Under the pieces are notes generated by a model that saw only the letters and a list, made by a program, of their open reading frames with translations, did no database searches and had not been told where the DNA came from. From Phycisphaerae bacterium (GTDB taxonomy: Bacteria; Planctomycetota; Phycisphaerae; UBA1845), in contig JAJDEB010000002.1 of NCBI GenBank assembly GCA_029260015.1, positions 1-64,000 on the forward strand: a DNA stretch of 64,000 nucleotides, read 5' to 3'. Shown piece by piece: positions 1 through 64,000 of the stretch (positions are counted from its first letter, which is position 1; each line of letters starts with the position of its first letter). A program made the position numbers and the translations under genes.

Positions 1-75
<75 letters not shown>

Positions 76-193
76 TCTCACTTCCAGATAGAGGCTTACG
101 CCAATCTGACGGTCTCGCTCTGCGCTGATCAGACGAGGACAAACTGGCGCTTTTGAGCGCTGTAAGTCCTTTTGGTGCGCCTTGGATGCCAGT

Positions 194-214
194 AAACCGC
201 CAGCAAACCGCCAG
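194..214 (+). repeat. Left arm-type tandem repeat AAACCGCCAG
   Basis: Two copies of AAACCGCCAG lie at 194-203 and 205-214. A matching pair, one base shorter in the first unit, occurs at 30498-30517 close to attR in the same orientation. An 18-bp stretch (188-205 and 30502-30519) is identical at both ends. Placement near both att cores suggests integrase or excisionase arm-binding sites; this is inference. Confidence 0.5.
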
Positions 215-274
215 TCAATTTGAAATCTCGCGAGGCGGCACCAATCGTCCTAGAATAGCAACCTGGAGATGCCG

Positions 275-1111
275 ATGCCCGGACAACGCGCTGCCTTGAC
301 TCTAGTTTCGCTCTTGGTCACCCTGACGGGCTGCGTGCAGCCACCGCAGCGCGTCACCTACACGCCTACGCAGCAGCCTCCGCCACCTCCGCCGATCAGA
401 TCCCCATCGCCCCAATACCGCTCAGTCCGTGTGAACTCTATTCCCAGCGGGGCCGAAGTCTACGGCGTATTCGACGAGGACCGACGCATTGGACCCCATC
501 TGGGAAAGACCCCATGCGAGATTGATGTTTGGGTTTGGTACGATCCAACATTTCAGCCCACTCCTAAATATGTAACACGATCAGACGCGTGCTGGAGTAT
601 GGAATGCTCCGATCAAGAGTGGGTGGCTGACCGCCCGAATCAGTGCAAGGTTTTTCTCAATCTCGCAGTATCCAGCCCTGGGTACCGAACTGAGAAGGTC
701 AGGCGTTACGTTGGAAATGACATCGTAGTCATTGGCCAGTTCAGTGCTCCGAGCTTACGCTGGGACGGGGTAGGTGAGATCACAATTAGCCTAACTTCGG
801 ACATCTCTCCCAGCCGCCCTGAACAACAACAGCAGCAGCAACAGCAGCAGCAGACGGTTGTGGTGCCTGGGGCGGGAGGCGAACGCGAAAGCGCCGCTTC
901 GACCGGGACAATTATTCTGTCCGCGAACCTCGACGGATCAGAAGTGTACGTGGATGGCGTTTTCGTTGGCAACGCTCCGGCAAACCTCAAACTCTCCGAT
1001 GGCATTCATATCATTGAGGTAAAGAAGTCAGGGCACCAGACGTACAAACGTGACCTTCGGGTAATTGGTGGCTCTGAAGTAGCCCTTCGCGCCAACCTCG
1101 TACCGAATTGA
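275..1111 (+). CDS. PEGA-domain lipoprotein with poly-Gln tract
   Basis: A probable outer-membrane or periplasmic lipoprotein. The N-terminus is a signal peptide ending in the lipobox LTGC. A proline-rich spacer follows, then two regions resembling PEGA domains: one around VNSIPSGAEVYG near residue 55, and a clear C-terminal one (ANLDGSEVYVDGVFVGNAP) in the last 70 residues. PEGA domains are beta-sandwich modules of surface proteins. A run of ten glutamines (824-853, mixed CAA/CAG codons) separates them. I chose the ATG at 275 rather than 269 because TGGAG at 264-268 is then 6 nt upstream. The stop overlaps the next gene's TTG start, so the two are probably co-translated. Role in the island unknown. 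Confidence 0.75.
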   Translation: MPGQRAALTLVSLLVTLTGCVQPPQRVTYTPTQQPPPPPPIRSPSPQYRSVRVNSIPSGAEVYGVFDEDRRIGPHLGKTPCEIDVWVWYDPTFQPTPKYVTRSDACWSMECSDQEWVADRPNQCKVFLNLAVSSPGYRTEKVRRYVGNDIVVIGQFSAPSLRWDGVGEITISLTSDISPSRPEQQQQQQQQQQTVVVPGAGGERESAASTGTIILSANLDGSEVYVDGVFVGNAPANLKLSDGIHIIEVKKSGHQTYKRDLRVIGGSEVALRANLVPN

Positions 1112-1794
1112 TCCGCAGCAAGGAACTATTCCGCGTGACGTTGCGCCGCCTTCACAGATTTGTCCGTTCGGATGGACTCGTTTTCGCCTTCCTGGCCCTC
1201 GGCTTACTCTTCAATTCGGTCCTGCATCTTTATCGCTTCCACAGGCAGGACTGGGTGAGCATCACGGGACTTTGGGGGCAGCCACAATCGATCAGCCTCT
1301 CGTTCTTGCTGTCGTCATGGACCATCATTGCGGCGATATTCGGGGCGAAGCTGGTCAGGCTAATGCGCGTTTCGGCATTAGCGGCTGTGATAGTTCCGCC
1401 AATCCTCGTGGTTATGAACGAAGCTTGCGGTCGAAGCATGCTGAAGTTGTTTTTCGACATTCTGATCGTCGGAGTCTTCTACGTCTGGTGGTTGATTGAC
1501 TTTGCCTATGCGAAGTATGTCGAGCATCCACCCAATGCCGAAGCTCGGCCATTTGTGATTTCCGAGCTGATGACCCTCTTCCAAATAAGCTTGGCGATTC
1601 TTACATTTGTGATTGCAACATTTGGGTTCAGCTTCGCGCCGTCCTACATCGACCGCTACTATCACGAGGGAATCGGCCAGCCGACTACTTGGTGGTTCGG
1701 ATTCATGACCCTCTACGTGTCGGTCGGCGTGATAGTGTTCATCAGCCTTCAGGCATGGGCATTGGCTGTTCGGATTCGTCAATCTCTCGAATAG
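1108..1794 (+). CDS. Multi-pass membrane protein, unknown
   Basis: About 228 residues with roughly five hydrophobic segments (around FAFLALGLLF, SLSFLLSSWTIIAAIF, AALAAVIVPPILVV-like, ILIVGVFYVWWLI, ISLAILTFVIATFGF and LYVSVGVIVFISL). It begins at a TTG whose last two bases are the first two of the preceding gene's TGA stop, implying translational coupling to the PEGA lipoprotein. No family was recognised. The 3' end overlaps the convergent minus-strand gene by 53 bp. The pair looks like cargo placed between tRNA and integrase. Confidence 0.6.
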   Translation: MIRSKELFRVTLRRLHRFVRSDGLVFAFLALGLLFNSVLHLYRFHRQDWVSITGLWGQPQSISLSFLLSSWTIIAAIFGAKLVRLMRVSALAAVIVPPILVVMNEACGRSMLKLFFDILIVGVFYVWWLIDFAYAKYVEHPPNAEARPFVISELMTLFQISLAILTFVIATFGFSFAPSYIDRYYHEGIGQPTTWWFGFMTLYVSVGVIVFISLQAWALAVRIRQSLE

Positions 1795-2014
1795 CCGGAG
1801 ATCGGCGGTCCCGTCTTCCAATAACGAACCACGCCGGTCCATCCTCGATCAGCCCGGCGCGCTCCATCACGTCTGCAAATAGCCGGTCAGCAGCGTCACC
1901 CTTGGCAACCTGTTGAATCGCTCGAATCTGACGGGCCAGGTATCTCGCCCGGACCCGGATGGCATGCTCGTGCTGCTTTTCCGTCTGACAAGACTCGGGA
2001 TCGATCTCAGGCAA
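1742..2014 (-). CDS. Small hypothetical protein (90 aa)
   Basis: A charged soluble protein starting at a TTG four bases after the stop of the 42-aa frame that follows the integrase. It contains a helical segment (RVRARYLARQIRAIQQVAKGDAADRLFADVMERAG) and then a short WFVIGRRDRRSP stretch. No family recognised. Its position directly downstream of the integrase in the same direction suggests an accessory recombination or regulatory role. The 3' end overlaps the convergent membrane-protein gene. It could be spurious; the spacing favours a real gene. Confidence 0.4.
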   Translation of the reverse strand: MPEIDPESCQTEKQHEHAIRVRARYLARQIRAIQQVAKGDAADRLFADVMERAGLIEDGPAWFVIGRRDRRSPAIREIDESEQPMPMPEG

Positions 2015-2017
2015 ATC

Positions 2018-2146
2018 TCAGGTCGATGCCCCGAACTCATTCATCCGTCGCTCAAGTTGATCTTCCCAGAAATACGGATCTGGCCGAAGATGCCGTTTCC
2101 GAACGGGACGCCGTTGCTTTGCAGGCTTCCTCTTGGGCTTACTCAT
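2018..2146 (-). CDS. Small basic protein (42 aa) overlapping integrase stop
   Basis: A short frame whose ATG lies 8 bp inside the integrase 3' end (ATGAGTAA, where TAA is the integrase stop). The N-terminal half is very basic (MSKPKRKPAKQRRPVRKRHL) and the rest is acidic/amphipathic (DPYFWEDQLERRMNEF). The overlap geometry and a GGAGAGGGAG stretch upstream support translation. A small DNA-binding accessory factor is possible but nothing in the sequence proves it. Confidence 0.35.
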   Translation of the reverse strand: MSKPKRKPAKQRRPVRKRHLRPDPYFWEDQLERRMNEFGAST

Positions 2147-3395
2147 CGGACTCCCTCTCCGTGTCGGTGGTCGAGTCCTGCACGCTGTCGAGACCGAAGT
2201 CGATCTTGTTCGCCTCGTTGATTAGCCGCTCGTCGTCGTTCTGCGCGTAGTAGGTCGAAAGAATCAGTTCGAAGTCCGTGTGGCCGAACATCTTGATCAG
2301 CATCTTTGAGTCCATGCCCTGCATGGCTACGGTGCTTGCCCAATACTTTCGCAGGCTGTGAACCGTGAATCGTTGCTCGAACTTGAGGCTGTCGCAGATG
2401 GCGCGGAAGCGTTTCTGCACATTGCACGGCTGAAGCTGCGTGCCTCGCTTTGACTCGAAGACCCATTGGTCGCGGCGATTGTTGGAGCGCAACTGCTCCA
2501 GGATCGAGAGCAACTCAGGAACAATGGGAATGCGGCGATTGCTCGCCTTGGTCTTCGGCTGCCAATGCAATCCGTTCTTCACGCCTGCTTGAATCTTGAT
2601 GATCTGGCTGTTGAGATCAACGTCGCTCCACGTCAGGAAGCACGCTTCGCCTATCCGCATGCCGGTCATACAGAGTATGCGGAAGAAGTCAGAATAATCG
2701 TTCTCGTTGATGCCCTTGTAGATCGGACGCCCATGTCTCGTCATCCGGCCAGTGCGGACCATCTTCACCTCAGCCGCTTCGAGTATCTGGCGGACTTGGA
2801 CAGCAGTGGGGACCGCGCTACCGTTGACGGTTTTCTTCGGATCGTCAGTTGCAGCCGCCTTGAAAACCTTCGGGGGCTTGGGGGCATGCGATATGAGATT
2901 GCGTTCGGCCGCAAATTTGAGTATCTGGCCGATGTACATCACGTTGCGCTGGGCAGCGGTGCCACAGAGGCGAGCCGTCTCATTGTCCACGAAGTCCTTG
3001 AGCATTCCCGCATCCACTCGGTCAACGGTCAACGTTCCGTAGCCTCGCCCGACGAAACTACGAAAGCCAGACAAAGCCGTCTGGATCTTCAAGATGCTTG
3101 ATGCCCTTAGACGCTTGCAGTTGTCGCCGGTGCGACGGGCCTCGGTGTACGAATTGGCTACTTCACTAAACAGCACCTTGACCCCGCGCTGGACGAACGT
3201 TTCGCCAGTCCGCATTGCCGCCTGCTGGTAGACCCATTGCTCGGCTTCGCTGCGGTTTAGCCGGTTGGTTGGGATCGTCACCCATTTCTTCCCGTGTTTG
3301 TCCCAGCGTTGCCAAATCCACGGGCCATTGGTGGATGTGCGGATCATCCGGCCGAGGCGGTAGGCGAGCTTGTGCTTCGCTTTCGGAGCAGGCAT
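2139..3395 (-). CDS. Tyrosine integrase of the island
   Basis: Site-specific recombinase of the phage-integrase (tyrosine) family, about 418 aa, expected to cut and join DNA at the tRNA-Gly att core. Visible features are a basic N-terminal arm-binding region, a SAM-like core-binding domain in the middle (around SALSGFRSFVGRGYGTLTVD), and the catalytic domain with Arg in TGMRIGEACFLTW, HxxR in VHSLRKYW, the FGHTDF block and a terminal Tyr in STYYAQ. The ATG at 3395 is preceded by AAAGGGGGTG and overlaps the TGA of the upstream HTH gene (TGATG); an upstream TTG at 3416 is less likely. Location beside attL matches its role. Confidence 0.92.
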   Translation of the reverse strand: MPAPKAKHKLAYRLGRMIRTSTNGPWIWQRWDKHGKKWVTIPTNRLNRSEAEQWVYQQAAMRTGETFVQRGVKVLFSEVANSYTEARRTGDNCKRLRASSILKIQTALSGFRSFVGRGYGTLTVDRVDAGMLKDFVDNETARLCGTAAQRNVMYIGQILKFAAERNLISHAPKPPKVFKAAATDDPKKTVNGSAVPTAVQVRQILEAAEVKMVRTGRMTRHGRPIYKGINENDYSDFFRILCMTGMRIGEACFLTWSDVDLNSQIIKIQAGVKNGLHWQPKTKASNRRIPIVPELLSILEQLRSNNRRDQWVFESKRGTQLQPCNVQKRFRAICDSLKFEQRFTVHSLRKYWASTVAMQGMDSKMLIKMFGHTDFELILSTYYAQNDDERLINEANKIDFGLDSVQDSTTDTERESDE

Positions 3396-3772
3396 CACGC
3401 CACCCCCTTTCGCCAAGCGGCAACAGTCTCGTCAGCGTGCCAGAACACGGGCCTGCCGTTGCGAACCCAGCATCCGGGCAATCGACCGTCACGTCGATAG
3501 CGCGCCAGCGTGCGATGTGAAATGCCGAGAATGCCTGCCATTGTCCGCTCATCCGTAAGACCTGATGCGTCAGGCGAGCGGGTGTATCGCGGATCGGCAG
3601 GATCGCCAAGGCGGGCATTGTTGCGGGCTTCGACGGCGGTGGTGAGACGGTCAATGCTATCGGCGAGCCGGTGAATCCCCGCGACGATTGACTTTGACGA
3701 TGACGACGTTTCGGGAACAAGAACGGGGGCAAGTGGAACCGAATTGGATTGGGCATGGCGCGACGAGCGCAT
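3395..3772 (-). CDS. AlpA/excisionase-like HTH protein
   Basis: A 125-aa protein whose C-terminal half is a helix-turn-helix of the MerR/AlpA (HTH_17) type: LTDERTMAGILGISHRTLARYRRDGRLPG followed by a short wing ending in a Trp-containing helix. The N-terminal part contains a probable coiled helix (IHRLADSIDRLTTAVEARNN). Proteins of this type act as recombination directionality factors or regulators of integrase genes. Its stop overlaps the integrase start by one base, so the two are coupled and this protein probably controls excision. Confidence 0.65.
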   Translation of the reverse strand: MRSSRHAQSNSVPLAPVLVPETSSSSKSIVAGIHRLADSIDRLTTAVEARNNARLGDPADPRYTRSPDASGLTDERTMAGILGISHRTLARYRRDGRLPGCWVRNGRPVFWHADETVAAWRKGVA

Positions 3773-4084
3773 ACCGGGACTCCTTTTTCAAGGAGTTCCG
3801 TAAGGCTCTTAGGGCGCGATGCCGCACGTGCGGACGCGCAAACTTGCCTGATCATAATCCGCGCTGTGGGTCATGCCCGCGCGGGACCGGGGAACTCAGG
3901 TCAACGTAGATTGTCTACTAATGGTTACAATCGATTCGCTCATCCGCCAAGGCGGAACTTCAAAAACATTCTTAGGCGGCGCTCTGAGATACGTCGTAGG
4001 TTACGCGGCGACAAATGCTCGCGTTCTAGAGGAGCGAGCGCCAATGTCCCTGCTCTGACTTGCTCAGGATGTCAAGTTTATACG

Positions 4085-4113
4085 TTGACAAATATGCAGA
4101 TATGATGTAGAAT
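4085..4113 (+). promoter_or_regulatory. Sigma-70 promoter for the replication module
   Basis: A perfect -35 box TTGACA (4085-4090) is followed by a 17-nt spacer and a -10 box TAGAAT (4108-4113). Transcription would begin near 4120, leaving a leader of about 190 nt before the first gene at 4313. Confidence 0.65.
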
Positions 4114-4142
4114 TCCTGACGTTGCGTGGGATTGTCCCGCGC

Positions 4143-4168
4143 ATGAAACCACCATTGGTCGGTTTCAT
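4143..4168 (+). promoter_or_regulatory. Inverted repeat in the leader, candidate operator
   Basis: ATGAAACC (4143-4150) and GGTTTCAT (4161-4168) are perfect inverted arms around a 10-nt centre that itself contains ACCATTGGT. It lies about 25 nt downstream of the predicted transcription start. There is no T-run, so it is more likely an operator or mRNA hairpin than a terminator. Confidence 0.45.
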
Positions 4169-4312
4169 ATAACGGTCATCAGTCCTATCCGACTCAGCAT
4201 CGGCGCACTGAATCAGGTCGTCATTTACACGGCCCCAGTCAACGCGCCCCTCACAGCGCATAGGCAATAACTCCCGACCCAACTGTCCTCAACGGGGCAG
4301 AGGAGTATTGCA

Positions 4313-5245
4313 ATGCGCGAAAACCCTCCCTCGCAGTCTGTCCCCGCTCAAGTCCCTTCCGGCGTGCTGGACTCTGATCAAATCCTTCACTTCCGAAGTA
4401 TTTGGTCAGAAGCAATGGACGAATTCGAGGAGCGAATCCCGGATCTTCCTGACATCTCGAACGCTCCTGCCGAGACGGCGGGCGCGAAACTACGTGCGTA
4501 TGTCGAGACGCTCCAGGAAACGATAGCAATCAGCAAAGACGATCCACGAAGCAATATTTTCGACCGCTGCCTTGGTGTGCAGCGCTGGCACATCGGAAAA
4601 GCGTTGCTGCTCCTCAAACCACTCGAAACCGGGAAGCGCGGGCTCATTGGGCATGGTAATTGGGATGCGTTCTTGGATGCCGTGGGTCTTGACGACACGA
4701 TGGCGTGGCGCTGCCGTGCGGTCGCCGATTTCTTCCCGACGAGACAGGATGCTGCTCGGGTTCACTGGCAGTGGCAGACAATGGTGGATTCGCTTCCGTC
4801 GCGGAAGAAGAAACAGTCCGCAAATGACGGCGATGATGACGCGGCAGGGAATGACGCCAGTGCGGAAGGGGACGATGATACGGAAACGGGCGGAGTCGGA
4901 GATCCCGTCGCTACGGATGTCATCACGCCAATCGGTAACCACGTAACCCGCCTCTCCAAGAAGGCGGACGATCTTCTCGCTTCGACGATCTCGGCCAGGG
5001 AGATCATCGTGTCTGGAAAATCGGAAGGGCTGTTTTTTTCCGCATCAAGTGAAGCGGCCAGCTTCAAGTCATTTGTTCCCGAAATCGAAGCAGTGGTGGG
5101 CAGCATCTACGAGTCAGTGCTCAACCTCTATCACTTGGCCGGAATGGCGTCGGAGTCGGAACTCGTGGACATCAAGGACGACCTCAAGGCATTCCTTGAT
5201 CGTCACCGCAACTGGCGTGGCCAGGTGAGAGAGAACGATCAATGA
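4313..5245 (+). CDS. DUF3102-like hypothetical protein
   Basis: A 310-aa soluble protein, first gene of the plus-strand module. The stretch after residue 85 (HIGKALLLLKPLETGKRGLIGHGNWDAFLDAVGLDDTMAWRCRAVADFFP, positions described in fragments) resembles the ~80-residue domain found in phage/plasmid DUF3102-type proteins, which is typically associated with replication or partition control; this is a weak resemblance by eye. A low-complexity acidic linker (DGDDDAAGNDASAEGDDD) separates it from a C-terminal helical region. The ATG has GAGGAG 10 nt upstream. The stop overlaps the methylase start by ATGA. Confidence 0.55.
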   Translation: MRENPPSQSVPAQVPSGVLDSDQILHFRSIWSEAMDEFEERIPDLPDISNAPAETAGAKLRAYVETLQETIAISKDDPRSNIFDRCLGVQRWHIGKALLLLKPLETGKRGLIGHGNWDAFLDAVGLDDTMAWRCRAVADFFPTRQDAARVHWQWQTMVDSLPSRKKKQSANDGDDDAAGNDASAEGDDDTETGGVGDPVATDVITPIGNHVTRLSKKADDLLASTISAREIIVSGKSEGLFFSASSEAASFKSFVPEIEAVVGSIYESVLNLYHLAGMASESELVDIKDDLKAFLDRHRNWRGQVRENDQ

Positions 5246-6051
5246 GCATTATTCGCAATGGAGTGGCGCTTCGATATCCCGGCGCGAAGGGCAAGGCCAG
5301 TCGCTTGCTTCATGCACTTGCACCAACGGGCTACAGCGAATACCGCGAACCCTTCTTTGGATCCGGGACGATGCTATCTGGCGCTATGCGTTCGGCCTGC
5401 GTTTGGATCAACGACAAGAGCCCAATGGTAGTGCGTTTCCTTGAGTGGTTCCGCGACGATGAGGATGCGCTGGAGAAAATGGTCACTACTGCCCGGCGAC
5501 TGACTTGTGCCCCAGATGCACAAATCCGAAGGGAGTTTGTCCAGGCACGAGCTGCTGTCATGCTATACAGAGATCCGTACTCATACTGGCTGTTGAATAG
5601 GCTTGCAGCGAGCGCCATCGTTTCCCTCAAACGTCGTGACATTGCCTCGCTAAGCCAAACACTGAGGCGCAACGGAATGACGCCAATACGGCGCGAGCGA
5701 CTCCTCCATTTTCGCGACTCATTGCGTGCTGCCCACGTTACCTTGACGCAGGGCGACTACCGCGCCCTCTTGCGCGCATCAGGCGAGCAAGTTTGGGTGT
5801 ATCTCGACCCGCCGTACTTGCTGAGGCGAAACTCGCAGATTTACGAATTCGGATTCACTAGGGCAGATCAACTTCAACTCGCTCACGAACTTAAGCAGTG
5901 TCCTCACGCATGGATGTTGTCGAACGGCGATAGCCGCTTCGTCCGGCGCTTGTACAGCGGCTTTCGCATTCGGCACCGCCGCTATACCGGATCTATCCAA
6001 CACAGGACGCTGGAGCGCGGCAAATCGGAGCTGATCATTACCAATTACTAA
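5242..6051 (+). CDS. dam: D12-class DNA adenine methyltransferase
   Basis: N6-adenine methyltransferase of the Dam/D12 family, 269 aa, close to the usual length. The SAM-binding motif appears as LRYPGAKGKASRLL at the start, followed by the family block YREPFFGSGTM, and the catalytic DPPY in VWVYLDPPYLLRR near residue 193. The C-terminal SNGDSRFVRRLY matches the family's last block. There is no restriction partner next to it, so it is probably an orphan methylase used for regulation, replication timing or protection from host restriction. The ATGA overlap with the upstream gene indicates an operon. Whether it recognises GATC cannot be told from sequence alone. Confidence 0.88.
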   Translation: MSIIRNGVALRYPGAKGKASRLLHALAPTGYSEYREPFFGSGTMLSGAMRSACVWINDKSPMVVRFLEWFRDDEDALEKMVTTARRLTCAPDAQIRREFVQARAAVMLYRDPYSYWLLNRLAASAIVSLKRRDIASLSQTLRRNGMTPIRRERLLHFRDSLRAAHVTLTQGDYRALLRASGEQVWVYLDPPYLLRRNSQIYEFGFTRADQLQLAHELKQCPHAWMLSNGDSRFVRRLYSGFRIRHRRYTGSIQHRTLERGKSELIITNY

Positions 6052-6135
6052 GTGAGGTGAGGCAATCGGTCGCTCCGCCCATGCAAGGAAAATGGTCACC
6101 GTAACGGTTTCTGGATTTGGGAAGGAACGCCCTTG

Positions 6136-6624
6136 ATGTCCGACGAATGTCTAGGCGACGGATTCAGGGACAAGAGATCCGTCGCTGTCGCCGATGGTGG
6201 TGGCAATGCACTGAAAGGGCAAATCATGATCAACAGCGCCTCCAATGGGCCGTGGGCCAATCCTGCCATCGAAGATGGCGTCTATTTCGCAACAGTCGAG
6301 AGGATCACCATCGAAAAGTATGGCGATGATGACAACAACGAAGTGATCCGCATGACGTTCCGACTCGATGGCGGTGAGATGTTCCGCTCCAACCTGTATT
6401 TGCCTCATGAGATGTCACGAAAGGTGCGGCAGCGACTCAGCTTTCTGTGCATGGCGCTCGAAACTGATCGTGACGAGTTAATGGAGTGGCCAATGCGTAT
6501 GACGGGGCGCAGGCTCGCCCTTGAAATAGGCAGAATGCAGTTCGCTGCCGCCAACAACGGCATCCCGTACTGCGACGTTCACCGCTTCGTGGAACGCGAA
6601 TTTGTTGAAGCCAAGCTACGATGA
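6136..6624 (+). CDS. Hypothetical protein, possible DUF669-like
   Basis: About 162 aa. The core, from ANPAIEDGVYFATVERITIEKYGD onward, alternates beta-strand-like segments (VIRMTFRLDGGEMFRSNLYLP), a pattern seen in small OB-type or DUF669-like phage proteins that accompany replication genes; no motif is decisive. A start at 6226 (preceded by AAAGGG) is as good as the ATG at 6136 (preceded by GAAGGA), and would give a 132-aa product. It is followed by a strong terminator, so it closes the first transcript of the module. Confidence 0.5.
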   Translation: MSDECLGDGFRDKRSVAVADGGGNALKGQIMINSASNGPWANPAIEDGVYFATVERITIEKYGDDDNNEVIRMTFRLDGGEMFRSNLYLPHEMSRKVRQRLSFLCMALETDRDELMEWPMRMTGRRLALEIGRMQFAAANNGIPYCDVHRFVEREFVEAKLR

Positions 6625-6668
6625 ATCTCGAATGATGAAGATGCTATGCAGGTATAATGTGAGGACGG

Positions 6669-6695
6669 GACAGCCCGAGGGGGAATTGGGCTGTC
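6669..6695 (+). repeat. Hairpin GACAGCCC/GGGCTGTC
   Basis: Perfect 8-bp inverted arms (6669-6676 and 6688-6695) around an 11-nt loop, 45 nt after the preceding stop. There is no T-run. It could stabilise the mRNA 3' end or be an operator for the primase gene. Confidence 0.4.
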
Positions 6696-6802
6696 GCATG
6701 TCGAACTGCCATCTGTCAATGACTCGGCGGTAAAACGGACACCAGGGCGCGCATCGAAGAAAACGACAAATCGTTGATGAGCTGCCCGCTCTCAGTGTCC
6801 CA

Positions 6803-6841
6803 GCCGCAGTCGAGTCCCCCTCGATTGCGGCATTTTTCTTT
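6803..6841 (+). terminator. Rho-independent terminator
   Basis: A 12-bp stem (6803-6814 pairing with 6820-6831, one G-T wobble) with loop TCCCC, followed directly by ATTTTTCTTT. It sits between the 6136-6624 gene and the primase, so the primase probably has its own promoter or depends on read-through. Confidence 0.8.
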
Positions 6842-6861
6842 CGGACACGAGACGATTGGTC

Positions 6862-8565
6862 ATGCTCAAAATCAAGACATTTCCACCCTGGACAACGGTG
6901 ACGCTTTCTGATCACTTTGCCTGCGCTCTGTGCGGACGAGATGACCTCTCACTCCGAGGATTCGCCAACCACATCGGGCACTGCTGTCGGAAACGAGGAA
7001 TGACGACGGCTGACTACGAGCGCCAGCACTCGACGCGGCTGTATTCGCCGGTTCATCAGTTTGCCGCGAAGTGGTTCTCGCTAGCGGACTTCAGCACGAA
7101 CGATTTTGGCTTGATGGATTACGGGAACCTGAACTGGGCTCACATCCACGCTGATCAGCCCCGCTACTGGTACAGCGGACGCCATGGCCGACTGCCGGAG
7201 ACTCTTCCGCTGCTCATGTTTGACAGGGGTGGCCCAAGGCTACGCAAAGCGTTTTCTCATTTCCGCGAACATCTGAGGGGTAACCTGACGCTGGGCATCT
7301 GGCCCAATCTCGACAACCGTTTCACCGTCATTGATCTGGATGGTGATCAAACGGCCGTGTGGAAAGACCTGCGTGATCGCCTGATTGATCTGAGACTGCA
7401 TTTCTACATCGAATTCAGCGGAAAGAAGGGACTCCACTTCTGGATCTTCTGGGATCGAGTCTTGCCCAACGCGGAACTCATCCACCTTCACGATTTCCTG
7501 TGTGGCGACATTGAAGCCGATCACAAGATCTGGCCCTTCAAGGCAGGTCTCGTCAAACTGCCACTGGGTCTGCACCGAAAGACCGACAAGCTGGCATGCT
7601 TCCTGGATCATGAAGGCGAGCCGATACCGTTGGCTCAACAGTTCGAATACTGCCTATCCATGCGCCAGAATCCACTGCCCCAACAATGCTTGGCGGCTCT
7701 CGATAAACGAGCACCTGAAGATCCTCCTGCTCTTCATGGTCCTGCTTTGAAGGACAAGTCGTACGGTTCGACCAATGCCGCGTCTCAGTCAGCCACTCTG
7801 GATCCATCCGTTTATGACCGACTGCTGTTGGAAGGCAGGAAGCTGGATGCTGGAAGACACCGAACCCTCTTTCATCTGGCTCTGCATCTCAAGAACTCCT
7901 TGCGTCTCAGCAACGAGGAAGCAACCCGCAGGCTGGCGGATTGGTCCGTTCGGGTTCCCTCGAAGAAGCCTCTTGAGGAACGCCTTCGGGACTGCCAGTC
8001 CACCGTGAAACGGATCTATGAAGAGAACATGAGATCACCCAACACCGTTCCCTGCCCGCTGACAGAGCAGGAGATCAGGGTGCTGGAGAGAGAGTGTGTC
8101 TCTTCTATAAGCGTGTGTGTGGCCGTTGGCTCCAGGATGCGGAAGGAAGACCTCACCAAACGACTGCATACAGCCAAGAAGGTTGCCCTGGCCATGGCAT
8201 CTCTGGCGAAGACGCACGGCGGCAATCTCGAAGTCAGCTACCGCAGATTGCAGCAACTCGCGGGGGTCTCATGGAACGCACTTCAACGCGCCATGAAGGT
8301 GCTCGTAGAGGATCCAGTTCCAGTCATTGATGAAGACACAGATGTTGATCCTGTGATTATCAACCTCGATGCCCGCCCCAAGAGGCTGGGCCGAATGTTT
8401 CTGTGTCTCCATCGAGCGACCTACGCCAGTCGCCAGAATTCCGTCTACCGTTTGAGTGGGGTCATTCTCAATGAGCTTGACTGGGACACCGCTGCCACGC
8501 CGGATGTCGATGTTCGTGACACGGTCAGCGAAGACACCAATGCTTCAGGTGATCGCCCAGAGTAG
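6862..8565 (+). CDS. Archaeo-eukaryotic-type primase with zinc finger
   Basis: A predicted DNA primase/primase-polymerase of the AEP type, about 567 aa. Near the N-terminus is a Cys/His cluster (CALCGRDDLSLRGFANHIGHCCR) like a MucR/C2H2 finger. The AEP core follows: the metal-binding DxD in VIDLDGD near residue 158, the SGKKGLHFW block that matches the catalytic sxH motif, and WPFKAGLVKLPLGLHRKT, the conserved strand with the basic residue, near residue 232. The C-terminal third contains a winged-helix-like stretch (YRRLQQLAGVSWNALQRAMKVL). The ATG at 6862 is preferred to a TTG at 6856. It probably primes replication of the excised island. Comparable primases occur in TOTE-type conflict elements, plasmids and phages; I see no partner polymerase or helicase here. 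Confidence 0.78.
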   Translation: MLKIKTFPPWTTVTLSDHFACALCGRDDLSLRGFANHIGHCCRKRGMTTADYERQHSTRLYSPVHQFAAKWFSLADFSTNDFGLMDYGNLNWAHIHADQPRYWYSGRHGRLPETLPLLMFDRGGPRLRKAFSHFREHLRGNLTLGIWPNLDNRFTVIDLDGDQTAVWKDLRDRLIDLRLHFYIEFSGKKGLHFWIFWDRVLPNAELIHLHDFLCGDIEADHKIWPFKAGLVKLPLGLHRKTDKLACFLDHEGEPIPLAQQFEYCLSMRQNPLPQQCLAALDKRAPEDPPALHGPALKDKSYGSTNAASQSATLDPSVYDRLLLEGRKLDAGRHRTLFHLALHLKNSLRLSNEEATRRLADWSVRVPSKKPLEERLRDCQSTVKRIYEENMRSPNTVPCPLTEQEIRVLERECVSSISVCVAVGSRMRKEDLTKRLHTAKKVALAMASLAKTHGGNLEVSYRRLQQLAGVSWNALQRAMKVLVEDPVPVIDEDTDVDPVIINLDARPKRLGRMFLCLHRATYASRQNSVYRLSGVILNELDWDTAATPDVDVRDTVSEDTNASGDRPE

Positions 8566-8757
8566 ACACCGATTTGTTCGCTGCCCGCGGCTTCAACGGG
8601 CAATAGACCCACGATCCTTGTTTCTATCGATGCGAGTGCCGCATTTTCCTTGTCAATAAGATTCGGCGTTTAAGTACGGCGCGTTTTGCGGCTAACAGGA
8701 CATGCGCGGAATTGTCGAGTCATCAAATCCCGCTGCTTGAATCTGGACTGACGCAGC

Positions 8758-8776
8758 ATCGGCTCGTCGAGCCGAT
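8758..8776. promoter_or_regulatory. Perfect 19-bp palindrome
   Basis: ATCGGCTCG and CGAGCCGAT are perfect inverted arms around a single T. Its size suits a dimeric repressor operator. It could equally form an RNA hairpin, but no T-run follows. Confidence 0.4.
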
Positions 8777-8855
8777 CCATTGGCCATGGCTGACCGTGTG
8801 CGAGTACGGAGCACACGCGGCATCTGTGCGAGTCTGGGGGAACCTGGGCGCTACG

Positions 8856-8877
8856 CTCGTCCGAATTCACGGACGAG
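8856..8877. repeat. Inverted repeat CTCGTCCG/CGGACGAG
   Basis: Perfect 8-bp arms around a 6-nt loop, about 90 nt upstream of the GGCT-like gene. No T-run follows; operator or mRNA leader structure are both possible. Confidence 0.35.
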
Positions 8878-8966
8878 AGCAGACTCGGCGTCCTTGCCAG
8901 GATTGACATCGGACTGCTTTGCTCGCCCAGTGCGCCAGACACACGTATTGACCCGAGATTGACCGA

Positions 8967-9377
8967 ATGACAGAGCAATTCGAATCGCTTTTCGTCTACG
9001 GCACGTTGAAGCCAGTCTGTTCAAACTTCTGTTGGATCGAGACGCACGTCCATGCGACCAAGCCAGGCTGGATCAGAGGCATCCTCGTTGATCTGGGGAA
9101 TTTCCCTGCGCTTGTTCAGGGGGATGGCATTGTTGAGGGTGTGCTGCTGAGGATTGATACGCGGGGATTTGGAATCGCCGACAAGATCGAGGGCTTTTCA
9201 CTGATGCCGCGCCGCAACCTGTATGTCCGGTCGCCAGTGATCTTCGTTGGTGATGACGGCCTTCAGGAACCGGCGTGGGCATACTACTGCGCCGATCCCC
9301 AACAAATCGTGAATCAACCAACCCTTCGCCTGACGGAGACTGGTGGTCGTACGGTCTATTCCTGGCCCGTCAAATGA
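8967..9377 (+). CDS. Gamma-glutamylcyclotransferase-like (AIG2 fold) protein
   Basis: A 136-aa protein with the BtrG/AIG2-type GGCT fold: the N-terminal FVYGTLKP substrate-loop motif at residues 9-16, the strand-rich core with VQGDGIVEGVLLRID, and the Glu of KIEGFSLM that corresponds to the catalytic acid region. Family members open gamma-glutamyl-amine or peptide bonds to release pyroglutamate. GGCT-like genes are often carried on mobile elements in this lineage-type context, with unknown function. It stands between the primase and the RuvB-like gene in the same direction. Confidence 0.72.
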   Translation: MTEQFESLFVYGTLKPVCSNFCWIETHVHATKPGWIRGILVDLGNFPALVQGDGIVEGVLLRIDTRGFGIADKIEGFSLMPRRNLYVRSPVIFVGDDGLQEPAWAYYCADPQQIVNQPTLRLTETGGRTVYSWPVK

Positions 9378-9516
9378 GCCTGTCTCGTCACCTCATCGAT
9401 CTCGCCTGAGATACTTGGAACGCATTCCCTGTCTCGCACATTCTCCGCACTTGACTCTTCGCGGTGATCGCGGCCCAGTGTGTGCTGCCAAAGATGTCGA
9501 GTCGCGGAGAACAAGC

Positions 9517-10455
9517 ATGGTGCCGACGATCAATCATTGGACCGGACAACAAGAGGCGATCAAGCGCTTTCGCGTTGCGCTTGAAGCAGCGTGGAACGAT
9601 GGCAGTCGATTGCCACACATGCTCTTCGTCGGTGGCCCCGGATTGGGGAAAACGGAACTTGCTCATCTGGCCGCTCGGGAGATGGGCGTCGCGATGCACG
9701 AGCGCCTTGCTCAAGTCGTGGGCAGCATGAGTGCGATGAACGGACTGCTCCTCCAAGCCGACGAAAAAGAGATCGTGTTTTTGGATGAGATCCACGAGTT
9801 GCCCCACGCCACGCAGACCGTTCTGTACAGGGCTATGGAGGGTGGTCAGATTTCTCTTCAAGGTCGCGATAACCACACGATGTCGATGCCTCTGAGGGAT
9901 CTCACAATTGTCGGCGCGACGACGGACGAGTTCAGGTTGCTCAGCCCACTTCGAGACCGCTTCAAGATCGTGTTGCCCTTTGTCGAATACGACACGGACT
10001 CGTTGGCAACGATCACCATTCAACGAGCGCGCACGCTGGGCATCGAGATCGAGGATCAGATTGGGAGCGAAATCGCGCTCCGCTCGAAGGGCACGCCACG
10101 TCTCGCCATTCGACTGCTGGAGAGTTGTCACCGCCTTGCACGCAGCAAGGGCGAAGAACGCATCACAATGATCCAATTCGAGCAGACCGTCACGCTCGAT
10201 GACATCGACGCAATCGGCCTTGGACCAGACGAGCAACGCTACCTGCGATTTCTCGCGGATCGAAATGGCGAAGCTGTCCGGCTGTTTACGCTCGCGTCAG
10301 CTCTTGGCATCCACCAACGGACAATTCAGTCGGTCATCGAGCCTTTCCTCATCAAGTCAGGACTGGTTGAGCGCCACGCTCAGGGGCGAGCCATCACCGA
10401 GGCAGGACTACGGCATCTTGGTTTCATCAGCGATCCCAAGGTGTCAGTTGCATAG
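9517..10455 (+). CDS. RuvB-like AAA+ ATPase
   Basis: A 312-aa protein resembling RuvB, the Holliday-junction branch-migration motor. It has Walker A GGPGLGKTEL (near residue 34), Walker B VFLDEIHEL, sensor 1 VGATTDEF, the arginine-finger region LSPLRDRFKI, and a C-terminal winged helix (ALGIHQRTIQSVIEPFLIKSGLVER) as in RuvB. The motor lacks a partner RuvA or RuvC here. I chose the ATG at 9517 because CGGAGA precedes it and Walker A then falls where RuvB has it. The chromosome should encode its own ruvB, so this is probably an element-encoded paralogue for replication or recombination of the island. Confidence 0.85.
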   Translation: MVPTINHWTGQQEAIKRFRVALEAAWNDGSRLPHMLFVGGPGLGKTELAHLAAREMGVAMHERLAQVVGSMSAMNGLLLQADEKEIVFLDEIHELPHATQTVLYRAMEGGQISLQGRDNHTMSMPLRDLTIVGATTDEFRLLSPLRDRFKIVLPFVEYDTDSLATITIQRARTLGIEIEDQIGSEIALRSKGTPRLAIRLLESCHRLARSKGEERITMIQFEQTVTLDDIDAIGLGPDEQRYLRFLADRNGEAVRLFTLASALGIHQRTIQSVIEPFLIKSGLVERHAQGRAITEAGLRHLGFISDPKVSVA

Positions 10456-10469
10456 ACGGAGTTGAGACA

Positions 10470-10970
10470 ATGCAGGTCACCAAAGAGATCGTGGGCGTCA
10501 GTGAAATGGCGCGGATGCTCGGCCTATCGCGAGCGCGGCTGTATCAGTTGATGAAGGAAGGAGTCTTCCCTACGCCGACGCGGCCGGAGCAAAGTGGGCG
10601 ACCGTTCTTTGATCGCAAGCAGCAAGAGCAATGCTTGACGGTCCGCCGAACGAACTGCGGCATCGACGGACGACCAATTCTCTTCTACGCGATGCGTTCT
10701 CAACCGTCTGCGCCGCCCGCTACAACTCGACGAACGCGCCGACACTCCGCGTCTCAGCGTCCCCACCGATCCTCCAACGATGCCACGATCACGGAGCTTC
10801 GTCATGGTCTCGCGCAACTCGGCGTCGGCCAGGCTACCGAGGAAAGCATCCGCACGGCGCTTGCCGAGACGTACCCGGATGGATGGTCGAGTGTCGATTC
10901 TGCCGAGTTGCTGAGGACCGTATTCGAGCGTCTCAACCGCCAGGATTCGGATGATAATGTCGCCAGATAA
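10470..10970 (+). CDS. HTH protein of the AlpA/MerR kind
   Basis: 166 aa starting 14 nt after the RuvB-like stop, with GGAG 9 nt before the ATG. The N-terminus is a helix-turn-helix (VSEMARMLGLSRARLYQLMKEGVFPTP) followed by a wing-like GRPFFDRKQQEQCL and the conserved-looking RRTNCGIDGRPILFY. The C-terminal half is basic and probably disordered and ends in a helical segment. It probably regulates this module or acts in excision. Co-occurrence with primase and RuvB-like ATPase suggests a conserved element backbone; that is inference. Confidence 0.6.
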   Translation: MQVTKEIVGVSEMARMLGLSRARLYQLMKEGVFPTPTRPEQSGRPFFDRKQQEQCLTVRRTNCGIDGRPILFYAMRSQPSAPPATTRRTRRHSASQRPHRSSNDATITELRHGLAQLGVGQATEESIRTALAETYPDGWSSVDSAELLRTVFERLNRQDSDDNVAR

Positions 10971-11074
10971 GACGCAATATCACGCCGGTTCTGACTTGAA
11001 ACCGCCTACTTTCTGTCCAATTCCTGTCGAGAAGCCGTCGAAAACTCGCGGGATAATGATTTTGGAGTCTTCCA

Positions 11075-11947
11075 ATGACTGACCTGCCGACCCTTGTTGA
11101 TGGGTTTCTCGAAACGCGCGATTACTCCCCGCACACCGACCGAGCAATCCGCTCAGACCTCAGAAAATTCGCGGGGTGGTTTGAATCCGCCAACAACGAG
11201 CCATTCGATCTGACGCGGGTGACCGTTCGAGACGTTGCTGATTTTCGCGAACACCTTGCTCGTGTGCGTCGTCAGTCGGTCGCCACAGTCAACAGGGCAC
11301 TCGTCTCCGTCCGTCGTTTCCTGGGGCATCTGGTGAGGTCTGGTGCCCTTCCAGAAAACCCTGCCGAGTCCGTCCGAGAGTTGCGCCGAATGCCGACCGT
11401 CCCGAAGGGACTGACCACCGGCCAGGTTCGCAAGATCCTGCGCGAGATCGAACTTCGTCAGGATCGTCGGGCCGGTGCCATCATTGGGCTGATGCTATTT
11501 GGCGGACTGCGAGTCAGTGATGTTGTCGGGCTCGATCTGGGTGACGTGACGATCACGCCGCGATCAGGGCAGGTCATCTGTCGCCATGGCAAGGGGAACA
11601 AGCTTCGCATCGTTCCATTGCCTGTCGAAGCACGTCGGCTGCTGTCCATCTACTTGGAGTGCCGACCACCCGTACAGGAGCAGGTAATCTTCATCGGCGA
11701 GCGCGGGCCGCTGACGGACGACGGTGTGCGCGCCATTTGCTCCCGTTATGCCGCGATAACGGGAGTGAAATTCAGCCCGCACATTCTTCGCCACACATTC
11801 GCGCATCGGTTTCTATCCGCCAGCAACAACGACATCGTGGCGCTCGCTCAGATCTTGGGGCATGAGTCGCTGAACACGACGGCGATTTACACGAAGCGGT
11901 CGCAGGATGAGCTTCAGCAGCGGGTGGAAGAAATGCGGTACGAATGA
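11075..11947 (+). CDS. XerC/XerD-type tyrosine recombinase
   Basis: A 290-aa recombinase, the usual size for Xer proteins. It has a SAM-like N-terminal domain (SPHTDRAIRSDLRKFAGWFE), and the catalytic residues Arg in GGLRVSDVVGLDLGDV, Lys in RHGKGNKLRIVPL, HxxR in HILRHTFAHRFL, His in LGHESLNTTAIY and the terminal Tyr of that block. It differs clearly from the 418-aa integrase at the left end. It may resolve dimers of the excised circle or mark an older, nested element. A small membrane-protein frame overlaps its stop (ATGA). Confidence 0.88.
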   Translation: MTDLPTLVDGFLETRDYSPHTDRAIRSDLRKFAGWFESANNEPFDLTRVTVRDVADFREHLARVRRQSVATVNRALVSVRRFLGHLVRSGALPENPAESVRELRRMPTVPKGLTTGQVRKILREIELRQDRRAGAIIGLMLFGGLRVSDVVGLDLGDVTITPRSGQVICRHGKGNKLRIVPLPVEARRLLSIYLECRPPVQEQVIFIGERGPLTDDGVRAICSRYAAITGVKFSPHILRHTFAHRFLSASNNDIVALAQILGHESLNTTAIYTKRSQDELQQRVEEMRYE

Positions 11948-12132
11948 GAAAATCTGGCGGAAAGTTGATTCGGTTAGTCTTGCCCCTCATCATTCAAGCC
12001 CTCAACGTTTCCACTTTTCTTGGGTTGCTCCAGCCCCTCCGCATCCTCGCCGCGACAATGGTGGCGTTCTTCGTGCTGCTGTTCCTGCTCGACTCCCGCC
12101 AAGATGAGCGTGCTCCATCCCTCTCCCGCTAA
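11944..12132 (+). CDS. Small membrane protein (62 aa)
   Basis: The ATG overlaps the recombinase stop (ATGA), which favours translational coupling. The middle is a long hydrophobic stretch (LRILAATMVAFFVLLFLLDS) able to span the membrane, preceded by a shorter one. No family recognised. Short hydrophobic frames can arise by chance, so support is moderate at best. Confidence 0.35.
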   Translation: MRKSGGKLIRLVLPLIIQALNVSTFLGLLQPLRILAATMVAFFVLLFLLDSRQDERAPSLSR

Positions 12133-12152
12133 GACCTTGGCCGCCATCCTTC

Positions 12153-12647
12153 TTGACGTTTCCCTTGTTGATCACGGCAGTTCGTTCGACCGGGCGTCAT
12201 GCCCTTGATATGGCTTGTGGCGGTGAATACACTGGACCTCGTGCGAAACGATGGTACCTCAGCGTCGATTCGAGCAACCGCATTTACACTGGGACGATGG
12301 ATGGCGTCATTCGCATTTACGGCTCTGATGGAACGTTGTTCAACAACGCGTACGCAACAGGGTTGGGGCATGCCTCATTCGAGATCGGTCCTGGAAACAC
12401 CATTTGGGGTTCTGATGTATACGCCATCAACTCCAACAACGGCCAACTGCTCCGCTTCGATTCGCAAGGCATCAGCACGCAGGTCGGCTGTGGATTCACG
12501 GACCTCAGTTCCAGTCTCGCGTTTGGTCCCGATGGGGCGGTGTATGTCAGCATTCCAACCGAGGACAGAATTGTCCGCATAATCCCCGAACCAGCCACAT
12601 TGTCGCTGCTCGCCCTCGGTGGATTGGCCTTGATCAAGAGAAGATGA
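12153..12647 (+). pseudogene. Remnant of a PEP-CTERM beta-propeller protein
   Basis: The C-terminus is a PEP-CTERM sorting tail: PEPATLSLLALGGLALIKRR, that is the PEP motif, a membrane helix and a basic end. Before it are two to three NHL/SMP-30-like blades (LSVDSSNRIYTGTMDGVIRIY; LAFGPDGAVYVSIPTEDRIVRI). There is no signal peptide and no convincing start: the frame begins inside unrelated sequence. It therefore looks like the 3' end of a longer secreted-protein gene cut by insertion or deletion. Such tails need an exosortase, which is expected in the host but not present in the window. Confidence 0.55.
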
Positions 12648-12740
12648 CGGTCACAGCGATGGTCAGAACTGAAAGCTCAGCGGCCCCTGAGAGCAACGTG
12701 GACGCGCTGCACGGCTCCCAGTCGAGTGAGGAAGTTCAGC

Positions 12741-13295
12741 ATGCCTTTTTATGTGTATCAATGTGAACGAGATCCAGTTAGTGGAAGCGTTGGATACTCT
12801 CGTCGGAAGAAAATACCCCTGGCTGGCAAGAAGGGGCCATTCTACCTGCACAATCAGGAGCGCTTCGAGGACGTCAAAGAAGACGAGAGAATGCGACGTG
12901 CTCTTGAGTGGTCAATGAAGGAAGCGGAGATGCTTCGATTGCTCGAATGCGATTCTGAGGAGTGCGCCATCGTCATCGACTTGAAACCAAAGGTGGACAA
13001 TAACGTGTCGCTCTACCAATTAAGGGATGTTTGGGGGTATAGCTACAAAGCGTGGACGCCCATCCTTCTCCATCTGGAAACATTGTTTGTCGACAGGGAG
13101 GCAAACAACCCTGCTCAGTTCAAGAAGAGATTCAGCGATGAGCAGTGCGAGCGTGAGCACATTTATGAATTCCTTTACCTGAATGGCGGATACGGAAGTT
13201 CAAGCTGGAGCTGGGGGCGCATCGGTTCCGTTAATGGCGCTCTACTACTTCCCGACGCGCTCAAGTATTTTCTTTCGATCCTCAATGCTCGCTAA
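12741..13295 (+). CDS. Hypothetical protein (184 aa)
   Basis: A soluble protein with no recognised domain. It starts MPFYVYQCERDPVSGSVGYS and has a Gly/Ser/Trp-rich stretch near the end (YGSSSWSWGRIGS). GAGGAAG lies about 7 nt before the ATG, and a longer frame upstream has no such site. It is the last plus-strand gene before the convergent restriction operon. It could be a cargo protein; no function is proposed. Confidence 0.5.
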   Translation: MPFYVYQCERDPVSGSVGYSRRKKIPLAGKKGPFYLHNQERFEDVKEDERMRRALEWSMKEAEMLRLLECDSEECAIVIDLKPKVDNNVSLYQLRDVWGYSYKAWTPILLHLETLFVDREANNPAQFKKRFSDEQCEREHIYEFLYLNGGYGSSSWSWGRIGSVNGALLLPDALKYFLSILNAR

Positions 13296-13424
13296 GTCAA
13301 CAAGCAACGGAAATCACAAGCAGACAAGCCACCCCCGGTGGGTTGGAATCTTGGTGCCATATCGACGCGCCGGGGTGTCTTCCTCATCGCTTGAAAATCT
13401 AGCAGTGAGTCGTCAGGGGGTGGC

Positions 13425-13443
13425 CGCCCCCTGGGGTGGGGCG
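13425..13443. repeat. GC-rich hairpin between convergent genes
   Basis: CGCCCC (13425-13430) and GGGGCG (13438-13443) form a stem around a 7-nt loop, in the 228-nt gap between the 12741 gene and the end of hsdR. There is no T-run, so termination would have to be bidirectional and weak. Confidence 0.3.
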
Positions 13444-13523
13444 AATTCGTAGGGACTATCGCAGGCCGGGGGTTCCCTATGAGATTCCTCAACGAGATAG
13501 CGGATCTGGCCGACGAACAACTT

Positions 13524-16505
13524 CTACGCCGATTTCTTGCCGAGCGCGTCCGCGACCCGTTTGAAGATCGCTAGGCGAAAGATGTCACCAAAACGCTCAT
13601 CGTCTACGACCTTTTTGTAGATCTCAGCGTTCGATTCAAACATGTCTTCCAAGACTTCATTGAAGTAGTCGTTGAAGGCCAGTCGCCTGTTCTCTTCCGA
13701 CTTGTTGATTTCAGGATCAAGCGCTCGGTGCAGCCCCTCTTGATCCACAAGGCGGCGTTCCATATCGCCCGCGAAGTACTCCACTTTGTCCGAATCCGTG
13801 AAGTCCGTTCCGAAGTTCTCGTTGATGTACTGTAAGATCTCCGAGAGCGGAGTTTTCTCGTCTTCCTTCCGAGCGCCGGTGCCGACTTCGGAGGCTGGCT
13901 TCAGCTCACCATCCTCATCCACGAGGGCGATGTCGCCGGTCGAGGTCTGCTGAATTCGGTAGCTCTCCATGTTGATCTTGTCGGTCACTTCGACAGGGAG
14001 CCGTTCGCGTTCAATCGGCAAGAGCGGGCGTAGGAGTCTCAGGAAGTGGTACGTCTTTTCAAGGTTCACGTCGGAAAAGGAGAGGATGTGCGACAGAAAC
14101 CCGTACATGCGGACAAAGTTCACGACGGCTTGACGAAAATCTTCGCGTTCTTCCTTCTCCCGCCCGCGATAGCGGTCAACCACGGGATCAAGGACGGCTC
14201 GGACCTGCTTTTGGGTGCCCGTCCTTGAAAAGTAGGCTTTGGAAAACGCATCTACATCCGCCTTGACGAAGATCAAGAACTCCTCAGCCGCGCGCTTCAG
14301 ATCGTAGAGCTTGTTGGGATCGGTGGCCTCGCTCAGCAAGGTGGCCTCGTAGTACGGCTGAAACGCGATCTTGATGTCCTCCGACTCGTTCACGAAGTCG
14401 AGAACGACGGTATCGGGCTTGTTGACGCACATGCGGTTCAATCGGCTCAATGTCTGGACGGCGTTGACACCCGCCAGTTTCTTGTCCACGTACATCGCGT
14501 CCAAAAGCGGCTGATCGAAGCCCGTTTGAAATTTCTCGGCTACGATCAGAAAGCGGTACTCCGGCTTGCGAAAAGCGGAGGCCGTTTGACTCTCCGGGAA
14601 GCCGTTCATTTCCGATTCGGTATGCTCTTGTCCGGTGCCGGGATCTTTGCGTTTCCCTGAGAACGCGACGAGCGCCTTGTACGGGAGGTTCTTCTCTTTG
14701 AGCACCTGGTCAAACATCTTCTTGAAGCGAACAGCGTGGAGCCGGGAACGCGTCACAACCATCGCTTTTGCTTGCTCGTCGATACGCTTCGCGACCTGCG
14801 TCTCGAAGTGCTCCACGATGATCTCGGTCTTGCTGCGAATGGCGTGGTCGTGCAGGTCGGCATACGACTTCAGTAGGGCAATCGACTTCTTCTTCGGAAA
14901 CGCAGGATCTTCCTCAATCCGCTTGTGCAGACCAAAGTACACCTTGAACGTCGTGTAGTTGCGAAGCACGTCGAGGATGAATTCCTCCTCGATGGCCTGC
15001 CTCATCGAGTACAGGCTGAAGGACTGAAACATGCCGTCAGGGCGCGGCGTACCGAACAGCTCCAGCGTCTTCGGCTTCGGTGTCGCAGTGAAGGCGAAAA
15101 AGCTGACGTTCGGAATCCGCCCACCCTTCTTGATCAGTTCTTCGACGCGGGCGTTGATCGCGTCCTCATCGTCTGTCTCCTCGTCTTTCTCTTCTTTCTC
15201 CGCATCCTCCAGCGTCGTAGCCGCGAGCGTCCTCTTCATGCTCCGCGCGGTCTCACCGCTCTGCGAGGAATGGGCTTCGTCAATCAGGACCGCGAACTTC
15301 TTACCCGCGACTGCCGATATCTTCTCCGTGACGAAGGGAAACGTCTGAAGCGTCGTGATGATGATGTCCTTGCCAGCCTCAAGCGCCTCCGCGAGCTTCT
15401 TGGCTTTCTGCGTATCGATGGAGCTGACCAAGCCGCGCGTCTGCTCGAAACTCTTGACGGTCTGCTGAAGCTGCCAGTCCAAAACACGCCGATCCGTGAT
15501 AACAATGATAGAATCGAAGACGCGGGTGTCGTCCTTATCGTGCAGCCCGGCGAGTTGATGAGCCACCCAAGCAATCGTGTTCGACTTACCCGACCCAGCG
15601 GAGTGCTCAATTAAGTAGCTCTGACCCGGACCCGCCTGCTTCGCGTTAGCAACCAATCGCCTCACCGAATCAAGCTGATGGTAACGTGGGAAGATGAGCG
15701 CCTTCTCGCCGGTCGCCTTCCCATCCTCATCGATGATGTCCACGACCCGCAGAAAATGATTGATGATCTCAAGCAAACTGTCCGGCTGCCAAACTTCGTT
15801 CCACAGATAGGCTGTCCGAAAGCCTTTAGGGTTGGGCGGGTTTCCGGCTCCGTTGTCGTGGCCGAGATTGAAGGGCAGAAACCGTGTCGCCGTTCGCTGT
15901 AAACGCGTCGTCATGAATACAAGGTCGGGATCGACGGCAAAGTGAGCAAGGCACCGACCGAACTTCAGCAGCGGTTCCTTGGGATCTCGGTCTTTGCGGT
16001 ACTGCGAGATCGCGTTCTCGACGTTCTGCCTCTTCAGAGGGTTTTTCAACTCCGCCGTGAAGATGGGGATTCCGTTCAGGAAAAGACCTACGTCAATGCT
16101 CTTTTCACTTTTCTCACTGTAATGGAGTTGTCTAGTCACCGTGAATTGATTCGCGGCGTAGAGCTTCTGATGGTCGGGGTTCAGCCCGCTTTCCGGCTTG
16201 AAATAGGCGAGGTCGAAGTGACAGCCGAGATCAGTGATGCCCTTACGCAGACAATCCAACGTGCCACGAGCTTCGATCTCCTTGGTCAGCCGCTTCAGGA
16301 AACGCGCCTTCACGTCCGGCCCGTGCTGCTGCTTCAGTTTCTCCCACGTCTGAATCTGGGTGGCGCGGATAAAGTCGAACAGCAGCTCGGGATCAAGGCA
16401 GAGCGTCCGGTCATAGTCCTGCGGACGCCGTTTGCGAAAGCCGCTCGCGAGAAGATCGGCTTCAATGCTCACCTCAAAATCTCTTTCGGACGTATCGACA
16501 GTCAT
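13524..16505 (-). CDS. hsdR: Type I restriction enzyme R subunit
   Basis: The translocase-nuclease subunit of a type I restriction enzyme, 993 aa. The N-terminal HSDR nuclease shows the PD-(D/E)XK signature in SIDVGLFLNGIPIFTAELKN near residue 150. The SF2 motor follows: motif I EHSAGSGKSNTIAW, motif II LIDEAHSSQSG, motif III AFTATPKP, and motif VI region EKFQTGFDQPLLDAMYVDK. The C-terminal helical domain mediates assembly with HsdM/HsdS. The start overlaps the stop of the upstream gene (ATGA), so it is the last gene of the long operon. With HsdM and HsdS present and intact, classical restriction is plausible. Confidence 0.95.
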   Translation of the reverse strand: MTVDTSERDFEVSIEADLLASGFRKRRPQDYDRTLCLDPELLFDFIRATQIQTWEKLKQQHGPDVKARFLKRLTKEIEARGTLDCLRKGITDLGCHFDLAYFKPESGLNPDHQKLYAANQFTVTRQLHYSEKSEKSIDVGLFLNGIPIFTAELKNPLKRQNVENAISQYRKDRDPKEPLLKFGRCLAHFAVDPDLVFMTTRLQRTATRFLPFNLGHDNGAGNPPNPKGFRTAYLWNEVWQPDSLLEIINHFLRVVDIIDEDGKATGEKALIFPRYHQLDSVRRLVANAKQAGPGQSYLIEHSAGSGKSNTIAWVAHQLAGLHDKDDTRVFDSIIVITDRRVLDWQLQQTVKSFEQTRGLVSSIDTQKAKKLAEALEAGKDIIITTLQTFPFVTEKISAVAGKKFAVLIDEAHSSQSGETARSMKRTLAATTLEDAEKEEKDEETDDEDAINARVEELIKKGGRIPNVSFFAFTATPKPKTLELFGTPRPDGMFQSFSLYSMRQAIEEEFILDVLRNYTTFKVYFGLHKRIEEDPAFPKKKSIALLKSYADLHDHAIRSKTEIIVEHFETQVAKRIDEQAKAMVVTRSRLHAVRFKKMFDQVLKEKNLPYKALVAFSGKRKDPGTGQEHTESEMNGFPESQTASAFRKPEYRFLIVAEKFQTGFDQPLLDAMYVDKKLAGVNAVQTLSRLNRMCVNKPDTVVLDFVNESEDIKIAFQPYYEATLLSEATDPNKLYDLKRAAEEFLIFVKADVDAFSKAYFSRTGTQKQVRAVLDPVVDRYRGREKEEREDFRQAVVNFVRMYGFLSHILSFSDVNLEKTYHFLRLLRPLLPIERERLPVEVTDKINMESYRIQQTSTGDIALVDEDGELKPASEVGTGARKEDEKTPLSEILQYINENFGTDFTDSDKVEYFAGDMERRLVDQEGLHRALDPEINKSEENRRLAFNDYFNEVLEDMFESNAEIYKKVVDDERFGDIFRLAIFKRVADALGKKSA

Positions 16506-18832
16506 TGCGGTTCCTCATTGGCAGCCGTCTGTCCGGCCTGAAGCAGCCCAAGTACTTGCTCAGTTTCGTTATCTTGCCGCACTACCTCCGCGCCACCCTC
16601 GAAATGATATGACACAAAGCGCACTCCATCGGACTGCCTGCGGTTATAGAAGTAACATGCATTCTCAGCGGTATCGGGCGATGGAAGCACCCGAATTAAC
16701 GGCAGCAGCTTGAGGCCGCGAGTTTCACCATCAGCAAAGAAATAGAGATGCCCATGTTCCAGTGGTTCACTCGTCTGGATAGTGACCGTCTCAAATGGAG
16801 TGGCAAGCCCGACCAGCATGTCAGCGCTCACCGAAAAAGTACCTTCGACGAACTTCATCTCTCGCGGGCGATAGAGCTGATACCGGCTCCACATATCGCC
16901 AAAACACTCCCGTGCCTTGGTCAAGTACACGCCGAGTCTGTCTAGCCGCTGTATGACGATGCTGTCGCCAACGACTCCTCCATGCCCCCGCCAATCGTTT
17001 CGGAGAGCATTTGTATCCTGCATGATCCCGACGAGTTTTGAAGACAAGAGCGACTGAAGTAGCTCATGATCATGGGACATGAATAGCCTCTTGCAGCGAG
17101 CGCGTTCCTCCTCTGCCCCATTGAGCATCGTTCTTGCACGCTTGCCAAGGCGCTCGGCAACCTTCACCCACGTGCCAAATGTGCTGCGTTCAACAGACAG
17201 GTGATGTCTAGACAGGGCATCACGCAGCTTGTCTCGTTCCGCCTTGAAGATCTCATCGTCTCGCACAAAGGCACTCAGAAACAGGGTCGCGAGAAACTCC
17301 GCGAGCGCCTCAAAGAAGTGATCGAGGTGATCGAGTTTTTTGTGGAAGTTCACGTTCTCCGCGTGATACGCCCAGAGAATGGTCGCTAATGGGAACGGAA
17401 GTGAAGCGAGCCAATCCGTGAATCGTTCCTCGTTATTCACCCGATTGAGTTCTCGCACGGTTTGGTCAACAGTGCGTGGCCGCATCCACATCCGCTGCTG
17501 CAACTCGGTAAGCTCCGCCACCAAACCCCGTATCCGCGAATGCGCGTCAAGCGCGTTTCGCTGTATTTCGGGCGGTGGAAGAAACACATCAATGTGCGAG
17601 AGCGTCTTCTTCGTAATCTTCGGAATCGTCACGCCGGAGCAAGCGCTTTCGCGAACAACATGCCCAAGTGGCGAGTTGAAGAACGCGGCAATGTACTCTG
17701 GCTCATCCTCCCGTGAAAAGTCGATGATGAGCTGGGCGTAGTTGTGCGGCTTGAGGGTCAGTTCCGAAAGAGAAGAAACAGCATCGCTGCGACCGATCAA
17801 CGGCAAATAGACCGCGTTGGGTTTGTTTTCGAAGTCAGTCGGATCGGAGCTGGCTGTCAGATTCACTTCGCTGAAGACATCGGCGAAAGGAATGGGATCG
17901 AGTCCGCTGCGCGCGGCCATCCTTGTGATACGTTCCTGTGCCGCAAGGGGCTCAAAGCCGCGAAACGTCTGTGGGTCTACAATCGAGCCGAGCGCCAGTT
18001 CTTTGCCCTCCCGTCGCGCAAGCATATTCTCGATCAACACGCGGTTGCGGTCGCGGTTTCCTGCTAGCGCTGCGACGAAGATCGGCTGACGATCACCCCT
18101 GCCGATTAGTACGAGCCCAGTGGGTATCCCAGTCCACGGCACGAATGTTCCTGCGGGGATACCAATGTAAGCCTCAACTCGCAGGCCGAAGCGTGACATG
18201 TTTGCGTAAACGCCATTCGTCTTGCTTGGGGAGACAAAACCCGGATGAACGACGAAGAGGGCTTTCCCGCCATCAGTTAGAAGCCGACACGATTTCAGTA
18301 GAGCATGATTACCCGCATCGTCGTGGACGCTGACGTGAGCTTCAGGTGTATCGTAACGTTCTTTGCTAGGACGCAAGCCAAATGGCGGACAGCTAACGAT
18401 CAAGTCAAACGAACCACTCTCCTCGTCGAGCCGCTTCACGGGATCCGCACAACACCAGCTCACAATGCCATCGGCATCGAGATACCGTGCAATCTCGACC
18501 TGATCAACATTCGGGCAGATCGCAAGGGTTCGCTCAGGCTTGAGAGATCGAACCACAGGCAAGAGCAATGTTCCTTGATGAGACCACGGATCAAGGACAG
18601 CCTGCGCGGCGCGCCCAGACACACAATCGACGATGAATTCGGCCACGATGGCAGGGCACACGCCCTCGCTCAATTCCTGCATTCTCGCTGCAAGGGCACG
18701 GAGATCCTCTAACGTCGGCGCAAGATCATGTTCTTTGGCGATGCTCAAAAGGTCGTGCAATCCGCGGAGCCGATACCGCCCACGTTCGCGCTCCAAGTGT
18801 TGCCATAGTTTCTGAAGCTGTTCAGATTCCAT
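16502..18832 (-). CDS. Degenerate N6-methylase / specificity-like / HEPN-like fusion
   Basis: 776 aa of composite architecture. Residues about 50-200 resemble the HsdM-type N6-methyltransferase fold, but motif I reads VLDPWSHQGTLLL (a Gly of the usual DPACGTGG pattern is lost) and motif IV is CPPF at 148-151 in place of N/D-PP-Y/F, so methylation is doubtful. Residues about 350-470 resemble an S-subunit target-recognition half (NSPLGHVVRESACSGVTIPKITKKTL, then IDVFLPPPEIQRNA). Near 611-619 is RNDWRGHGG, a possible HEPN-type R(x5)H motif in a helical region. The C-terminus is unassigned. It lies 14 nt after the FokI-like gene and overlaps hsdR by 4 bp. It may be a sensor or a modified-DNA/target selector for the system; function unknown. 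Confidence 0.7.
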   Translation of the reverse strand: MESEQLQKLWQHLERERGRYRLRGLHDLLSIAKEHDLAPTLEDLRALAARMQELSEGVCPAIVAEFIVDCVSGRAAQAVLDPWSHQGTLLLPVVRSLKPERTLAICPNVDQVEIARYLDADGIVSWCCADPVKRLDEESGSFDLIVSCPPFGLRPSKERYDTPEAHVSVHDDAGNHALLKSCRLLTDGGKALFVVHPGFVSPSKTNGVYANMSRFGLRVEAYIGIPAGTFVPWTGIPTGLVLIGRGDRQPIFVAALAGNRDRNRVLIENMLARREGKELALGSIVDPQTFRGFEPLAAQERITRMAARSGLDPIPFADVFSEVNLTASSDPTDFENKPNAVYLPLIGRSDAVSSLSELTLKPHNYAQLIIDFSREDEPEYIAAFFNSPLGHVVRESACSGVTIPKITKKTLSHIDVFLPPPEIQRNALDAHSRIRGLVAELTELQQRMWMRPRTVDQTVRELNRVNNEERFTDWLASLPFPLATILWAYHAENVNFHKKLDHLDHFFEALAEFLATLFLSAFVRDDEIFKAERDKLRDALSRHHLSVERSTFGTWVKVAERLGKRARTMLNGAEEERARCKRLFMSHDHELLQSLLSSKLVGIMQDTNALRNDWRGHGGVVGDSIVIQRLDRLGVYLTKARECFGDMWSRYQLYRPREMKFVEGTFSVSADMLVGLATPFETVTIQTSEPLEHGHLYFFADGETRGLKLLPLIRVLPSPDTAENACYFYNRRQSDGVRFVSYHFEGGAEVVRQDNETEQVLGLLQAGQTAANEEPQ

Positions 18833-18846
18833 GAGCTTTACTCCAA

Positions 18847-20244
18847 TCAGATTAGCGACTCCCGAACCGCGTCCGCCGAAAGCACCCCGCTCACGCTGAA
18901 TAACCGTTGGACGCCATCTGGTCCCAAGGTGACTTGGAGCGGGGCTCGCAACTTCGCGTCCACGATGGCCACGAGCGCCTCAGCCTCCACGAGACCGACC
19001 TCGTTCACGTCGGTGTCCATCTTGATGGACCGAATCGTGTCGTCGTAGTCGTCCGCGAAACCGCTCGAAATGACGAGATAGTAGATGTTTCGCAACGAAC
19101 GGCGGCGCTTCATTTCGCGACTCTGCGTGGTGATGTACTCACGGATCGCCCGGTCATCGGTTCCCATGCTGTAGCCGTTTGTTCGGACTTTCGCATCCCA
19201 GAGGATCGCGTAACTATCGTCCAACGCCACAGCCAGCCCGTCCGGTACGCGCCCTTTACCTTGCCCGAGCAGCTTCGTCTCGTACCCCAGCATCGTGAAC
19301 GCCGCGTCGATGTACTTTTCAAAGGCCCGCTCCACCGTGGTCCCGGATCGCTTTGCTACCTCAATCAGCGCCTCATCATGCCGCGCCAGTTGGGGCAGGA
19401 TGGCGGCGATGGGAGGAACGTAACTCTCCGGCAAGCGTCCTTTGATCGCCGAGATGGTCTCCGGGCCGCTCTTGGGTGACACGACCACAGGCATCTCAGG
19501 CTTGACGGTGCCCTTAGCGGCTTCATACGGATTGCCGCCCTGAAACCAGAAGACGTGCTCCACCTTGTAAAGATCGAAAGGCTGACCGCTCGCCTCGGTA
19601 AACAGGACGGCGAGTTCTTCGTGGATATGTTTGAACGTCAGATAGTCCTCTGCCAAGTCACCGGCTGGCTGCCACAGGTTGAGATCAGTCATCGTCTGAA
19701 CGCTGGCGGTGTAGTAGACGGGCCATACGTCGCGCTCTGCGATCTGCCAGAAGTACGACAGAAAGAACGGGGCGCTGCCGAGCTTCGGCGTTCCATGACG
19801 AGTATTGCCTGCCTCAACCCACTGCTCGCCCAACCGTTTGGCGTAACTGGCAAAGGTCTTGATCCGGCTCGACGCGATCTGTTCATTGGCTGGCACCGCC
19901 AAGGCGGCTTTCAGCTCTTGGTCGCATTCGTCGGCATCGTCGGCGACGTTTACGACCATGTTAAAGAACATCTGTCCCTTGATCCCCTTGAAACCCCACA
20001 GCTCGTTACGCTTGTTCAAGCCGTCCACCTTGGACTTGAATTCCGCCAGAGCAATGTCGCCGTTCAGGTAGACAGCATGCAACGGCTTGAGATCGCCTTC
20101 GATGAGGCTGACACGCCGCTCATCCAGCTCCGTACTCTCGGCAACCGGCGTCTTGCCGTCGCCGCTAGTGGGCGCAGACAGGTACTCCTGCATGACCTCC
20201 ACCGCGCGCTGTTTCTGTTGTTCATTGAGCAACGCCATGATCAC
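18847..20244 (-). CDS. FokI-like PD-(D/E)XK nuclease protein
   Basis: A 465-aa predicted endonuclease. Residues about 330-365 read VPDG (334-336), a strand with D350-A-K352, then RTNGYSMG; the following helix and strand end in YYLVISSGF. This order parallels the FokI cleavage domain (PDG, D-x-K, GGY, then a strand ending VSGHF), so I infer a FokI/AlwI-type nuclease. The N-terminal 300 residues are of unknown binding function. It starts at GTG (20244) overlapping the HsdS stop (GTGA) or at ATG 20238. Neighbours show it belongs to the type I operon. It resembles a monomeric nuclease needing dimerisation, but that is by analogy. Confidence 0.72.
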   Translation of the reverse strand: MIMALLNEQQKQRAVEVMQEYLSAPTSGDGKTPVAESTELDERRVSLIEGDLKPLHAVYLNGDIALAEFKSKVDGLNKRNELWGFKGIKGQMFFNMVVNVADDADECDQELKAALAVPANEQIASSRIKTFASYAKRLGEQWVEAGNTRHGTPKLGSAPFFLSYFWQIAERDVWPVYYTASVQTMTDLNLWQPAGDLAEDYLTFKHIHEELAVLFTEASGQPFDLYKVEHVFWFQGGNPYEAAKGTVKPEMPVVVSPKSGPETISAIKGRLPESYVPPIAAILPQLARHDEALIEVAKRSGTTVERAFEKYIDAAFTMLGYETKLLGQGKGRVPDGLAVALDDSYAILWDAKVRTNGYSMGTDDRAIREYITTQSREMKRRRSLRNIYYLVISSGFADDYDDTIRSIKMDTDVNEVGLVEAEALVAIVDAKLRAPLQVTLGPDGVQRLFSVSGVLSADAVRESLI

Positions 20245-21593
20245 ACCGCCTCTCGCACGTCTATTTCGCCAGTGACCGCTGCGGAGATTAGCGCAGTCCT
20301 GAATTCCAGCAGCGTGCTTATCAAGTCTCGGTTGTTTGAAACCAGCGCGTTGATTTCCGCGCTGCGCGCTTCCAAGTGGCTGAGGATCTTGGCCTGCTCC
20401 TCAATGCTTGGGTACGCGAGAACGAGATTGCCGACGCGGGCGTTCGAGATGTTCTTCATCGACGGGCTTGCCCCGCTTGCATCTCGCTCGATCTGCTGCC
20501 GGGCTGGGTGCGACCTTAGTAGACACACGGCATAATTGCCGAGAAGCCGCGATTCGTCGATGACGATGCGATACAGCTTGTCACAAAGCATGATCCGCCC
20601 CTGCGTCTCGTGAACGCGCCCAACCGATCCCACCAGCTCGACGGTGTTGGACCGGGACATGAGTAAGTCGCCTTCTTTGATCTCGTATTCGGGACGCGGG
20701 GCAAGGCTGGGCGGCAGTGCCTTGTTTTCCGATTCCTCATAGACACCCGAATTCATACAGCCGACTTTCAGCACGCCCCATTCGCCGGGATCAGTGAGGC
20801 GGTTATCACATTGAGGGCTCCAGCCCTGTTCGATCTTTTCGTAGCGGTATTTGAATCTACCGACTTCCCAGTGGCTCGGCACCTTTCCCAACCACGGGCA
20901 GTTGGTCTCCGCTTTTCGCGCCGATGGATTGATCCCTTGCGTCACCGCCTTCGCCATGATGGCGTGGTGTCTTTCCTCAAGCAGCTCGATGAGTCGCTCT
21001 TTCTTAGCGACCATCGCATCGATCTTCGCGCTCTCGCGGTCAAGAAAAGCGGCGATCCTCTGCTGCTCGACAGTCGGCACCACAGGAAGCCGAATCACAC
21101 CAAGCGCTCGCTTGGTGATGTGAACAAGCCCGATGATGCCGTGAGCCTTTTCCTCGACATACGCCGTCACAGCTCGGAGAGTCCAGTAGAACCATTTCTT
21201 ATTGACCGAGTATTCCGCCAAGCGAAAAATGTGCTGATTGAGATAATGGAGCCCCGGCTGGTACCAAATGAATGGCCCGAATGAGGTGCCTCGGTTACCC
21301 GACCACGCAAACAGGAGATCGCCGTCGCGCACATGGTATCGCTCGTCGGCTTCTACGGTCGTGTAGTTGAAGTCCCGACCTTTGTTCAGATTCTCTATGC
21401 GGATTATTGGCGTACCGGAGTCTCCCCAGTCGGAGGGTTTGAACGGCGCGCCGTTGATGAACCGAGCGAAATACTTCAGCGGGCGCGTGTCCCAATGTGA
21501 CGGCATTCGCTCTAGCCATTCGGCGGATGAGTCTCGATACGATGGGTACGGACGGAGCGGTGCGCCGTCTCTGTCAAAAGTGCCTGCGATCAT
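20241..21593 (-). CDS. hsdS: Type I restriction specificity subunit
   Basis: 450 aa with two target-recognition domains and the two conserved helical spacers of HsdS. The first repeat ends PVVPTVEQQRIAAFLDRESAKIDAM then LIELLEERHHAIMAKAVTQG; the second ends LAYPSIEEQAKILSHLEARSAEINAL then LISTLLEFRTALISAAVTGE. It directs HsdM and HsdR to a bipartite DNA site. The ATG overlaps the hsdM stop (ATGA). It is complete, with both half-sites present, so the enzyme should recognise an asymmetric bipartite target. Confidence 0.95.
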   Translation of the reverse strand: MIAGTFDRDGAPLRPYPSYRDSSAEWLERMPSHWDTRPLKYFARFINGAPFKPSDWGDSGTPIIRIENLNKGRDFNYTTVEADERYHVRDGDLLFAWSGNRGTSFGPFIWYQPGLHYLNQHIFRLAEYSVNKKWFYWTLRAVTAYVEEKAHGIIGLVHITKRALGVIRLPVVPTVEQQRIAAFLDRESAKIDAMVAKKERLIELLEERHHAIMAKAVTQGINPSARKAETNCPWLGKVPSHWEVGRFKYRYEKIEQGWSPQCDNRLTDPGEWGVLKVGCMNSGVYEESENKALPPSLAPRPEYEIKEGDLLMSRSNTVELVGSVGRVHETQGRIMLCDKLYRIVIDESRLLGNYAVCLLRSHPARQQIERDASGASPSMKNISNARVGNLVLAYPSIEEQAKILSHLEARSAEINALVSNNRDLISTLLEFRTALISAAVTGEIDVREAV

Positions 21594-23674
21594 GCGGTCA
21601 TCTCCGCAAGCATGGTCATGATCTCGCTTTCCAGTCGCTCGATGTCAGCGTCGATCTCAGATAATGGTCGAGGGGCATCGTACATATAGAAATAGCGGCT
21701 GACGTTGATTTCGTAGCCCACCTTTCCGATGTCCCCGTCAGCATCGTCACGCACATTCTCGTTTATCCATGCGTCAGGAACATGTGGGGCGACTTCGCGG
21801 GCGAAGAACTCTCGAACGTCCTCAGTCAGTGGAACATTCTCATAATCACGCAATTCAGAGTCAGGTTCAGGGCTGCCGTCCGGGCTCCGGCAAATGTCAG
21901 CAGTCTCATCGCGCTCACCCAAGGCAGCGAGGCAGGCTTTGCGGATCGGTGCGGCGAGCTTCACGCCTGCTTCCTCAAAAGCCGCTTCTAAGACGACGGC
22001 GAATTCGTCGCGATTCTTGTACCCGCGACTCGCATCCATCGCCCGCAGGAGCGAGAGAATTGCCTCCTGCATCTTGCGGCCTTGCGCTTCTTCCTTCTCT
22101 CTCGCTTTCTTGTCACGCTTCTTGCTCTTGGCGAGGTGCTGAAAGGCGGTCAAGGGGGAGAGCCGTTGTATCCGATCTTCGGAAGTTTCAAAACTTAGAC
22201 GCAGCGGGCGTTCAACGGTGATCTTTCGATAGCCGAAGTCCGTCACATCGAAGATCTTCGCATGCGGACCATTCTTGAAGGCTGCGGCGAGGGTAGCGAG
22301 TTGTTCGATGTGCTCATTAGCAAGCTCGTTGCGTTTGTCGCCGAGGCTCTTACGCATCTTCTGAGCGAAGACCTCTTTCTTATCCTCGTTGCCGTCCTTC
22401 TCCGTCGCGGCACCGTTGACGAGCAGAACTTTGCCCCTGCGGTTCTTCGGTTTTCGATTGCTCAAGACCCAGATGTAGGTATGGATGCCGGTGTTGTAGA
22501 ACAACTGGGTGGGCAGCGCCACCATGGTCTCCAGCCAATCGTTCTCAAGGATCCAGCGGCGAATCTCGCTCTCCCCGCCGCCTGCGTCTCCGGTGAAGAG
22601 GGGCGATCCGTTCATGACGATTGCAAGCCGCCCACCACCCTCGGCGACCGGCTTCATCTTGGAGATCATGTGCTGCAAAAAAAGCATCTGTCCGTCGCTG
22701 ATCCGAGGCGTACCGGCCACGAAGCGTCCACCGCGCTGCGTCTTGATTTCAGCTTTGATCGCGTTGGCGTCTTTCTTCCAGTCCTTACCGTAAGGTGGAT
22801 TGCTGAGTTGGTAATCAAACGTCTTGCGGGGGTGGCCATCCTCGGACAGCGTGGAGCGGTTCTTGATGTTGCCCGCGTCCCGATCATCCCCCTTGATCAG
22901 CATATCGCACTTGCAGACGGCGCAGGTTTCGTCGTTGACTTCCTGGCCAAACAGGCGGATGTCCGCGTCTTCGTTGAACTTCTCGTGAACGTAGTCCTTC
23001 GCGATGGAAAGCATGCCACCCGTACCGCATGCCGGATCGTAGACTGTCCGCACGACAGCTTGCTGTTTCAGAATGGCCTTGTCGCCATTGAGCACGAGAC
23101 GAACCATGAGGCGGATCACCTCGCGCGGCGTGAAGTGCTCACCGGGGTTCTCGTTCGACTGCTCGTTGAATCGCCGGATCAGTTCCTCGAACACGTAGCC
23201 CACGTCGTGATTGCTGAGCGATTCGGGATGCAGATCTACCTTCGGATCGACAAACTTGCCCAGCAGCCGGAACAGCAGGTCTTTCTGGTCGAGCAGATTG
23301 ATCGTGTTGCGGAGATTGAACTTGTCGAGGATGTCGCGGACGTTTTCGGAGAATCCGTTGATGTAGTTGATCAGGTTCTTACCGACGTTCTTCGAATCGT
23401 CGCTGAGCTTGTAGAAGTCGTACTTGGACGTGTTGTAGAACGCGTACTTGGACGCCCGCCTAAGCTGACCGTCAACATTCTCGATTCCCGCCTTCTTCAG
23501 CGCGACAGCCTTAGCCAGCACCTTCTCTTTCGTCGGAGCAAGAACGCAGTCGAGGCGGCGCAGCACGACAAACGGCAAGATGATGTCAGGGTACTTGCCG
23601 CGCTTGAAGTCGTCCCTCAGAACCTCGTCTGCAACGTCCCAGAGGAAATTGGCGATCTCGCGTATGTCAGCCAT
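21590..23674 (-). CDS. hsdM: Type I restriction methylase subunit
   Basis: N6-adenine methyltransferase subunit of the type I enzyme, 694 aa, at the long end of the family because of a charged linker (KSKKRDKKAREKEEAQGRKM) in the C-terminal part. The N-terminal HsdM domain includes LSNHDVGYVFEELIRRFNEQSNENPGEHFTPREVIRLMVRLV. Motif I is VYDPACGTGGMLSIAKDYV and motif IV is LSNPPYGKDWKK, both intact. Methylates the target and protects the host. The gene overlaps hsdS by 4 bp, and lies 32 nt after the HEPN gene. Confidence 0.95.
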   Translation of the reverse strand: MADIREIANFLWDVADEVLRDDFKRGKYPDIILPFVVLRRLDCVLAPTKEKVLAKAVALKKAGIENVDGQLRRASKYAFYNTSKYDFYKLSDDSKNVGKNLINYINGFSENVRDILDKFNLRNTINLLDQKDLLFRLLGKFVDPKVDLHPESLSNHDVGYVFEELIRRFNEQSNENPGEHFTPREVIRLMVRLVLNGDKAILKQQAVVRTVYDPACGTGGMLSIAKDYVHEKFNEDADIRLFGQEVNDETCAVCKCDMLIKGDDRDAGNIKNRSTLSEDGHPRKTFDYQLSNPPYGKDWKKDANAIKAEIKTQRGGRFVAGTPRISDGQMLFLQHMISKMKPVAEGGGRLAIVMNGSPLFTGDAGGGESEIRRWILENDWLETMVALPTQLFYNTGIHTYIWVLSNRKPKNRRGKVLLVNGAATEKDGNEDKKEVFAQKMRKSLGDKRNELANEHIEQLATLAAAFKNGPHAKIFDVTDFGYRKITVERPLRLSFETSEDRIQRLSPLTAFQHLAKSKKRDKKAREKEEAQGRKMQEAILSLLRAMDASRGYKNRDEFAVVLEAAFEEAGVKLAAPIRKACLAALGERDETADICRSPDGSPEPDSELRDYENVPLTEDVREFFAREVAPHVPDAWINENVRDDADGDIGKVGYEINVSRYFYMYDAPRPLSEIDADIERLESEIMTMLAEMTA

Positions 23675-23706
23675 CTTAGCCGAGCCCTTTCGTCAGCATC
23701 ATCTCA

Positions 23707-24864
23707 TCAAGCCTCATCATCGCCCGATTCGCGGTCGAATTTCGGTCCATAGCGTTGATCCACTTCGTGGCAGCCTTCCTCGGAGAACAGATCCGTGCAG
23801 TTGATGATCGAGTATGGATCGAGCCGATCCACGAACAGACGCGCATTCTCTTCCGCGGTCCTGAGCGGCGAGAACATCACATCGTCCTCATCGCTTCCAC
23901 CTGCAATGAAACTGAGATCTGTGCGTGTGAGCCTCTCGTCCGCGAGCGTCCCGGTCTTCTCGGTGATTTCCAAAAATACGTTCCCTGACTTCTGAACCAG
24001 CCGAACGCCCGTAATATCGGGACGCATCCACTGCGGGAAACGACGCCGCAGCTCTCCCAGAATGTCGAGTGAGAAGCCGTAGCTCGCTACGAATTCCGAG
24101 AGCTGGTCGAGTTTCGCCGACAGGGATACAAGCTGGCTCTCGTCCAGGTCAGTGGGTTGGCCATGGACGATCTTGTTCCTTGCCTGGCGGGCCGCGTGAA
24201 ACACTTCAGAGTGATTCTGCGGGATGCTCTCGCACGAGGATTGAAACATTTGCCATGCGTGAGCACCTGAGACGAGGCGTGAGTCGCTTGGATCTCCTAT
24301 CGCAAGGGCGCGCAGAGTTGCCTGAAGGGTCTTCTCGAAGTCAATGAACGCTTGAAGAAACATCATCTGTGCCGAACCCGATAGCGTCTCCGGCTGTGGA
24401 ACCGGCGATGGGGTCAGTACCTCTGCGGAAAGGTGAGATTCGGGATCAACTTGAAACAAGGTTTCGAAGACTGAGAAGGCTGCGCTCCGAATGCCACCAA
24501 GTGCCCGCTCCTCGGGCACCATGCCGTTACCGGAGTGATATAGCTCATTCCGTAGTGCATGGAACCAGACAATTTCGTCGGTTGTCACTACAAGCTCGAC
24601 TGCGTGTTCCTCAGCGTACTCACCAAAGAAGTCAATTTTCGAATGGTAGTTAGCCAGCCACTTCGTCACGCGCTCTCTTGGAAACGTCCTGCCGTTGCGC
24701 TGGGTTGGATGAAGTTGAAGGAAGGTCGTGATCGAAACCTCGATGGAGTTGTCAAAGCTGATAAGGGCCATTCGCTTGTCGAAGTCCGAGCCAAGCCGCA
24801 GATGATCCTCCGCATGCTGAAGTAACTCAAATGGTCCGTAGACCCACGGCTTCAACTCAGACAC
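23707..24864 (-). CDS. Double-HEPN protein
   Basis: 385 aa, mostly helical, with two HEPN-like R(x4)H motifs: RNELYH at residues 105-110 and RNKIVH at 229-234, the second followed by Gly (HG). Each sits at the end of a helical bundle, as in HEPN ribonuclease domains, many of which cut RNA in toxin-antitoxin, CRISPR and abortive-infection systems. The C-terminal 100 residues (TGVRLVQKSGNVFLEITEKTGTLADER, in fragments) look beta-rich. It starts at a GTG overlapping the stop of the helicase gene by 8 bp, so translation is coupled. The likely role is a regulated RNase; targets and trigger are not visible. Confidence 0.75.
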   Translation of the reverse strand: MSELKPWVYGPFELLQHAEDHLRLGSDFDKRMALISFDNSIEVSITTFLQLHPTQRNGRTFPRERVTKWLANYHSKIDFFGEYAEEHAVELVVTTDEIVWFHALRNELYHSGNGMVPEERALGGIRSAAFSVFETLFQVDPESHLSAEVLTPSPVPQPETLSGSAQMMFLQAFIDFEKTLQATLRALAIGDPSDSRLVSGAHAWQMFQSSCESIPQNHSEVFHAARQARNKIVHGQPTDLDESQLVSLSAKLDQLSEFVASYGFSLDILGELRRRFPQWMRPDITGVRLVQKSGNVFLEITEKTGTLADERLTRTDLSFIAGGSDEDDVMFSPLRTAEENARLFVDRLDPYSIINCTDLFSEEGCHEVDQRYGPKFDRESGDDEA

Positions 24865-27589
24865 GCTGAAGCTCCTCCAACAAACGGTCCAGGTCTACCT
24901 TTTCGAAGTACCCGGCGTCCCGAAGCGCGCTGAAAAATAACTCGGTCGTCACGGTGCCCTCCCAGATCCGCACAATGGCTTCACAAAACGTCACATGCGT
25001 AATCAAGGTAAGTCGCTGGCCTGCTGCGCGCTCAATTGGAATCTGATCGAACTTGGGCTTTCCAAGAGTCGCTTGGGCAACAGGCTTCAAATGGGCTGCC
25101 TTCGCGATGACCTCAAATGCGTCATGCAAGCCAACTGTCCCTTCCTCACTCTGCTTGGCTTTGCACTCGATCACCAAGAGGCCGTCGCTGAGAGGAACGG
25201 CCAAATCGGGCTCCGCTGATCCGCCAACGTCCTGTTCGCGAGCGTTGGGTGCGACCGTCTGGAGCAGATGGAGCGCAGCGCGATTGAATGCCAAGCCTTG
25301 GGCTTCGTAGAAATCATTCACTAAAGCCGGATCTCGACCGCACACAGAGGCTCGATTGGCGTGACTGACTTGATTATGCCGCGAGATGTCATCCAGATAC
25401 CGCACAACAGCCTCGCGAAATAGCTCGGCTCGGCGAGTGGAGCTGAGGATGCGTGCCAGTTCCTTGATGTCCTCACCAAGTAGCTTGGCAAGATCGTTGT
25501 AACCACCGGCTGCCATCCGCTCAGCGCGGTTACGCCCTACGCCGCGTACATCACCGAGCCGTGCGACGACGCATAGCTCAACTGCATTGTCTGTGACGCC
25601 AAACTCAAGTCGCCTTGCGAGGTGCTTCAGCCATCGACGGAATTCAGGATTCGCGGCTTCGTTACGGGCGTCCTCGATGGACGCGGCTGCCTGAAGCATC
25701 CATGAAGCGTATCCGGCGACCCGACGTACATTGCCCGCGGTCGCATAGCGACCGATCTTCGCAAGGTCGGCGAAATTTGTTGTATTGATGTATTTGGAGA
25801 GAACGAACGCTGTGAACAAGGCGCGTTGGAAATCCTCGATCTCGCTTGAATTGGCGAATCTCGTGAAATCACCAGCAACAGAGAGAATGGTCCCGATGGG
25901 GTCATTTCGATGAACGAACAGCAGTGCGTCGTCCTGCGTTGAAGGAGCAATGTCCGGGCTTCCCGCCGCTACCAAGAGCACGGTACTTTCAAATGTATCT
26001 CGATGACTCCATGAGAACTCCTTGCTCGCATCGTCTAGGGCAGTGAAGAGAAATTGGCCAGTCTGAGGCAGAACGCCTGACGCTGCGACCCGAAGTCCCA
26101 AGCGAGAGGCAATGAGGCTGCCTCTGCCTTGCCTCACGATCATTTCACTTCCCGTAAGTGCCGTAAGGCATTGGTCGATATCATCGGCGTTGATTCGTTC
26201 ATCATCACCCAATGTGGCAGCGTGGTATGACCTATCGAAGAATTGCTGGATTTCTGTCTCGGACCGTGCGATTCGTCCTGCGATAGCCTGCAAAACAATC
26301 CGCTCAAGATTGCTTCCGACGAGTTGGCTCTTCACGGGATCAGAGTCAGCCGCCAGATACTTGGTATAGCGGTGGACCTCAGCAGCGTTACGCGCAATCA
26401 GAATGCTCTTCCCCTGCTCCTGCATGCCGCGCCGTCCTGCCCGACCTGCCATATTCAGGTATTCGGTGGCACTTATGTATTCGCTGACCCATTTTCGTTC
26501 GCACTTATCGAATACGACCGTCTTGATGGGTAAGTTGACGCCCGCACTCAGGGTGGGAGTGGCAAACAAGAGATCAATTCTTTGTTCGCGGTATGCCGAC
26601 TCGATCAGTCTTCGCTCAGACAAGTCAAGATCAGCCGTGTGGAACGCAATTCCCTTGGGAAGAAGATCGCGGAGCGAACGAGTAACCGGATTGCTTTCGA
26701 TGGCCTCGTCAAGTTCATTGACAAGCTCTTCGCATTCTGGCCGACGCTCGCGTGACTGTGCGGCTGCGATTGCAAGATCTTGTGCATCTCGCTTTGTTAC
26801 GCAAAATACAACGGTGGGAAGTCCGTCATCCTGCCCTAGCCGTTGGATAACCGGCAGCGTCTCGGTTGGAGCAGGGTTGGCATCTACGCACAGCGGATTC
26901 GCATCCTGGTCTCTGTCTCGACGGACGATCCCGGTGCGGCTCCATACCTCCTCAATGAGCGGTACACTGCGATCAGGGATGGTGACGACGGTCGCGCCTA
27001 GCCAATCGGAGAGTTGCTCGATGTTGGGTACAGTGGCCGACAAACCGAGGATTTGGGCGTCAGGCAACTTCGCGCGAGTCCAAGTGAGAAGCGCTTCGAT
27101 GAGTGCGCCACGATATTCATCGCCAAGCGTCTGCAATTCATCGACGATGACGAGAGATTTCGCCTGCAACCGCGTTGGATTGTCCAGAAGCATGTAGTAC
27201 CACTTCTCGTAGGTCGCAACCGTAATCGACACGCCTTCGGCTGCGGATTCGTCCGTAACCTCATCGCCCGTCGCAACCGTGACGCGAACAAGCTGCTCAC
27301 CGGACTCGTAGCTTTCCCGGAGCATTGCATACTTTTCATAGGCAAGTGCTTTGTGCGACGTGAGGAAGACAGCACCCTTTCGAGATACGGCGTGCTGCAA
27401 AGCAGCCAGCTCAGCAATCAAGGTCTTCCCGGATGATGTTGGAGCCATCACGAGGAGATTTGAGCCGGAGAGTAACCCCGCATCGACCGCCGCTTCTTGA
27501 ATGGTGAGTAGTTCGGTGATTCCGCGCAGTTCAAGCGCAGTGACGCCGAACTCAGGCAGCCCGTGCGCAGTAAGCTCTGCGATCCTCAC
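24857..27589 (-). CDS. Hel308/Ski2-like helicase fused to a PD-(D/E)XK nuclease
   Basis: 910 aa. The SF2 motor has motif I APTSSGKT at 49-56, motif II DELQ at 150-153, motif III LSATVPN, motif IV-type VVFCVTKR, and motif VI AGRAGRRG at about 382-389. The Q-like motif and the HhH segment LGDVRGVGRNRAERMAAGG (around 678-696) match Hel308, an unwinder of forked DNA. A C-terminal domain with PD near residue 795 and ECK at 808-810 matches the PD-(D/E)XK nuclease fold. The GTG start follows a perfect AGGAGG. The first large gene of the operon, it overlaps the double-HEPN gene. Helicase-nuclease fusions are common in defence (for example Hachiman uses separate helicase and nuclease proteins), but this order was not recognised as a named system. 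Confidence 0.8.
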   Translation of the reverse strand: MRIAELTAHGLPEFGVTALELRGITELLTIQEAAVDAGLLSGSNLLVMAPTSSGKTLIAELAALQHAVSRKGAVFLTSHKALAYEKYAMLRESYESGEQLVRVTVATGDEVTDESAAEGVSITVATYEKWYYMLLDNPTRLQAKSLVIVDELQTLGDEYRGALIEALLTWTRAKLPDAQILGLSATVPNIEQLSDWLGATVVTIPDRSVPLIEEVWSRTGIVRRDRDQDANPLCVDANPAPTETLPVIQRLGQDDGLPTVVFCVTKRDAQDLAIAAAQSRERRPECEELVNELDEAIESNPVTRSLRDLLPKGIAFHTADLDLSERRLIESAYREQRIDLLFATPTLSAGVNLPIKTVVFDKCERKWVSEYISATEYLNMAGRAGRRGMQEQGKSILIARNAAEVHRYTKYLAADSDPVKSQLVGSNLERIVLQAIAGRIARSETEIQQFFDRSYHAATLGDDERINADDIDQCLTALTGSEMIVRQGRGSLIASRLGLRVAASGVLPQTGQFLFTALDDASKEFSWSHRDTFESTVLLVAAGSPDIAPSTQDDALLFVHRNDPIGTILSVAGDFTRFANSSEIEDFQRALFTAFVLSKYINTTNFADLAKIGRYATAGNVRRVAGYASWMLQAAASIEDARNEAANPEFRRWLKHLARRLEFGVTDNAVELCVVARLGDVRGVGRNRAERMAAGGYNDLAKLLGEDIKELARILSSTRRAELFREAVVRYLDDISRHNQVSHANRASVCGRDPALVNDFYEAQGLAFNRAALHLLQTVAPNAREQDVGGSAEPDLAVPLSDGLLVIECKAKQSEEGTVGLHDAFEVIAKAAHLKPVAQATLGKPKFDQIPIERAAGQRLTLITHVTFCEAIVRIWEGTVTTELFFSALRDAGYFEKVDLDRLLEELQRV

Positions 27590-27620
27590 TCGAACCTCCT
27601 AACGAATGTCGTTCTGAGTA

Positions 27621-27866
27621 CTACCCTTCACTCGCTCCGCCTGCGGGATTTCGGCGGTTCCGGCTATCGCCATGCGGCGGCGGGTTCGGTCGAGCGTTCT
27701 GCTTAATGTACGCATCCAGATCCGCTTGCCGAAATCGCCGGTCGCCGCGCTTGCCAATCCGCACGCAGGGCAACTCGCCTTTCCGGGTCCACCGGCGCAG
27801 CGTGATCTTGGCTACCCCCAGATAGGCCGCGGCCTCGTCGAGTGTCATAAGCCCCTGGTCAGCCAT
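27621..27866 (-). CDS. MerR/excisionase-type HTH protein
   Basis: 81 aa from the ATG at 27866 (an upstream TTG at 27875 is weaker). The core is a textbook HTH_17 DNA-binding domain: MTLDEAAAYLGVAKITLRRWTRKGELPCVRIGKRGDRRFRQADLDAYI (in fragments), with the typical wing KRGDRRF. A Pro/Asn-rich basic tail follows. It lies 31 nt upstream of the helicase gene and is probably the operon's regulator, though excisionase-like function is possible because this fold is also used by excisionases. Confidence 0.75.
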   Translation of the reverse strand: MADQGLMTLDEAAAYLGVAKITLRRWTRKGELPCVRIGKRGDRRFRQADLDAYIKQNARPNPPPHGDSRNRRNPAGGASEG

Positions 27867-27968
27867 GGCTTCCAAGTGTATCTTACTTGGTCAGGAGCAC
27901 AAGCCGCCGACGCGGGCGCAAAGGCGGGCTCAAGCCGCGCCAAACGGCCCCGATGGAAGTTCCATGCG

Positions 27969-28919
27969 ATGAAGGAACGATCAGTTAGACGAAAACTAAG
28001 CAGCGTTGAAACCGGCCTCAAGGAAGATGGACCTGAGCCGGATAGAGAATCACTGAAGCAGCCCATCGTGTTCGACTCACATGCCCTCCTGGACTACGCG
28101 CGGATGCTTGCGGAGATCTCCGCCTTCATCTGCAAGGAGCGGAGCGATAATCAAAGTTGGCTAATCGGATTCAGAACAGGGAGCACCGCGCTTGCTTTCG
28201 ATGCTCTTCTATCGCTCGGCGAAGACGCTGCGACGTTCATGCGGGATCCCAAGCACGGTGAGCCGGGAGAAGCTAAGAATCCTAATGAGCTTCACTCTGA
28301 ATTAGATGAGCTCTACGCGCAGGGGGTGAGGTCGGTCATAGTGCTTGACGAGATCGTCGGTGGTGGGAGCGTCCGCTCGGCTGCCAAGGAAGTGGCACAG
28401 TGGTGTGGGATTCGCGAATGCGGAGATGCACGATTTGTGCTGGCAGGTGCCTCGCAACTATCCCCGGACGACTGCGCGCGAGAACTCAACGCGGCTTGCA
28501 GAAAGGCGAGGAACGTCGATAGCAACATCAGCATCTCCTACGAGAGTTTCTGTTGCAGAACGTTGCTATCGATTGACAAGCGATACATGGCGATCAAGAT
28601 GGATCGTCGTCAGAAAGAACAGGGAAGTTACGTACCAAACCCAGTAAGCGGAACGGTGGAGAATCCCATACACGCGGCTGGGTCTCATTTTGATACGCCA
28701 GCGATCCAGATTCGCTGCCATGGCGGCGGGCCCAGCGGCGATTGGCCCTCCGCTTCTGATGTATCTGGCTCGTTCGCCTCCATCGTGAAACACATTCTGG
28801 ATGGCGGTGGAGACGAGTTCGACAGCGTTTGGCCGGAGACAATCCTGCGCCAAAAGTTATGCCAGGAATGCCTGCGACTCCTCAATGCCGCCCGAAAAGC
28901 ACGCCGAAACCACGAGTAA
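27969..28919 (+). CDS. PRTase-fold-like protein, unknown
   Basis: 316 aa, transcribed divergently from the HTH/helicase operon. Residues 118-135 (RSVIVLDEIVGGGSVRSA) resemble the PRPP-binding loop of the type I phosphoribosyltransferase fold (two acids, then a Gly-rich loop), and residues 64-76 (WLIGFRTGSTALA) resemble the upstream loop. The acids D-E fit the loop pattern but the Gly-rich end is unusual, so catalysis is uncertain. The C-terminal 130 residues contain RxHGGGPSGDW and an HIL helix without a known family. PRTase-fold domains occur in several predicted phage-defence proteins. The convergent HEPN gene ends 81 nt away, which suggests a pair. A start at 27969 is chosen over in-frame codons upstream with no RBS. 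Confidence 0.5.
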   Translation: MKERSVRRKLSSVETGLKEDGPEPDRESLKQPIVFDSHALLDYARMLAEISAFICKERSDNQSWLIGFRTGSTALAFDALLSLGEDAATFMRDPKHGEPGEAKNPNELHSELDELYAQGVRSVIVLDEIVGGGSVRSAAKEVAQWCGIRECGDARFVLAGASQLSPDDCARELNAACRKARNVDSNISISYESFCCRTLLSIDKRYMAIKMDRRQKEQGSYVPNPVSGTVENPIHAAGSHFDTPAIQIRCHGGGPSGDWPSASDVSGSFASIVKHILDGGGDEFDSVWPETILRQKLCQECLRLLNAARKARRNHE

Positions 28920-29000
28920 GCTTCGACACCTCGTCACAGATCCTTCTGGAGCATGCTGATTTCAAAGCAGGCAAAGGGATCATCACAATGGCGGATGTGC

Positions 29001-30377
29001 CTAACTATAGTGGGAAAAGAAACGAGCCACCTCGACTGCGAGTAACAAGAGCAGCTCCTCCAGGCTCGTTCCTCCAGCGCACTCAGTCTTCACTGGGTGT
29101 TTTCGAACGAGCCATTCCTTAATCTCATCAACTCTCTGGCCGCTTGCGAACCCAACCAACTCTCGTGCTTCGGCTCGCACATCGGCGTTGCTGCTAGACA
29201 CCTTCGTTGCTGCATGGCTGAAGACGCCAATCGCCTCCCAAACGTCGCTCGAATCAGGGAGGGCTACAGTGAACTGCCAGTCGAAACTGGTTGCAAGCTC
29301 CTGCAACATTTGATCAAGCTGCTCCAATGCACTCCCGGTTGCCTTCGCGGCGCGTTCGACAGAGCCCTTGGCATGGGTGAGCTTCTTCACAGACTGCCAG
29401 CAGTTATCTGAATGCAAACAAGCCCGGAGAACGTCGTCGGCGCGGTCTAGTGACCAAGCACTCGATTCGCCTCCGCCGTACGCCGCTAGGGCTCTGCGCA
29501 GGATGTCCCTGCACACGGAGCGGGAAACCGTCGCATTCCCTTTGCGAGCAAGAAACGCATCTTGGGCATCTCCAAGGTGCGCCATAGCCCCAGATGCCAC
29601 TTTCCCATCACTGCCATGATTGTAGACAGAGCGCACTGAGTATAGCCCAACTGCCCACTCGCGAAGCTTGGGATCTGTACCGTAAACCGTTTCCAATTCG
29701 TTTGCGAGGCTGTTGTGCAGCTTCCCGCTGAAGGGATCGATGTCAAATGCCGCCTCCAGACACGAACAGTAATGCGAATAGTCCTGCGGCCAAGGGGAAT
29801 GGAACACGTCTCCGAATTGTGCCATGAAGTAGTGGTAGCAGGCTGTCACAAGTCGATGCGAAGGCGATTTCGTGAGGAGGCTGATTAGCGTGTCATGCGC
29901 CGCCGTGCTGTTGTCAAGGCAATACTGATCTGATCGACCACGCAGCTCGATGGGCGGAGAGACAGCCAAGCTATCCGCATCTTCGGTCAACGGTCCTTTC
30001 TTAGTCCACATCTGGACGAGATCATGGCCGGTACCTGATATTCGAATCTCGATGTACTTGAAGCGTTCCGCAGGTGCGCCGTGTGGGCCGTGATCGCCGA
30101 GCAGGTAGAGCACTCCAATCAGCCGGAACGCGTGCTCTCGCAACCAATTCTCATCTGCGGAGACGATCAAGGTACCCCGACATGGCTCGCCAAGCGCCGT
30201 TTCCCCACGCCGTGGAAAGGACCGAAAGCCGGACAGCCAGGTCGGGCGATCTTGATCAAGGGCGTTCCTCCAGCTCTCGTCTATATCTGGCCACAACTCA
30301 GCGTGTGCGATTTTCATGCGACCATTACGAGCGCCGTTGGCCACGAAGCTCACATATGGCATCCACAAGGCGCGCAT
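29001..30377 (-). CDS. Apea-like HEPN protein
   Basis: 458 aa. The centre matches the Apea-type HEPN pattern: CLEAAFDIDPFSGKLHNSLANELETVYG, then the helix KLREWAVGLYSVRSVYNHG, where R249-x4-H254 is the HEPN R(x4)H signature followed by Gly. Apea HEPN domains are predicted RNases or structural HEPN modules in anti-phage systems. The N-terminal 150 residues are beta-rich and unassigned; the C-terminal part is helical. The ATG at 30377 has AGGAGG four bases upstream. It is the last gene before attR. It converges on the PRTase-like gene. Confidence 0.68.
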   Translation of the reverse strand: MRALWMPYVSFVANGARNGRMKIAHAELWPDIDESWRNALDQDRPTWLSGFRSFPRRGETALGEPCRGTLIVSADENWLREHAFRLIGVLYLLGDHGPHGAPAERFKYIEIRISGTGHDLVQMWTKKGPLTEDADSLAVSPPIELRGRSDQYCLDNSTAAHDTLISLLTKSPSHRLVTACYHYFMAQFGDVFHSPWPQDYSHYCSCLEAAFDIDPFSGKLHNSLANELETVYGTDPKLREWAVGLYSVRSVYNHGSDGKVASGAMAHLGDAQDAFLARKGNATVSRSVCRDILRRALAAYGGGESSAWSLDRADDVLRACLHSDNCWQSVKKLTHAKGSVERAAKATGSALEQLDQMLQELATSFDWQFTVALPDSSDVWEAIGVFSHAATKVSSSNADVRAEARELVGFASGQRVDEIKEWLVRKHPVKTECAGGTSLEELLLLLAVEVARFFSHYS

Positions 30378-30497
30378 AGACCCTCCTAAAACGCGAGCAA
30401 GGATGGAAAGGTAGGGGGCATCCGACGCATAGCCCTTGCAAAAGCATTAGCCTTCGATGGAGTTGCCAAAGGTCACAGGTTATGCGATTGGAGGCGG

Positions 30498-30517
30498 AAC
30501 CGCCAGTAAACCGCCAG
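30498..30517 (+). repeat. Right arm-type repeats AACCGCCAG
   Basis: AACCGCCAG (30498-30506) and AAACCGCCAG (30508-30517), matching 194-214 in the same orientation, 55 bp from the attR core. Confidence 0.5.
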
Positions 30518-30571
30518 CAGCGGTTCCGCAAGTCTTGGATTTGCAAGTAGTTATGCGACAAGGGTGTGCTT

Positions 30572-30623
30572 TGCCAGCTTCCCAAGCTGGACGTCGTCGG
30601 TTCGAATCCGATCGCCCGCTTTA
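30572..30623 (+). repeat. attR: displaced 3' part of tRNA-Gly
   Basis: A 52-nt copy of the 3' two thirds of the tRNA at 1-72. Two bases differ (the G-C pair of T-stem positions 50/64 becomes T-A), and the pairing is retained. No acceptor 5' half or D arm is present, so it is not a functional tRNA gene. Confidence 0.88.
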
Positions 30624-30644
30624 AAAGCCCTGCATGGTTGATGG

Positions 30645-31826
30645 CTAGTTCGCTTGCCCTTCGGGGATCACTTCTACCGTTCCGCTTAGCACCCCGATGC
30701 CTTGGAAACCGATGGGCTCCACATCGTCGTCTAACGTGACCAGAATCGTGTCGCCGCAGTTGACGTGGGTGCCTACTACTAGAATGCGCTCGCCCTCTCG
30801 CGAAACGCTGACCTCGTCGAAGCCGGGTGAACCCGTGCCGTCGCCTGATAGGATCACGAGCGCTTTGGTTTCGGTGTCTTCCGGTGTTTCGGGGTTGGGG
30901 TAGGTGGCTGATATTGTGAACTGCGTGCCGCAATCGAACACACCTTCGGATTGCGCGCCTGGCGGCACCGTGACTGTAAACTCTTGTTCTTCGACACCGG
31001 TATTGAGCTTGACGACCGACGTTGAAATCACACCGCCTTCGTTGGCGACTTGAATGGTGATGTCGGTGGATACCGGCGGGGTGTCATCGTCGCCGTCATC
31101 GCCGCTTCCAGGATCGACGATCGGATCAAACGGCGACGCCAACCCGGGCGCAACGATCGCCAATTCGCCCCTTGCCAATTGGCTGGAATCGCCGCCTACA
31201 CCTTCGCCATCGGAATCAACGCGAATCACCACACTGTCGCCGCAACCAAAATGAATCGTGCGCACCAGGAAGCGCTCGCCCGAATCGCCAACGCTGCCTT
31301 CGTCGAACCCAAACGTTCCGGTTCCGTCACCCGAAAAACTCACTTGCGCCTCGCTCGATTCAATTTGACCCGTGATCCGAATCGCCTCACCACACGCCAA
31401 AAATCCTTCGCTGATCGAAAAACCGGGCACCCGCACATTTGCCTGCGCCCCGATCGCCAGTGGCGACCCGACGGCGTCTTCACCATCAACGCCGGTGCCG
31501 TCCGAACCACCCAGTGCAGCCGCCGCGGCTCCGACGGGTTGCAAGGTTGAAAATGAAACGCTTCCCGGCGTCACGGTCACGACCGGAATCTCAACCGGTC
31601 CGAACACACCACCGACGTCGAGAATGTTGCCGTCCGCATCGAGCACCTCGACCATGACCTGAACGGGGCTGGCTGTCGCGTTCTCAATGCGAAATGCCGA
31701 CACCGCGCGACTTGAGGCGCTGGGCTGATAATTAAGGCACGCGCTCGACAACGTGAGCAACCCAATGCAAGCGGTGGCCAACAAACTTCGACCGACAAAA
31801 TTGCGACGACAGATTCGTTTGAACAT
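30645..31826 (-). CDS. Lipoprotein with duplicated beta domain
   Basis: 393 aa, first chromosomal gene after the island. The N-terminus has a signal peptide and the lipobox LSSAC, so it should be a lipid-anchored envelope protein. Two homologous units are visible: GDGTGTFGFDEGSVGDSGER with FGCGDSVVIRVD, and GDGTGSPGFDEVSVSREGER with VNCGDTILVTLD. Each has paired Cys (LACG..., FGCG; FDCG..., VNCG) that may form a disulfide. A Gly/Asp-rich linker (GSGDDGDDDTPP) joins them. No function assigned; probably a surface or periplasmic structural protein. Confidence 0.7.
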   Translation of the reverse strand: MFKRICRRNFVGRSLLATACIGLLTLSSACLNYQPSASSRAVSAFRIENATASPVQVMVEVLDADGNILDVGGVFGPVEIPVVTVTPGSVSFSTLQPVGAAAAALGGSDGTGVDGEDAVGSPLAIGAQANVRVPGFSISEGFLACGEAIRITGQIESSEAQVSFSGDGTGTFGFDEGSVGDSGERFLVRTIHFGCGDSVVIRVDSDGEGVGGDSSQLARGELAIVAPGLASPFDPIVDPGSGDDGDDDTPPVSTDITIQVANEGGVISTSVVKLNTGVEEQEFTVTVPPGAQSEGVFDCGTQFTISATYPNPETPEDTETKALVILSGDGTGSPGFDEVSVSREGERILVVGTHVNCGDTILVTLDDDVEPIGFQGIGVLSGTVEVIPEGQAN

Positions 31827-32275
31827 CGTGACACCTGTTAGATGCGTTGATTTTGTTCTGATTTCGGGCGACCCTTTTAACAGCAGACCGCCTCCGCAAG
31901 TCTACGATGGGCGCAGCAATACAGAGCCATGCCCACCGCAGTGGAATCGGCAACGAATCGACGCCAATGAATATCCAATAGGAAGGATCGCACAGGGATC
32001 GGGCCAACGGCTGAGCTTGTGAAAACATTCGACAATGGCAAAGCCCGATAATAGGCTTGCAAACGCCGTTTTGAAGCTTAAAGTGTAGTCTGCCAACACT
32101 GGGAACCGATAATATCCCTGTGGGCAGATCTTGCGGTTTCAGTACAGAAACCAACACAAATCGTATTGCTCAGACTTAGGCGAAGATGCATCGGCAAGCA
32201 GCAGGAGGCGAGCTTTCCGGCATCTTAGAATTCGACACTCGCCTCGCTACGGATGGCCAAAAGCCTCAGCATCCT
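31827..32275. other. Divergent intergenic region, no gene seen
   Basis: About 450 nt between the lipoprotein gene and the ParA-CBM48 gene. It should hold promoters in both directions. I found no -35/-10 pair close enough to consensus to mark and no structured RNA. Confidence 0.4.
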
Positions 32276-33793
32276 ATGAGAACCATTGCCGTTGCGAACC
32301 AGAAGGGCGGATGTGGCAAGACCACTATCGCCATTAACCTGTCGGCTATGCTTGCCCGCGAAGGGCGGCGTGTTTTGCTCGTCGATATGGATCCACAAGG
32401 TCACTGCGCGCTCGGCCTTGCAGTCCCCGAAGATCAAATCGACCTGAGCGTGCTCGATTGTCTGCTCGGTCAGCACAAAGGCGAGTCGATCGACATCGAG
32501 CGCATCCGTTGGCAGATCACGCCCAACTTTGACCTTGCGCCGTCGCGATTGGATCTGTCGCGGATCGAGCTTTCTTTCACGAGCAAGAACATCCCTGACA
32601 CGCTGCTGAGCGACATGCTCAAGAGCGTCGACAACAAGTACGACTACATCATCATCGACTGTCCGCCGCACGTCGGTCTGCTGACGCGCAACGCGATCCA
32701 ATCGGCTGACGATATCATCATACCGGTCGATACGGGTTACTTCGCGCTGCATGGTTTGACGCAGCAACTTCAAACCATTCACGATATCGAACGGCAACAG
32801 AATACATCGCGCAACGTGCGGGTGCTGGCCAACCAATACGACATTCGCACGAAACTCGCCCGCGAAATTCTCGCCGAGCTTCGCAAGCGCTTTGGCGATG
32901 TCATGTTCGACACGATCATCAACTTCAATACCAAGTTGAAAGAGGGCGCCAGTTACGGCCAACCCATTACCGAATTCGCTCCGAACAGCATGGGTGCCCG
33001 CGATTTCCTCAAGCTCGCCCGCGAAATGATGGCCGCCGAATCTACAAATACGCCTGCGGAATCCATCCTTGCCCAAGCCGAAAGAATGGCCAAGGAAGCC
33101 GACCAACTGCTCGCGACGACCGCAAGCCTGATCAAGGAAGGCGAAAAGAAAAACCAAAATCAGCCGCAACCGGCGACGGAATCGTCAGCCGTGCAAAAGC
33201 AAACTGCCCCGCAGAAACAAACGACCGACGCTGGCACCACCCCGTCCGCACCGGTATCGGCAGCACCCTTGACGCCGGCAACGAACAATGGTCCATCAGC
33301 CGCACGTACTTCGTCTGTGGCCCCATCAATAGCCACGCCAAGTGCTAAACCGATGGCCAATCCAATGACCAAACAAGCAACTGGTGCGACACCAGCCATG
33401 CCGGTCATACAGTCGAACAAACCATCTACGCCAAGACCATCCACACCCGAGGAAATCGATCGGAAAATCGAAAGCATCTATGGCATCATCCAGACGCCGG
33501 AGGGAATGTTGTTTCGACTTCACGGTGACGACGCCCACGAAGTGCAGCTTGCGGGTGACTTCAACGACTGGATGCCGCACACCACGCCGATGAAAAAGGT
33601 TGGCAAGGACTTTGAAGTGGTTCTCAAACTCGATCCGGGTCGTTATCGCTATCGCGTCGTCGTGGATGGCCGCTGGTCGCACGACAAATCCAACCCAGAA
33701 ATCGAAACGAATCAGTACGGCGAGTGGAACTCGATCGTCAGCGTCAACGAACGATCGCAAATGGAAACCAAGCGGAGCCCGAATCCTGCGTAG
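32276..33793 (+). CDS. ParA-type ATPase fused to a CBM48-like glycogen-binding domain
   Basis: About 505 aa. Residues 1-260 are a ParA/Soj ATPase: the deviant Walker A NQKGGCGKTT at residues 8-17, switch VDMDPQGH, Walker B YIIIDCPPHVGLLT, and the conserved late block. A Pro/Thr/Ala-rich linker of ~110 residues follows. The last 90 residues match the AMPK-beta/CBM48 glycogen-binding module: VQLAGDFNDWMPHTTPM, then VVLKLDPGRYRYRVVVDGRW and a final NSIVSV strand. ParA proteins move DNA or protein cargo on surfaces; CBM48 binds alpha-glucans. The ATG at 32276 gives the normal ParA start. A longer frame from 32186 is unlikely. Coupling cargo positioning to glycogen granules is a hypothesis. Confidence 0.8.
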   Translation: MRTIAVANQKGGCGKTTIAINLSAMLAREGRRVLLVDMDPQGHCALGLAVPEDQIDLSVLDCLLGQHKGESIDIERIRWQITPNFDLAPSRLDLSRIELSFTSKNIPDTLLSDMLKSVDNKYDYIIIDCPPHVGLLTRNAIQSADDIIIPVDTGYFALHGLTQQLQTIHDIERQQNTSRNVRVLANQYDIRTKLAREILAELRKRFGDVMFDTIINFNTKLKEGASYGQPITEFAPNSMGARDFLKLAREMMAAESTNTPAESILAQAERMAKEADQLLATTASLIKEGEKKNQNQPQPATESSAVQKQTAPQKQTTDAGTTPSAPVSAAPLTPATNNGPSAARTSSVAPSIATPSAKPMANPMTKQATGATPAMPVIQSNKPSTPRPSTPEEIDRKIESIYGIIQTPEGMLFRLHGDDAHEVQLAGDFNDWMPHTTPMKKVGKDFEVVLKLDPGRYRYRVVVDGRWSHDKSNPEIETNQYGEWNSIVSVNERSQMETKRSPNPA

Positions 33794-34059
33794 GCTGGAT
33801 ACGCCCGCAAGAAAGATATTCCTCCTTCAAAGCAGACGGCTTCAAACGACTGAAACTCTTCGTTTGGGGCCGTCTGAGTATTCCACACCCGCACCGGCAC
33901 GAATGCTTTCACGACCACTGTTATCAGACGTACTTGATCATCCAAGACAACGAAGTCGAGTCAATCGTAAGATTTGTACTGCAACCGTATATTCCCCATG
34001 CCGATAGGTGCAATAAGTCGAAACGAATAGTCAGTCGATCTAACGGAACAGAAAATCTA

Positions 34060-34563
34060 ATGCGCCATGGGCCAGGGCATCAAGACAGAGCCTTCACGCT
34101 TGTCGAACTCTTGATCGTAGTGATCATCATCGGAATTCTCGCCACGATCGTCGTTCCGCAATTCTCCAATGCCTCGCAAGACGCGACTCTGTCCTCGCTT
34201 CGTACCACTCTTGACACGGTCAAAGATCGAATCGATCTTGAGTGCCAAAAATCACCGACGAACGCATACCCTTCCAGCATCGACGCTTCTTGGTTTGCAA
34301 ATGAGTCTGGACCGAAGCACCCAGAAAACACGGTGAGTACTGGCAACATCGAAATCGATTCGACGGCTAGCAGAATGCACCCGGTAAATAAGGTTCTCAA
34401 GATTGGGGTCGCAGGCGACTTTTGGTACAACCCCACCGAAGGTGTGTTTCGGGCACGGGTCGGTGATCGGGGCACGTCGGCATCGACTTTGGCATTCTAT
34501 AACGAAGTCAATGAATCAAGCGAAACTGCTCTGGGCAACTATGGTGGAGGTGGCGGTTCGTAG
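34060..34563 (+). CDS. Type II secretion pseudopilin (GspG/type IV pilin-like)
   Basis: A 167-aa prepilin-like protein. After a short basic leader the class III signal reads A-FTLVELLIVVIIIGILATIVVPQF, with Glu at +5, followed by the long helix (DATLSSLRTTLDTVKDRIDLECQ). The residue before the cleaved Phe is Ala, whereas Gly is usual for prepilin peptidase. The tail is a small globular domain with GVFRARVGDRG resembling the GspG region. No other secretion genes are next to it. Start placed at 34060 because the leader is then of normal length; earlier codons are unlikely. Confidence 0.8.
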   Translation: MRHGPGHQDRAFTLVELLIVVIIIGILATIVVPQFSNASQDATLSSLRTTLDTVKDRIDLECQKSPTNAYPSSIDASWFANESGPKHPENTVSTGNIEIDSTASRMHPVNKVLKIGVAGDFWYNPTEGVFRARVGDRGTSASTLAFYNEVNESSETALGNYGGGGGS

Positions 34564-34565
34564 TC

Positions 34566-35315
34566 ATGAATCAGCACGCCGCCGTCGCTCATCCTCATTC
34601 TCTACGCGCTGCGAGGGCACTTGGGGTCTTGCTGCTCGTTCAATTCATCCTGGTCGTCGCCATCAAAATCAAAATTGGAAAACCCGCTGACATATTGTGG
34701 ATGTCGCATGTCGGACTGCTGACAGCCGCCATCGGTTTTTTTGCGCGCAAGCCGATACTCGTCACCGTGGCATTGATCGAACTGCTCGCGCTACACAGTT
34801 TGTGGCTGTACGACTTTCTATCATGGGTGACCGGCGGCACGTTTCCGATGGGCATTGCAAATTACCTGATCAACGCCGATGCGCTTGTATGGATTGCGAC
34901 CGCCCATCACTTTTTTCTGCTGCCTCTCTTGCTGATTGCGGTAAAACGAAAACCATACAAGCCAACCGAAGCGCTGCTCATCGCGATCGCGACGTATCTG
35001 ATACTGATTTGCGCGTGTCGCGCGTTTACGACACCTGCATTGAATATCAACTATGCGTTCGGGGTGCGGATCGCATGGGAACATTGGTTCTGGGAATGGG
35101 CCAACCGCAACAGCAATGGTCCGTTTTACTTGCTTGGGCTGAGTACGTTTGTCACCTTAGTGATGTTTGCGCCGGCATACGGACTGGTCTGCTACTGGCG
35201 CCGGGGCACACGCTTCGCAAATGGATTGACAGAATCGACCGGCTACATGGGCAGCAGCGACGATGTGTCGGGCCGGTGCGATTCGATCGGCTCATCGACG
35301 ACATTGACCACCTGA
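34566..35315 (+). CDS. Multi-pass membrane protein, unknown
   Basis: 249 aa with about six or seven hydrophobic segments (e.g. LGVLLLVQFILVVAI, VGLLTAAIGFFA, ILVTVALIELLALHS, LVWIATAHHFFLLPLLLIAV, LLIAIATYLILICACRAF, STFVTLVMFAPAYGLVCYW). Two bases after the pseudopilin stop, so probably co-transcribed. No family identified. The 3' end overlaps the minus-strand phosphofructokinase gene by 73 bp; the last residues may therefore be poorly constrained. Confidence 0.6.
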   Translation: MNQHAAVAHPHSLRAARALGVLLLVQFILVVAIKIKIGKPADILWMSHVGLLTAAIGFFARKPILVTVALIELLALHSLWLYDFLSWVTGGTFPMGIANYLINADALVWIATAHHFFLLPLLLIAVKRKPYKPTEALLIAIATYLILICACRAFTTPALNINYAFGVRIAWEHWFWEWANRNSNGPFYLLGLSTFVTLVMFAPAYGLVCYWRRGTRFANGLTESTGYMGSSDDVSGRCDSIGSSTTLTT

Positions 35316-36655
35316 CTGTGGGCAATCGAAGTCGTCAGCTTTAGGACGGCTTGGTCTACGACGCGGCGATACCGATTCGCGAAGTCTTCCGGAGACATGC
35401 GGGCCTGCTTGGCGATGGCTGCCAACGATTCAGGCGAATCAAAATCCCCCTGCTCCAATCGAATCATGTACGAACGTGCGACACGATAGGGTGTTGACGT
35501 CAAATCCACCTGACGAACCTGCGTGCGATTCGAGACAGGATCGATCATGTCGGCAAACGGTACGGCTTTCAGATCACCGCCCTGGACAGCCACCATCACG
35601 CCGGAAGTCGTCCTTTCATCTTCCAAGAGCAGCGAAACAGCCCCAAACCCGAGGTCGCGACAATAGGCCATGTCAAACGGGGTGGGTCGGGCACAGCGCA
35701 GTTCGTATCCGAGCGTTTCCGAAACAATCGTGATGGCGTCGTTGCGTGCGTCAAAGCGCTTCTTGACCTCATCCTTCAAAATCTGGTCCAGCGGAAACTC
35801 GGCCAGTCGCGGGTGCCCCGCCGCATCGACTGGTACGTCGCGGCCGAGGATTTTCTTCAATTCTTCGACGTCGCCAAACTTGAACGCAACGCCCTCAGCA
35901 ATAACAGCCACACCATCGGGCCGCCCCATCGCGCGTCGTTTTAGAATGGCGGCTTCTAAAATGTCCACCACATCGCAAACCGTGGCATGCTCGGGTAATT
36001 CTTCCGGAATAACGCTGAGCGTTGCGCCGGCTGCTTTCCCGATTTCATACGCCAGGAACCCCGCGTTTCGACCCATCGCCACGACAAAGTACCAGCGCGA
36101 CGTCGTGCGAGAATCTTCCATCAAATTCGCGACGAGCATCGATCCCAAATGCCGCGCGGTATTAAAACCAAACGTGGGCAAATCGCTTGGGAGTGGCAGG
36201 TCGTTATCGATCGTCTTGGGCACATGGGCGACGCGAAGTTTGCCTTGCGATGCTTCGGCTAAGAACCGCGCGCTGAGGGCGGTGTCGTCGCCTCCGATCG
36301 TCATCAAATGTGTGATGCCAAGTTTCTGAAGATTGGCCAGTACGTTCTTAACACACTCTGGATCGGCGATCACTTTCGACGATTCGCTGACCGTGGATTT
36401 GTCGAGGAGGCTGGTGCGCGACGTGCGTAGAATCGATCCGCCTTCAAAGTGAATGCGGGCGACGTCAGGAATACTGAGCGACACACTGTGTTTACCGACG
36501 TCAAATTGGTCCGTCGTCAGCCAGCGGAATCCGTCGTAGATCCCACGCACCTCGAACCCATGATTGATCGCGTTGATTGAAGCAGCGCCGATCACGCCGT
36601 TGATTCCCGGTGCCGGCCCGCCTCCTACGATGATTCCCAAAGTCTTTGCAGCCAT
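35243..36655 (-). CDS. pfp: Pyrophosphate-dependent 6-phosphofructokinase
   Basis: Phosphorylates fructose 6-phosphate with PPi in glycolysis, reversible. It has the nucleotide/PPi loop GGGPAPGINGVI (residue 11), the catalytic block TIGGDDTALSAR where GGDD instead of GGDG is the mark of PPi-using enzymes, and PKTIDNDLP with Lys in place of Gly, again typical of PPi types. Substrate-binding features include MGRNAGFLAYE and VIPEELPE. 470 aa, a common length of the PPi branch. ATP use is argued against by these residues but only assay can settle it. It stands alone, convergent with the membrane gene. Confidence 0.88.
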   Translation of the reverse strand: MAAKTLGIIVGGGPAPGINGVIGAASINAINHGFEVRGIYDGFRWLTTDQFDVGKHSVSLSIPDVARIHFEGGSILRTSRTSLLDKSTVSESSKVIADPECVKNVLANLQKLGITHLMTIGGDDTALSARFLAEASQGKLRVAHVPKTIDNDLPLPSDLPTFGFNTARHLGSMLVANLMEDSRTTSRWYFVVAMGRNAGFLAYEIGKAAGATLSVIPEELPEHATVCDVVDILEAAILKRRAMGRPDGVAVIAEGVAFKFGDVEELKKILGRDVPVDAAGHPRLAEFPLDQILKDEVKKRFDARNDAITIVSETLGYELRCARPTPFDMAYCRDLGFGAVSLLLEDERTTSGVMVAVQGGDLKAVPFADMIDPVSNRTQVRQVDLTSTPYRVARSYMIRLEQGDFDSPESLAAIAKQARMSPEDFANRYRRVVDQAVLKLTTSIAHSQVVNVVDEPIESHRPDTSSLLPM

Positions 36656-36931
36656 GCTCTCAATGTCCCAAATACAATTTGTCGTTCACGTCCGCCGCGG
36701 CTGGCCTCCCACCCCAATCAGCCAGCCCATTTCGCCGGTACCGTTATCACACAGTTTAGTGGGCGATCCGGCACTATCGCAAATACCAAACCATCTGCAA
36801 TGCGCCTACACGATTTATGTGTCATATGCGATTGCATGCCATAACCGCCCTAGGACACCTGCAAGCGAATCGCTATACTTATCGGCCCCCACTGAAACAG
36901 TTCCGGTGGGTTGCGGGTTTATCAAGGAGCA

Positions 36932-38197
36932 ATGAAATCACTCATGGCCGACGCCAGTTACAACCCATTTCGCACAGCCCAGGCACAACTCGATCACGCG
37001 ATGGAAGTGCTCGGGCTTGAACCCTCCATCCGACAACTACTCCGCGAACCAATGCGCGAATACCGATACCGATTGCCGGTCCGCATGGACTCCGGCGAAG
37101 TTCAAGTATTCGATTCATACCGTGTCCAATACAACCATGCCCGCGGACCGACGAAGGGTGGGCTTCGCTGGCACCCGGATGAAACAATCGACACCGTGCG
37201 CGCCCTGGCATGCTGGATGACGTGGAAGTGCGCCGTTCTCGATTTACCACTCGGTGGTGGAAAAGGCGGCGTAACCTGCAATCCGACATCGTTGTCTACA
37301 GCAGAAAAAGAACGACTCGCCCGCGCATACATCCGAGCGGCGGGCCATCGCATGAGTGTCGATCGTGATGTTCCCGCACCCGACGTTCACACCACACCGC
37401 AGATCATGGCGTGGATGCTCGACGAATACGAAACCATGATGGGCTACCACCATAGCGGTGTGATCACTGGCAAACCCATTCCACTCGGCGGATCGGCGGG
37501 CCGCAACGAAGCAACGTCGATGGGTGGCGTTGTCATCGCTGGCGAAGTAGAACGCGAACTCGGCCATCAAATCGCAGGCGCTCGCTGCGCCATCCAAGGC
37601 TTCGGAAATGTCGGTGGCATTCTCGCACGTTTGTTGCACGAACGCGGCGCAAGGGTCATCGCGATCAGCGCGGTTGACGGTGCGATTCACAATGAAGACG
37701 GCATCGACATCCCCAAAGCGCTGACTTATTACAACCGCAACATGCAACAAATCGCAGGTTTCGACGGCGGTGATGCTATTTCTAACGAAGAACTGCTCAC
37801 CTGCAGTTGCGAAATGTTATTCCCCGCCGCTTTGGAAAACGTCATCACCGAAAGCAACGCAATGGATATCCAGGCCAAAGTCATCATCGAGATGGCCAAC
37901 GGTCCCACCACGCCAGCCGCCGACAAGATTCTTTACGAACGCGGCATTTTCGTCGTGCCCGACATCCTCGCTAACGCGGGCGGTGTGACCGTTTCTTACC
38001 TGGAACAAGTTCAAAACACTTACAACTACCGATGGTCCGTCGAAGACATCAACCGCGAATTGCAGCGGCGCATGAAGGAAGCCTTCGCAGCCGTCTACGC
38101 CGAAAACAAACGCGTCGAAGGCCCGATGCGGTTGGCTGCATATTTGCTCGCCGTCGAACGCGTGGCTGAAGCCTGCCGGTTGCGCGGTTGGGTGTAA
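36932..38197 (+). CDS. Glutamate dehydrogenase (GluDH class, ~420 aa)
   Basis: Oxidative deamination of glutamate or its reverse. The family blocks are visible: RVQYNHARGPTKGGLRWHP, the catalytic Lys in LPLGGGKGG, DVPAPDVHTTPQIM, and the Rossmann motif IQGFGNVGGILARLL. The tail PDILANAGGVTVSYLEQVQN is diagnostic of the hexameric type related to NAD-linked and archaeal enzymes. Start is uncertain: ATG 36932 with AAGGAG almost adjacent, or ATG 36944. Cofactor cannot be assigned with confidence. The next gene is another glutamate dehydrogenase. Confidence 0.85.
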   Translation: MKSLMADASYNPFRTAQAQLDHAMEVLGLEPSIRQLLREPMREYRYRLPVRMDSGEVQVFDSYRVQYNHARGPTKGGLRWHPDETIDTVRALACWMTWKCAVLDLPLGGGKGGVTCNPTSLSTAEKERLARAYIRAAGHRMSVDRDVPAPDVHTTPQIMAWMLDEYETMMGYHHSGVITGKPIPLGGSAGRNEATSMGGVVIAGEVERELGHQIAGARCAIQGFGNVGGILARLLHERGARVIAISAVDGAIHNEDGIDIPKALTYYNRNMQQIAGFDGGDAISNEELLTCSCEMLFPAALENVITESNAMDIQAKVIIEMANGPTTPAADKILYERGIFVVPDILANAGGVTVSYLEQVQNTYNYRWSVEDINRELQRRMKEAFAAVYAENKRVEGPMRLAAYLLAVERVAEACRLRGWV

Positions 38198-38343
38198 ACC
38201 TGTCGGATTGTAAGATCATTCGCGCCGCTTTGGCACGAAACGTGTATGCTTGATTATTGATTAACGGTAGTTTTTCCAACCGATTGCATAGCAAAGAACC
38301 GGGCTCCGCGGTATCGCCCCAAAATGACACCGCCCGTCCCTGA

Positions 38344-39732
<1,389 letters not shown>

Positions 39733-39784
39733 GCTAGCGATCGACTCACGACCCCATCGACTCACGACCTATGTGTTGCTATCT

Positions 39785-40969
39785 CTAGGCCAACACGCAA
39801 AGGCGTTCGATGCAGAAATCACGTGAGATTGTCTCGGTGCGTCCTTCGCCGTCGCGGTGGTAAATTGCTCGGCCATTGGAGTAAACCAGCGCGCCATCGT
39901 CAGCGAGATCAAAAGCGACAACACTTGTGGCGAGCGTCTCCTCGTCTCCCTCGGGTGTGCGACGAATCAATTGCCACGTTTGCGGAACGAGCGGTTTGTC
40001 GCTCCCCTCCTGCCCTCGGCGAAGTTGTCGCTCGACTTCGACCCATCTGCCCCAAAGCATAAGCATGCGACGATCGGGTCCTTCGCGCGGCGGCCCACCT
40101 GCCGTCATCAGGGGTTTCTTGGAAAAGAACAGCGAAAACGCATTGAGAAAATGAACCCCGGCCCGAACGAGACGGAATGGGAAAAGCGCGACGTCACTTA
40201 GTAGTTTGAGAGGAGATGTCTTGGGACGCAGTTCATACGGTCGCCGGATGAAATACAGACATCCGTCCGTATCAACACGAGGGGTCAGGCAGTCAAACCC
40301 TTCATGGTCGAGAATCGTGGACATTTTGTCGCGCGCGAGATCAAGTTCGTGTATGGCATACGGTCCTAGACCGAATACGGCACCATATTCGTTGCGCCCC
40401 ACTCCGGCGGACTGAAACACAAGCTTCGCATCCGAGCCAGCCACCCAAGTTGGTGCTTCATCGACGGAGTCCCCAGTCGTGATCTCGCGGAGCCTACCAC
40501 CGTCTGCCTCTGCCAAAGCAAGATTCGCAGAGCCGTCTGCCCGCTTCAGGCTGCACGCCAACCGACCATCACCTGGGCAGCGGGCTAGGTCGCGCAGCAT
40601 CATTTCTCTCCGATGCACCAGCCGACGTTCGTAGTCTTCTGTGGTATCCAGATGGAATAGCCCTCCCACCGATTCATTCACGAGGGCGTAGTATATTTCG
40701 CCCGACTTTTCTCCCCCGGTCACGCCTGTAAATCGAACCGATCTGCCGCCGCCAACCGCTGCATTGAGATTTGGTATTTCAAATTCTGGTGACTGGCTAA
40801 GATTCCACATCATTCCGCTAGATTTCCATTGATTGCGCTCGCGATCGGCGGCGCGTCGGTCTTCAATCGCTTGCACAAACTGACTTTCGATGGGCTGTGG
40901 TTCACCGTCGGACTCAGCAACAAATAGTCTACCTTCTGCGAGATATGCATATTTGATTTGCTCTGACAT
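39785..40969 (-). CDS. Predicted beta-propeller protein, unknown
   Basis: 394 aa without a signal peptide. Repeated strand patterns resembling TolB/WD40-like blades are visible (KYAYLAEGRLFVAESDGEPQP; GRLACSLKRADGSANLALAEADGG; KLVFQSAGVGRNEYGAVFGLGPYAIHELDL; DGALVYSNGRAIYHRDGEG). It lacks any catalytic motif I can identify. It is transcribed away from the neighbouring gene at 41179 with a 209-nt divergent gap. Function unknown. Confidence 0.55.
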   Translation of the reverse strand: MSEQIKYAYLAEGRLFVAESDGEPQPIESQFVQAIEDRRAADRERNQWKSSGMMWNLSQSPEFEIPNLNAAVGGGRSVRFTGVTGGEKSGEIYYALVNESVGGLFHLDTTEDYERRLVHRREMMLRDLARCPGDGRLACSLKRADGSANLALAEADGGRLREITTGDSVDEAPTWVAGSDAKLVFQSAGVGRNEYGAVFGLGPYAIHELDLARDKMSTILDHEGFDCLTPRVDTDGCLYFIRRPYELRPKTSPLKLLSDVALFPFRLVRAGVHFLNAFSLFFSKKPLMTAGGPPREGPDRRMLMLWGRWVEVERQLRRGQEGSDKPLVPQTWQLIRRTPEGDEETLATSVVAFDLADDGALVYSNGRAIYHRDGEGRTETISRDFCIERLCVLA

Positions 40970-41178
40970 ACCTAAAAACTATCGGGAAACTCCTTGTCAA
41001 TCAACGCCCAGACTCCCTCCAGACCCAAAATGGCTACCATTACTCCGCTTTCTGCAACCCACAGACATTTGCAAGTCACCGAGTGAGCCTTCAATGCGGA
41101 CGCACTTGGCGAAATGCCTTCCTGCGATAGACTGTATTTGCCATTCGGTGTCTGATAATCAGCCCGTTGAGTCGCCCC

Positions 41179-44166
41179 ATGAGCCAAATCGAAAACCAAG
41201 TTAGCCGCGACGATCTCAACCGCTATTTCTGCGGGTTTCATACGCTTATGCCCTATCGCGTGCAGCATGTGCTTCTCGTGTGCAGCCTCTATGAATCGTT
41301 TGTGCTTGAAGAGGATGGGCTCCTTAGCGAGCTGATCACCAGCGAATACCTCGACATGAACCTCAGCAGCGCCCCGCGGGTGTCGCGAGTCTCGACCGGG
41401 CAGGAAGCGTTGGAATTTATTGAACGCCAGAGCGTCGAGCTCGTCATCACCATGACGCGTCTTGGTGACCTCAGCGTTGTCGCGTTGGCGGAGGCCATCC
41501 GCGAACATCACCCGTCGCTGCCCATCGTGGTGCTCGCCGACGAACCGCGTTCGATCATGCGTCAACCGGGCATCAAAGACGGGACGGCTGTCGATAAGGT
41601 TTTCATCTGGGATGGCGACACAAAAATACTGCTCGCGATCATCAAGTTTGTCGAAGACCGCCTCAACGTCGAACACGACACCCGCGAAGGCGATGTCCGC
41701 GTGATCGTTCTCGTCGAAAACTCCATCCGCTTTTACTCATCGTTCTTGCCACTGATTTATACCGAAGTGATGAAACTGACGCAGGCACTCATCGCCGACA
41801 GCGTCAACATGATGCACCGCCTACTGCGGATGCGCGCCCGACCGAGAATCCTGCTGGCTGAAACGTTTGAGGATGCGTGGGAACTCTGCTCGAAATACCA
41901 AGACAACCTGCTTGGTTTGATATCCGACGTGCGCTTCCCGCGAGATGGCGAACTGGACCCCAATGCCGGACTCGAGTTAGCCCGCCGCGCGAGGGCGGCC
42001 AACCCGCATCTGCCGGTGTTGCTCCAGTCGTCTGAAGAACATTACGCTGCGTCAGCCAACGAGTTGGGTGCGTTCTTCGTAAAAAAGCGATCGCGCAACC
42101 TCATGCGCCGTTTGCGCGAATTCCTGTTGACCAACCTCGGTTTCGGCGACTTCATTTTCAAGACCGGAACAGGCACAGAAGTCGGACGGGCTAAAACTTT
42201 GCAGGAACTCGAAGAAGGCATCGCCAGCGTCCCAGACGAATCCATCGCGTTTCACGCCAATCACAACCATTTTTCAAACTGGTTGATGGCCCGCACAGAA
42301 TTTGAGCTTGCCGCCCGCCTACGACCGGCGAAAGTGTCCGACTTCAAAAACGTCGGCAAGATGCGCGAATACCTGATCCGCGAACTGTCTGACTTTCGAG
42401 CCAAAACGCAAACCGGTGTGATCACCGACTTCTCACCGCGCAAGTTCGACACCACCAGCAGCTTCACACGAATCGGTGGCGGTTCCATTGGAGGAAAAGC
42501 CCGCGGACTCGCGTTCGTCAACGCACTCCTTCGACATCACAACCTTGTGAAGAAATTCGATAACACCAAGGTCTTCGTTCCCAACAGCGCCACGCTCGGC
42601 ACCGACGTGTTCGAAACTTTTCTCGACGAAAACAGCCTACGCGGTTTCGTTGCTGAAGACGTGCCCGATTCGCGAATCACCCAGATGTTTCTGGCTGCAC
42701 GACTACCACGCGAAATCTACAAGGACCTTGCCGCGTTCCTGCGATTCGTGCGTTATCCACTCGCGGTGCGATCCAGCAGCCTCCTCGAAGACTCGCAAGG
42801 CCGCCCATTTGCCGGTGTGTATGAAACGCACATGGTGCAAAACAACCATCCCGATATCTCCGTGCGACTCGATCAACTTTGCGACGCCATCAAACGCGTT
42901 TACGCATCGACGTTTTTCCAAAAAGCCAAACGCTACCTCGAAGCCACCGGCAGAAATGTCGAGCAGGAACGGATGGCTGTCATCCTGCAAGAACTCGTCG
43001 GCAGCAATCACACCCATCGCTTTTACCCGACGTTTTCCGGCGTCGCCCGCTCATACAACTTCTATCCCCAAGGAAGTGTCACCGCATCCGAAGGCATCGC
43101 ATCGGTTGCATTGGGGCTCGGCAAGACGGTGGTCGAAGGCGGGCAGACATTGATGTTTTCGCCAGCGCACCCCGAATTGTTGCCGCAGTTTCCGACCACG
43201 AAAGACTTGCTCTCCAACTCGCAGCGCAAGTTTTTCGCCCTCGACACGAGTCGTCCAGAAATTTATCCAACCGACGACGCGGCTGCCAACCTGATGCTGC
43301 TTGATCTGGAAGTGGCAGAAAAGGACGGAACGCTGGCCCCACTGGGGTCGGTATACAGTGCAGAAAACGATCGCGTCTATGACGGTTTGCGGCGCGAAGG
43401 TCCGCGCGTCGTCACCTTCGCCCACGTTCTAAAAGCCGGAAAGTTTCCGCTGGCCGACATCCTCAAGACGCTTCTCAAACTCGGGAGCGAAGGGATGGCT
43501 GGCCCGATCGAGATGGAGTTCGCCGTCGATATGAGCACAACGCCGATGGAATTTGGGTTCCTCCAAATTCGCCCGATCATCGTGCAGGAAGAATTCGCCG
43601 ACGTCACCGTCGACGAAGTCGATCGCGAATCATTGATTTGCTATTCTGATCGGGCCCTGGGTAATGGTAGAGTTGAGGGCATCACCGATATTGTCTACGT
43701 CAAACCCGACAGCTTCGACAACACCAATACCCGCGAGATCGCAAACGAAGTCGCGCAGATCAACGACCTGCTTCAACAGGAAGAGCGTGTGTCGATTTTG
43801 ATCGGTCCAGGCAGGTGGGGAAGCGCCGATCGATTCCTCGGTATTCCGGTCAGTTGGGAACAAATATCCACAGCCCAACTCATCGTCGAAACGAATCTAG
43901 AGGATTTCTGCGTGATCCCATCGCAGGGCACCCACTTTTTTCAGAACCTAACGTCGCTGGGGGTTGGCTACCTGACGGTCGATCCACGTGTGGGCGAGAG
44001 CTTCGTCAATTGGAAATGGCTGGCAAAGCAATCGGCCATCAAGGAAACAAAGTACACACGACACCTGCGGCTGACGGACCCGACTGAAATCCGAATCGAC
44101 GGACGGATGCAGCATGGCATCATCTGCAAACCCATTGACGAAGTCGAACCCAAATTGAACGCATGA
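41179..44166 (+). CDS. PPDK/PEP-synthase-like ATP-grasp protein with tandem receiver domains
   Basis: About 995 aa. Two receiver-like domains occupy the first ~330 residues. The first has LVITMTRLGD where the phospho-acceptor Asp is expected but Thr/Met stand; the second has GLISDVRFPRDGELDPNAG with Asp intact, and VLLQSSEEHY with the conserved Ser/Thr. From residue ~430 the PPDK N-terminal ATP-grasp domain starts (GGGSIGGKARGLAF; YPLAVRSSSLLEDSQGRPFAGVYE; ILIGPGRWGSADR). The His swivel and PEP-binding domains of classical PPDK are missing. So phosphotransfer to pyruvate is doubtful. A regulator or enzyme coupled to two-component signalling is plausible. The ATG at 41179 is chosen over TTG 41167. 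Confidence 0.7.
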   Translation: MSQIENQVSRDDLNRYFCGFHTLMPYRVQHVLLVCSLYESFVLEEDGLLSELITSEYLDMNLSSAPRVSRVSTGQEALEFIERQSVELVITMTRLGDLSVVALAEAIREHHPSLPIVVLADEPRSIMRQPGIKDGTAVDKVFIWDGDTKILLAIIKFVEDRLNVEHDTREGDVRVIVLVENSIRFYSSFLPLIYTEVMKLTQALIADSVNMMHRLLRMRARPRILLAETFEDAWELCSKYQDNLLGLISDVRFPRDGELDPNAGLELARRARAANPHLPVLLQSSEEHYAASANELGAFFVKKRSRNLMRRLREFLLTNLGFGDFIFKTGTGTEVGRAKTLQELEEGIASVPDESIAFHANHNHFSNWLMARTEFELAARLRPAKVSDFKNVGKMREYLIRELSDFRAKTQTGVITDFSPRKFDTTSSFTRIGGGSIGGKARGLAFVNALLRHHNLVKKFDNTKVFVPNSATLGTDVFETFLDENSLRGFVAEDVPDSRITQMFLAARLPREIYKDLAAFLRFVRYPLAVRSSSLLEDSQGRPFAGVYETHMVQNNHPDISVRLDQLCDAIKRVYASTFFQKAKRYLEATGRNVEQERMAVILQELVGSNHTHRFYPTFSGVARSYNFYPQGSVTASEGIASVALGLGKTVVEGGQTLMFSPAHPELLPQFPTTKDLLSNSQRKFFALDTSRPEIYPTDDAAANLMLLDLEVAEKDGTLAPLGSVYSAENDRVYDGLRREGPRVVTFAHVLKAGKFPLADILKTLLKLGSEGMAGPIEMEFAVDMSTTPMEFGFLQIRPIIVQEEFADVTVDEVDRESLICYSDRALGNGRVEGITDIVYVKPDSFDNTNTREIANEVAQINDLLQQEERVSILIGPGRWGSADRFLGIPVSWEQISTAQLIVETNLEDFCVIPSQGTHFFQNLTSLGVGYLTVDPRVGESFVNWKWLAKQSAIKETKYTRHLRLTDPTEIRIDGRMQHGIICKPIDEVEPKLNA

Positions 44167-44197
44167 ATCAGCCGGACAAAAGGAATACAAGAAGCGT

Positions 44198-44530
44198 ATG
44201 AATCCTTACTTTGACAAGAGCGAACTCAAGAAATTCGGCGAAATCGGCAAGAACGTCCCGCACCTCGCCGAAAAATTCTTCGACTGGTACAATGAAGTTT
44301 TCAAGGACGGAGCCCTTTCCGAACGGGAGAAAGCGCTGATCGCCCTGGCCGTCGCCCACGCAACACAGTGCCCGTATTGCATCGATGCCTACACCACCGC
44401 ATGCTTGGAAAAAGGTTCCGACCTCGACCAGATGACCGAAGCCGTCCACGTCGCCAGCGCCATCAAGGGAGGTGCCTGCCTGATTCACGGCGTTCAAATG
44501 CGCGGACACGCCGAACGATTGGGCATGTGA
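44198..44530 (+). CDS. AhpD-like protein, arsenosugar-associated
   Basis: A 110-aa carboxymuconolactone-decarboxylase/AhpD-fold protein with the redox motif CPYC in HATQCPYCIDAY and the family's later His/Gly block (ASAIKGGACLIHGVQM). Such peroxidase-like proteins accompany the arsenosugar radical SAM gene arsS, which follows 22 nt downstream. An arsenic-related oxidoreductase role is inferred from that pairing. The gene is 31 nt after the receiver/ATP-grasp gene. Confidence 0.8.
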   Translation: MNPYFDKSELKKFGEIGKNVPHLAEKFFDWYNEVFKDGALSEREKALIALAVAHATQCPYCIDAYTTACLEKGSDLDQMTEAVHVASAIKGGACLIHGVQMRGHAERLGM

Positions 44531-44552
44531 CCCCGACCGGACACCGACCTTC

Positions 44553-45599
44553 ATGACGATTTCATTGACAACCCTTCATTCGCGCGAACACGACCTGTCA
44601 TCAGGAGAGGCGCAACTTCGCATTCTCGAAAAAGCACCAGTCGATGCAGATTTTAATAAGCGGCTCGACGCGATTGGCCTTGCTCCGCTGATGCCGACGC
44701 AAATACAAATCCTGCAAGTCAATGTCGGCAAGATGTGCAACATGACCTGTTCGCATTGCCACGTCGATGCTGGCCCGGATCGCACCGAAATCATGACCCG
44801 CGAAACAATGGAAGAGTGTTTACATGCCGCCCAGTCATCCGGCATCACAACCGTAGACATCACCGGCGGCGCTCCGGAATTAAACCCGAATTTCTATTGG
44901 TTCGTCGAGCAGCTCAGCGCACAGGGTGTTCACATCATCGATCGCTGCAACCTGACGATTCTGCTGACCGGCCCGCACAAGAACACCGCCGCCTTTCTTG
45001 CAAAGCATCACGTCGAAATCGTCTGCTCCCTGCCGCACTATCGAAAAACAAGCACCGACGCCCAGCGCGGTGATGGCACATACGATCAATCGATCCAAGC
45101 CCTTCGCATGCTCAATGACCTTGGGTATGGGCAGGGGAATGAAGAATTGAAACTGACACTGGTCACCAATCCGGTCGGAGCGTTTCTTCCGCCATCGCAA
45201 TCGTCAATTGAAGATGAATGGAAGCACGAACTTCACCGCAACTTCGGAATCACCTTTGATCGGTTGTACACAATCACCAACATGCCCATCAGTCGCTTCC
45301 TTGAATGGCTCGTCTCGACCGGCAATCTGGTCGATTACATGCAGCGGCTGCTCGATGCCTACAACCCAATCGCTGCCGCCAAGGTGATGTGTCGCAACAC
45401 GATTTCGGTCGGCTGGGACGGTATGCTGTACGACTGCGATTTCAATCAAATGCTCGAGATGCCACTCAACTCAATCGCCCGCCCACACATCAGCGACTTT
45501 GACGCCAACGCCCTCAAGCGGCGCACCATTCGCACCGCATCGCATTGCTTCGGATGCACTGCCGGAGCAGGCTCAAGTTGTTCGGGAAGCGTCACTTAA
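44553..45599 (+). CDS. arsS: Arsenosugar biosynthesis radical SAM protein ArsS
   Basis: 348 aa. The [4Fe-4S] motif CxxxCxxC is in GKMCNMTCSHCHVDAGPDRT near residue 63. The C-terminal Cys-rich domain (CFGCTAGAGSSCSG) is that of ArsS, which catalyses a radical step converting arsenicals into arsenosugars. Some relatives use selenocysteine; here the codons are Cys, with no in-frame UGA. It ends two bases before the stop of the convergent ATP-grasp gene. The organism should make organic arsenic compounds if the other steps are present; no arsM is in the window. Confidence 0.88.
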   Translation: MTISLTTLHSREHDLSSGEAQLRILEKAPVDADFNKRLDAIGLAPLMPTQIQILQVNVGKMCNMTCSHCHVDAGPDRTEIMTRETMEECLHAAQSSGITTVDITGGAPELNPNFYWFVEQLSAQGVHIIDRCNLTILLTGPHKNTAAFLAKHHVEIVCSLPHYRKTSTDAQRGDGTYDQSIQALRMLNDLGYGQGNEELKLTLVTNPVGAFLPPSQSSIEDEWKHELHRNFGITFDRLYTITNMPISRFLEWLVSTGNLVDYMQRLLDAYNPIAAAKVMCRNTISVGWDGMLYDCDFNQMLEMPLNSIARPHISDFDANALKRRTIRTASHCFGCTAGAGSSCSGSVT

Positions 45600-45600
45600 G

Positions 45601-47892
45601 TCATTTCAGATATGCGAGGGCTTCGTCGGTTTCGCCATTCATCGCGATATGCAAATGTTGTCCCCCGGTAGCGCCGGGGACGTGAATCACACGAACAATT
45701 TCGGAGAAATCGGCATCCTTCGGAAGGAGCGCGGCCAACGCATTCTCAGGCTGACCGAAAAAATCCTCGCTGAAAACCACGTCGGGCTCATCAGGGTAGA
45801 GCGGCAGGTATTGAATGTCGGCTTCGACGAGGTCTTGAAAAAAGTGTGTCCCGAATGAAACCTCGGGTGTGTACCCTGCTTTCGTGCGGGCGACCTCGAC
45901 TAGCATCCGCGTGTTGTTGATGTCCGAGTATCCAACTTTCACACCAAGGCGAATGTCGTTGCTGCCCCACCTGCCGGGACCGACGAGAATAAATCGCTTG
46001 CCTTCGAGCGCATGGTTGGCTCGTCCGACCACACGGGCAACGGCGATACGGCGATCGTGCGTTTCGATGGCGTCATAAGCCGCAGGGTCTACATAGACAA
46101 CGTATTCAATATCGTCGAGCAATCCGGTGCGCACGTATTTGTTGGCGCTAAAAACTTTCTGATCGTCGGGAATATCAGTTGGAACCTCGACTGCATCGAC
46201 ATCAACCTGCGATGCCAGCGCCCGACATTGCAACAGATAGAGTTTCTCGCCATCGTGGGCAAACTCTACGTCCACTGGAAATCCGTACGCCTCTTCCAAT
46301 CGCACCAGAATACGCCGCATCGCGTCGGCGAACGTCGTCCGCTCCAGCAATTTGTCAAACGTGACGCACAGTTCTGATGGCGAAGCGCTGATCCGCGTTC
46401 CCGTCGGAAGCGCCAGTATTCCATCCTTGTAAACCGAGACGATCTGATCCAAACGCGGGTAGGGTTCATCGAGCGAAAGCAACTCGTCGATGTCGATCGA
46501 CTGCATCCGGTTCATTTCGAGATTGATGACATCGACGGTGCGCTGCGACATCTGCGCGGCGACTTGATCGCTCGCTGTCGGTTTCAACGTGGGCGCACCG
46601 AGTGCCACCATCCGCGGGTGTTCATGCCCAACGCGATCTACCGCCCGCGTGCCAAGTCCCATGACCAGCCGCAGCAAGCCATCTTCCCGTTTGATGCGCG
46701 GCGACCATCGGTATTCATTTCGCGAAAATGCCACGCCCGCAAATGCTGGCACGAAGTATTTGCCAACCTGCTTGCCGATGACTTTCTGTATCAGCACGCC
46801 CATGTCTTCGTGATAGTCGAGCAGGTTGCGCTCGCGACGATAGGCGATCGGGTCGGGCGCCATCGTGCTGGCGTAGACTTCGGAAATCGCCACCAAAAGC
46901 GCCTGCAATCGCACTTCGATAGGCCCCTGATTGGCGACGAATACGCTGGCATACTTGCCTGAGAACGCCGAACCAATGCGATCTTCCAACAAACTCGACG
47001 AACGCACAATGAGCGGGTGCGTACCGATTTCCTTAAGCATCCCGCGCAACTGCTGAATGATATCCACCGGAAAGTCAGAATTGCGAAACACGCCTTTGAC
47101 GAGCGGATACTCGTGGCGAATCTCATCGGTCGTGCGATACTTGAGACTTTGATAACCGGTCAAGTGGTTGAGTTCGAGGAACCGATCGATCACATCGCTA
47201 CGAAGGAACCATGACTCGGGCGTTGCGACCGGCCAATCCGGATGCAAGCCTTCAAAGGTCTTTAAGATACACGACGCCAAGACCATACCACCGGCTTTTC
47301 CGCCGATGCGTCCCTGGCCGAATTCCAGACCGATCATCCTCTCTGCGATCTCATCGATATCACGAATGGTCACAAAGTTCTTGGCGATGCCGATGAATTC
47401 GAGCTGGTCGCTGATGAAATGGCGAATCAATGCCACGCGCGTCCCCATGACCTCCGACGCCGGAAGCCTGGTTTCACCGATCGACAATACGGTGAACTGC
47501 CTTACCTTTTCAGCCAGCAGCTTCGTAGACACCGATGCGAGCTTGGCGAAGTCATCCAACTCGCGGACCACATCGCGTTTGATCGTCAGGTTGATGATCT
47601 GATCAACATCATCTTCCGACAGGTGCTTGCAGACATAGTCATAGGTGCGGCTGACCAGCCATTCATGCTCGTCGGCACTGAGTTTCTCGCCTTCGGCTTG
47701 ATTGTGATCCATCGATGCCGGCAGCGGCGCTTTGCCAGCGAGCGCCCGCACTTCTTCGTGCATCTTATCGATGGAAACAATGTTGCGTTGGTGCAAAGTG
47801 ATGAGAAACTGCCGATCGATGTGATTGGCCAGATGCTTATATTCCTCCCGTTGCGCATCGATTCGCTGACGAATACCGCCTTTTGATTTCAT
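45601..47892 (-). CDS. PPDK/PEP-synthase-like ATP-grasp protein
   Basis: 763 aa, related to the C-terminal half of the 41179 protein: GGKAGGMVLASCIL, PLIVRSSSLLEDRIGSAFSGKYASVFVANQG, and ILVGPGRWGSNDIRLGVKVGY then FGTHFFQDLVEADIQYLPLYPDE. There are no receiver domains; a ~190-residue helical N-terminus takes their place. The PEP-utilising His domain is missing here as well. The pair of paralogues brackets ahpD-arsS. Two ATP-grasp genes flanking the arsenosugar genes suggests a link, which is only contextual. The gene starts at ATG 47892 next to the proA end. Confidence 0.75.
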   Translation of the reverse strand: MKSKGGIRQRIDAQREEYKHLANHIDRQFLITLHQRNIVSIDKMHEEVRALAGKAPLPASMDHNQAEGEKLSADEHEWLVSRTYDYVCKHLSEDDVDQIINLTIKRDVVRELDDFAKLASVSTKLLAEKVRQFTVLSIGETRLPASEVMGTRVALIRHFISDQLEFIGIAKNFVTIRDIDEIAERMIGLEFGQGRIGGKAGGMVLASCILKTFEGLHPDWPVATPESWFLRSDVIDRFLELNHLTGYQSLKYRTTDEIRHEYPLVKGVFRNSDFPVDIIQQLRGMLKEIGTHPLIVRSSSLLEDRIGSAFSGKYASVFVANQGPIEVRLQALLVAISEVYASTMAPDPIAYRRERNLLDYHEDMGVLIQKVIGKQVGKYFVPAFAGVAFSRNEYRWSPRIKREDGLLRLVMGLGTRAVDRVGHEHPRMVALGAPTLKPTASDQVAAQMSQRTVDVINLEMNRMQSIDIDELLSLDEPYPRLDQIVSVYKDGILALPTGTRISASPSELCVTFDKLLERTTFADAMRRILVRLEEAYGFPVDVEFAHDGEKLYLLQCRALASQVDVDAVEVPTDIPDDQKVFSANKYVRTGLLDDIEYVVYVDPAAYDAIETHDRRIAVARVVGRANHALEGKRFILVGPGRWGSNDIRLGVKVGYSDINNTRMLVEVARTKAGYTPEVSFGTHFFQDLVEADIQYLPLYPDEPDVVFSEDFFGQPENALAALLPKDADFSEIVRVIHVPGATGGQHLHIAMNGETDEALAYLK

Positions 47893-47951
47893 GGATTTCG
47901 TCGCTGATCTTTGGAACCGGTTTCTGTGACGCTATCTCGACAAGTCGCGTC

Positions 47952-49205
47952 TTAACGGGTCTGGCCATCTCCACGAACAACGTATCGCTGAGTCGTCAAT
48001 TCTTCCAAACCCATCGGGCCATACGCATGGATGCGCGACGTGCTGATGCCGATTTCCGCACCCAAGCCAAGTTGATACCCATCATTGAATCGAGTCGATG
48101 CGTTGGTCAACACGCACGACGACCCTACGTTTTTGATAAAATTCTGTTGCGCCTCACTGCTTTCACTGACAATTGCGTCAGTGTGATTGGAACCGAATCG
48201 GCGAATATGATCGATCGCATCATCGATGTTGGCCACCACCTTCATCGCCACGATCAAGTCCAAATACTCGCAGCCCCAATCGTCATCATTTGCAGGCGTG
48301 GCACTCGAAGCCAGCTTGCACACACGCTCATCACCGCGCACCTCGACACCCTCGTCGGCATACGCGTCGCAAAGCACGGGGACCAGTTCATCCGCACGAT
48401 CGGAATGGACAAGCACGCATTCAAGGGTATTGCAGGTCGCCGGCGACGATGTCTTGGCAGTGACACATATTGGCACTGCCTTCGCCGCATCGGCATCGAC
48501 ATCCACATAGACATGGCACACCCCGTGAAAATGCTGCACCATCGGGATGCGCGAATGCTCGTGAACGAATTGAATCAGCGCCGTACCACCGCGCGGAATC
48601 ACCAGGTCAAGATACTGATCCATGGTCAGAAGTTCGCGGATCGCGTCGCGGTCGTTGGTGGTCATCACTTCGACAGCCGCTTCGGGAAGGTTATTATCCC
48701 GCAGCGCGCCCCGTGCCAACTCCGCAAGCGCCGCATTGGAGTGGGCTGCTTCCTTTCCACCCTTGAGAAAACACGCGTTACCGGCTTTGAAACATAGCCC
48801 GAAAGCGTCCACCGTCACATTGGGGCGCGATTCGTAAATCATCGCGATCACGCCCAGCGGAATGCGCACCTTTTGCACTTCCAATCCCGCATCAGTCTTG
48901 CTCGACTTGACCACTTCACCAATCGGATCGGGCAGCGCCACAATCTGTCGCAGACCGTCGGCCATCTGCTCTAACAACGCTTCGGACAGTTCGAGACGCT
49001 TGAGTTTTGCAGACGACAGGTCCGACGCGCGGGCGGCATCCATGTCCTTTCGGTTGGCTTCAAGGATCGCAACCCGTTCGCTGGTCAGTCGATCGGCTAA
49101 GTCGATGAGCACGCGATTCTTCGCATCGGTCGAAAGCGACGCCAACACGAACGAAGCATCGCGGGCGGCTTTTGCTTTGGATTCAATCTCAGTCATTTCA
49201 ATCAC
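47952..49205 (-). CDS. proA: Gamma-glutamyl phosphate reductase
   Basis: 417 aa. Reduces gamma-glutamyl phosphate to glutamate semialdehyde in proline biosynthesis. Blocks are PLGVIAMIYESRPNVTVDAFGLCFKAGNACFLKGGKEA, IPRGGTALIQFV, PATCNTLECVLVHSD with the catalytic Cys, and ESSEAQQNFIKNVGSSCVLTNASTRFNDGYQLGLGAEIGISTSRIHAYGP (given in fragments). The start is GTG 49205 or ATG 49196. proB lies 20 nt upstream in the same direction, so the two steps form one operon. Confidence 0.93.
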   Translation of the reverse strand: MIEMTEIESKAKAARDASFVLASLSTDAKNRVLIDLADRLTSERVAILEANRKDMDAARASDLSSAKLKRLELSEALLEQMADGLRQIVALPDPIGEVVKSSKTDAGLEVQKVRIPLGVIAMIYESRPNVTVDAFGLCFKAGNACFLKGGKEAAHSNAALAELARGALRDNNLPEAAVEVMTTNDRDAIRELLTMDQYLDLVIPRGGTALIQFVHEHSRIPMVQHFHGVCHVYVDVDADAAKAVPICVTAKTSSPATCNTLECVLVHSDRADELVPVLCDAYADEGVEVRGDERVCKLASSATPANDDDWGCEYLDLIVAMKVVANIDDAIDHIRRFGSNHTDAIVSESSEAQQNFIKNVGSSCVLTNASTRFNDGYQLGLGAEIGISTSRIHAYGPMGLEELTTQRYVVRGDGQTR

Positions 49206-49225
49206 GCGTCGGCAAACGGTTCTAC

Positions 49226-50383
49226 TTAATCTCCATCCAACACCAGGTCATTGCGATGGATGATTTCATCTAGGTAGCGATAACCCAGAATCTCCGGGAT
49301 TTCCTTGCTGTTGTGACCCATCACGCGCCGGGTTTCGTCCGAGGTGTACGAAACCAAACCACGGGCAAATGGTACGCCCTTCCGATCGCAAATGCGAACC
49401 ACCGCGCCGGCTGAAAAATGTCCCTCGACCTGGGTGATGCCCGACGGCAATAGACTGGCTTGGCGCGATGCGATCGCAGCCTGCGCACCATCGTCAACTA
49501 GAATCTTCCCGCGCGGGCGGGTAGCCGTCGCGATCCATCGCCGGCGCACGTCGAGGCGGCTGGCTTTGGGCTCGAAATACGTCCCGACATTCTTGCCCGA
49601 AAGAATATCTTTCAGCACGTTGGTCCGTGAACCGTTGGCAATGATCGCCGGGATACCCGACCGCCCCACCAAACGAGCCGCCTGTAACTTGGTGGCCATC
49701 CCCCCGACACCGGTCGCACTCTTCGAACCGCTGACGTGCTCATCCACATGGTCAGCCGCCTGCACGATTTCGATTAAATCCCCATTCGCTCCGCCCCGTC
49801 GAAGCCCGTCAACATTGGTCAGCATCACCAGCAAGTTGGCCGAAATCAACGTCGTCACCAGCGCTGACAGATGATCGTTGTCACCCATTTTGATTTCTTC
49901 AAACGAAACACTGTCGTTTTCGTTAATGATCGGAATCACACCGCGCTGCAGCAGCGACACCAACGTATGCCTGGCATTGAGATATCGCGAACGATGATCG
50001 AGATCGTCCGACGTGAGGAGCACCTGTCCGACCGCGATCTGCGACTTGCGAAACACGTTGGCCCAAGCGTTCATCAGTACCTGTTGACCGACAGCCGCTG
50101 CTGCTTGCTTGTCGACGATTGTCTTAGGCATCCGCGTCAGACCGAGCGGTTGCAACCCCGACGCAATCGCACCGCTCGACACGACCACCACTTGCCGACC
50201 CGATTCGCGAATGGCGGAAATTTGCCTGCCCAACCGCCGAAGCGCCGGTTGATTCAAACCATCGACACCCGCAAGCACACCGCTACCGATCTTGATCACG
50301 ATCAGCTTGGCGCTATCAATCAATTGCCTTCGGTCCGTGTTCATCAATCCGCTACCGTTCAATTTGTTCATCGAATGAAACAA
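49226..50383 (-). CDS. proB: Glutamate 5-kinase
   Basis: Phosphorylates glutamate in the first step of proline synthesis. The amino-acid kinase domain has VIKIGSGVLAG at the start, VVVVSSGAIASG, and MLTNVDGLRRGG. A PUA domain occupies the last ~100 residues (KILVDDGAQAAI through MGHNSKEIPEILGYR). 385 aa in the longest frame; ATG codons at 50371 and 50344 are alternative starts, and the latter gives the usual N-terminus length. Feedback control by proline is typical of the family, not shown here. Confidence 0.93.
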   Translation of the reverse strand: MFHSMNKLNGSGLMNTDRRQLIDSAKLIVIKIGSGVLAGVDGLNQPALRRLGRQISAIRESGRQVVVVSSGAIASGLQPLGLTRMPKTIVDKQAAAAVGQQVLMNAWANVFRKSQIAVGQVLLTSDDLDHRSRYLNARHTLVSLLQRGVIPIINENDSVSFEEIKMGDNDHLSALVTTLISANLLVMLTNVDGLRRGGANGDLIEIVQAADHVDEHVSGSKSATGVGGMATKLQAARLVGRSGIPAIIANGSRTNVLKDILSGKNVGTYFEPKASRLDVRRRWIATATRPRGKILVDDGAQAAIASRQASLLPSGITQVEGHFSAGAVVRICDRKGVPFARGLVSYTSDETRRVMGHNSKEIPEILGYRYLDEIIHRNDLVLDGD

Positions 50384-50507
50384 TTACGTTCGCAGCTTAT
50401 CATAAGACCTCGGCATGGTGGCTGCGAGTCGGTTGCAATCAGCCGACGGCATCGGTACCGTGAGGTATTCACCGAAACACGTCCCCAAGCTCGGGAGTCG
50501 AAAAGCA

Positions 50508-51509
50508 ATGGAACGCCATCCGATGCACGGTCTGGTCACCGTCGCGCAGCACATCATCGAACAGCAGCGCAACCACCCGACCGCCACCGGCCAATTCAGT
50601 TGGCTGCTCAGCGGCATAACCCTTGCCACCAAAATTATCGAGTCATACGTCCGCCGAGCCGGCATCACCAACGTCCTCGGCGAAACCGGCGACTCCAACG
50701 TGCAGGGCGAACTCGTTCAAAAACTCGACATGATCGCCAACGAAACGATCGTCCGCTGTCTGGGTTATCGCGGCAACATCGGCATTCTCGTCTCCGAAGA
50801 AGAAGACGAACCCCGCATCGTCAAGAACTCGTCCGGCAGTGGCGATTACATCGTCCTGTTCGATCCGCTTGACGGGTCCAGCAACATCGACGTGAACGTT
50901 TCGATCGGAACAATCTTCTCAGTTTTGCACAAGCGCGAAGACGTTAGCCCGAGCGACGGTCCTGAAAAGCACATCCTTCAGCCGGGCATCCGTCAGTTGG
51001 CGGCTGGCTATGTTGTTTATGGAAGCAGCACTGTTCTCGCGTACACCACCGGTGACGGCGTGCACATGTTCACCCTCAACCCCGACATCGGCGCATTCGT
51101 ATTGCATCAGGAAAGCGTGAAAATGCCCGACGTGGGCAAGACCTACAGCATCAACGAAGCGTACCGAGCGTCGTTTCCGGTGGGAATTCAGAATTATCTG
51201 GATTGGGCCAAGACAGATAATTATTCGCAGCGCTACATCGGATCGCTGGTCGCAGATTTTCACCGTACGCTCCTTCGCGGTGGCGTATTTCTTTATCCAC
51301 CGACGCAAAAATCCCCAGAAGGAAAGCTCCGTCTGCTATACGAAGCCAACCCGATGGCGTTCCTCGCAGAACAAGCCGGCGGATCAGCCACGGACGGACA
51401 ACAGCGGATCATGGAAAAAGTGCCGCAACAAATGCACGAACGAACCCCGCTCATCATCGGCAGCAAATCCGAAGTCGAACGCGTGCATCAGTTCCTGGAA
51501 AAGGGGTAA
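50508..51509 (+). CDS. fbp: Class I fructose-1,6-bisphosphatase
   Basis: Gluconeogenic phosphatase. Metal and substrate residues are seen in SEEEDEP (GNIGILVSEEEDE) and the LFDPLDGSSNIDVN block, and the family blocks YIGSLVADFHRTLLRGGVFLYP and KLRLLYEANPMAFLAEQAGG. The start ATG 50508 follows GGGAG by about 10 nt; a longer frame from 50415 adds 31 residues unlike the family. Length about 333 aa, normal. Pairs functionally with the PPi-phosphofructokinase above, giving a full sugar-phosphate cycle. Confidence 0.92.
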   Translation: MERHPMHGLVTVAQHIIEQQRNHPTATGQFSWLLSGITLATKIIESYVRRAGITNVLGETGDSNVQGELVQKLDMIANETIVRCLGYRGNIGILVSEEEDEPRIVKNSSGSGDYIVLFDPLDGSSNIDVNVSIGTIFSVLHKREDVSPSDGPEKHILQPGIRQLAAGYVVYGSSTVLAYTTGDGVHMFTLNPDIGAFVLHQESVKMPDVGKTYSINEAYRASFPVGIQNYLDWAKTDNYSQRYIGSLVADFHRTLLRGGVFLYPPTQKSPEGKLRLLYEANPMAFLAEQAGGSATDGQQRIMEKVPQQMHERTPLIIGSKSEVERVHQFLEKG

Positions 51510-51530
51510 TTGAACTCGGGAAATTGTGTT

Positions 51531-51552
51531 GCCGCGGCAAGCCGCACCCTAC
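51531..51552 (-). repeat. Short palindromic repeat, copy 1
   Basis: On the minus strand it reads GTAGGGTGCGGC then an inverted part. It sits between the convergent fbp and hldE-like genes, and its TAG is the stop of the latter. Confidence 0.6.
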
Positions 51553-53162
51553 GCCTTCGACGGCGCTAATCGTTTTCTTGTTTTCGGAATGACGTTCAAC
51601 TCGCTGCGCTTGCTCAACCAGTGTCGCATCATGTCACTCGAAACAGGCTGATTGCCCAACTGTTCGATCTCGATCGCCGATGCGGCGTTGCCCAAGTAGG
51701 CGGCTTGGATCAAACTGGATTTCGCAGCCAAGGCGAGCGTCGCGACAGCTAGCAACGCATCACCACAACCCAATCGATCGATGGGTCGATCCGCAAATGA
51801 CGCGAAATGATCGCTGAGCAATCGATGATCCCAGTTCGGCGACGATTCATCCTGACTCGCCCGATCGAAAGCAACCAAACCGCGCTTGCCTAGCGTACAA
51901 ATCAGATGACGGGCCTGCGTCTGCTGCATCAACTGGTACGCCACGTTCGACATGCCGCGATCAAAATCATGCAGCGTATGCCGCAATTCCCGCTCGGTCG
52001 GACACATCAAATCCACATGTCGAAACTGCAATAGGCTGCCCCGCGAACCGCTGACGTCGGCTGATATGATCGGCACGTTGGCCCGCAGACAAGGCAGCAC
52101 CCGCGCCAGCAGAGATGCTGTCACCGTGCCATAACCGAAATCGCAAATAATCACCGCATCCAGATCGCGCGAACGGGCTTCCAACACCCGCGACGCCTCG
52201 CGCTCCGAAACAGAATCCAGCGGTACGCTTTCGCCCGATTCGACTTTTAGTAGCTTGTTTTCTTCAACCAGGAATCGGGTCTTTTGAACCAAGTCCGGAC
52301 GCGTGTTGAGTGCAACAAGTTCGACCCCATCGTCGGCAAGGACCTCGGCGACGCTCTTTGATTCCTGATCGCCTGCAAGACAACTCAACAGGAAGGTCTC
52401 GGCCCCAAGCGCCGCAGCATGTCGCGCAACGATGGCAGCCCCCCCGACAAACCGGCGCTCCTGAATCCTCGAAAGCGACAGCATCGCCGATTCATCCGCA
52501 ACGTCCTTCGCGTCGCAAAACACATACCGATCGAGAATCACATCGCCCACCACCCCGACTCGCAAACCCGCAAACTTGTCTAAAATCGCCGCGGTTGAAC
52601 CCTGATCAATTTCATGCCGCGCGCAAACCGCAGCCAACCGCTGATGGGCAAGACCCTCGTCGCCTTGTATCGAGTCGATCAACTTCGTCGAACTGAAAAC
52701 AACATCACCGCTCGAAAAGATCACTTTCCCGCCATGCGATTCGACGATCGATTTTTCGCTCAGGAATCGCTCGTCGCGCGACGTTTCGTACTCGCGACCC
52801 TTCACGTAAATGTCTGGTTGAAGCGCCACAAGGACGGACTCGGCTGTCGGTGACGGGTCGATGTAGACGTAGTCCACAAATTCTAAAGCGGCCAGCGATT
52901 CGGCGCGCAGTTCCTGCGGAATGTGTGGTCGCTGCTCGCCCTTTTCGATCGCAGCATCGCCCGTCAACGTCACCACCAGCAAGTCACCCTGCCGCCGCGC
53001 GAACTCGAGATAGCGCAAGTGCCCTGGGTGTACGATGTCAAAGCAGCCATGACACTGCACGATTGCTTTACGGGATTGCGCATCCTCGGACTCGCGCTGC
53101 TTATCCAGAATGGCCAGCAACTCGTCCAACTCGACGATTTTTCGTTTGTGATCGGTCTTCAA
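51549..53162 (-). CDS. HldE-like bifunctional protein, swapped domain order
   Basis: 537 aa. The N-terminal ~170 residues are a nucleotidyltransferase of the cytidylyltransferase-like type, as in the RfaE2 half: HGCFDIVHPGHLRYL (the HxGH motif) and VKGREYETS. The C-terminal ~310 residues are a PfkB kinase like RfaE1: VVGDVILDRY, GGAAIVARHAAALGA, VIICDFGYGT, DRLGCGDALLAVATLAL. Canonical HldE has kinase then transferase, so the order is reversed. The likely role is phosphorylation and adenylylation of a heptose or similar sugar phosphate for LPS; substrate unproven. The stop lies in the palindromic repeat. Confidence 0.78.
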   Translation of the reverse strand: MKTDHKRKIVELDELLAILDKQRESEDAQSRKAIVQCHGCFDIVHPGHLRYLEFARRQGDLLVVTLTGDAAIEKGEQRPHIPQELRAESLAALEFVDYVYIDPSPTAESVLVALQPDIYVKGREYETSRDERFLSEKSIVESHGGKVIFSSGDVVFSSTKLIDSIQGDEGLAHQRLAAVCARHEIDQGSTAAILDKFAGLRVGVVGDVILDRYVFCDAKDVADESAMLSLSRIQERRFVGGAAIVARHAAALGAETFLLSCLAGDQESKSVAEVLADDGVELVALNTRPDLVQKTRFLVEENKLLKVESGESVPLDSVSEREASRVLEARSRDLDAVIICDFGYGTVTASLLARVLPCLRANVPIISADVSGSRGSLLQFRHVDLMCPTERELRHTLHDFDRGMSNVAYQLMQQTQARHLICTLGKRGLVAFDRASQDESSPNWDHRLLSDHFASFADRPIDRLGCGDALLAVATLALAAKSSLIQAAYLGNAASAIEIEQLGNQPVSSDMMRHWLSKRSELNVIPKTRKRLAPSKA

Positions 53163-53471
53163 GGTTGCTTGTCCTGACGCTTATTCACGCAGCTTGTTCG
53201 CGGTATTCGACACTGAAAAACACTTCGTCTCCGCATTTCTATCGGTCGCAAAGGCCGATCCTGTCGAGCAAATCCCGATCTGGCGATCACCGCTAACTTG
53301 TTGCATTCGACCATCGATCACCTACCATAAGTCGTTTCGCAAGCCATGCATACGGCGTCAATCCCAATGGGCGCAGATGCCGTCTAAGAAGTCTTCGCAA
53401 CATCGGTTCCAGCGAGTCGCTCCGATGATATCGACTGTGCATCGACAGCACAGTGAAGAGATGCAAGCCAC
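53163..53471. other. Divergent intergenic region, no gene seen
   Basis: 309 nt between the hldE-like gene and lptF. I found no recognisable promoter or structured element. A short coding-like frame crossing it on the plus strand reads as random. Confidence 0.4.
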
Positions 53472-55100
53472 ATGCTCTGGACACTTCAGAAGTACATTTT
53501 CCGAGAGATGGGGAAGTCCTTCCTCCTGACATCCGTCGGCTTGATGGCTGTCCTGGGCCTAGGCAGCGGCGTGATGAACATGCTGAAGCTCGACGGCATC
53601 TCTGCGATCCAACTTCTCAAGGTCATGGCCCTCGTCTTTCCCGTAGCCGGAACACTCACGCTGCCCATCGCAGCGCTCTTTGCGGCCACCGTCACTTACG
53701 GGCGCCTCAGCGCCGACAACGAGCTGGTGGCTTGTCGCAGCAGCGGCATCAACATTCACGAATTATTCTTACCGACGATGGCCATCAGCCTCGCTTCTGC
53801 ATTGGTATCATTTATCTTCTTTAACTTCATGATCCCGAGCATGATCCGCAACATCGACGAATACGTGGCATCCGATCTGCCGCGCCTCGTTAAAGAGCGG
53901 CTATCATCACCGGAACGACTCACCGTAGATAAGTTCACCCTGTTCTCAGAAACCTCCCACATCGAAGCGCCAACCGCTGAAGGCGAAGATGTCACGCTAC
54001 GACTTGGCGGGGTCGCATTCGTCTTGATGGACGACGAAAACTGGACGCGCATCGGAACGGCAGGCAATGTCGGGGTCAGCTTCTCGTCTACAGATGGCAC
54101 GCCGGCGATCACCAGCGATATGTTTGACCTGAGCGTCTACGACATCAAAGACGGCCGCTACATCGACAGCGGACACGAAAGCTTCGGTCCATACACGCTG
54201 CCCGAAACCATCCCGATCAAGGTCAAATGGCTCGACCTTGGCGAGTTGCTCGACTATCAAAACGACCCGGCCAGCTTCCCCGCCGTCGCAAAAAAGATCC
54301 AAAAGCTACAGGCCAGTATCAGCCTCGTAATGCTCTACCGCGATGTGCAGAGGCAGTTCCTCGATCCCGAACCCCCGGGAGTCGAGTTGGAAGATGGTGA
54401 GATGCGCTATGTCATCCGCTCACCAGAACTGGATCGCGACCCCAAATCAGGACGCCCGATTTTTGTCGGGGGCGTTGAAATCGAAGTCTACGAAGCCGGC
54501 GAGAAAAAACGCACGCTCAAGTCCGACAGCGTCGCGATGCTCGTCGATCGACGCGACCACAAAGACAACCGGGCCCGCGTGTTTCTGCAAGCCAACGGTA
54601 ACGTCGAGGTCCACGATCCCCTTGCACCAGGTGGCATTGTCCGCGACGACCGGCGCAACTTATCCGCAATCAGAGTTCCTGAAAACGTGATGGTTCGCAC
54701 ACGCGATTACACCGACGCCAAACTTCTCAACCCCGATCTTAAATCGCTGGACCTGGGCGAAGAAATCGCCGAAGAACGCGCCGAACTGCTCGCCCGCGCC
54801 GAAGAGCTAAGCCGGGACATCATCGGCGTCATGCACTCGCGGATGGCGTTCAGCCTCAGCGTGTTTGCATTGGTCATTCTCGGCGCCGCATTGGGTATCG
54901 TCTTTAAGGGTTCACAAGTGCTCGTCGCATTCGGAATCAGTTTTGTACCAAGCTTGTTCGTGATCATCATGATTATGATGGGAAAACAGATGATTGAAAA
55001 ATTTCCCACGCCCACCAACGGTTTGATCCTGATATGGTCGGGCATCGTTTTGGTGGCAATCGTTGATGTGTACGTCATGATGCGCGTGGTGCGCCGTTAA
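53472..55100 (+). CDS. lptF: LptF/YjgP-family LPS export permease
   Basis: 542 aa, longer than the classical ~360. N-terminal membrane segments (SFLLTSVGLMAVLGLGSGVM and following LTLPIAALFAATVTYGRLSADNELVACRSSGIN, the conserved LptF/G block), a large periplasmic beta-jellyroll domain, and C-terminal helices (AFSLSVFALVILGAALGIVF; VLVAFGISFVPSLFVIIMIMMG). It transports LPS from the inner membrane together with LptG, LptB and LptC. The next gene is its partner, 48 nt away. Confidence 0.88.
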   Translation: MLWTLQKYIFREMGKSFLLTSVGLMAVLGLGSGVMNMLKLDGISAIQLLKVMALVFPVAGTLTLPIAALFAATVTYGRLSADNELVACRSSGINIHELFLPTMAISLASALVSFIFFNFMIPSMIRNIDEYVASDLPRLVKERLSSPERLTVDKFTLFSETSHIEAPTAEGEDVTLRLGGVAFVLMDDENWTRIGTAGNVGVSFSSTDGTPAITSDMFDLSVYDIKDGRYIDSGHESFGPYTLPETIPIKVKWLDLGELLDYQNDPASFPAVAKKIQKLQASISLVMLYRDVQRQFLDPEPPGVELEDGEMRYVIRSPELDRDPKSGRPIFVGGVEIEVYEAGEKKRTLKSDSVAMLVDRRDHKDNRARVFLQANGNVEVHDPLAPGGIVRDDRRNLSAIRVPENVMVRTRDYTDAKLLNPDLKSLDLGEEIAEERAELLARAEELSRDIIGVMHSRMAFSLSVFALVILGAALGIVFKGSQVLVAFGISFVPSLFVIIMIMMGKQMIEKFPTPTNGLILIWSGIVLVAIVDVYVMMRVVRR

Positions 55101-55148
55101 TATTCAAGTGATTCACAAGAACGCTGATTCACAGGAACGCATAGTGTT

Positions 55149-56255
55149 GTGCTAACCACACTTGATCGATACATCCTGCGCAGTTTGATCGTCAACTACC
55201 TGATCGCTATCGGGGTCATGATCAGTCTGTACATCGTGCTCGATATGTTCGTCAACCTCGACGAATTCGCCGAGAACGCCAGCGAGTCACATTCGGTAAT
55301 TCCCGACATCTTCAGCTATTACGGCAACCGCATCTTCCAATACTTCGCCCAACTTTCCGGCGTCATCACGCTGTTCGCCTGCATGATGACACTCTCGCGC
55401 ATGCGACGCATCAATGAGATGACCGCGATCCTCGCCGGCGGCATCAGTCTCTACCGCGTCGCCGCGACAGTCCTCGGATTCGGGCTGGCCACCACCACCA
55501 TGTGGTACATCGACAGCGAATACATCATCCCATCCATCGCCCACAAACTCGCCCGCGATCACGACGACGCCCAGGGCCTTAAGACATTCAAGCTTCGGTT
55601 CCTCCTTGACAGTGACGGCTCGCTGATGTCCGCACATCAGTACGACCCCAAAGAGCAGGAGTTGCATCGCCTACTCATTCTCAAACGCGACGAAAACGGC
55701 ACGCTTTCCGACATCATCCAAGCCGACCACGCCATCTGGTTGCCCGACAACCCTGGAAGCAACCATGGTGTCTGGAAACTCGAACGCGGGTTCGAAATCG
55801 CACGCACCAGCGAATCCGACACAGCTTTCGACCCCAGTGAAGACATCCGCCGCCGCGTCATCGATGAAGTCGCCAGCGACCTGAGCCCCCAAGCCATCGA
55901 AATGCGACAGTCGGCTGGCTGGATCAATTTTCTAAGCTCTAGTCGCCTGGACGAACTCGGCGAACGTCTCGACCCAGCCAGTCAGGGTCGCATCCGCCAC
56001 GCCAAGCATGTGCGCTTCACCACGCCCATCGTCAATCTGCTGATGCTGGTCCTCGGCTTACCCTTCGTCCTGACCCGCATCCCCGCCAACGTCCTCGGCA
56101 GCGTACTAAAGCTGCTGCTCGTCTGCGGGTCGTGCTTCCTGTTCACCTTCGTAAGCCACACCTTCGGAAAAAACGGCACCCCCCTTCCAGCATGGCTGCC
56201 CATCATGGTTTTCACACCCATCGCCGTGTTCCTGCTCGACCGCATCAAGAGTTAG
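55149..56255 (+). CDS. lptG: LptG-family LPS export permease
   Basis: 368 aa starting at GTG 55149. The N-terminal helix SLIVNYLIAIGVMISLYIVLDMFVNLDEF and the conserved block LSRMRRINEMTAILAGGISLYRVA mark the LptF/G family. The C-terminal helices (VNLLMLVLGLPFVLTRIP; VLKLLLVCGSCFLFTFVS) follow a periplasmic domain. Size is normal. Partner of the preceding LptF. Confidence 0.88.
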   Translation: MLTTLDRYILRSLIVNYLIAIGVMISLYIVLDMFVNLDEFAENASESHSVIPDIFSYYGNRIFQYFAQLSGVITLFACMMTLSRMRRINEMTAILAGGISLYRVAATVLGFGLATTTMWYIDSEYIIPSIAHKLARDHDDAQGLKTFKLRFLLDSDGSLMSAHQYDPKEQELHRLLILKRDENGTLSDIIQADHAIWLPDNPGSNHGVWKLERGFEIARTSESDTAFDPSEDIRRRVIDEVASDLSPQAIEMRQSAGWINFLSSSRLDELGERLDPASQGRIRHAKHVRFTTPIVNLLMLVLGLPFVLTRIPANVLGSVLKLLLVCGSCFLFTFVSHTFGKNGTPLPAWLPIMVFTPIAVFLLDRIKS

Positions 56256-56313
56256 CCGTTTTTCTGCAAACGCATCTTTGACCTTCGTCGCCCGCTAAGT
56301 CAAAATCAAGTCC

Positions 56314-56922
56314 ATGACCGCCGCTCCCCACACGCACAGTTCAACCAATGGCCATCGCAAGGGCATCATCGAACTCATTTGCGGATGCATGTTCAGCGGC
56401 AAGACGACGGCTGTCCTCAAAGAACTTGAGCAGGAGCCCGCGCAGAACATCCTCGTCCTTAAGCACAACAAGGACGACCGGTATCACCGCGCAAAGATCA
56501 TGACCCACGACGGTGTCGGCATCGATGCGGTTTCCGTCACCTGCTCGAAAGAAATCCTCGAACGAGTTTCCAACCAAACCGAAGTCGTCGTGATCGACGA
56601 AGGCCATTTCTATGACGACGACTTGCCCGACATTTGCAAAACGCTCGCCCAGCGCGGCAAACGCGTCATCATCGCGGCACTCGACTTAGACATGTGGGGA
56701 TTGCAGTTCGCCGTCATCGAACAAATTCGCGAGTCTGCCGGCGTAGTACGCGTGCAGCAATCCATCTGCGCCGCCTGCGGCAAACCCGCCACACACACGC
56801 ACCGCAAAACGCCGATCGTCGGCGCGCACATCGTCGGCGGGGCTACAGACTTCGAACCCCGCTGCCAAGCCTGCTGGTCACCACCGAAAGAAGCCCACAT
56901 CGATAGCAGCGAGATGGCCTGA
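56314..56922 (+). CDS. tdk: Thymidine kinase
   Basis: 202 aa, type II thymidine kinase. Walker A is CGCMFSGKTT at residue ~25; Walker B-like VVIDEGHFYDD; the lid and substrate strand IIAALDLDMWGLQF; and a zinc site CAACGKPATHTHR with CQACW. It salvages thymidine to dTMP. hutI starts three bases after the stop. Confidence 0.9.
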   Translation: MTAAPHTHSSTNGHRKGIIELICGCMFSGKTTAVLKELEQEPAQNILVLKHNKDDRYHRAKIMTHDGVGIDAVSVTCSKEILERVSNQTEVVVIDEGHFYDDDLPDICKTLAQRGKRVIIAALDLDMWGLQFAVIEQIRESAGVVRVQQSICAACGKPATHTHRKTPIVGAHIVGGATDFEPRCQACWSPPKEAHIDSSEMA

Positions 56923-56924
56923 CC

Positions 56925-58148
56925 ATGCTCGTCGTCCACAACATCTCCGAAATCTGCACCGGGCCAATCGGCGCAACTCCGCTCAATGGTGAACTCCCCA
57001 TCACGCGAAAGCGCAACGCGGCCATCGGCATTGAAGTCGACACCATCGCCTGGATTCGCGACGACGATCCTGCCAGCTGGCCACCCAACGCTGAACTCAT
57101 CGACGCGAAACAGGGCTGCGTAATCCCCGGCTTGATCGATTGCCACACGCACACCGTCTTCGCCGGAACGCGCGAGGATGAATACGTCCAGCGCGCCCAA
57201 GGCCTAAGCTACGCCGAAATCGCCCGGCGCGGCGGCGGTATTAAAAACACCGTCGATGCAGTGCGAAAGTGCAGCGTCGATCAACTCGTCGAGCTAGCCC
57301 TCCCGCGTTTGCAGCGGATGCTGGCCCTTGGCGTGACAACGGTTGAAATCAAGAGCGGATATGGGCTGACCGTCGAGGACGAACTCAAAATGCTCCGCGC
57401 GGTCAAGCGGCTAAGCGAATTGCAACCGATCGAACTGGTCGGAACGTACCTTGCCGCCCACACAACACCACGCGAATTTGAAGGCAACCCCGACGGTTAC
57501 CTCGATGTCGTACTGGATGCCAAAGTGCTGGATCAGATTCGCGATGAAGGCTTAGCCGAATTCGCCGACGTGTTCTGTGAAACCACCGCGTTTAATATCG
57601 AGCAGTCGCGAAGGTTCCTGACAACCTGCGCCGATGCTGGATTGACACCGCGCATCCATGCCGATCAGATCACCCAGATCGGCGCGTCCAGGTTAGCCGC
57701 CGAAGTCGGTGCATCGTCAGCCGATCACTTGGAACGCATCGACGACGAATCAATCGCGGCGATGCGAAAAGCTGGAACGATAGCCGTCCTGCTGCCGGCG
57801 TGTTCGTTCTACCTCGGAGTAGAACAAGCGCCAGCCCGCCGCATCATCGATGCCGGACTTCCTGTCGCCATCGCGACCGACTTCAACCCCGGCTCATCCG
57901 TCATAGAATCGCTACCGCTAACCATGAGCATCGCCTGCTCACAAATGGGCATGACCCCAGCCCAAACCCTAGTCGCTACAACAACCAACGCAGCCGCCGT
58001 CCTGAAGCGCGACGGCAAGATCGGCGCAATCAAAGAAGGCACCCAAGCCGACCTGACCATCCTCGAAGTCCCAACCATAGAACAAATGTGCTACTTCGCA
58101 GGAAGAAACTGCACAAAAACGGTCATCAAGAAAGGCCGAGCCGTATAG
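56925..58148 (+). CDS. hutI: Imidazolonepropionase
   Basis: 407 aa, amidohydrolase fold. Hydrolyses imidazolone propionate in histidine degradation. Metal ligands are seen in GLIDCHTHTVFAG, and substrate/metal residues in HADQITQIGASRLAAEVGASSADHLE and ATDFNPGSS. ATG 56925 follows tdk closely. No other hut gene is in the window, so the pathway is encoded elsewhere or hutI is isolated. Confidence 0.92.
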   Translation: MLVVHNISEICTGPIGATPLNGELPITRKRNAAIGIEVDTIAWIRDDDPASWPPNAELIDAKQGCVIPGLIDCHTHTVFAGTREDEYVQRAQGLSYAEIARRGGGIKNTVDAVRKCSVDQLVELALPRLQRMLALGVTTVEIKSGYGLTVEDELKMLRAVKRLSELQPIELVGTYLAAHTTPREFEGNPDGYLDVVLDAKVLDQIRDEGLAEFADVFCETTAFNIEQSRRFLTTCADAGLTPRIHADQITQIGASRLAAEVGASSADHLERIDDESIAAMRKAGTIAVLLPACSFYLGVEQAPARRIIDAGLPVAIATDFNPGSSVIESLPLTMSIACSQMGMTPAQTLVATTTNAAAVLKRDGKIGAIKEGTQADLTILEVPTIEQMCYFAGRNCTKTVIKKGRAV

Positions 58149-58172
58149 TCGTCGGGCAACGTCGCGCGGGTG

Positions 58173-58204
58173 CCCCGCCCTTGAGCGAAGCGGAAGGGTG
58201 GGGG
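58173..58204 (+). repeat. GC-rich hairpin after hutI
   Basis: CCCCGCCCTT and AAGGGTGGGG pair (one G-T wobble) around a 12-nt loop, 24 nt after the hutI stop. There is no T-run. It could shield the 3' end of the transcript. Confidence 0.4.
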
Positions 58205-58270
58205 ACTGAAGGGAAAGTTAAGACCCGATCCAATCCAACCGACGATCAAATCTCAATCAAGGAGCAAGCA

Positions 58271-58624
58271 ATGGCCGCCAGCAAAAAAGACCCAACCGAA
58301 CCGATCCGCAAGAAGGCAAGCGAATTCCCCAACGTAGACAAAGGCACCGCCTGCACCCAAGCATCCTTCAAAGCCAACAAAAAGGGATTCCTATACATAG
58401 GAGAACAAGGCGGCCGCTACAAAGCCATGTTCAAACTAGACAAGTCCATCCCCGAAGCCACCAAGCTAGCCAACAAATCCCCCGAAGAATACGAAGTAGG
58501 CAAAAACAACTGGGTAACAGCCAGATTCACCGCCGAAAAACCAATCCCCAAGAAAACATGGCAAAAATGGCTAACCGAAAGCTACGAATTGACCGGCGCA
58601 TCGAAAGCCAAGACCAAAAAGTAG
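58271..58624 (+). CDS. MmcQ/YjbR-like small protein
   Basis: 117 aa, start at ATG 58271 with AAGGAG six nt upstream. The layout fits the YjbR fold: an N-terminal helix (IRKKASEFPNVDKGTACTQ), strands (SFKANKKGFLYIG; YKAMFKLD) and a C-terminal WQKWLTESYEL helix before a Lys-rich tail. Function of the family is not settled, though some members bind DNA. Codons are A-rich (AAA, CTA, GTA) compared with neighbours, which may mark a later acquisition. The TAG stop lies within a palindromic repeat. Confidence 0.6.
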   Translation: MAASKKDPTEPIRKKASEFPNVDKGTACTQASFKANKKGFLYIGEQGGRYKAMFKLDKSIPEATKLANKSPEEYEVGKNNWVTARFTAEKPIPKKTWQKWLTESYELTGASKAKTKK

Positions 58625-58642
58625 GGTGCAGCTTGCCGCACC
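58621..58642 (+). repeat. Short palindromic repeat, copy 2
   Basis: Begins GTAGGGTGCAGC, with the same inverted partner. Overlaps the stop codon of the YjbR-like gene. Confidence 0.6.
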
Positions 58643-58661
58643 TGATTGCGCGAGACGGACT

Positions 58662-59618
58662 ATGACAGACGTACTACGCGAAAACCGAAGATCACCGGTA
58701 CTAACGCCATCATCTCTCCCCTGTTTGCAACGACTTCCGACGATCAACGTTACTCGCGGATGTTCGTTTGGCTGCGTTTATTGTTACATCCAGGGATATC
58801 CAAACTATCCAGGCGATGACAAGATCGTCGTCTATCAAAACACCGCCGACTTCGTGAAGCGGGAACTCAAACGAAAGCGGACCAAGCCGTCCCACATTTA
58901 CTTCAGCTCTTCAAGCGACGCGTTTCAGTCTTGTGCCGAAGTGTTGGACGTCTCATTTGAAACGATGCGCATCATACTAGCGAACGGCGTCAAGCTTTCA
59001 TTCTTGACCAAGGGAGTCGTTGGCGACCGATTCATCCAACTCTTTGAAAAATACCCGGGGCAAGTTTGCGCGCAAGTCGGAATTACGTCACTCAACGACG
59101 AGATTCTAACTGCACTAGAACCGAAGGCCGCATCGGTTGCCGCTCGCATTGCCTCTGCAAAGCGACTCATCGATGCGGGCGTCCAAACCACTGCCCGAAT
59201 CGACCCCTTGATTCCCAATCTCACGGATACAACCGAATCGTTCTCGCGATTGCTTTCAGAACTTCACCGAATTGGAGTTCGATCTGCCGCCGCAAGCTTT
59301 TTGTTTTTGCGTCCAGCGTTTGCTCGAAAGACGATTGATGCGATTGCGACGCTGCTGCCAAACTTCGACACCAATAGATGGCAACGCCAGCAATTCAAGA
59401 ATGATTGTGGAGGCGGTATCATGCTCGATGCGGCTGAACGTGAACGCCGCTTTGACCGATTTCGAATGCTCGGCAAAGAACATGGCATTGCCATAAGGGT
59501 TTGCGGTTGTAAGAACCCCGACCATACTTCTGGCGAGTGTGGAATTGCAGGACCGCCGCCAGCGAACCGAAAATCACACGGCGGTTTTCAGATGCCGTTG
59601 TTTCCGGATCGGTCGTGA
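58662..59618 (+). CDS. SPL-family radical SAM protein
   Basis: 318 aa. The cluster motif CSFGCVYCY (CxxxCxxC) lies near residue 35, followed by an SplB-like layout: SSSSDAFQ, LSFLTKG, AQVGITSLNDEILTALEP and ARIDPLIPNLTD. A C-terminal Cys cluster (CGCKNPDHTSGECG) may bind a second metal. Members of this group include spore photoproduct lyase, but the organism need not sporulate and many are of unknown function. ATG 58662 is chosen over the frame start at 58626. Confidence 0.72.
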   Translation: MTDVLRENRRSPVLTPSSLPCLQRLPTINVTRGCSFGCVYCYIQGYPNYPGDDKIVVYQNTADFVKRELKRKRTKPSHIYFSSSSDAFQSCAEVLDVSFETMRIILANGVKLSFLTKGVVGDRFIQLFEKYPGQVCAQVGITSLNDEILTALEPKAASVAARIASAKRLIDAGVQTTARIDPLIPNLTDTTESFSRLLSELHRIGVRSAAASFLFLRPAFARKTIDAIATLLPNFDTNRWQRQQFKNDCGGGIMLDAAERERRFDRFRMLGKEHGIAIRVCGCKNPDHTSGECGIAGPPPANRKSHGGFQMPLFPDRS

Positions 59619-59645
59619 ACGCTCAGCTCCAATCAATACGTAACA

Positions 59646-59667
59646 GGTGCGGTGAACCGCACCCTAC
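59646..59667 (-). repeat. Short palindromic repeat, copy 3
   Basis: On the minus strand it begins GTAGGGTGCGGT; the arms pair around a short loop. It lies between the convergent radical SAM and membrane-protein genes. Confidence 0.55.
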
Positions 59668-59677
59668 GAACTTCGAT

Positions 59678-60250
59678 TCAGCGTTTGACGATTTTGAGGT
59701 GCGCAATACGCCGTCTCGCGTCGCCGTATAGCAGCAGGGAAATGAACATAATGGCGGCTGCGAATAGCATCCATAGGAGCACTTTCCCGTCGATGGTCCA
59801 GTTGACGATGGCCATGAACGCACCGGCCAGCCACATGAATCCTGGGATCATCAGCAGCGCGACGATGTGATACTCTATCACCGGTACCCACCAGCGGCGT
59901 TGGCGTTCTGCGGCTTTTGAAAACTGCATGATTGAAAAAATCCACGCCGCGAACACCAGAATCACGATGCCGCTGCTGTAAACATCGCTGCCGCCACCGG
60001 TCCAGACGATCGCCCCGATCGACGCGTAGAACAACGTCACGAACCAGAACGGTAACTGTGTCAGCCGCTCGCTCCTCGCAACCGTGCGCCAACCTGGCGG
60101 CGGTTCGGACGCGAGCATCTGCATGTGTTGGCATTTATTGCAGCGGGCATAGTCACCGGGAAAACCGGCGACGCCCGACCCGCATTGGGAACACGCGCCA
60201 TCGACAACCGGTTCGGCGGACGACTTCGGATTGGCATTCGATGCAATCAT
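59678..60250 (-). CDS. Zinc-ribbon membrane protein, unknown
   Basis: 190 aa. The N-terminus has two Cys pairs (CSQC and CNKC) of a zinc ribbon. Four hydrophobic segments follow (FWFVTLFYASIGAIVW, YSSGIVILVFAAWIFSIM, IEYHIVALLMIPGFMWLAGAFMAIV, VLLWMLFAAAIMFISLLLY). No family identified. ATG 60250 is preferred because longer frames lead into the palindromic repeat at 60274. Confidence 0.55.
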   Translation of the reverse strand: MIASNANPKSSAEPVVDGACSQCGSGVAGFPGDYARCNKCQHMQMLASEPPPGWRTVARSERLTQLPFWFVTLFYASIGAIVWTGGGSDVYSSGIVILVFAAWIFSIMQFSKAAERQRRWWVPVIEYHIVALLMIPGFMWLAGAFMAIVNWTIDGKVLLWMLFAAAIMFISLLLYGDARRRIAHLKIVKR

Positions 60251-60273
60251 CCGCCCGCCGAATATTGAGGAAT

Positions 60274-60356
60274 GTAGGGTCCGCTGTGCGGACCGATATG
60301 TGCAAACCAATTACGCATGCCGATTCGATACCGACGGCCCGCACAGCGGACCCTAC
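60274..60356. repeat. Paired inverted palindromic repeats, copies 4 and 5
   Basis: A variant, GTAGGGTCCGCTGTGCGG (60274-60291), reappears in reverse orientation at 60339-60356. Each half is palindromic and the two also pair with each other. Confidence 0.55.
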
Positions 60357-60374
60357 GCAGGCGATTCACGCGCA

Positions 60375-60731
60375 CTAATCTTTCGAACAATCCTGCGGGG
60401 CGGGGATCAGGCAGATGAACTCCAACGGTGCGTCTCCGGTGTTGCTGAAATTGTGCATCTCGTTGGCGGGCACGTAGATGATATCGCCCGCACTAAATTC
60501 GCGTTCACCCTGCTCTGATTTCGCCACACCCTTGCCCTTGAGGATCACGATTTCATGTTCGTAGTCGTGCTGGTGATGCGGTGTGTACCCACCCACCTCG
60601 ACTTCGAAATGACGCATGTGAAAGTTCGGGGCCCTCTCGCCTGGTCCGATCAACATTCGCATTTGCGCGCCCGATGCACCTTCCATCGTCACCGGTCCCT
60701 GCTCATGCGATTCAATCGATTGCACTTTCAT
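60375..60731 (-). CDS. Cupin-domain protein
   Basis: 118 aa from ATG 60731. The cupin metal site shows in HHQHDYEHEIVIL and the second motif VPANEMHNFSN, so it should be a metal-binding barrel of small-molecule or sensor type. Substrate unknown. A palindromic repeat lies upstream of the start (60744-60765). Confidence 0.75.
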   Translation of the reverse strand: MKVQSIESHEQGPVTMEGASGAQMRMLIGPGERAPNFHMRHFEVEVGGYTPHHQHDYEHEIVILKGKGVAKSEQGEREFSAGDIIYVPANEMHNFSNTGDAPLEFICLIPAPQDCSKD

Positions 60732-60743
60732 GATACGCGCCCC

Positions 60744-60808
60744 GTAGGGTGCGGCTTGCCGCACCGGATTTGAAAAATCCTTAACAGGTGCGGTAAACCG
60801 CACCCTAC
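60744..60808. repeat. Palindromic repeats, copies 6 and 7
   Basis: GTAGGGTGCGGC begins at 60744 and the reverse-oriented copy ends at 60808. The second ends 3 bp before the ndk stop codon. Confidence 0.6.
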
Positions 60809-60810
60809 AT

Positions 60811-61272
60811 CTAAACTTCGTTCGGCTTGCTCGTCCAACCTTCTGCGGCTGTCGAATAGTTGAGCAGTTCACCCGGCGAAAAATACAGCGCGATCTCCGT
60901 CTCAGCCGTCTCCGGCGCATCGCTACCGTGAATCAGGTTAAACGTTTTGCTAATCCCAAAGTCACCGCGAATCGTACCCGGCTCGGCGTCGAAACCAAAC
61001 GTCGCACCCATCAGCTTGCGCGAAACGGTAATCGCATTCGGACCCGCCAGCGCCAACACCACCACCGGACCGCTGGTGATGTATTCGATCAAACCGGGGT
61101 AGAACGGCTTGCCTTCGTGCGGGGCATAATGCTTCTCAGCCAGTGACTTTTCAATCTGCATCAGCTTCATGCCCGAAAGCGTGAGGCCCTTGTCTTCAAA
61201 ACGCTGCACGACGCGGCCAATCAAACGCCGCTGCACGCAGTCCGGTTTGAGAATAATCAGTGTCTTTTCCAA
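60811..61272 (-). CDS. ndk: Nucleoside diphosphate kinase
   Basis: 153 aa, normal length. Phosphorylates NDPs using a phospho-His intermediate; the His is in the family block NLIHGSD near residue 115. The N-terminus TLIILKPDCVQRRLIG is diagnostic. Single gene with about 200 nt of upstream sequence before the his cluster end. Confidence 0.95.
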   Translation of the reverse strand: MEKTLIILKPDCVQRRLIGRVVQRFEDKGLTLSGMKLMQIEKSLAEKHYAPHEGKPFYPGLIEYITSGPVVVLALAGPNAITVSRKLMGATFGFDAEPGTIRGDFGISKTFNLIHGSDAPETAETEIALYFSPGELLNYSTAAEGWTSKPNEV

Positions 61273-61472
61273 AACTCGCTCCTTGTCGATTCAAACGGGC
61301 GAAGCAAATCCGCTCGCCGACTCGTATGTACTGTAGAATCCATGCCCGATTCGACCCGTAAAACGCAGCAAAAAGCGAGTCGTCGGGCCGGTAATCTAGG
61401 AGTTGCCGATCAAAGGGTCAACCCAGCCACTCGCACATGAGCCAAACGTGGATCGACAGTGGGATTAAGGCG

Positions 61473-62717
61473 TTATTCCGGCTTGATGCGGCTGCGAAGC
61501 TCGGCGACGACCTGCTCCGGCGTCACCCCGTCAGCCACCATCTTGACGCAAAGATGATACAGCACATCGGCGCATTCCCAGCGAAGGTTGTCCCGGTCGG
61601 GCGAGGCGATCACTTCTTCGATTTCCTCACGCAACTTGCCGGCAAGAAGTTCCGGATCGGTCAACAGCTTCTGCGTATAGCTGAGTTTGTCGATTTGGGT
61701 GAGCGATGCAAAGCGATCTTGAAGCGTTCGATGAACTTCGACGCAAGTATCGAAAGTTCGCGGTCCGAAACAAGTCGGCGATCCGGTGTGACATGTCGCG
61801 CCAACCTGCTCCACACCAAACAGAATCGCGTCGCGGTCACAATCGAAACGAGCCGACACCAACCGCTGTGTGTGGCCCGATGTTTCCCCCTTGCGCCAAA
61901 GACTCTTGCGCGATCGCGACCAATAGCATCCCACGCCTTCCGAAAGCGCCAAACGCAGCGATTCCTCGTTGCTGTAGGCCAGCATCAGCACATCGCCCGA
62001 ACGCGTATCCTGCACGATCGTCGGAATCAAGCCAGCCCCATCGAACTGGACACTTTGCACCCAGGCATCCGCAAGGTTTAACTTGTCTTCATAAAGTGCC
62101 CGACCCACCTGCGCACCAAAACCGGCTCGCACCAATTCCGCAACATCTTCAGCATTGCGAATCCCGCCGGCAACTATGATTGGCACATCCACAATTTCGC
62201 GAAGTCGCGTCGCCCGTTCAAGATCAACGCCAGCAAGCATCCCCTCGCGCTCAACCTGCGTGAACAGGAATTCGCTGCAATAAGGGGCAAGCTCCTTTGC
62301 CCGATCAAAAAGATTCGCCTGCGTGTCGCGCGACCAGCCGGAATCAACAATTTGGTCCCCCTTGGAATCGATGGCAGCCACCATCCACTCACGCGGGAAC
62401 TGTCGCAGAAACTCCACCGACGCCATCGTACCGACGACCACTCTCTGCGCACCGCGTTTGATCCAGTTTCGCACGTCTTCAGCACTGCGAATGCCACCAC
62501 CCACCCGGCACTGCGCCACCTGGCAACACGCCTCGATCAAATCGACATTACTCCCCTTGCCCATCGCCGCATCGAGATCGACGACCGCCACCGGCCCATA
62601 CCGGTTGAACGTCGCAGCCAACTCGACCGGGTCGCGCTCATCAGTGAGCAACAACTCGCGTCCCTGGCGAAGCTGCACGGCTTTTCCGCCGACAATGTCT
62701 ATACTTGGAATAATCAC
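61473..62717 (-). CDS. hisA: HisA-HisI-HisE trifunctional fusion
   Basis: 414 aa with three histidine-biosynthesis domains. Residues 1-230 are HisA, the ProFAR isomerase TIM barrel (IPSIDIVGGKAVQLRQG; VDLDAAMG; VAGGIRNAEDVAELV). Residues about 230-335 are HisI, PR-AMP cyclohydrolase (YSNEESLRLAL, YWSRSRKSLWRKGETSG and the Cys/His metal site CHTGSPTC). Residues about 340-414 are HisE, PR-ATP pyrophosphatase (LREEIEEVIAS, ECADVLYHL). HisI-HisE fusions are common; HisA joined in front is unusual. The ATG overlaps the hisF stop (ATGA). Steps catalysed are non-consecutive only with respect to HisE/HisI and HisA, which act in series, making channelling conceivable. Confidence 0.92.
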   Translation of the reverse strand: MIIPSIDIVGGKAVQLRQGRELLLTDERDPVELAATFNRYGPVAVVDLDAAMGKGSNVDLIEACCQVAQCRVGGGIRSAEDVRNWIKRGAQRVVVGTMASVEFLRQFPREWMVAAIDSKGDQIVDSGWSRDTQANLFDRAKELAPYCSEFLFTQVEREGMLAGVDLERATRLREIVDVPIIVAGGIRNAEDVAELVRAGFGAQVGRALYEDKLNLADAWVQSVQFDGAGLIPTIVQDTRSGDVLMLAYSNEESLRLALSEGVGCYWSRSRKSLWRKGETSGHTQRLVSARFDCDRDAILFGVEQVGATCHTGSPTCFGPRTFDTCVEVHRTLQDRFASLTQIDKLSYTQKLLTDPELLAGKLREEIEEVIASPDRDNLRWECADVLYHLCVKMVADGVTPEQVVAELRSRIKPE

Positions 62718-63469
62718 AACCGCACCTCAACCCCCTCGTTTTGCAGCAGTTTCTTCACATAGTTCGGCGTCGTTGAACCATCATGAAAAATCGATGCCGC
62801 CAACCCCGCATGGGCCCGCGTTTGTGTAAACAGTTCGACAAAGTCTGCAGCGCTGCCAGCCCCGCCCGACGCAATCACCGGAACGGGCACGACATCGATC
62901 ACACTTTCGACCAACTCCATTGCAAACCCACTTCGCGCACCATCGGAGTCCACCGAATTCAGCAAAATCTCACCGACGCCAAGTGCGACCGCTTCGCTCG
63001 CCCAATCGCACACATTGCGATCGGTCACTTCGCGCCCGCCATGCGTCGTAACTTTCGCATCGCGACCCTGCCCCAGCGCATCGATCGACAACACAACGCA
63101 TTGATTGCCGAATTGACCGGCCAACTCTTCGATAAGAGCGGGTCGCTGGACCGCGGCAGTGTTGATGCCAATCTTGTCAGCTCCGGCCCGCAACAATTCC
63201 TTGGCATCGTCCACACACTTCACGCCACCGCCAACGGTGAATGGAATAAAAAGCACCTTCGACAATTTGCGAACCAGCTCAATCAACAACGGGCGATCCT
63301 CAATCGATGCAGTCACATCGAGAAAGCAAAGCTCGTCTGCACCCCCGTCCATATACGCCTTGGCCCGTTCAACCGGATCGCCGGCATCGCGCAGATTCTT
63401 GAACGCCACACCCTTGACCACACGGCCGCCACGAACATCGAGGCATGGAATGATTCGCTTGGCTAACAT
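62714..63469 (-). CDS. hisF: Imidazole glycerol phosphate synthase subunit HisF
   Basis: 251 aa TIM barrel, cyclase subunit. N-terminus AKRIIPCLDVRGGRVVKGVAF, catalytic Asp at the first strand, phosphate sites GGVKCVDDA and ASGGAGSAADF. Forms a dimer with HisH, which feeds ammonia. Start overlaps hisH stop by 7 bp and the stop overlaps hisA start. Confidence 0.96.
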   Translation of the reverse strand: MLAKRIIPCLDVRGGRVVKGVAFKNLRDAGDPVERAKAYMDGGADELCFLDVTASIEDRPLLIELVRKLSKVLFIPFTVGGGVKCVDDAKELLRAGADKIGINTAAVQRPALIEELAGQFGNQCVVLSIDALGQGRDAKVTTHGGREVTDRNVCDWASEAVALGVGEILLNSVDSDGARSGFAMELVESVIDVVPVPVIASGGAGSAADFVELFTQTRAHAGLAASIFHDGSTTPNYVKKLLQNEGVEVRL

Positions 63470-64000
63470 CGAGCGAACCTTTCAAGCAAACCCAACCCTG
63501 CGTCGCCGCTTTTTTCCGGGTGAAACTGTACGCCAACAACGTTGTCGCAACCAACGACTACACATACATCCAGAGTGCCACAGTCTGTCACTGCCAAACG
63601 CTGTTCGCTGATCGTCGGTTCGCAAACGTAACTGTGGGCGAAATAGAAGTGCGCTCCTCCCAAATCGCCGATCATCGCTGACGGCTGACCCGACCGCACC
63701 CGATTCCACCCCATGTGCGGAACCGTCTCGCACGTTAACCGCTTGACGCAACCGGGAATCAACCCAATCCCAGCCAACCCCGGCGCTTCTTCGCTCGACT
63801 CCAATAGCAGTTGCGCACCAAGGCAGATACCTAGAAGCGGTTTGCCTGACTGAGCGAACAACGTCACGCGCTCGGATTGCCCGGATCGCATGAGCGTTTC
63901 CATCGCCGATCGAAAGTGCCCCACGCCCGGAAGAATCACCCGATCGCACCGCTCAAACGCATCGCCAGAATCGATCAGCGTCCACGCCAAACCGAGATGA
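63463..64000 (-). CDS. hisH: HisH, glutamine amidotransferase subunit (partial)
   Basis: Cut by the window edge: the frame continues through 64000 (HLGLAWTLID), so the N-terminus is missing. The catalytic Cys is in GICLGAQLLL, and the His/Glu of the triad in GVQFHPEKSG. Provides ammonia to HisF. Confidence 0.95.
   Translation of the reverse strand, partial: HLGLAWTLIDSGDAFERCDRVILPGVGHFRSAMETLMRSGQSERVTLFAQSGKPLLGICLGAQLLLESSEEAPGLAGIGLIPGCVKRLTCETVPHMGWNRVRSGQPSAMIGDLGGAHFYFAHSYVCEPTISEQRLAVTDCGTLDVCVVVGCDNVVGVQFHPEKSGDAGLGLLERFARC

Follow-up and report, generated by a model that had tools for sequence, protein, structure and literature searches.

Defence genes embedded in type I restriction-modification operons have already been published, namely TgvAB (PMC11411939), DarTG2 (PMC12255303) and PrrC (PMC3874165), and type I operons that enclose cargo are a known kind of locus. 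In EcoprrI-PrrC, a latent HEPN ribonuclease, the anticodon nuclease PrrC, is encoded inside a type IC hsd operon and provides a second line when restriction fails (PMC3874165, PMC3710099). The VPI-2 type I operon is complete and contains TgvAB as independent embedded defence genes (PMC11411939). The DarTG2/RptR type I island of EPEC starts with a small DNA-binding protein, combines hsd genes with cargo and is flanked by mobile elements (PMC12255303). In the DUF499 ATPase-HEPN proteins (Hma / BREX-related type 1), a Swt1/Abi2-type HEPN domain is fused to a restriction-modification-like component (PMC12839542, PMC3710099), and the DndFGH restriction system includes both a dead methylase domain (DAM, in DndH) and a HEPN backup effector (in HEPN-fused DndF variants; PMC10853773). 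According to the 2013 survey of HEPN proteins, the HEPN domains associated with restriction-modification fuse to nucleases, helicases and ATPases, not to methylases (PMC3710099). Table 1 of the survey includes a HEPN-M family that is occasionally fused to nucleic acid methylase domains, so a HEPN-methylase fusion as such has precedent (PMC3710099).

The locus described here is located in a 64,000-nucleotide window (the whole stretch of DNA that was analysed) from a Phycisphaerae bacterium. An ORF check found eight co-directional ORFs on the minus strand, from position 27866 to position 13524, and the block of eight same-strand genes claimed in the original prediction was thereby recovered at its coordinates. 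The genes overlap at four junctions (by 8, 4, 4 and 4 bp) and not at five, as had been counted before; the remaining three junctions are gaps of 31, 32 and 14 bp. The predicted gene composition and domain calls were essentially right, as judged by Pfam, PADLOC, NCBIfam and motif checks, and the reading of one protein as a degenerate methylase/TRD/HEPN fusion agrees with the profile work presented below. The first gene (27621–27866, minus strand) encodes a small HTH_17 / MerR-like DNA-binding protein of 81 aa, counted from ATG, which may be the operon regulator (PF12728, 1.1e-16). Promoter and terminator scans gave no signal above chance.

HsdM (21590–23674, minus strand; 694 aa) was recognised as a type I adenine methylase (PADLOC MTase_I, 1e-269; PF02384, 4.9e-62) and contains both DPACGTG and NPPY. 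The specificity subunit HsdS (20241–21593, minus strand; 450 aa; PADLOC Specificity_I, 1.8e-93) has two TRD repeats, with PF01420 found in two stretches (7e-13). HsdR (13524–16505, minus strand; 993 aa), the restriction/translocase subunit, has all of the D-x(n)-ExK, SAGSGKS, DEAH and FTATP motifs; it was matched by PF18766 (6.2e-25), PF04313 (1.2e-15) and PADLOC (8e-41), and by TIGR00348 at 8e-58, under the cut-off of that model. The earlier statement that HsdM, HsdS and HsdR keep their motifs was borne out, the three being intact by motif, encoded in one operon and recognised by Pfam, PADLOC and NCBIfam. Judging by these motifs, an HsdM2S complex would methylate the host DNA and HsdR would cut unmodified DNA. 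Foreign defence genes are located between and beside hsdM, hsdS and hsdR in the same gene block, and we are highly confident that the locus is a type I restriction-modification operon plus defence cargo, as described.

The cargo sets this operon apart from the systems above. PrrC is an ABC-ATPase/HEPN protein, whereas here a putative HEPN domain is attached to a dead HsdM/HsdS-like body (hereafter the pseudo-methylase), whose silencing by the type I enzyme is assumed by analogy. TgvAB is GmrSD-like, whereas the cargo here comprises a helicase-nuclease, a double-HEPN protein, a FokI-like nuclease and the pseudo-methylase. The DarTG2/RptR island also differs in cargo, and the HTH protein resembles RptR by position only. 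The HEPN partner is an AAA+ ATPase in the DUF499 proteins and an inactive methylase here, in an operon without a DUF499 protein. DndFGH consists of other protein families, with the dead methylase and HEPN on separate chains. Several filings under known systems were rejected: no operon protein belongs to an ABC-ATPase family (PrrC); the HamB profiles cover just the helicase core, and no match to HamA (DUF1837) was found in the operon (Hachiman); matches to the mad1–mad8 set are at the domain level, to mad2 and mad5 only, and below the NCBIfam cut-offs where these are listed (MADS); and no PglZ, BrxC or DUF499 ATPase family was matched (BREX / DUF499 (Hma)). In our main reading, with a probability of about 0.5, the locus is a type I operon on a tRNA-Gly island with exchangeable cargo and a recurrent pseudo-methylase companion that would act as an RNase second line.

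The second gene of the operon (24857–27589, minus strand) encodes a Hel308-like SF2 helicase of 910 aa (NCBIfam PRK02362 at 8e-102, below its cut-off; PF00270, 9.9e-26) with a C-terminal PD-(D/E)xK nuclease motif (PD...ECK at residue 794). Its relatives were found on a Cereibacter plasmid, beside mutS, or following the gene for a LexA-like repressor. The double-HEPN protein (23707–24864, minus strand; 385 aa) contains two RN-x3-H motifs, RNELYH and RNKIVH. Using hhalign, its C-terminal half was matched to the HEPN of the pseudo-methylase (81%) and to the Swt1 HEPN (55%); the N-terminal half is called HEPN from its motif alone. An extra C-terminal domain (about residues 265–372) also occurs fused to GIY-YIG nucleases. 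Another type I operon encodes, between hsdS and hsdR, a single-HEPN relative of this protein (48% over 158 aa), and no relatives were found in phages. The FokI-like nuclease (18847–20244, minus strand; 465 aa) matches the FokI cleavage domain PF09254 at 4.8e-6, above the Pfam cut-off, and contains PD...DAK. It shares its N-terminal domain with McrB-like AAA proteins (AAA_5 / Mrr_N-AAA_5), its 59% identical relative is a solitary gene, and none of its relatives were found in viral contigs. The FokI-like and helicase-nuclease proteins would most likely be independent DNA-cutting defences.

The pseudo-methylase (16502–18832, minus strand; 776 aa) was characterised by profile, motif and structure-model evidence. 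It consists of an HsdM-like region (1–310), a reduced HsdS-like TRD with a coil (about 313–450), a Swt1-like HEPN region (about 471–650) and a small beta domain (651–752). A profile search against PDB sequences aligned residues 47–286 with HsdM (EcoR124 HsdM, E 1.5e-28) and residues from about 364 to 450 with the end of the HsdS TRD and its coil. An AlphaFold2 model was obtained with a pLDDT of 89, and its residues 1–301 superimposed on HsdM structures with a Z of 24.3 and an rmsd of 3.1 over 292 aligned residues. However, motif IV, [NDS]PP[YFW], is canonical in just one of 49 pseudo-methylases versus 25 of the 28 members of the HsdM set, and one of the three exceptions in that set (L006) is itself a pseudo-methylase fragment. 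The protein of the window has SCPPFG at this position, and the assignment of its N-terminus as an active N6-adenine methylase was rejected for lack of the motif. Among the 12 invariant columns of the pseudo-methylase alignment, none is in the methylase half and four (R611, N612, H617 and G619) belong to the HEPN motif. Note that members of this family are labelled simply 'N-6 DNA methylase' in databases. When the full pseudo-methylase was used as the profile query in the phylum, mostly ordinary HsdM-like stretches were returned.

The C-terminal domain of the pseudo-methylase has a confident helical model. The RN-x-H motif is present in all 51 members compared and fits the R-x(4-6)-H pattern of HEPN. 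Comparison of the C-terminal profile with Swt1-like HEPN members, collected with PF18731, gave a probability of 92%, a pairwise E of 5e-7 and a score of 41.1 (hhalign), and the R, N and H columns of both alignments coincided. The controls scored at most 16.9 (100 column-shuffled Swt1 alignments) and 18.6 (reversed alignment). The similarity was thus found at the profile level to Swt1-like HEPN; RiboL-PSP HEPN gave a weak signal and DUF4145 none against the same profile. Pfam recognised the Swt1 HEPN in two of 45 C-terminal domains, with a best E of 0.046. A PDB sequence search with this domain placed Csx1-type CRISPR HEPN proteins in the top rows (E 0.25–0.5, not significant), and Foldseek/VIA with the domain alone revealed no confident PDB match, the rows shown being unrelated helical or beta-barrel structures and none of them HEPN. 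The motif and the profile match suggest that the C-terminus is likely homologous to HEPN, with a putative HEPN fold, and RNase activity is predicted for it from sequence.

To collect loci of the pseudo-methylase family, genome contigs were scanned with the C-terminal half as query through a narrow pattern filter, so that the resulting 54 loci (52 chromosomal and two plasmid) are a lower bound. The family was found in bacteria and archaea. Co-directional hsd genes are located within six ORFs of the pseudo-methylase in 27 of the 54 loci, and M, S and R are all present in 23. The order is M-S-R-pMT (pMT, pseudo-methylase) in Actinobacteria, pMT-R-M-S in a Thorarchaeote and M-[x]-S-[x]-pMT-[x]-R in several bacterial phyla, and the hsd partners belong to different Hsd subfamilies and phyla. 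In the other half, hsd genes are missing from the neighbourhood, although several of these loci lie on truncated contigs; the pseudo-methylase can therefore occur where no type I partner is encoded locally. Such orphans were found in Streptomyces and in Methanomicrobia, where they are located upstream of an OGG1-like glycosylase gene. Distances of the pseudo-methylase correlate with those of HsdR at r 0.56 (none of 2000 permutations was as high) versus 0.99 for HsdM and HsdR; the protein is therefore not a locked subunit and has apparently been swapped repeatedly, yet it returns to hsd operons. A relative of this HsdR was found in 762 plasmid records and a relative of the pseudo-methylase in four, under differing E-value limits, and viral contigs contained one pseudo-methylase relative. 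The pseudo-methylase is optional to type I systems. On the evidence of gene neighbourhoods, it appears to be a recurrent companion of these systems and the notable part of the operon.

The inactive HsdM/HsdS-like body, the strictly kept HEPN motif and the recurrence beside type I genes are together best explained by a tethered effector. The pseudo-methylase would be a catalytically dead HsdM/half-HsdS mimic bearing a Swt1-type HEPN ribonuclease, and would most likely dock either on the type I complex itself or on its DNA. If it works like PrrC (PMC3874165, PMC3710099), its RNase would stay silent at first, would be released once restriction comes into play or is obstructed, and would then form a growth-arresting second line like that of PrrC for EcoprrI. 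We infer the activities, physical coupling and trigger of this protein, and the proposal that it ties an RNase to the type I enzyme is a tentative one that we rate somewhat short of even odds. In a more specific and rather unlikely version, the pseudo-methylase would share its ligands with the genuine enzyme, either unmodified sites or those phage antirestriction factors (such as Ocr/ArdA) whose target is the methylase core, so that blocked restriction would switch on the HEPN RNase and lead to abortive infection; if true, this would mean a widespread, undescribed effector class in bacteria and archaea.

The main rival explanation is that the pseudo-methylase acts without RNase activity, as a DNA-binding regulator or a dominant-negative blocker of the methylases of invaders, its HEPN-like domain cutting no RNA. 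The loss of the catalytic motif from a retained methylase fold fits such a role, and the same idea has been published for DndH, whose DAM domain is inactive (PMC10853773). However, few residues of the family are conserved as strictly as the R, N and H that are likely to be catalytic, which is not expected for mere binding, and we consider this explanation unlikely. That the protein still methylates, or that it stands in for one of the HsdM subunits to form an asymmetric M1M2S complex, appears very improbable: the HsdM fold is matched with a Z of 24, and the PacII structures (7vru/7vs4), which are among the matches, contain two different M subunits in a type I-like enzyme, but the single canonical motif IV among the 49 proteins and the reduced TRD argue against it. 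A further possibility, also quite improbable, is that the neighbouring genes are unrelated defences with only the island and the promoter in common, functionally uncoupled from the type I enzyme. This would suit the helicase and the FokI-like nuclease, whose relatives live alone, but would leave unexplained both the linkage of the pseudo-methylase to hsd genes across Hsd subfamilies and phyla and its HsdM/HsdS-derived body.

The original prediction had implied that the eight genes form one unit and had listed the pseudo-methylase as just one of the extra genes. The single co-directional block with its four overlaps of 4–8 bp is consistent with one dedicated, co-evolved system of eight proteins. 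However, a BLASTP search revealed no helicase, double-HEPN or FokI-like gene in any of the 54 pseudo-methylase loci, and the full set was found in no other locus among them. In the neighbourhood check that had been proposed, a sample of 294 genomes of the same phylum contained matches to the FokI-like protein in three other genomes, to the double-HEPN protein in two and to the helicase in eight, and these relatives stand alone or in other operons; in the one genome with relatives of both the FokI-like protein and the helicase, they are about 246 kb apart. Extra genes that are absent or scattered elsewhere had been named beforehand as grounds for rejecting the unit, and this is what was observed. 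Such scattered contexts indicate that the three are exchangeable modules, and the recurrent hsd partner among the extra genes is the pseudo-methylase. Other type I operons contain different cargo at the same junctions, namely GmrSD, SIR2 with HerA, a YhcG-type PDDEXK nuclease, DUF3644, DUF4268, an AAA ATPase and HNH pair, DUF262, and DUF4433 with a macro domain. In the loci searched, the eight genes thus do not appear to be a conserved system, and a dedicated eight-protein system is largely refuted and highly improbable. What stands of the earlier interpretation is an RNA-cutting second line on the type I enzyme, which is still the best reading; the eight-gene unit does not.

No description of a pseudo-methylase/HEPN component of type I systems was found in the literature covered, which included few subscription papers or preprints, and such a companion is apparently new. 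Its fusion departs from the above statement of the 2013 survey (PMC3710099). If our main reading is true, an HsdM-derived pseudo-enzyme with HEPN would serve as a back-up effector in general use within a restriction class that is very common, and would tie antirestriction directly to abortive infection in a way that can be tested.

The window begins with a tRNA-Gly(ccc) gene (1–72). A 52-nt direct repeat resembling an attachment site (24–75, plus strand) lies inside this gene and comprises its last 49 bases and three more. The tRNA-Gly 3' end recurs at 30572–30623 (plus strand), 96% identical to the first copy over 52 nt, and the window yielded no other direct repeat of this size. Between the two copies are a tyrosine integrase gene near the tRNA end (2139–3416, minus strand; PF00589, 2.4e-27) and a gene for a second tyrosine recombinase (11075–11947, plus strand; PF00589, 4.8e-25). 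GC content showed no anomaly across this region. The repeats of the tRNA-Gly end and the recombinases between them mean that the operon is best read as cargo of an integrative island of ~30.5 kb, which also encodes an AlpA-like protein, a RuvB-like protein, an AEP-TOTE primase and a D12-class methylase.

A repeat of the 3′ end of tRNA-Gly(ccc), 52 nt long and present at positions 24–75 and 30,572–30,623 of the window in copies that are 96% identical, marks the limits of an integrative island of ~30.5 kb. This island also contains genes for an AEP-TOTE primase, RuvB-like and AlpA-like proteins and two tyrosine recombinases. The first 30 nt of tRNA-Gly(ccc) were also found at the end of another contig, C38.

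Two further ORFs could not be assigned to families. The 458 aa protein at the right end of the island (gene position 29,001–30,377, minus strand) had no match in Pfam, PADLOC or NCBIfam and contains the HEPN-like R-x4-H motif RSVYNHG. No family match was found for the 415 aa ORF on the plus strand (27,672–28,919), the 5′ end of which is antisense to the HTH gene; its true start probably lies further inside the called ORF.

The double-HEPN protein has a C-terminal domain (residues about 265–372) that was found, with 39–45% identity, fused to T5orf172/GIY-YIG nucleases (Vibrio and Klebsiella plasmids; L009, 7695–8351; L010, 5686–6342); E. coli plasmids contain unannotated matches to the domain. 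This domain is a module common to two nuclease types. At its N-terminus, the FokI-like protein has a domain that also occurs in Mrr_N-AAA_5 and AAA_5 (McrB-like) proteins (L118, 8113–11,106; L012, 5109–6605), which suggests that modification-dependent enzymes have a target-recognition domain in common.

In methanogenic archaea, an orphan pseudo-methylase gene is directly followed by a gene for an OGG1-like 8-oxoguanine glycosylase in all six loci (L057, L059, L062, L064, L067 and L070), the two genes overlapping or nearly so. The Gordonia plasmid pJH63-1 (L006, 12,675–15,194) carries a pseudo-methylase split into two reading frames, through either a sequencing error or natural loss, adjoining an intact hsdM-S-R set. 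In Streptomyces phaeofaciens (L065), a complete hsd set is located a few genes away from the pseudo-methylase, on the opposite strand.
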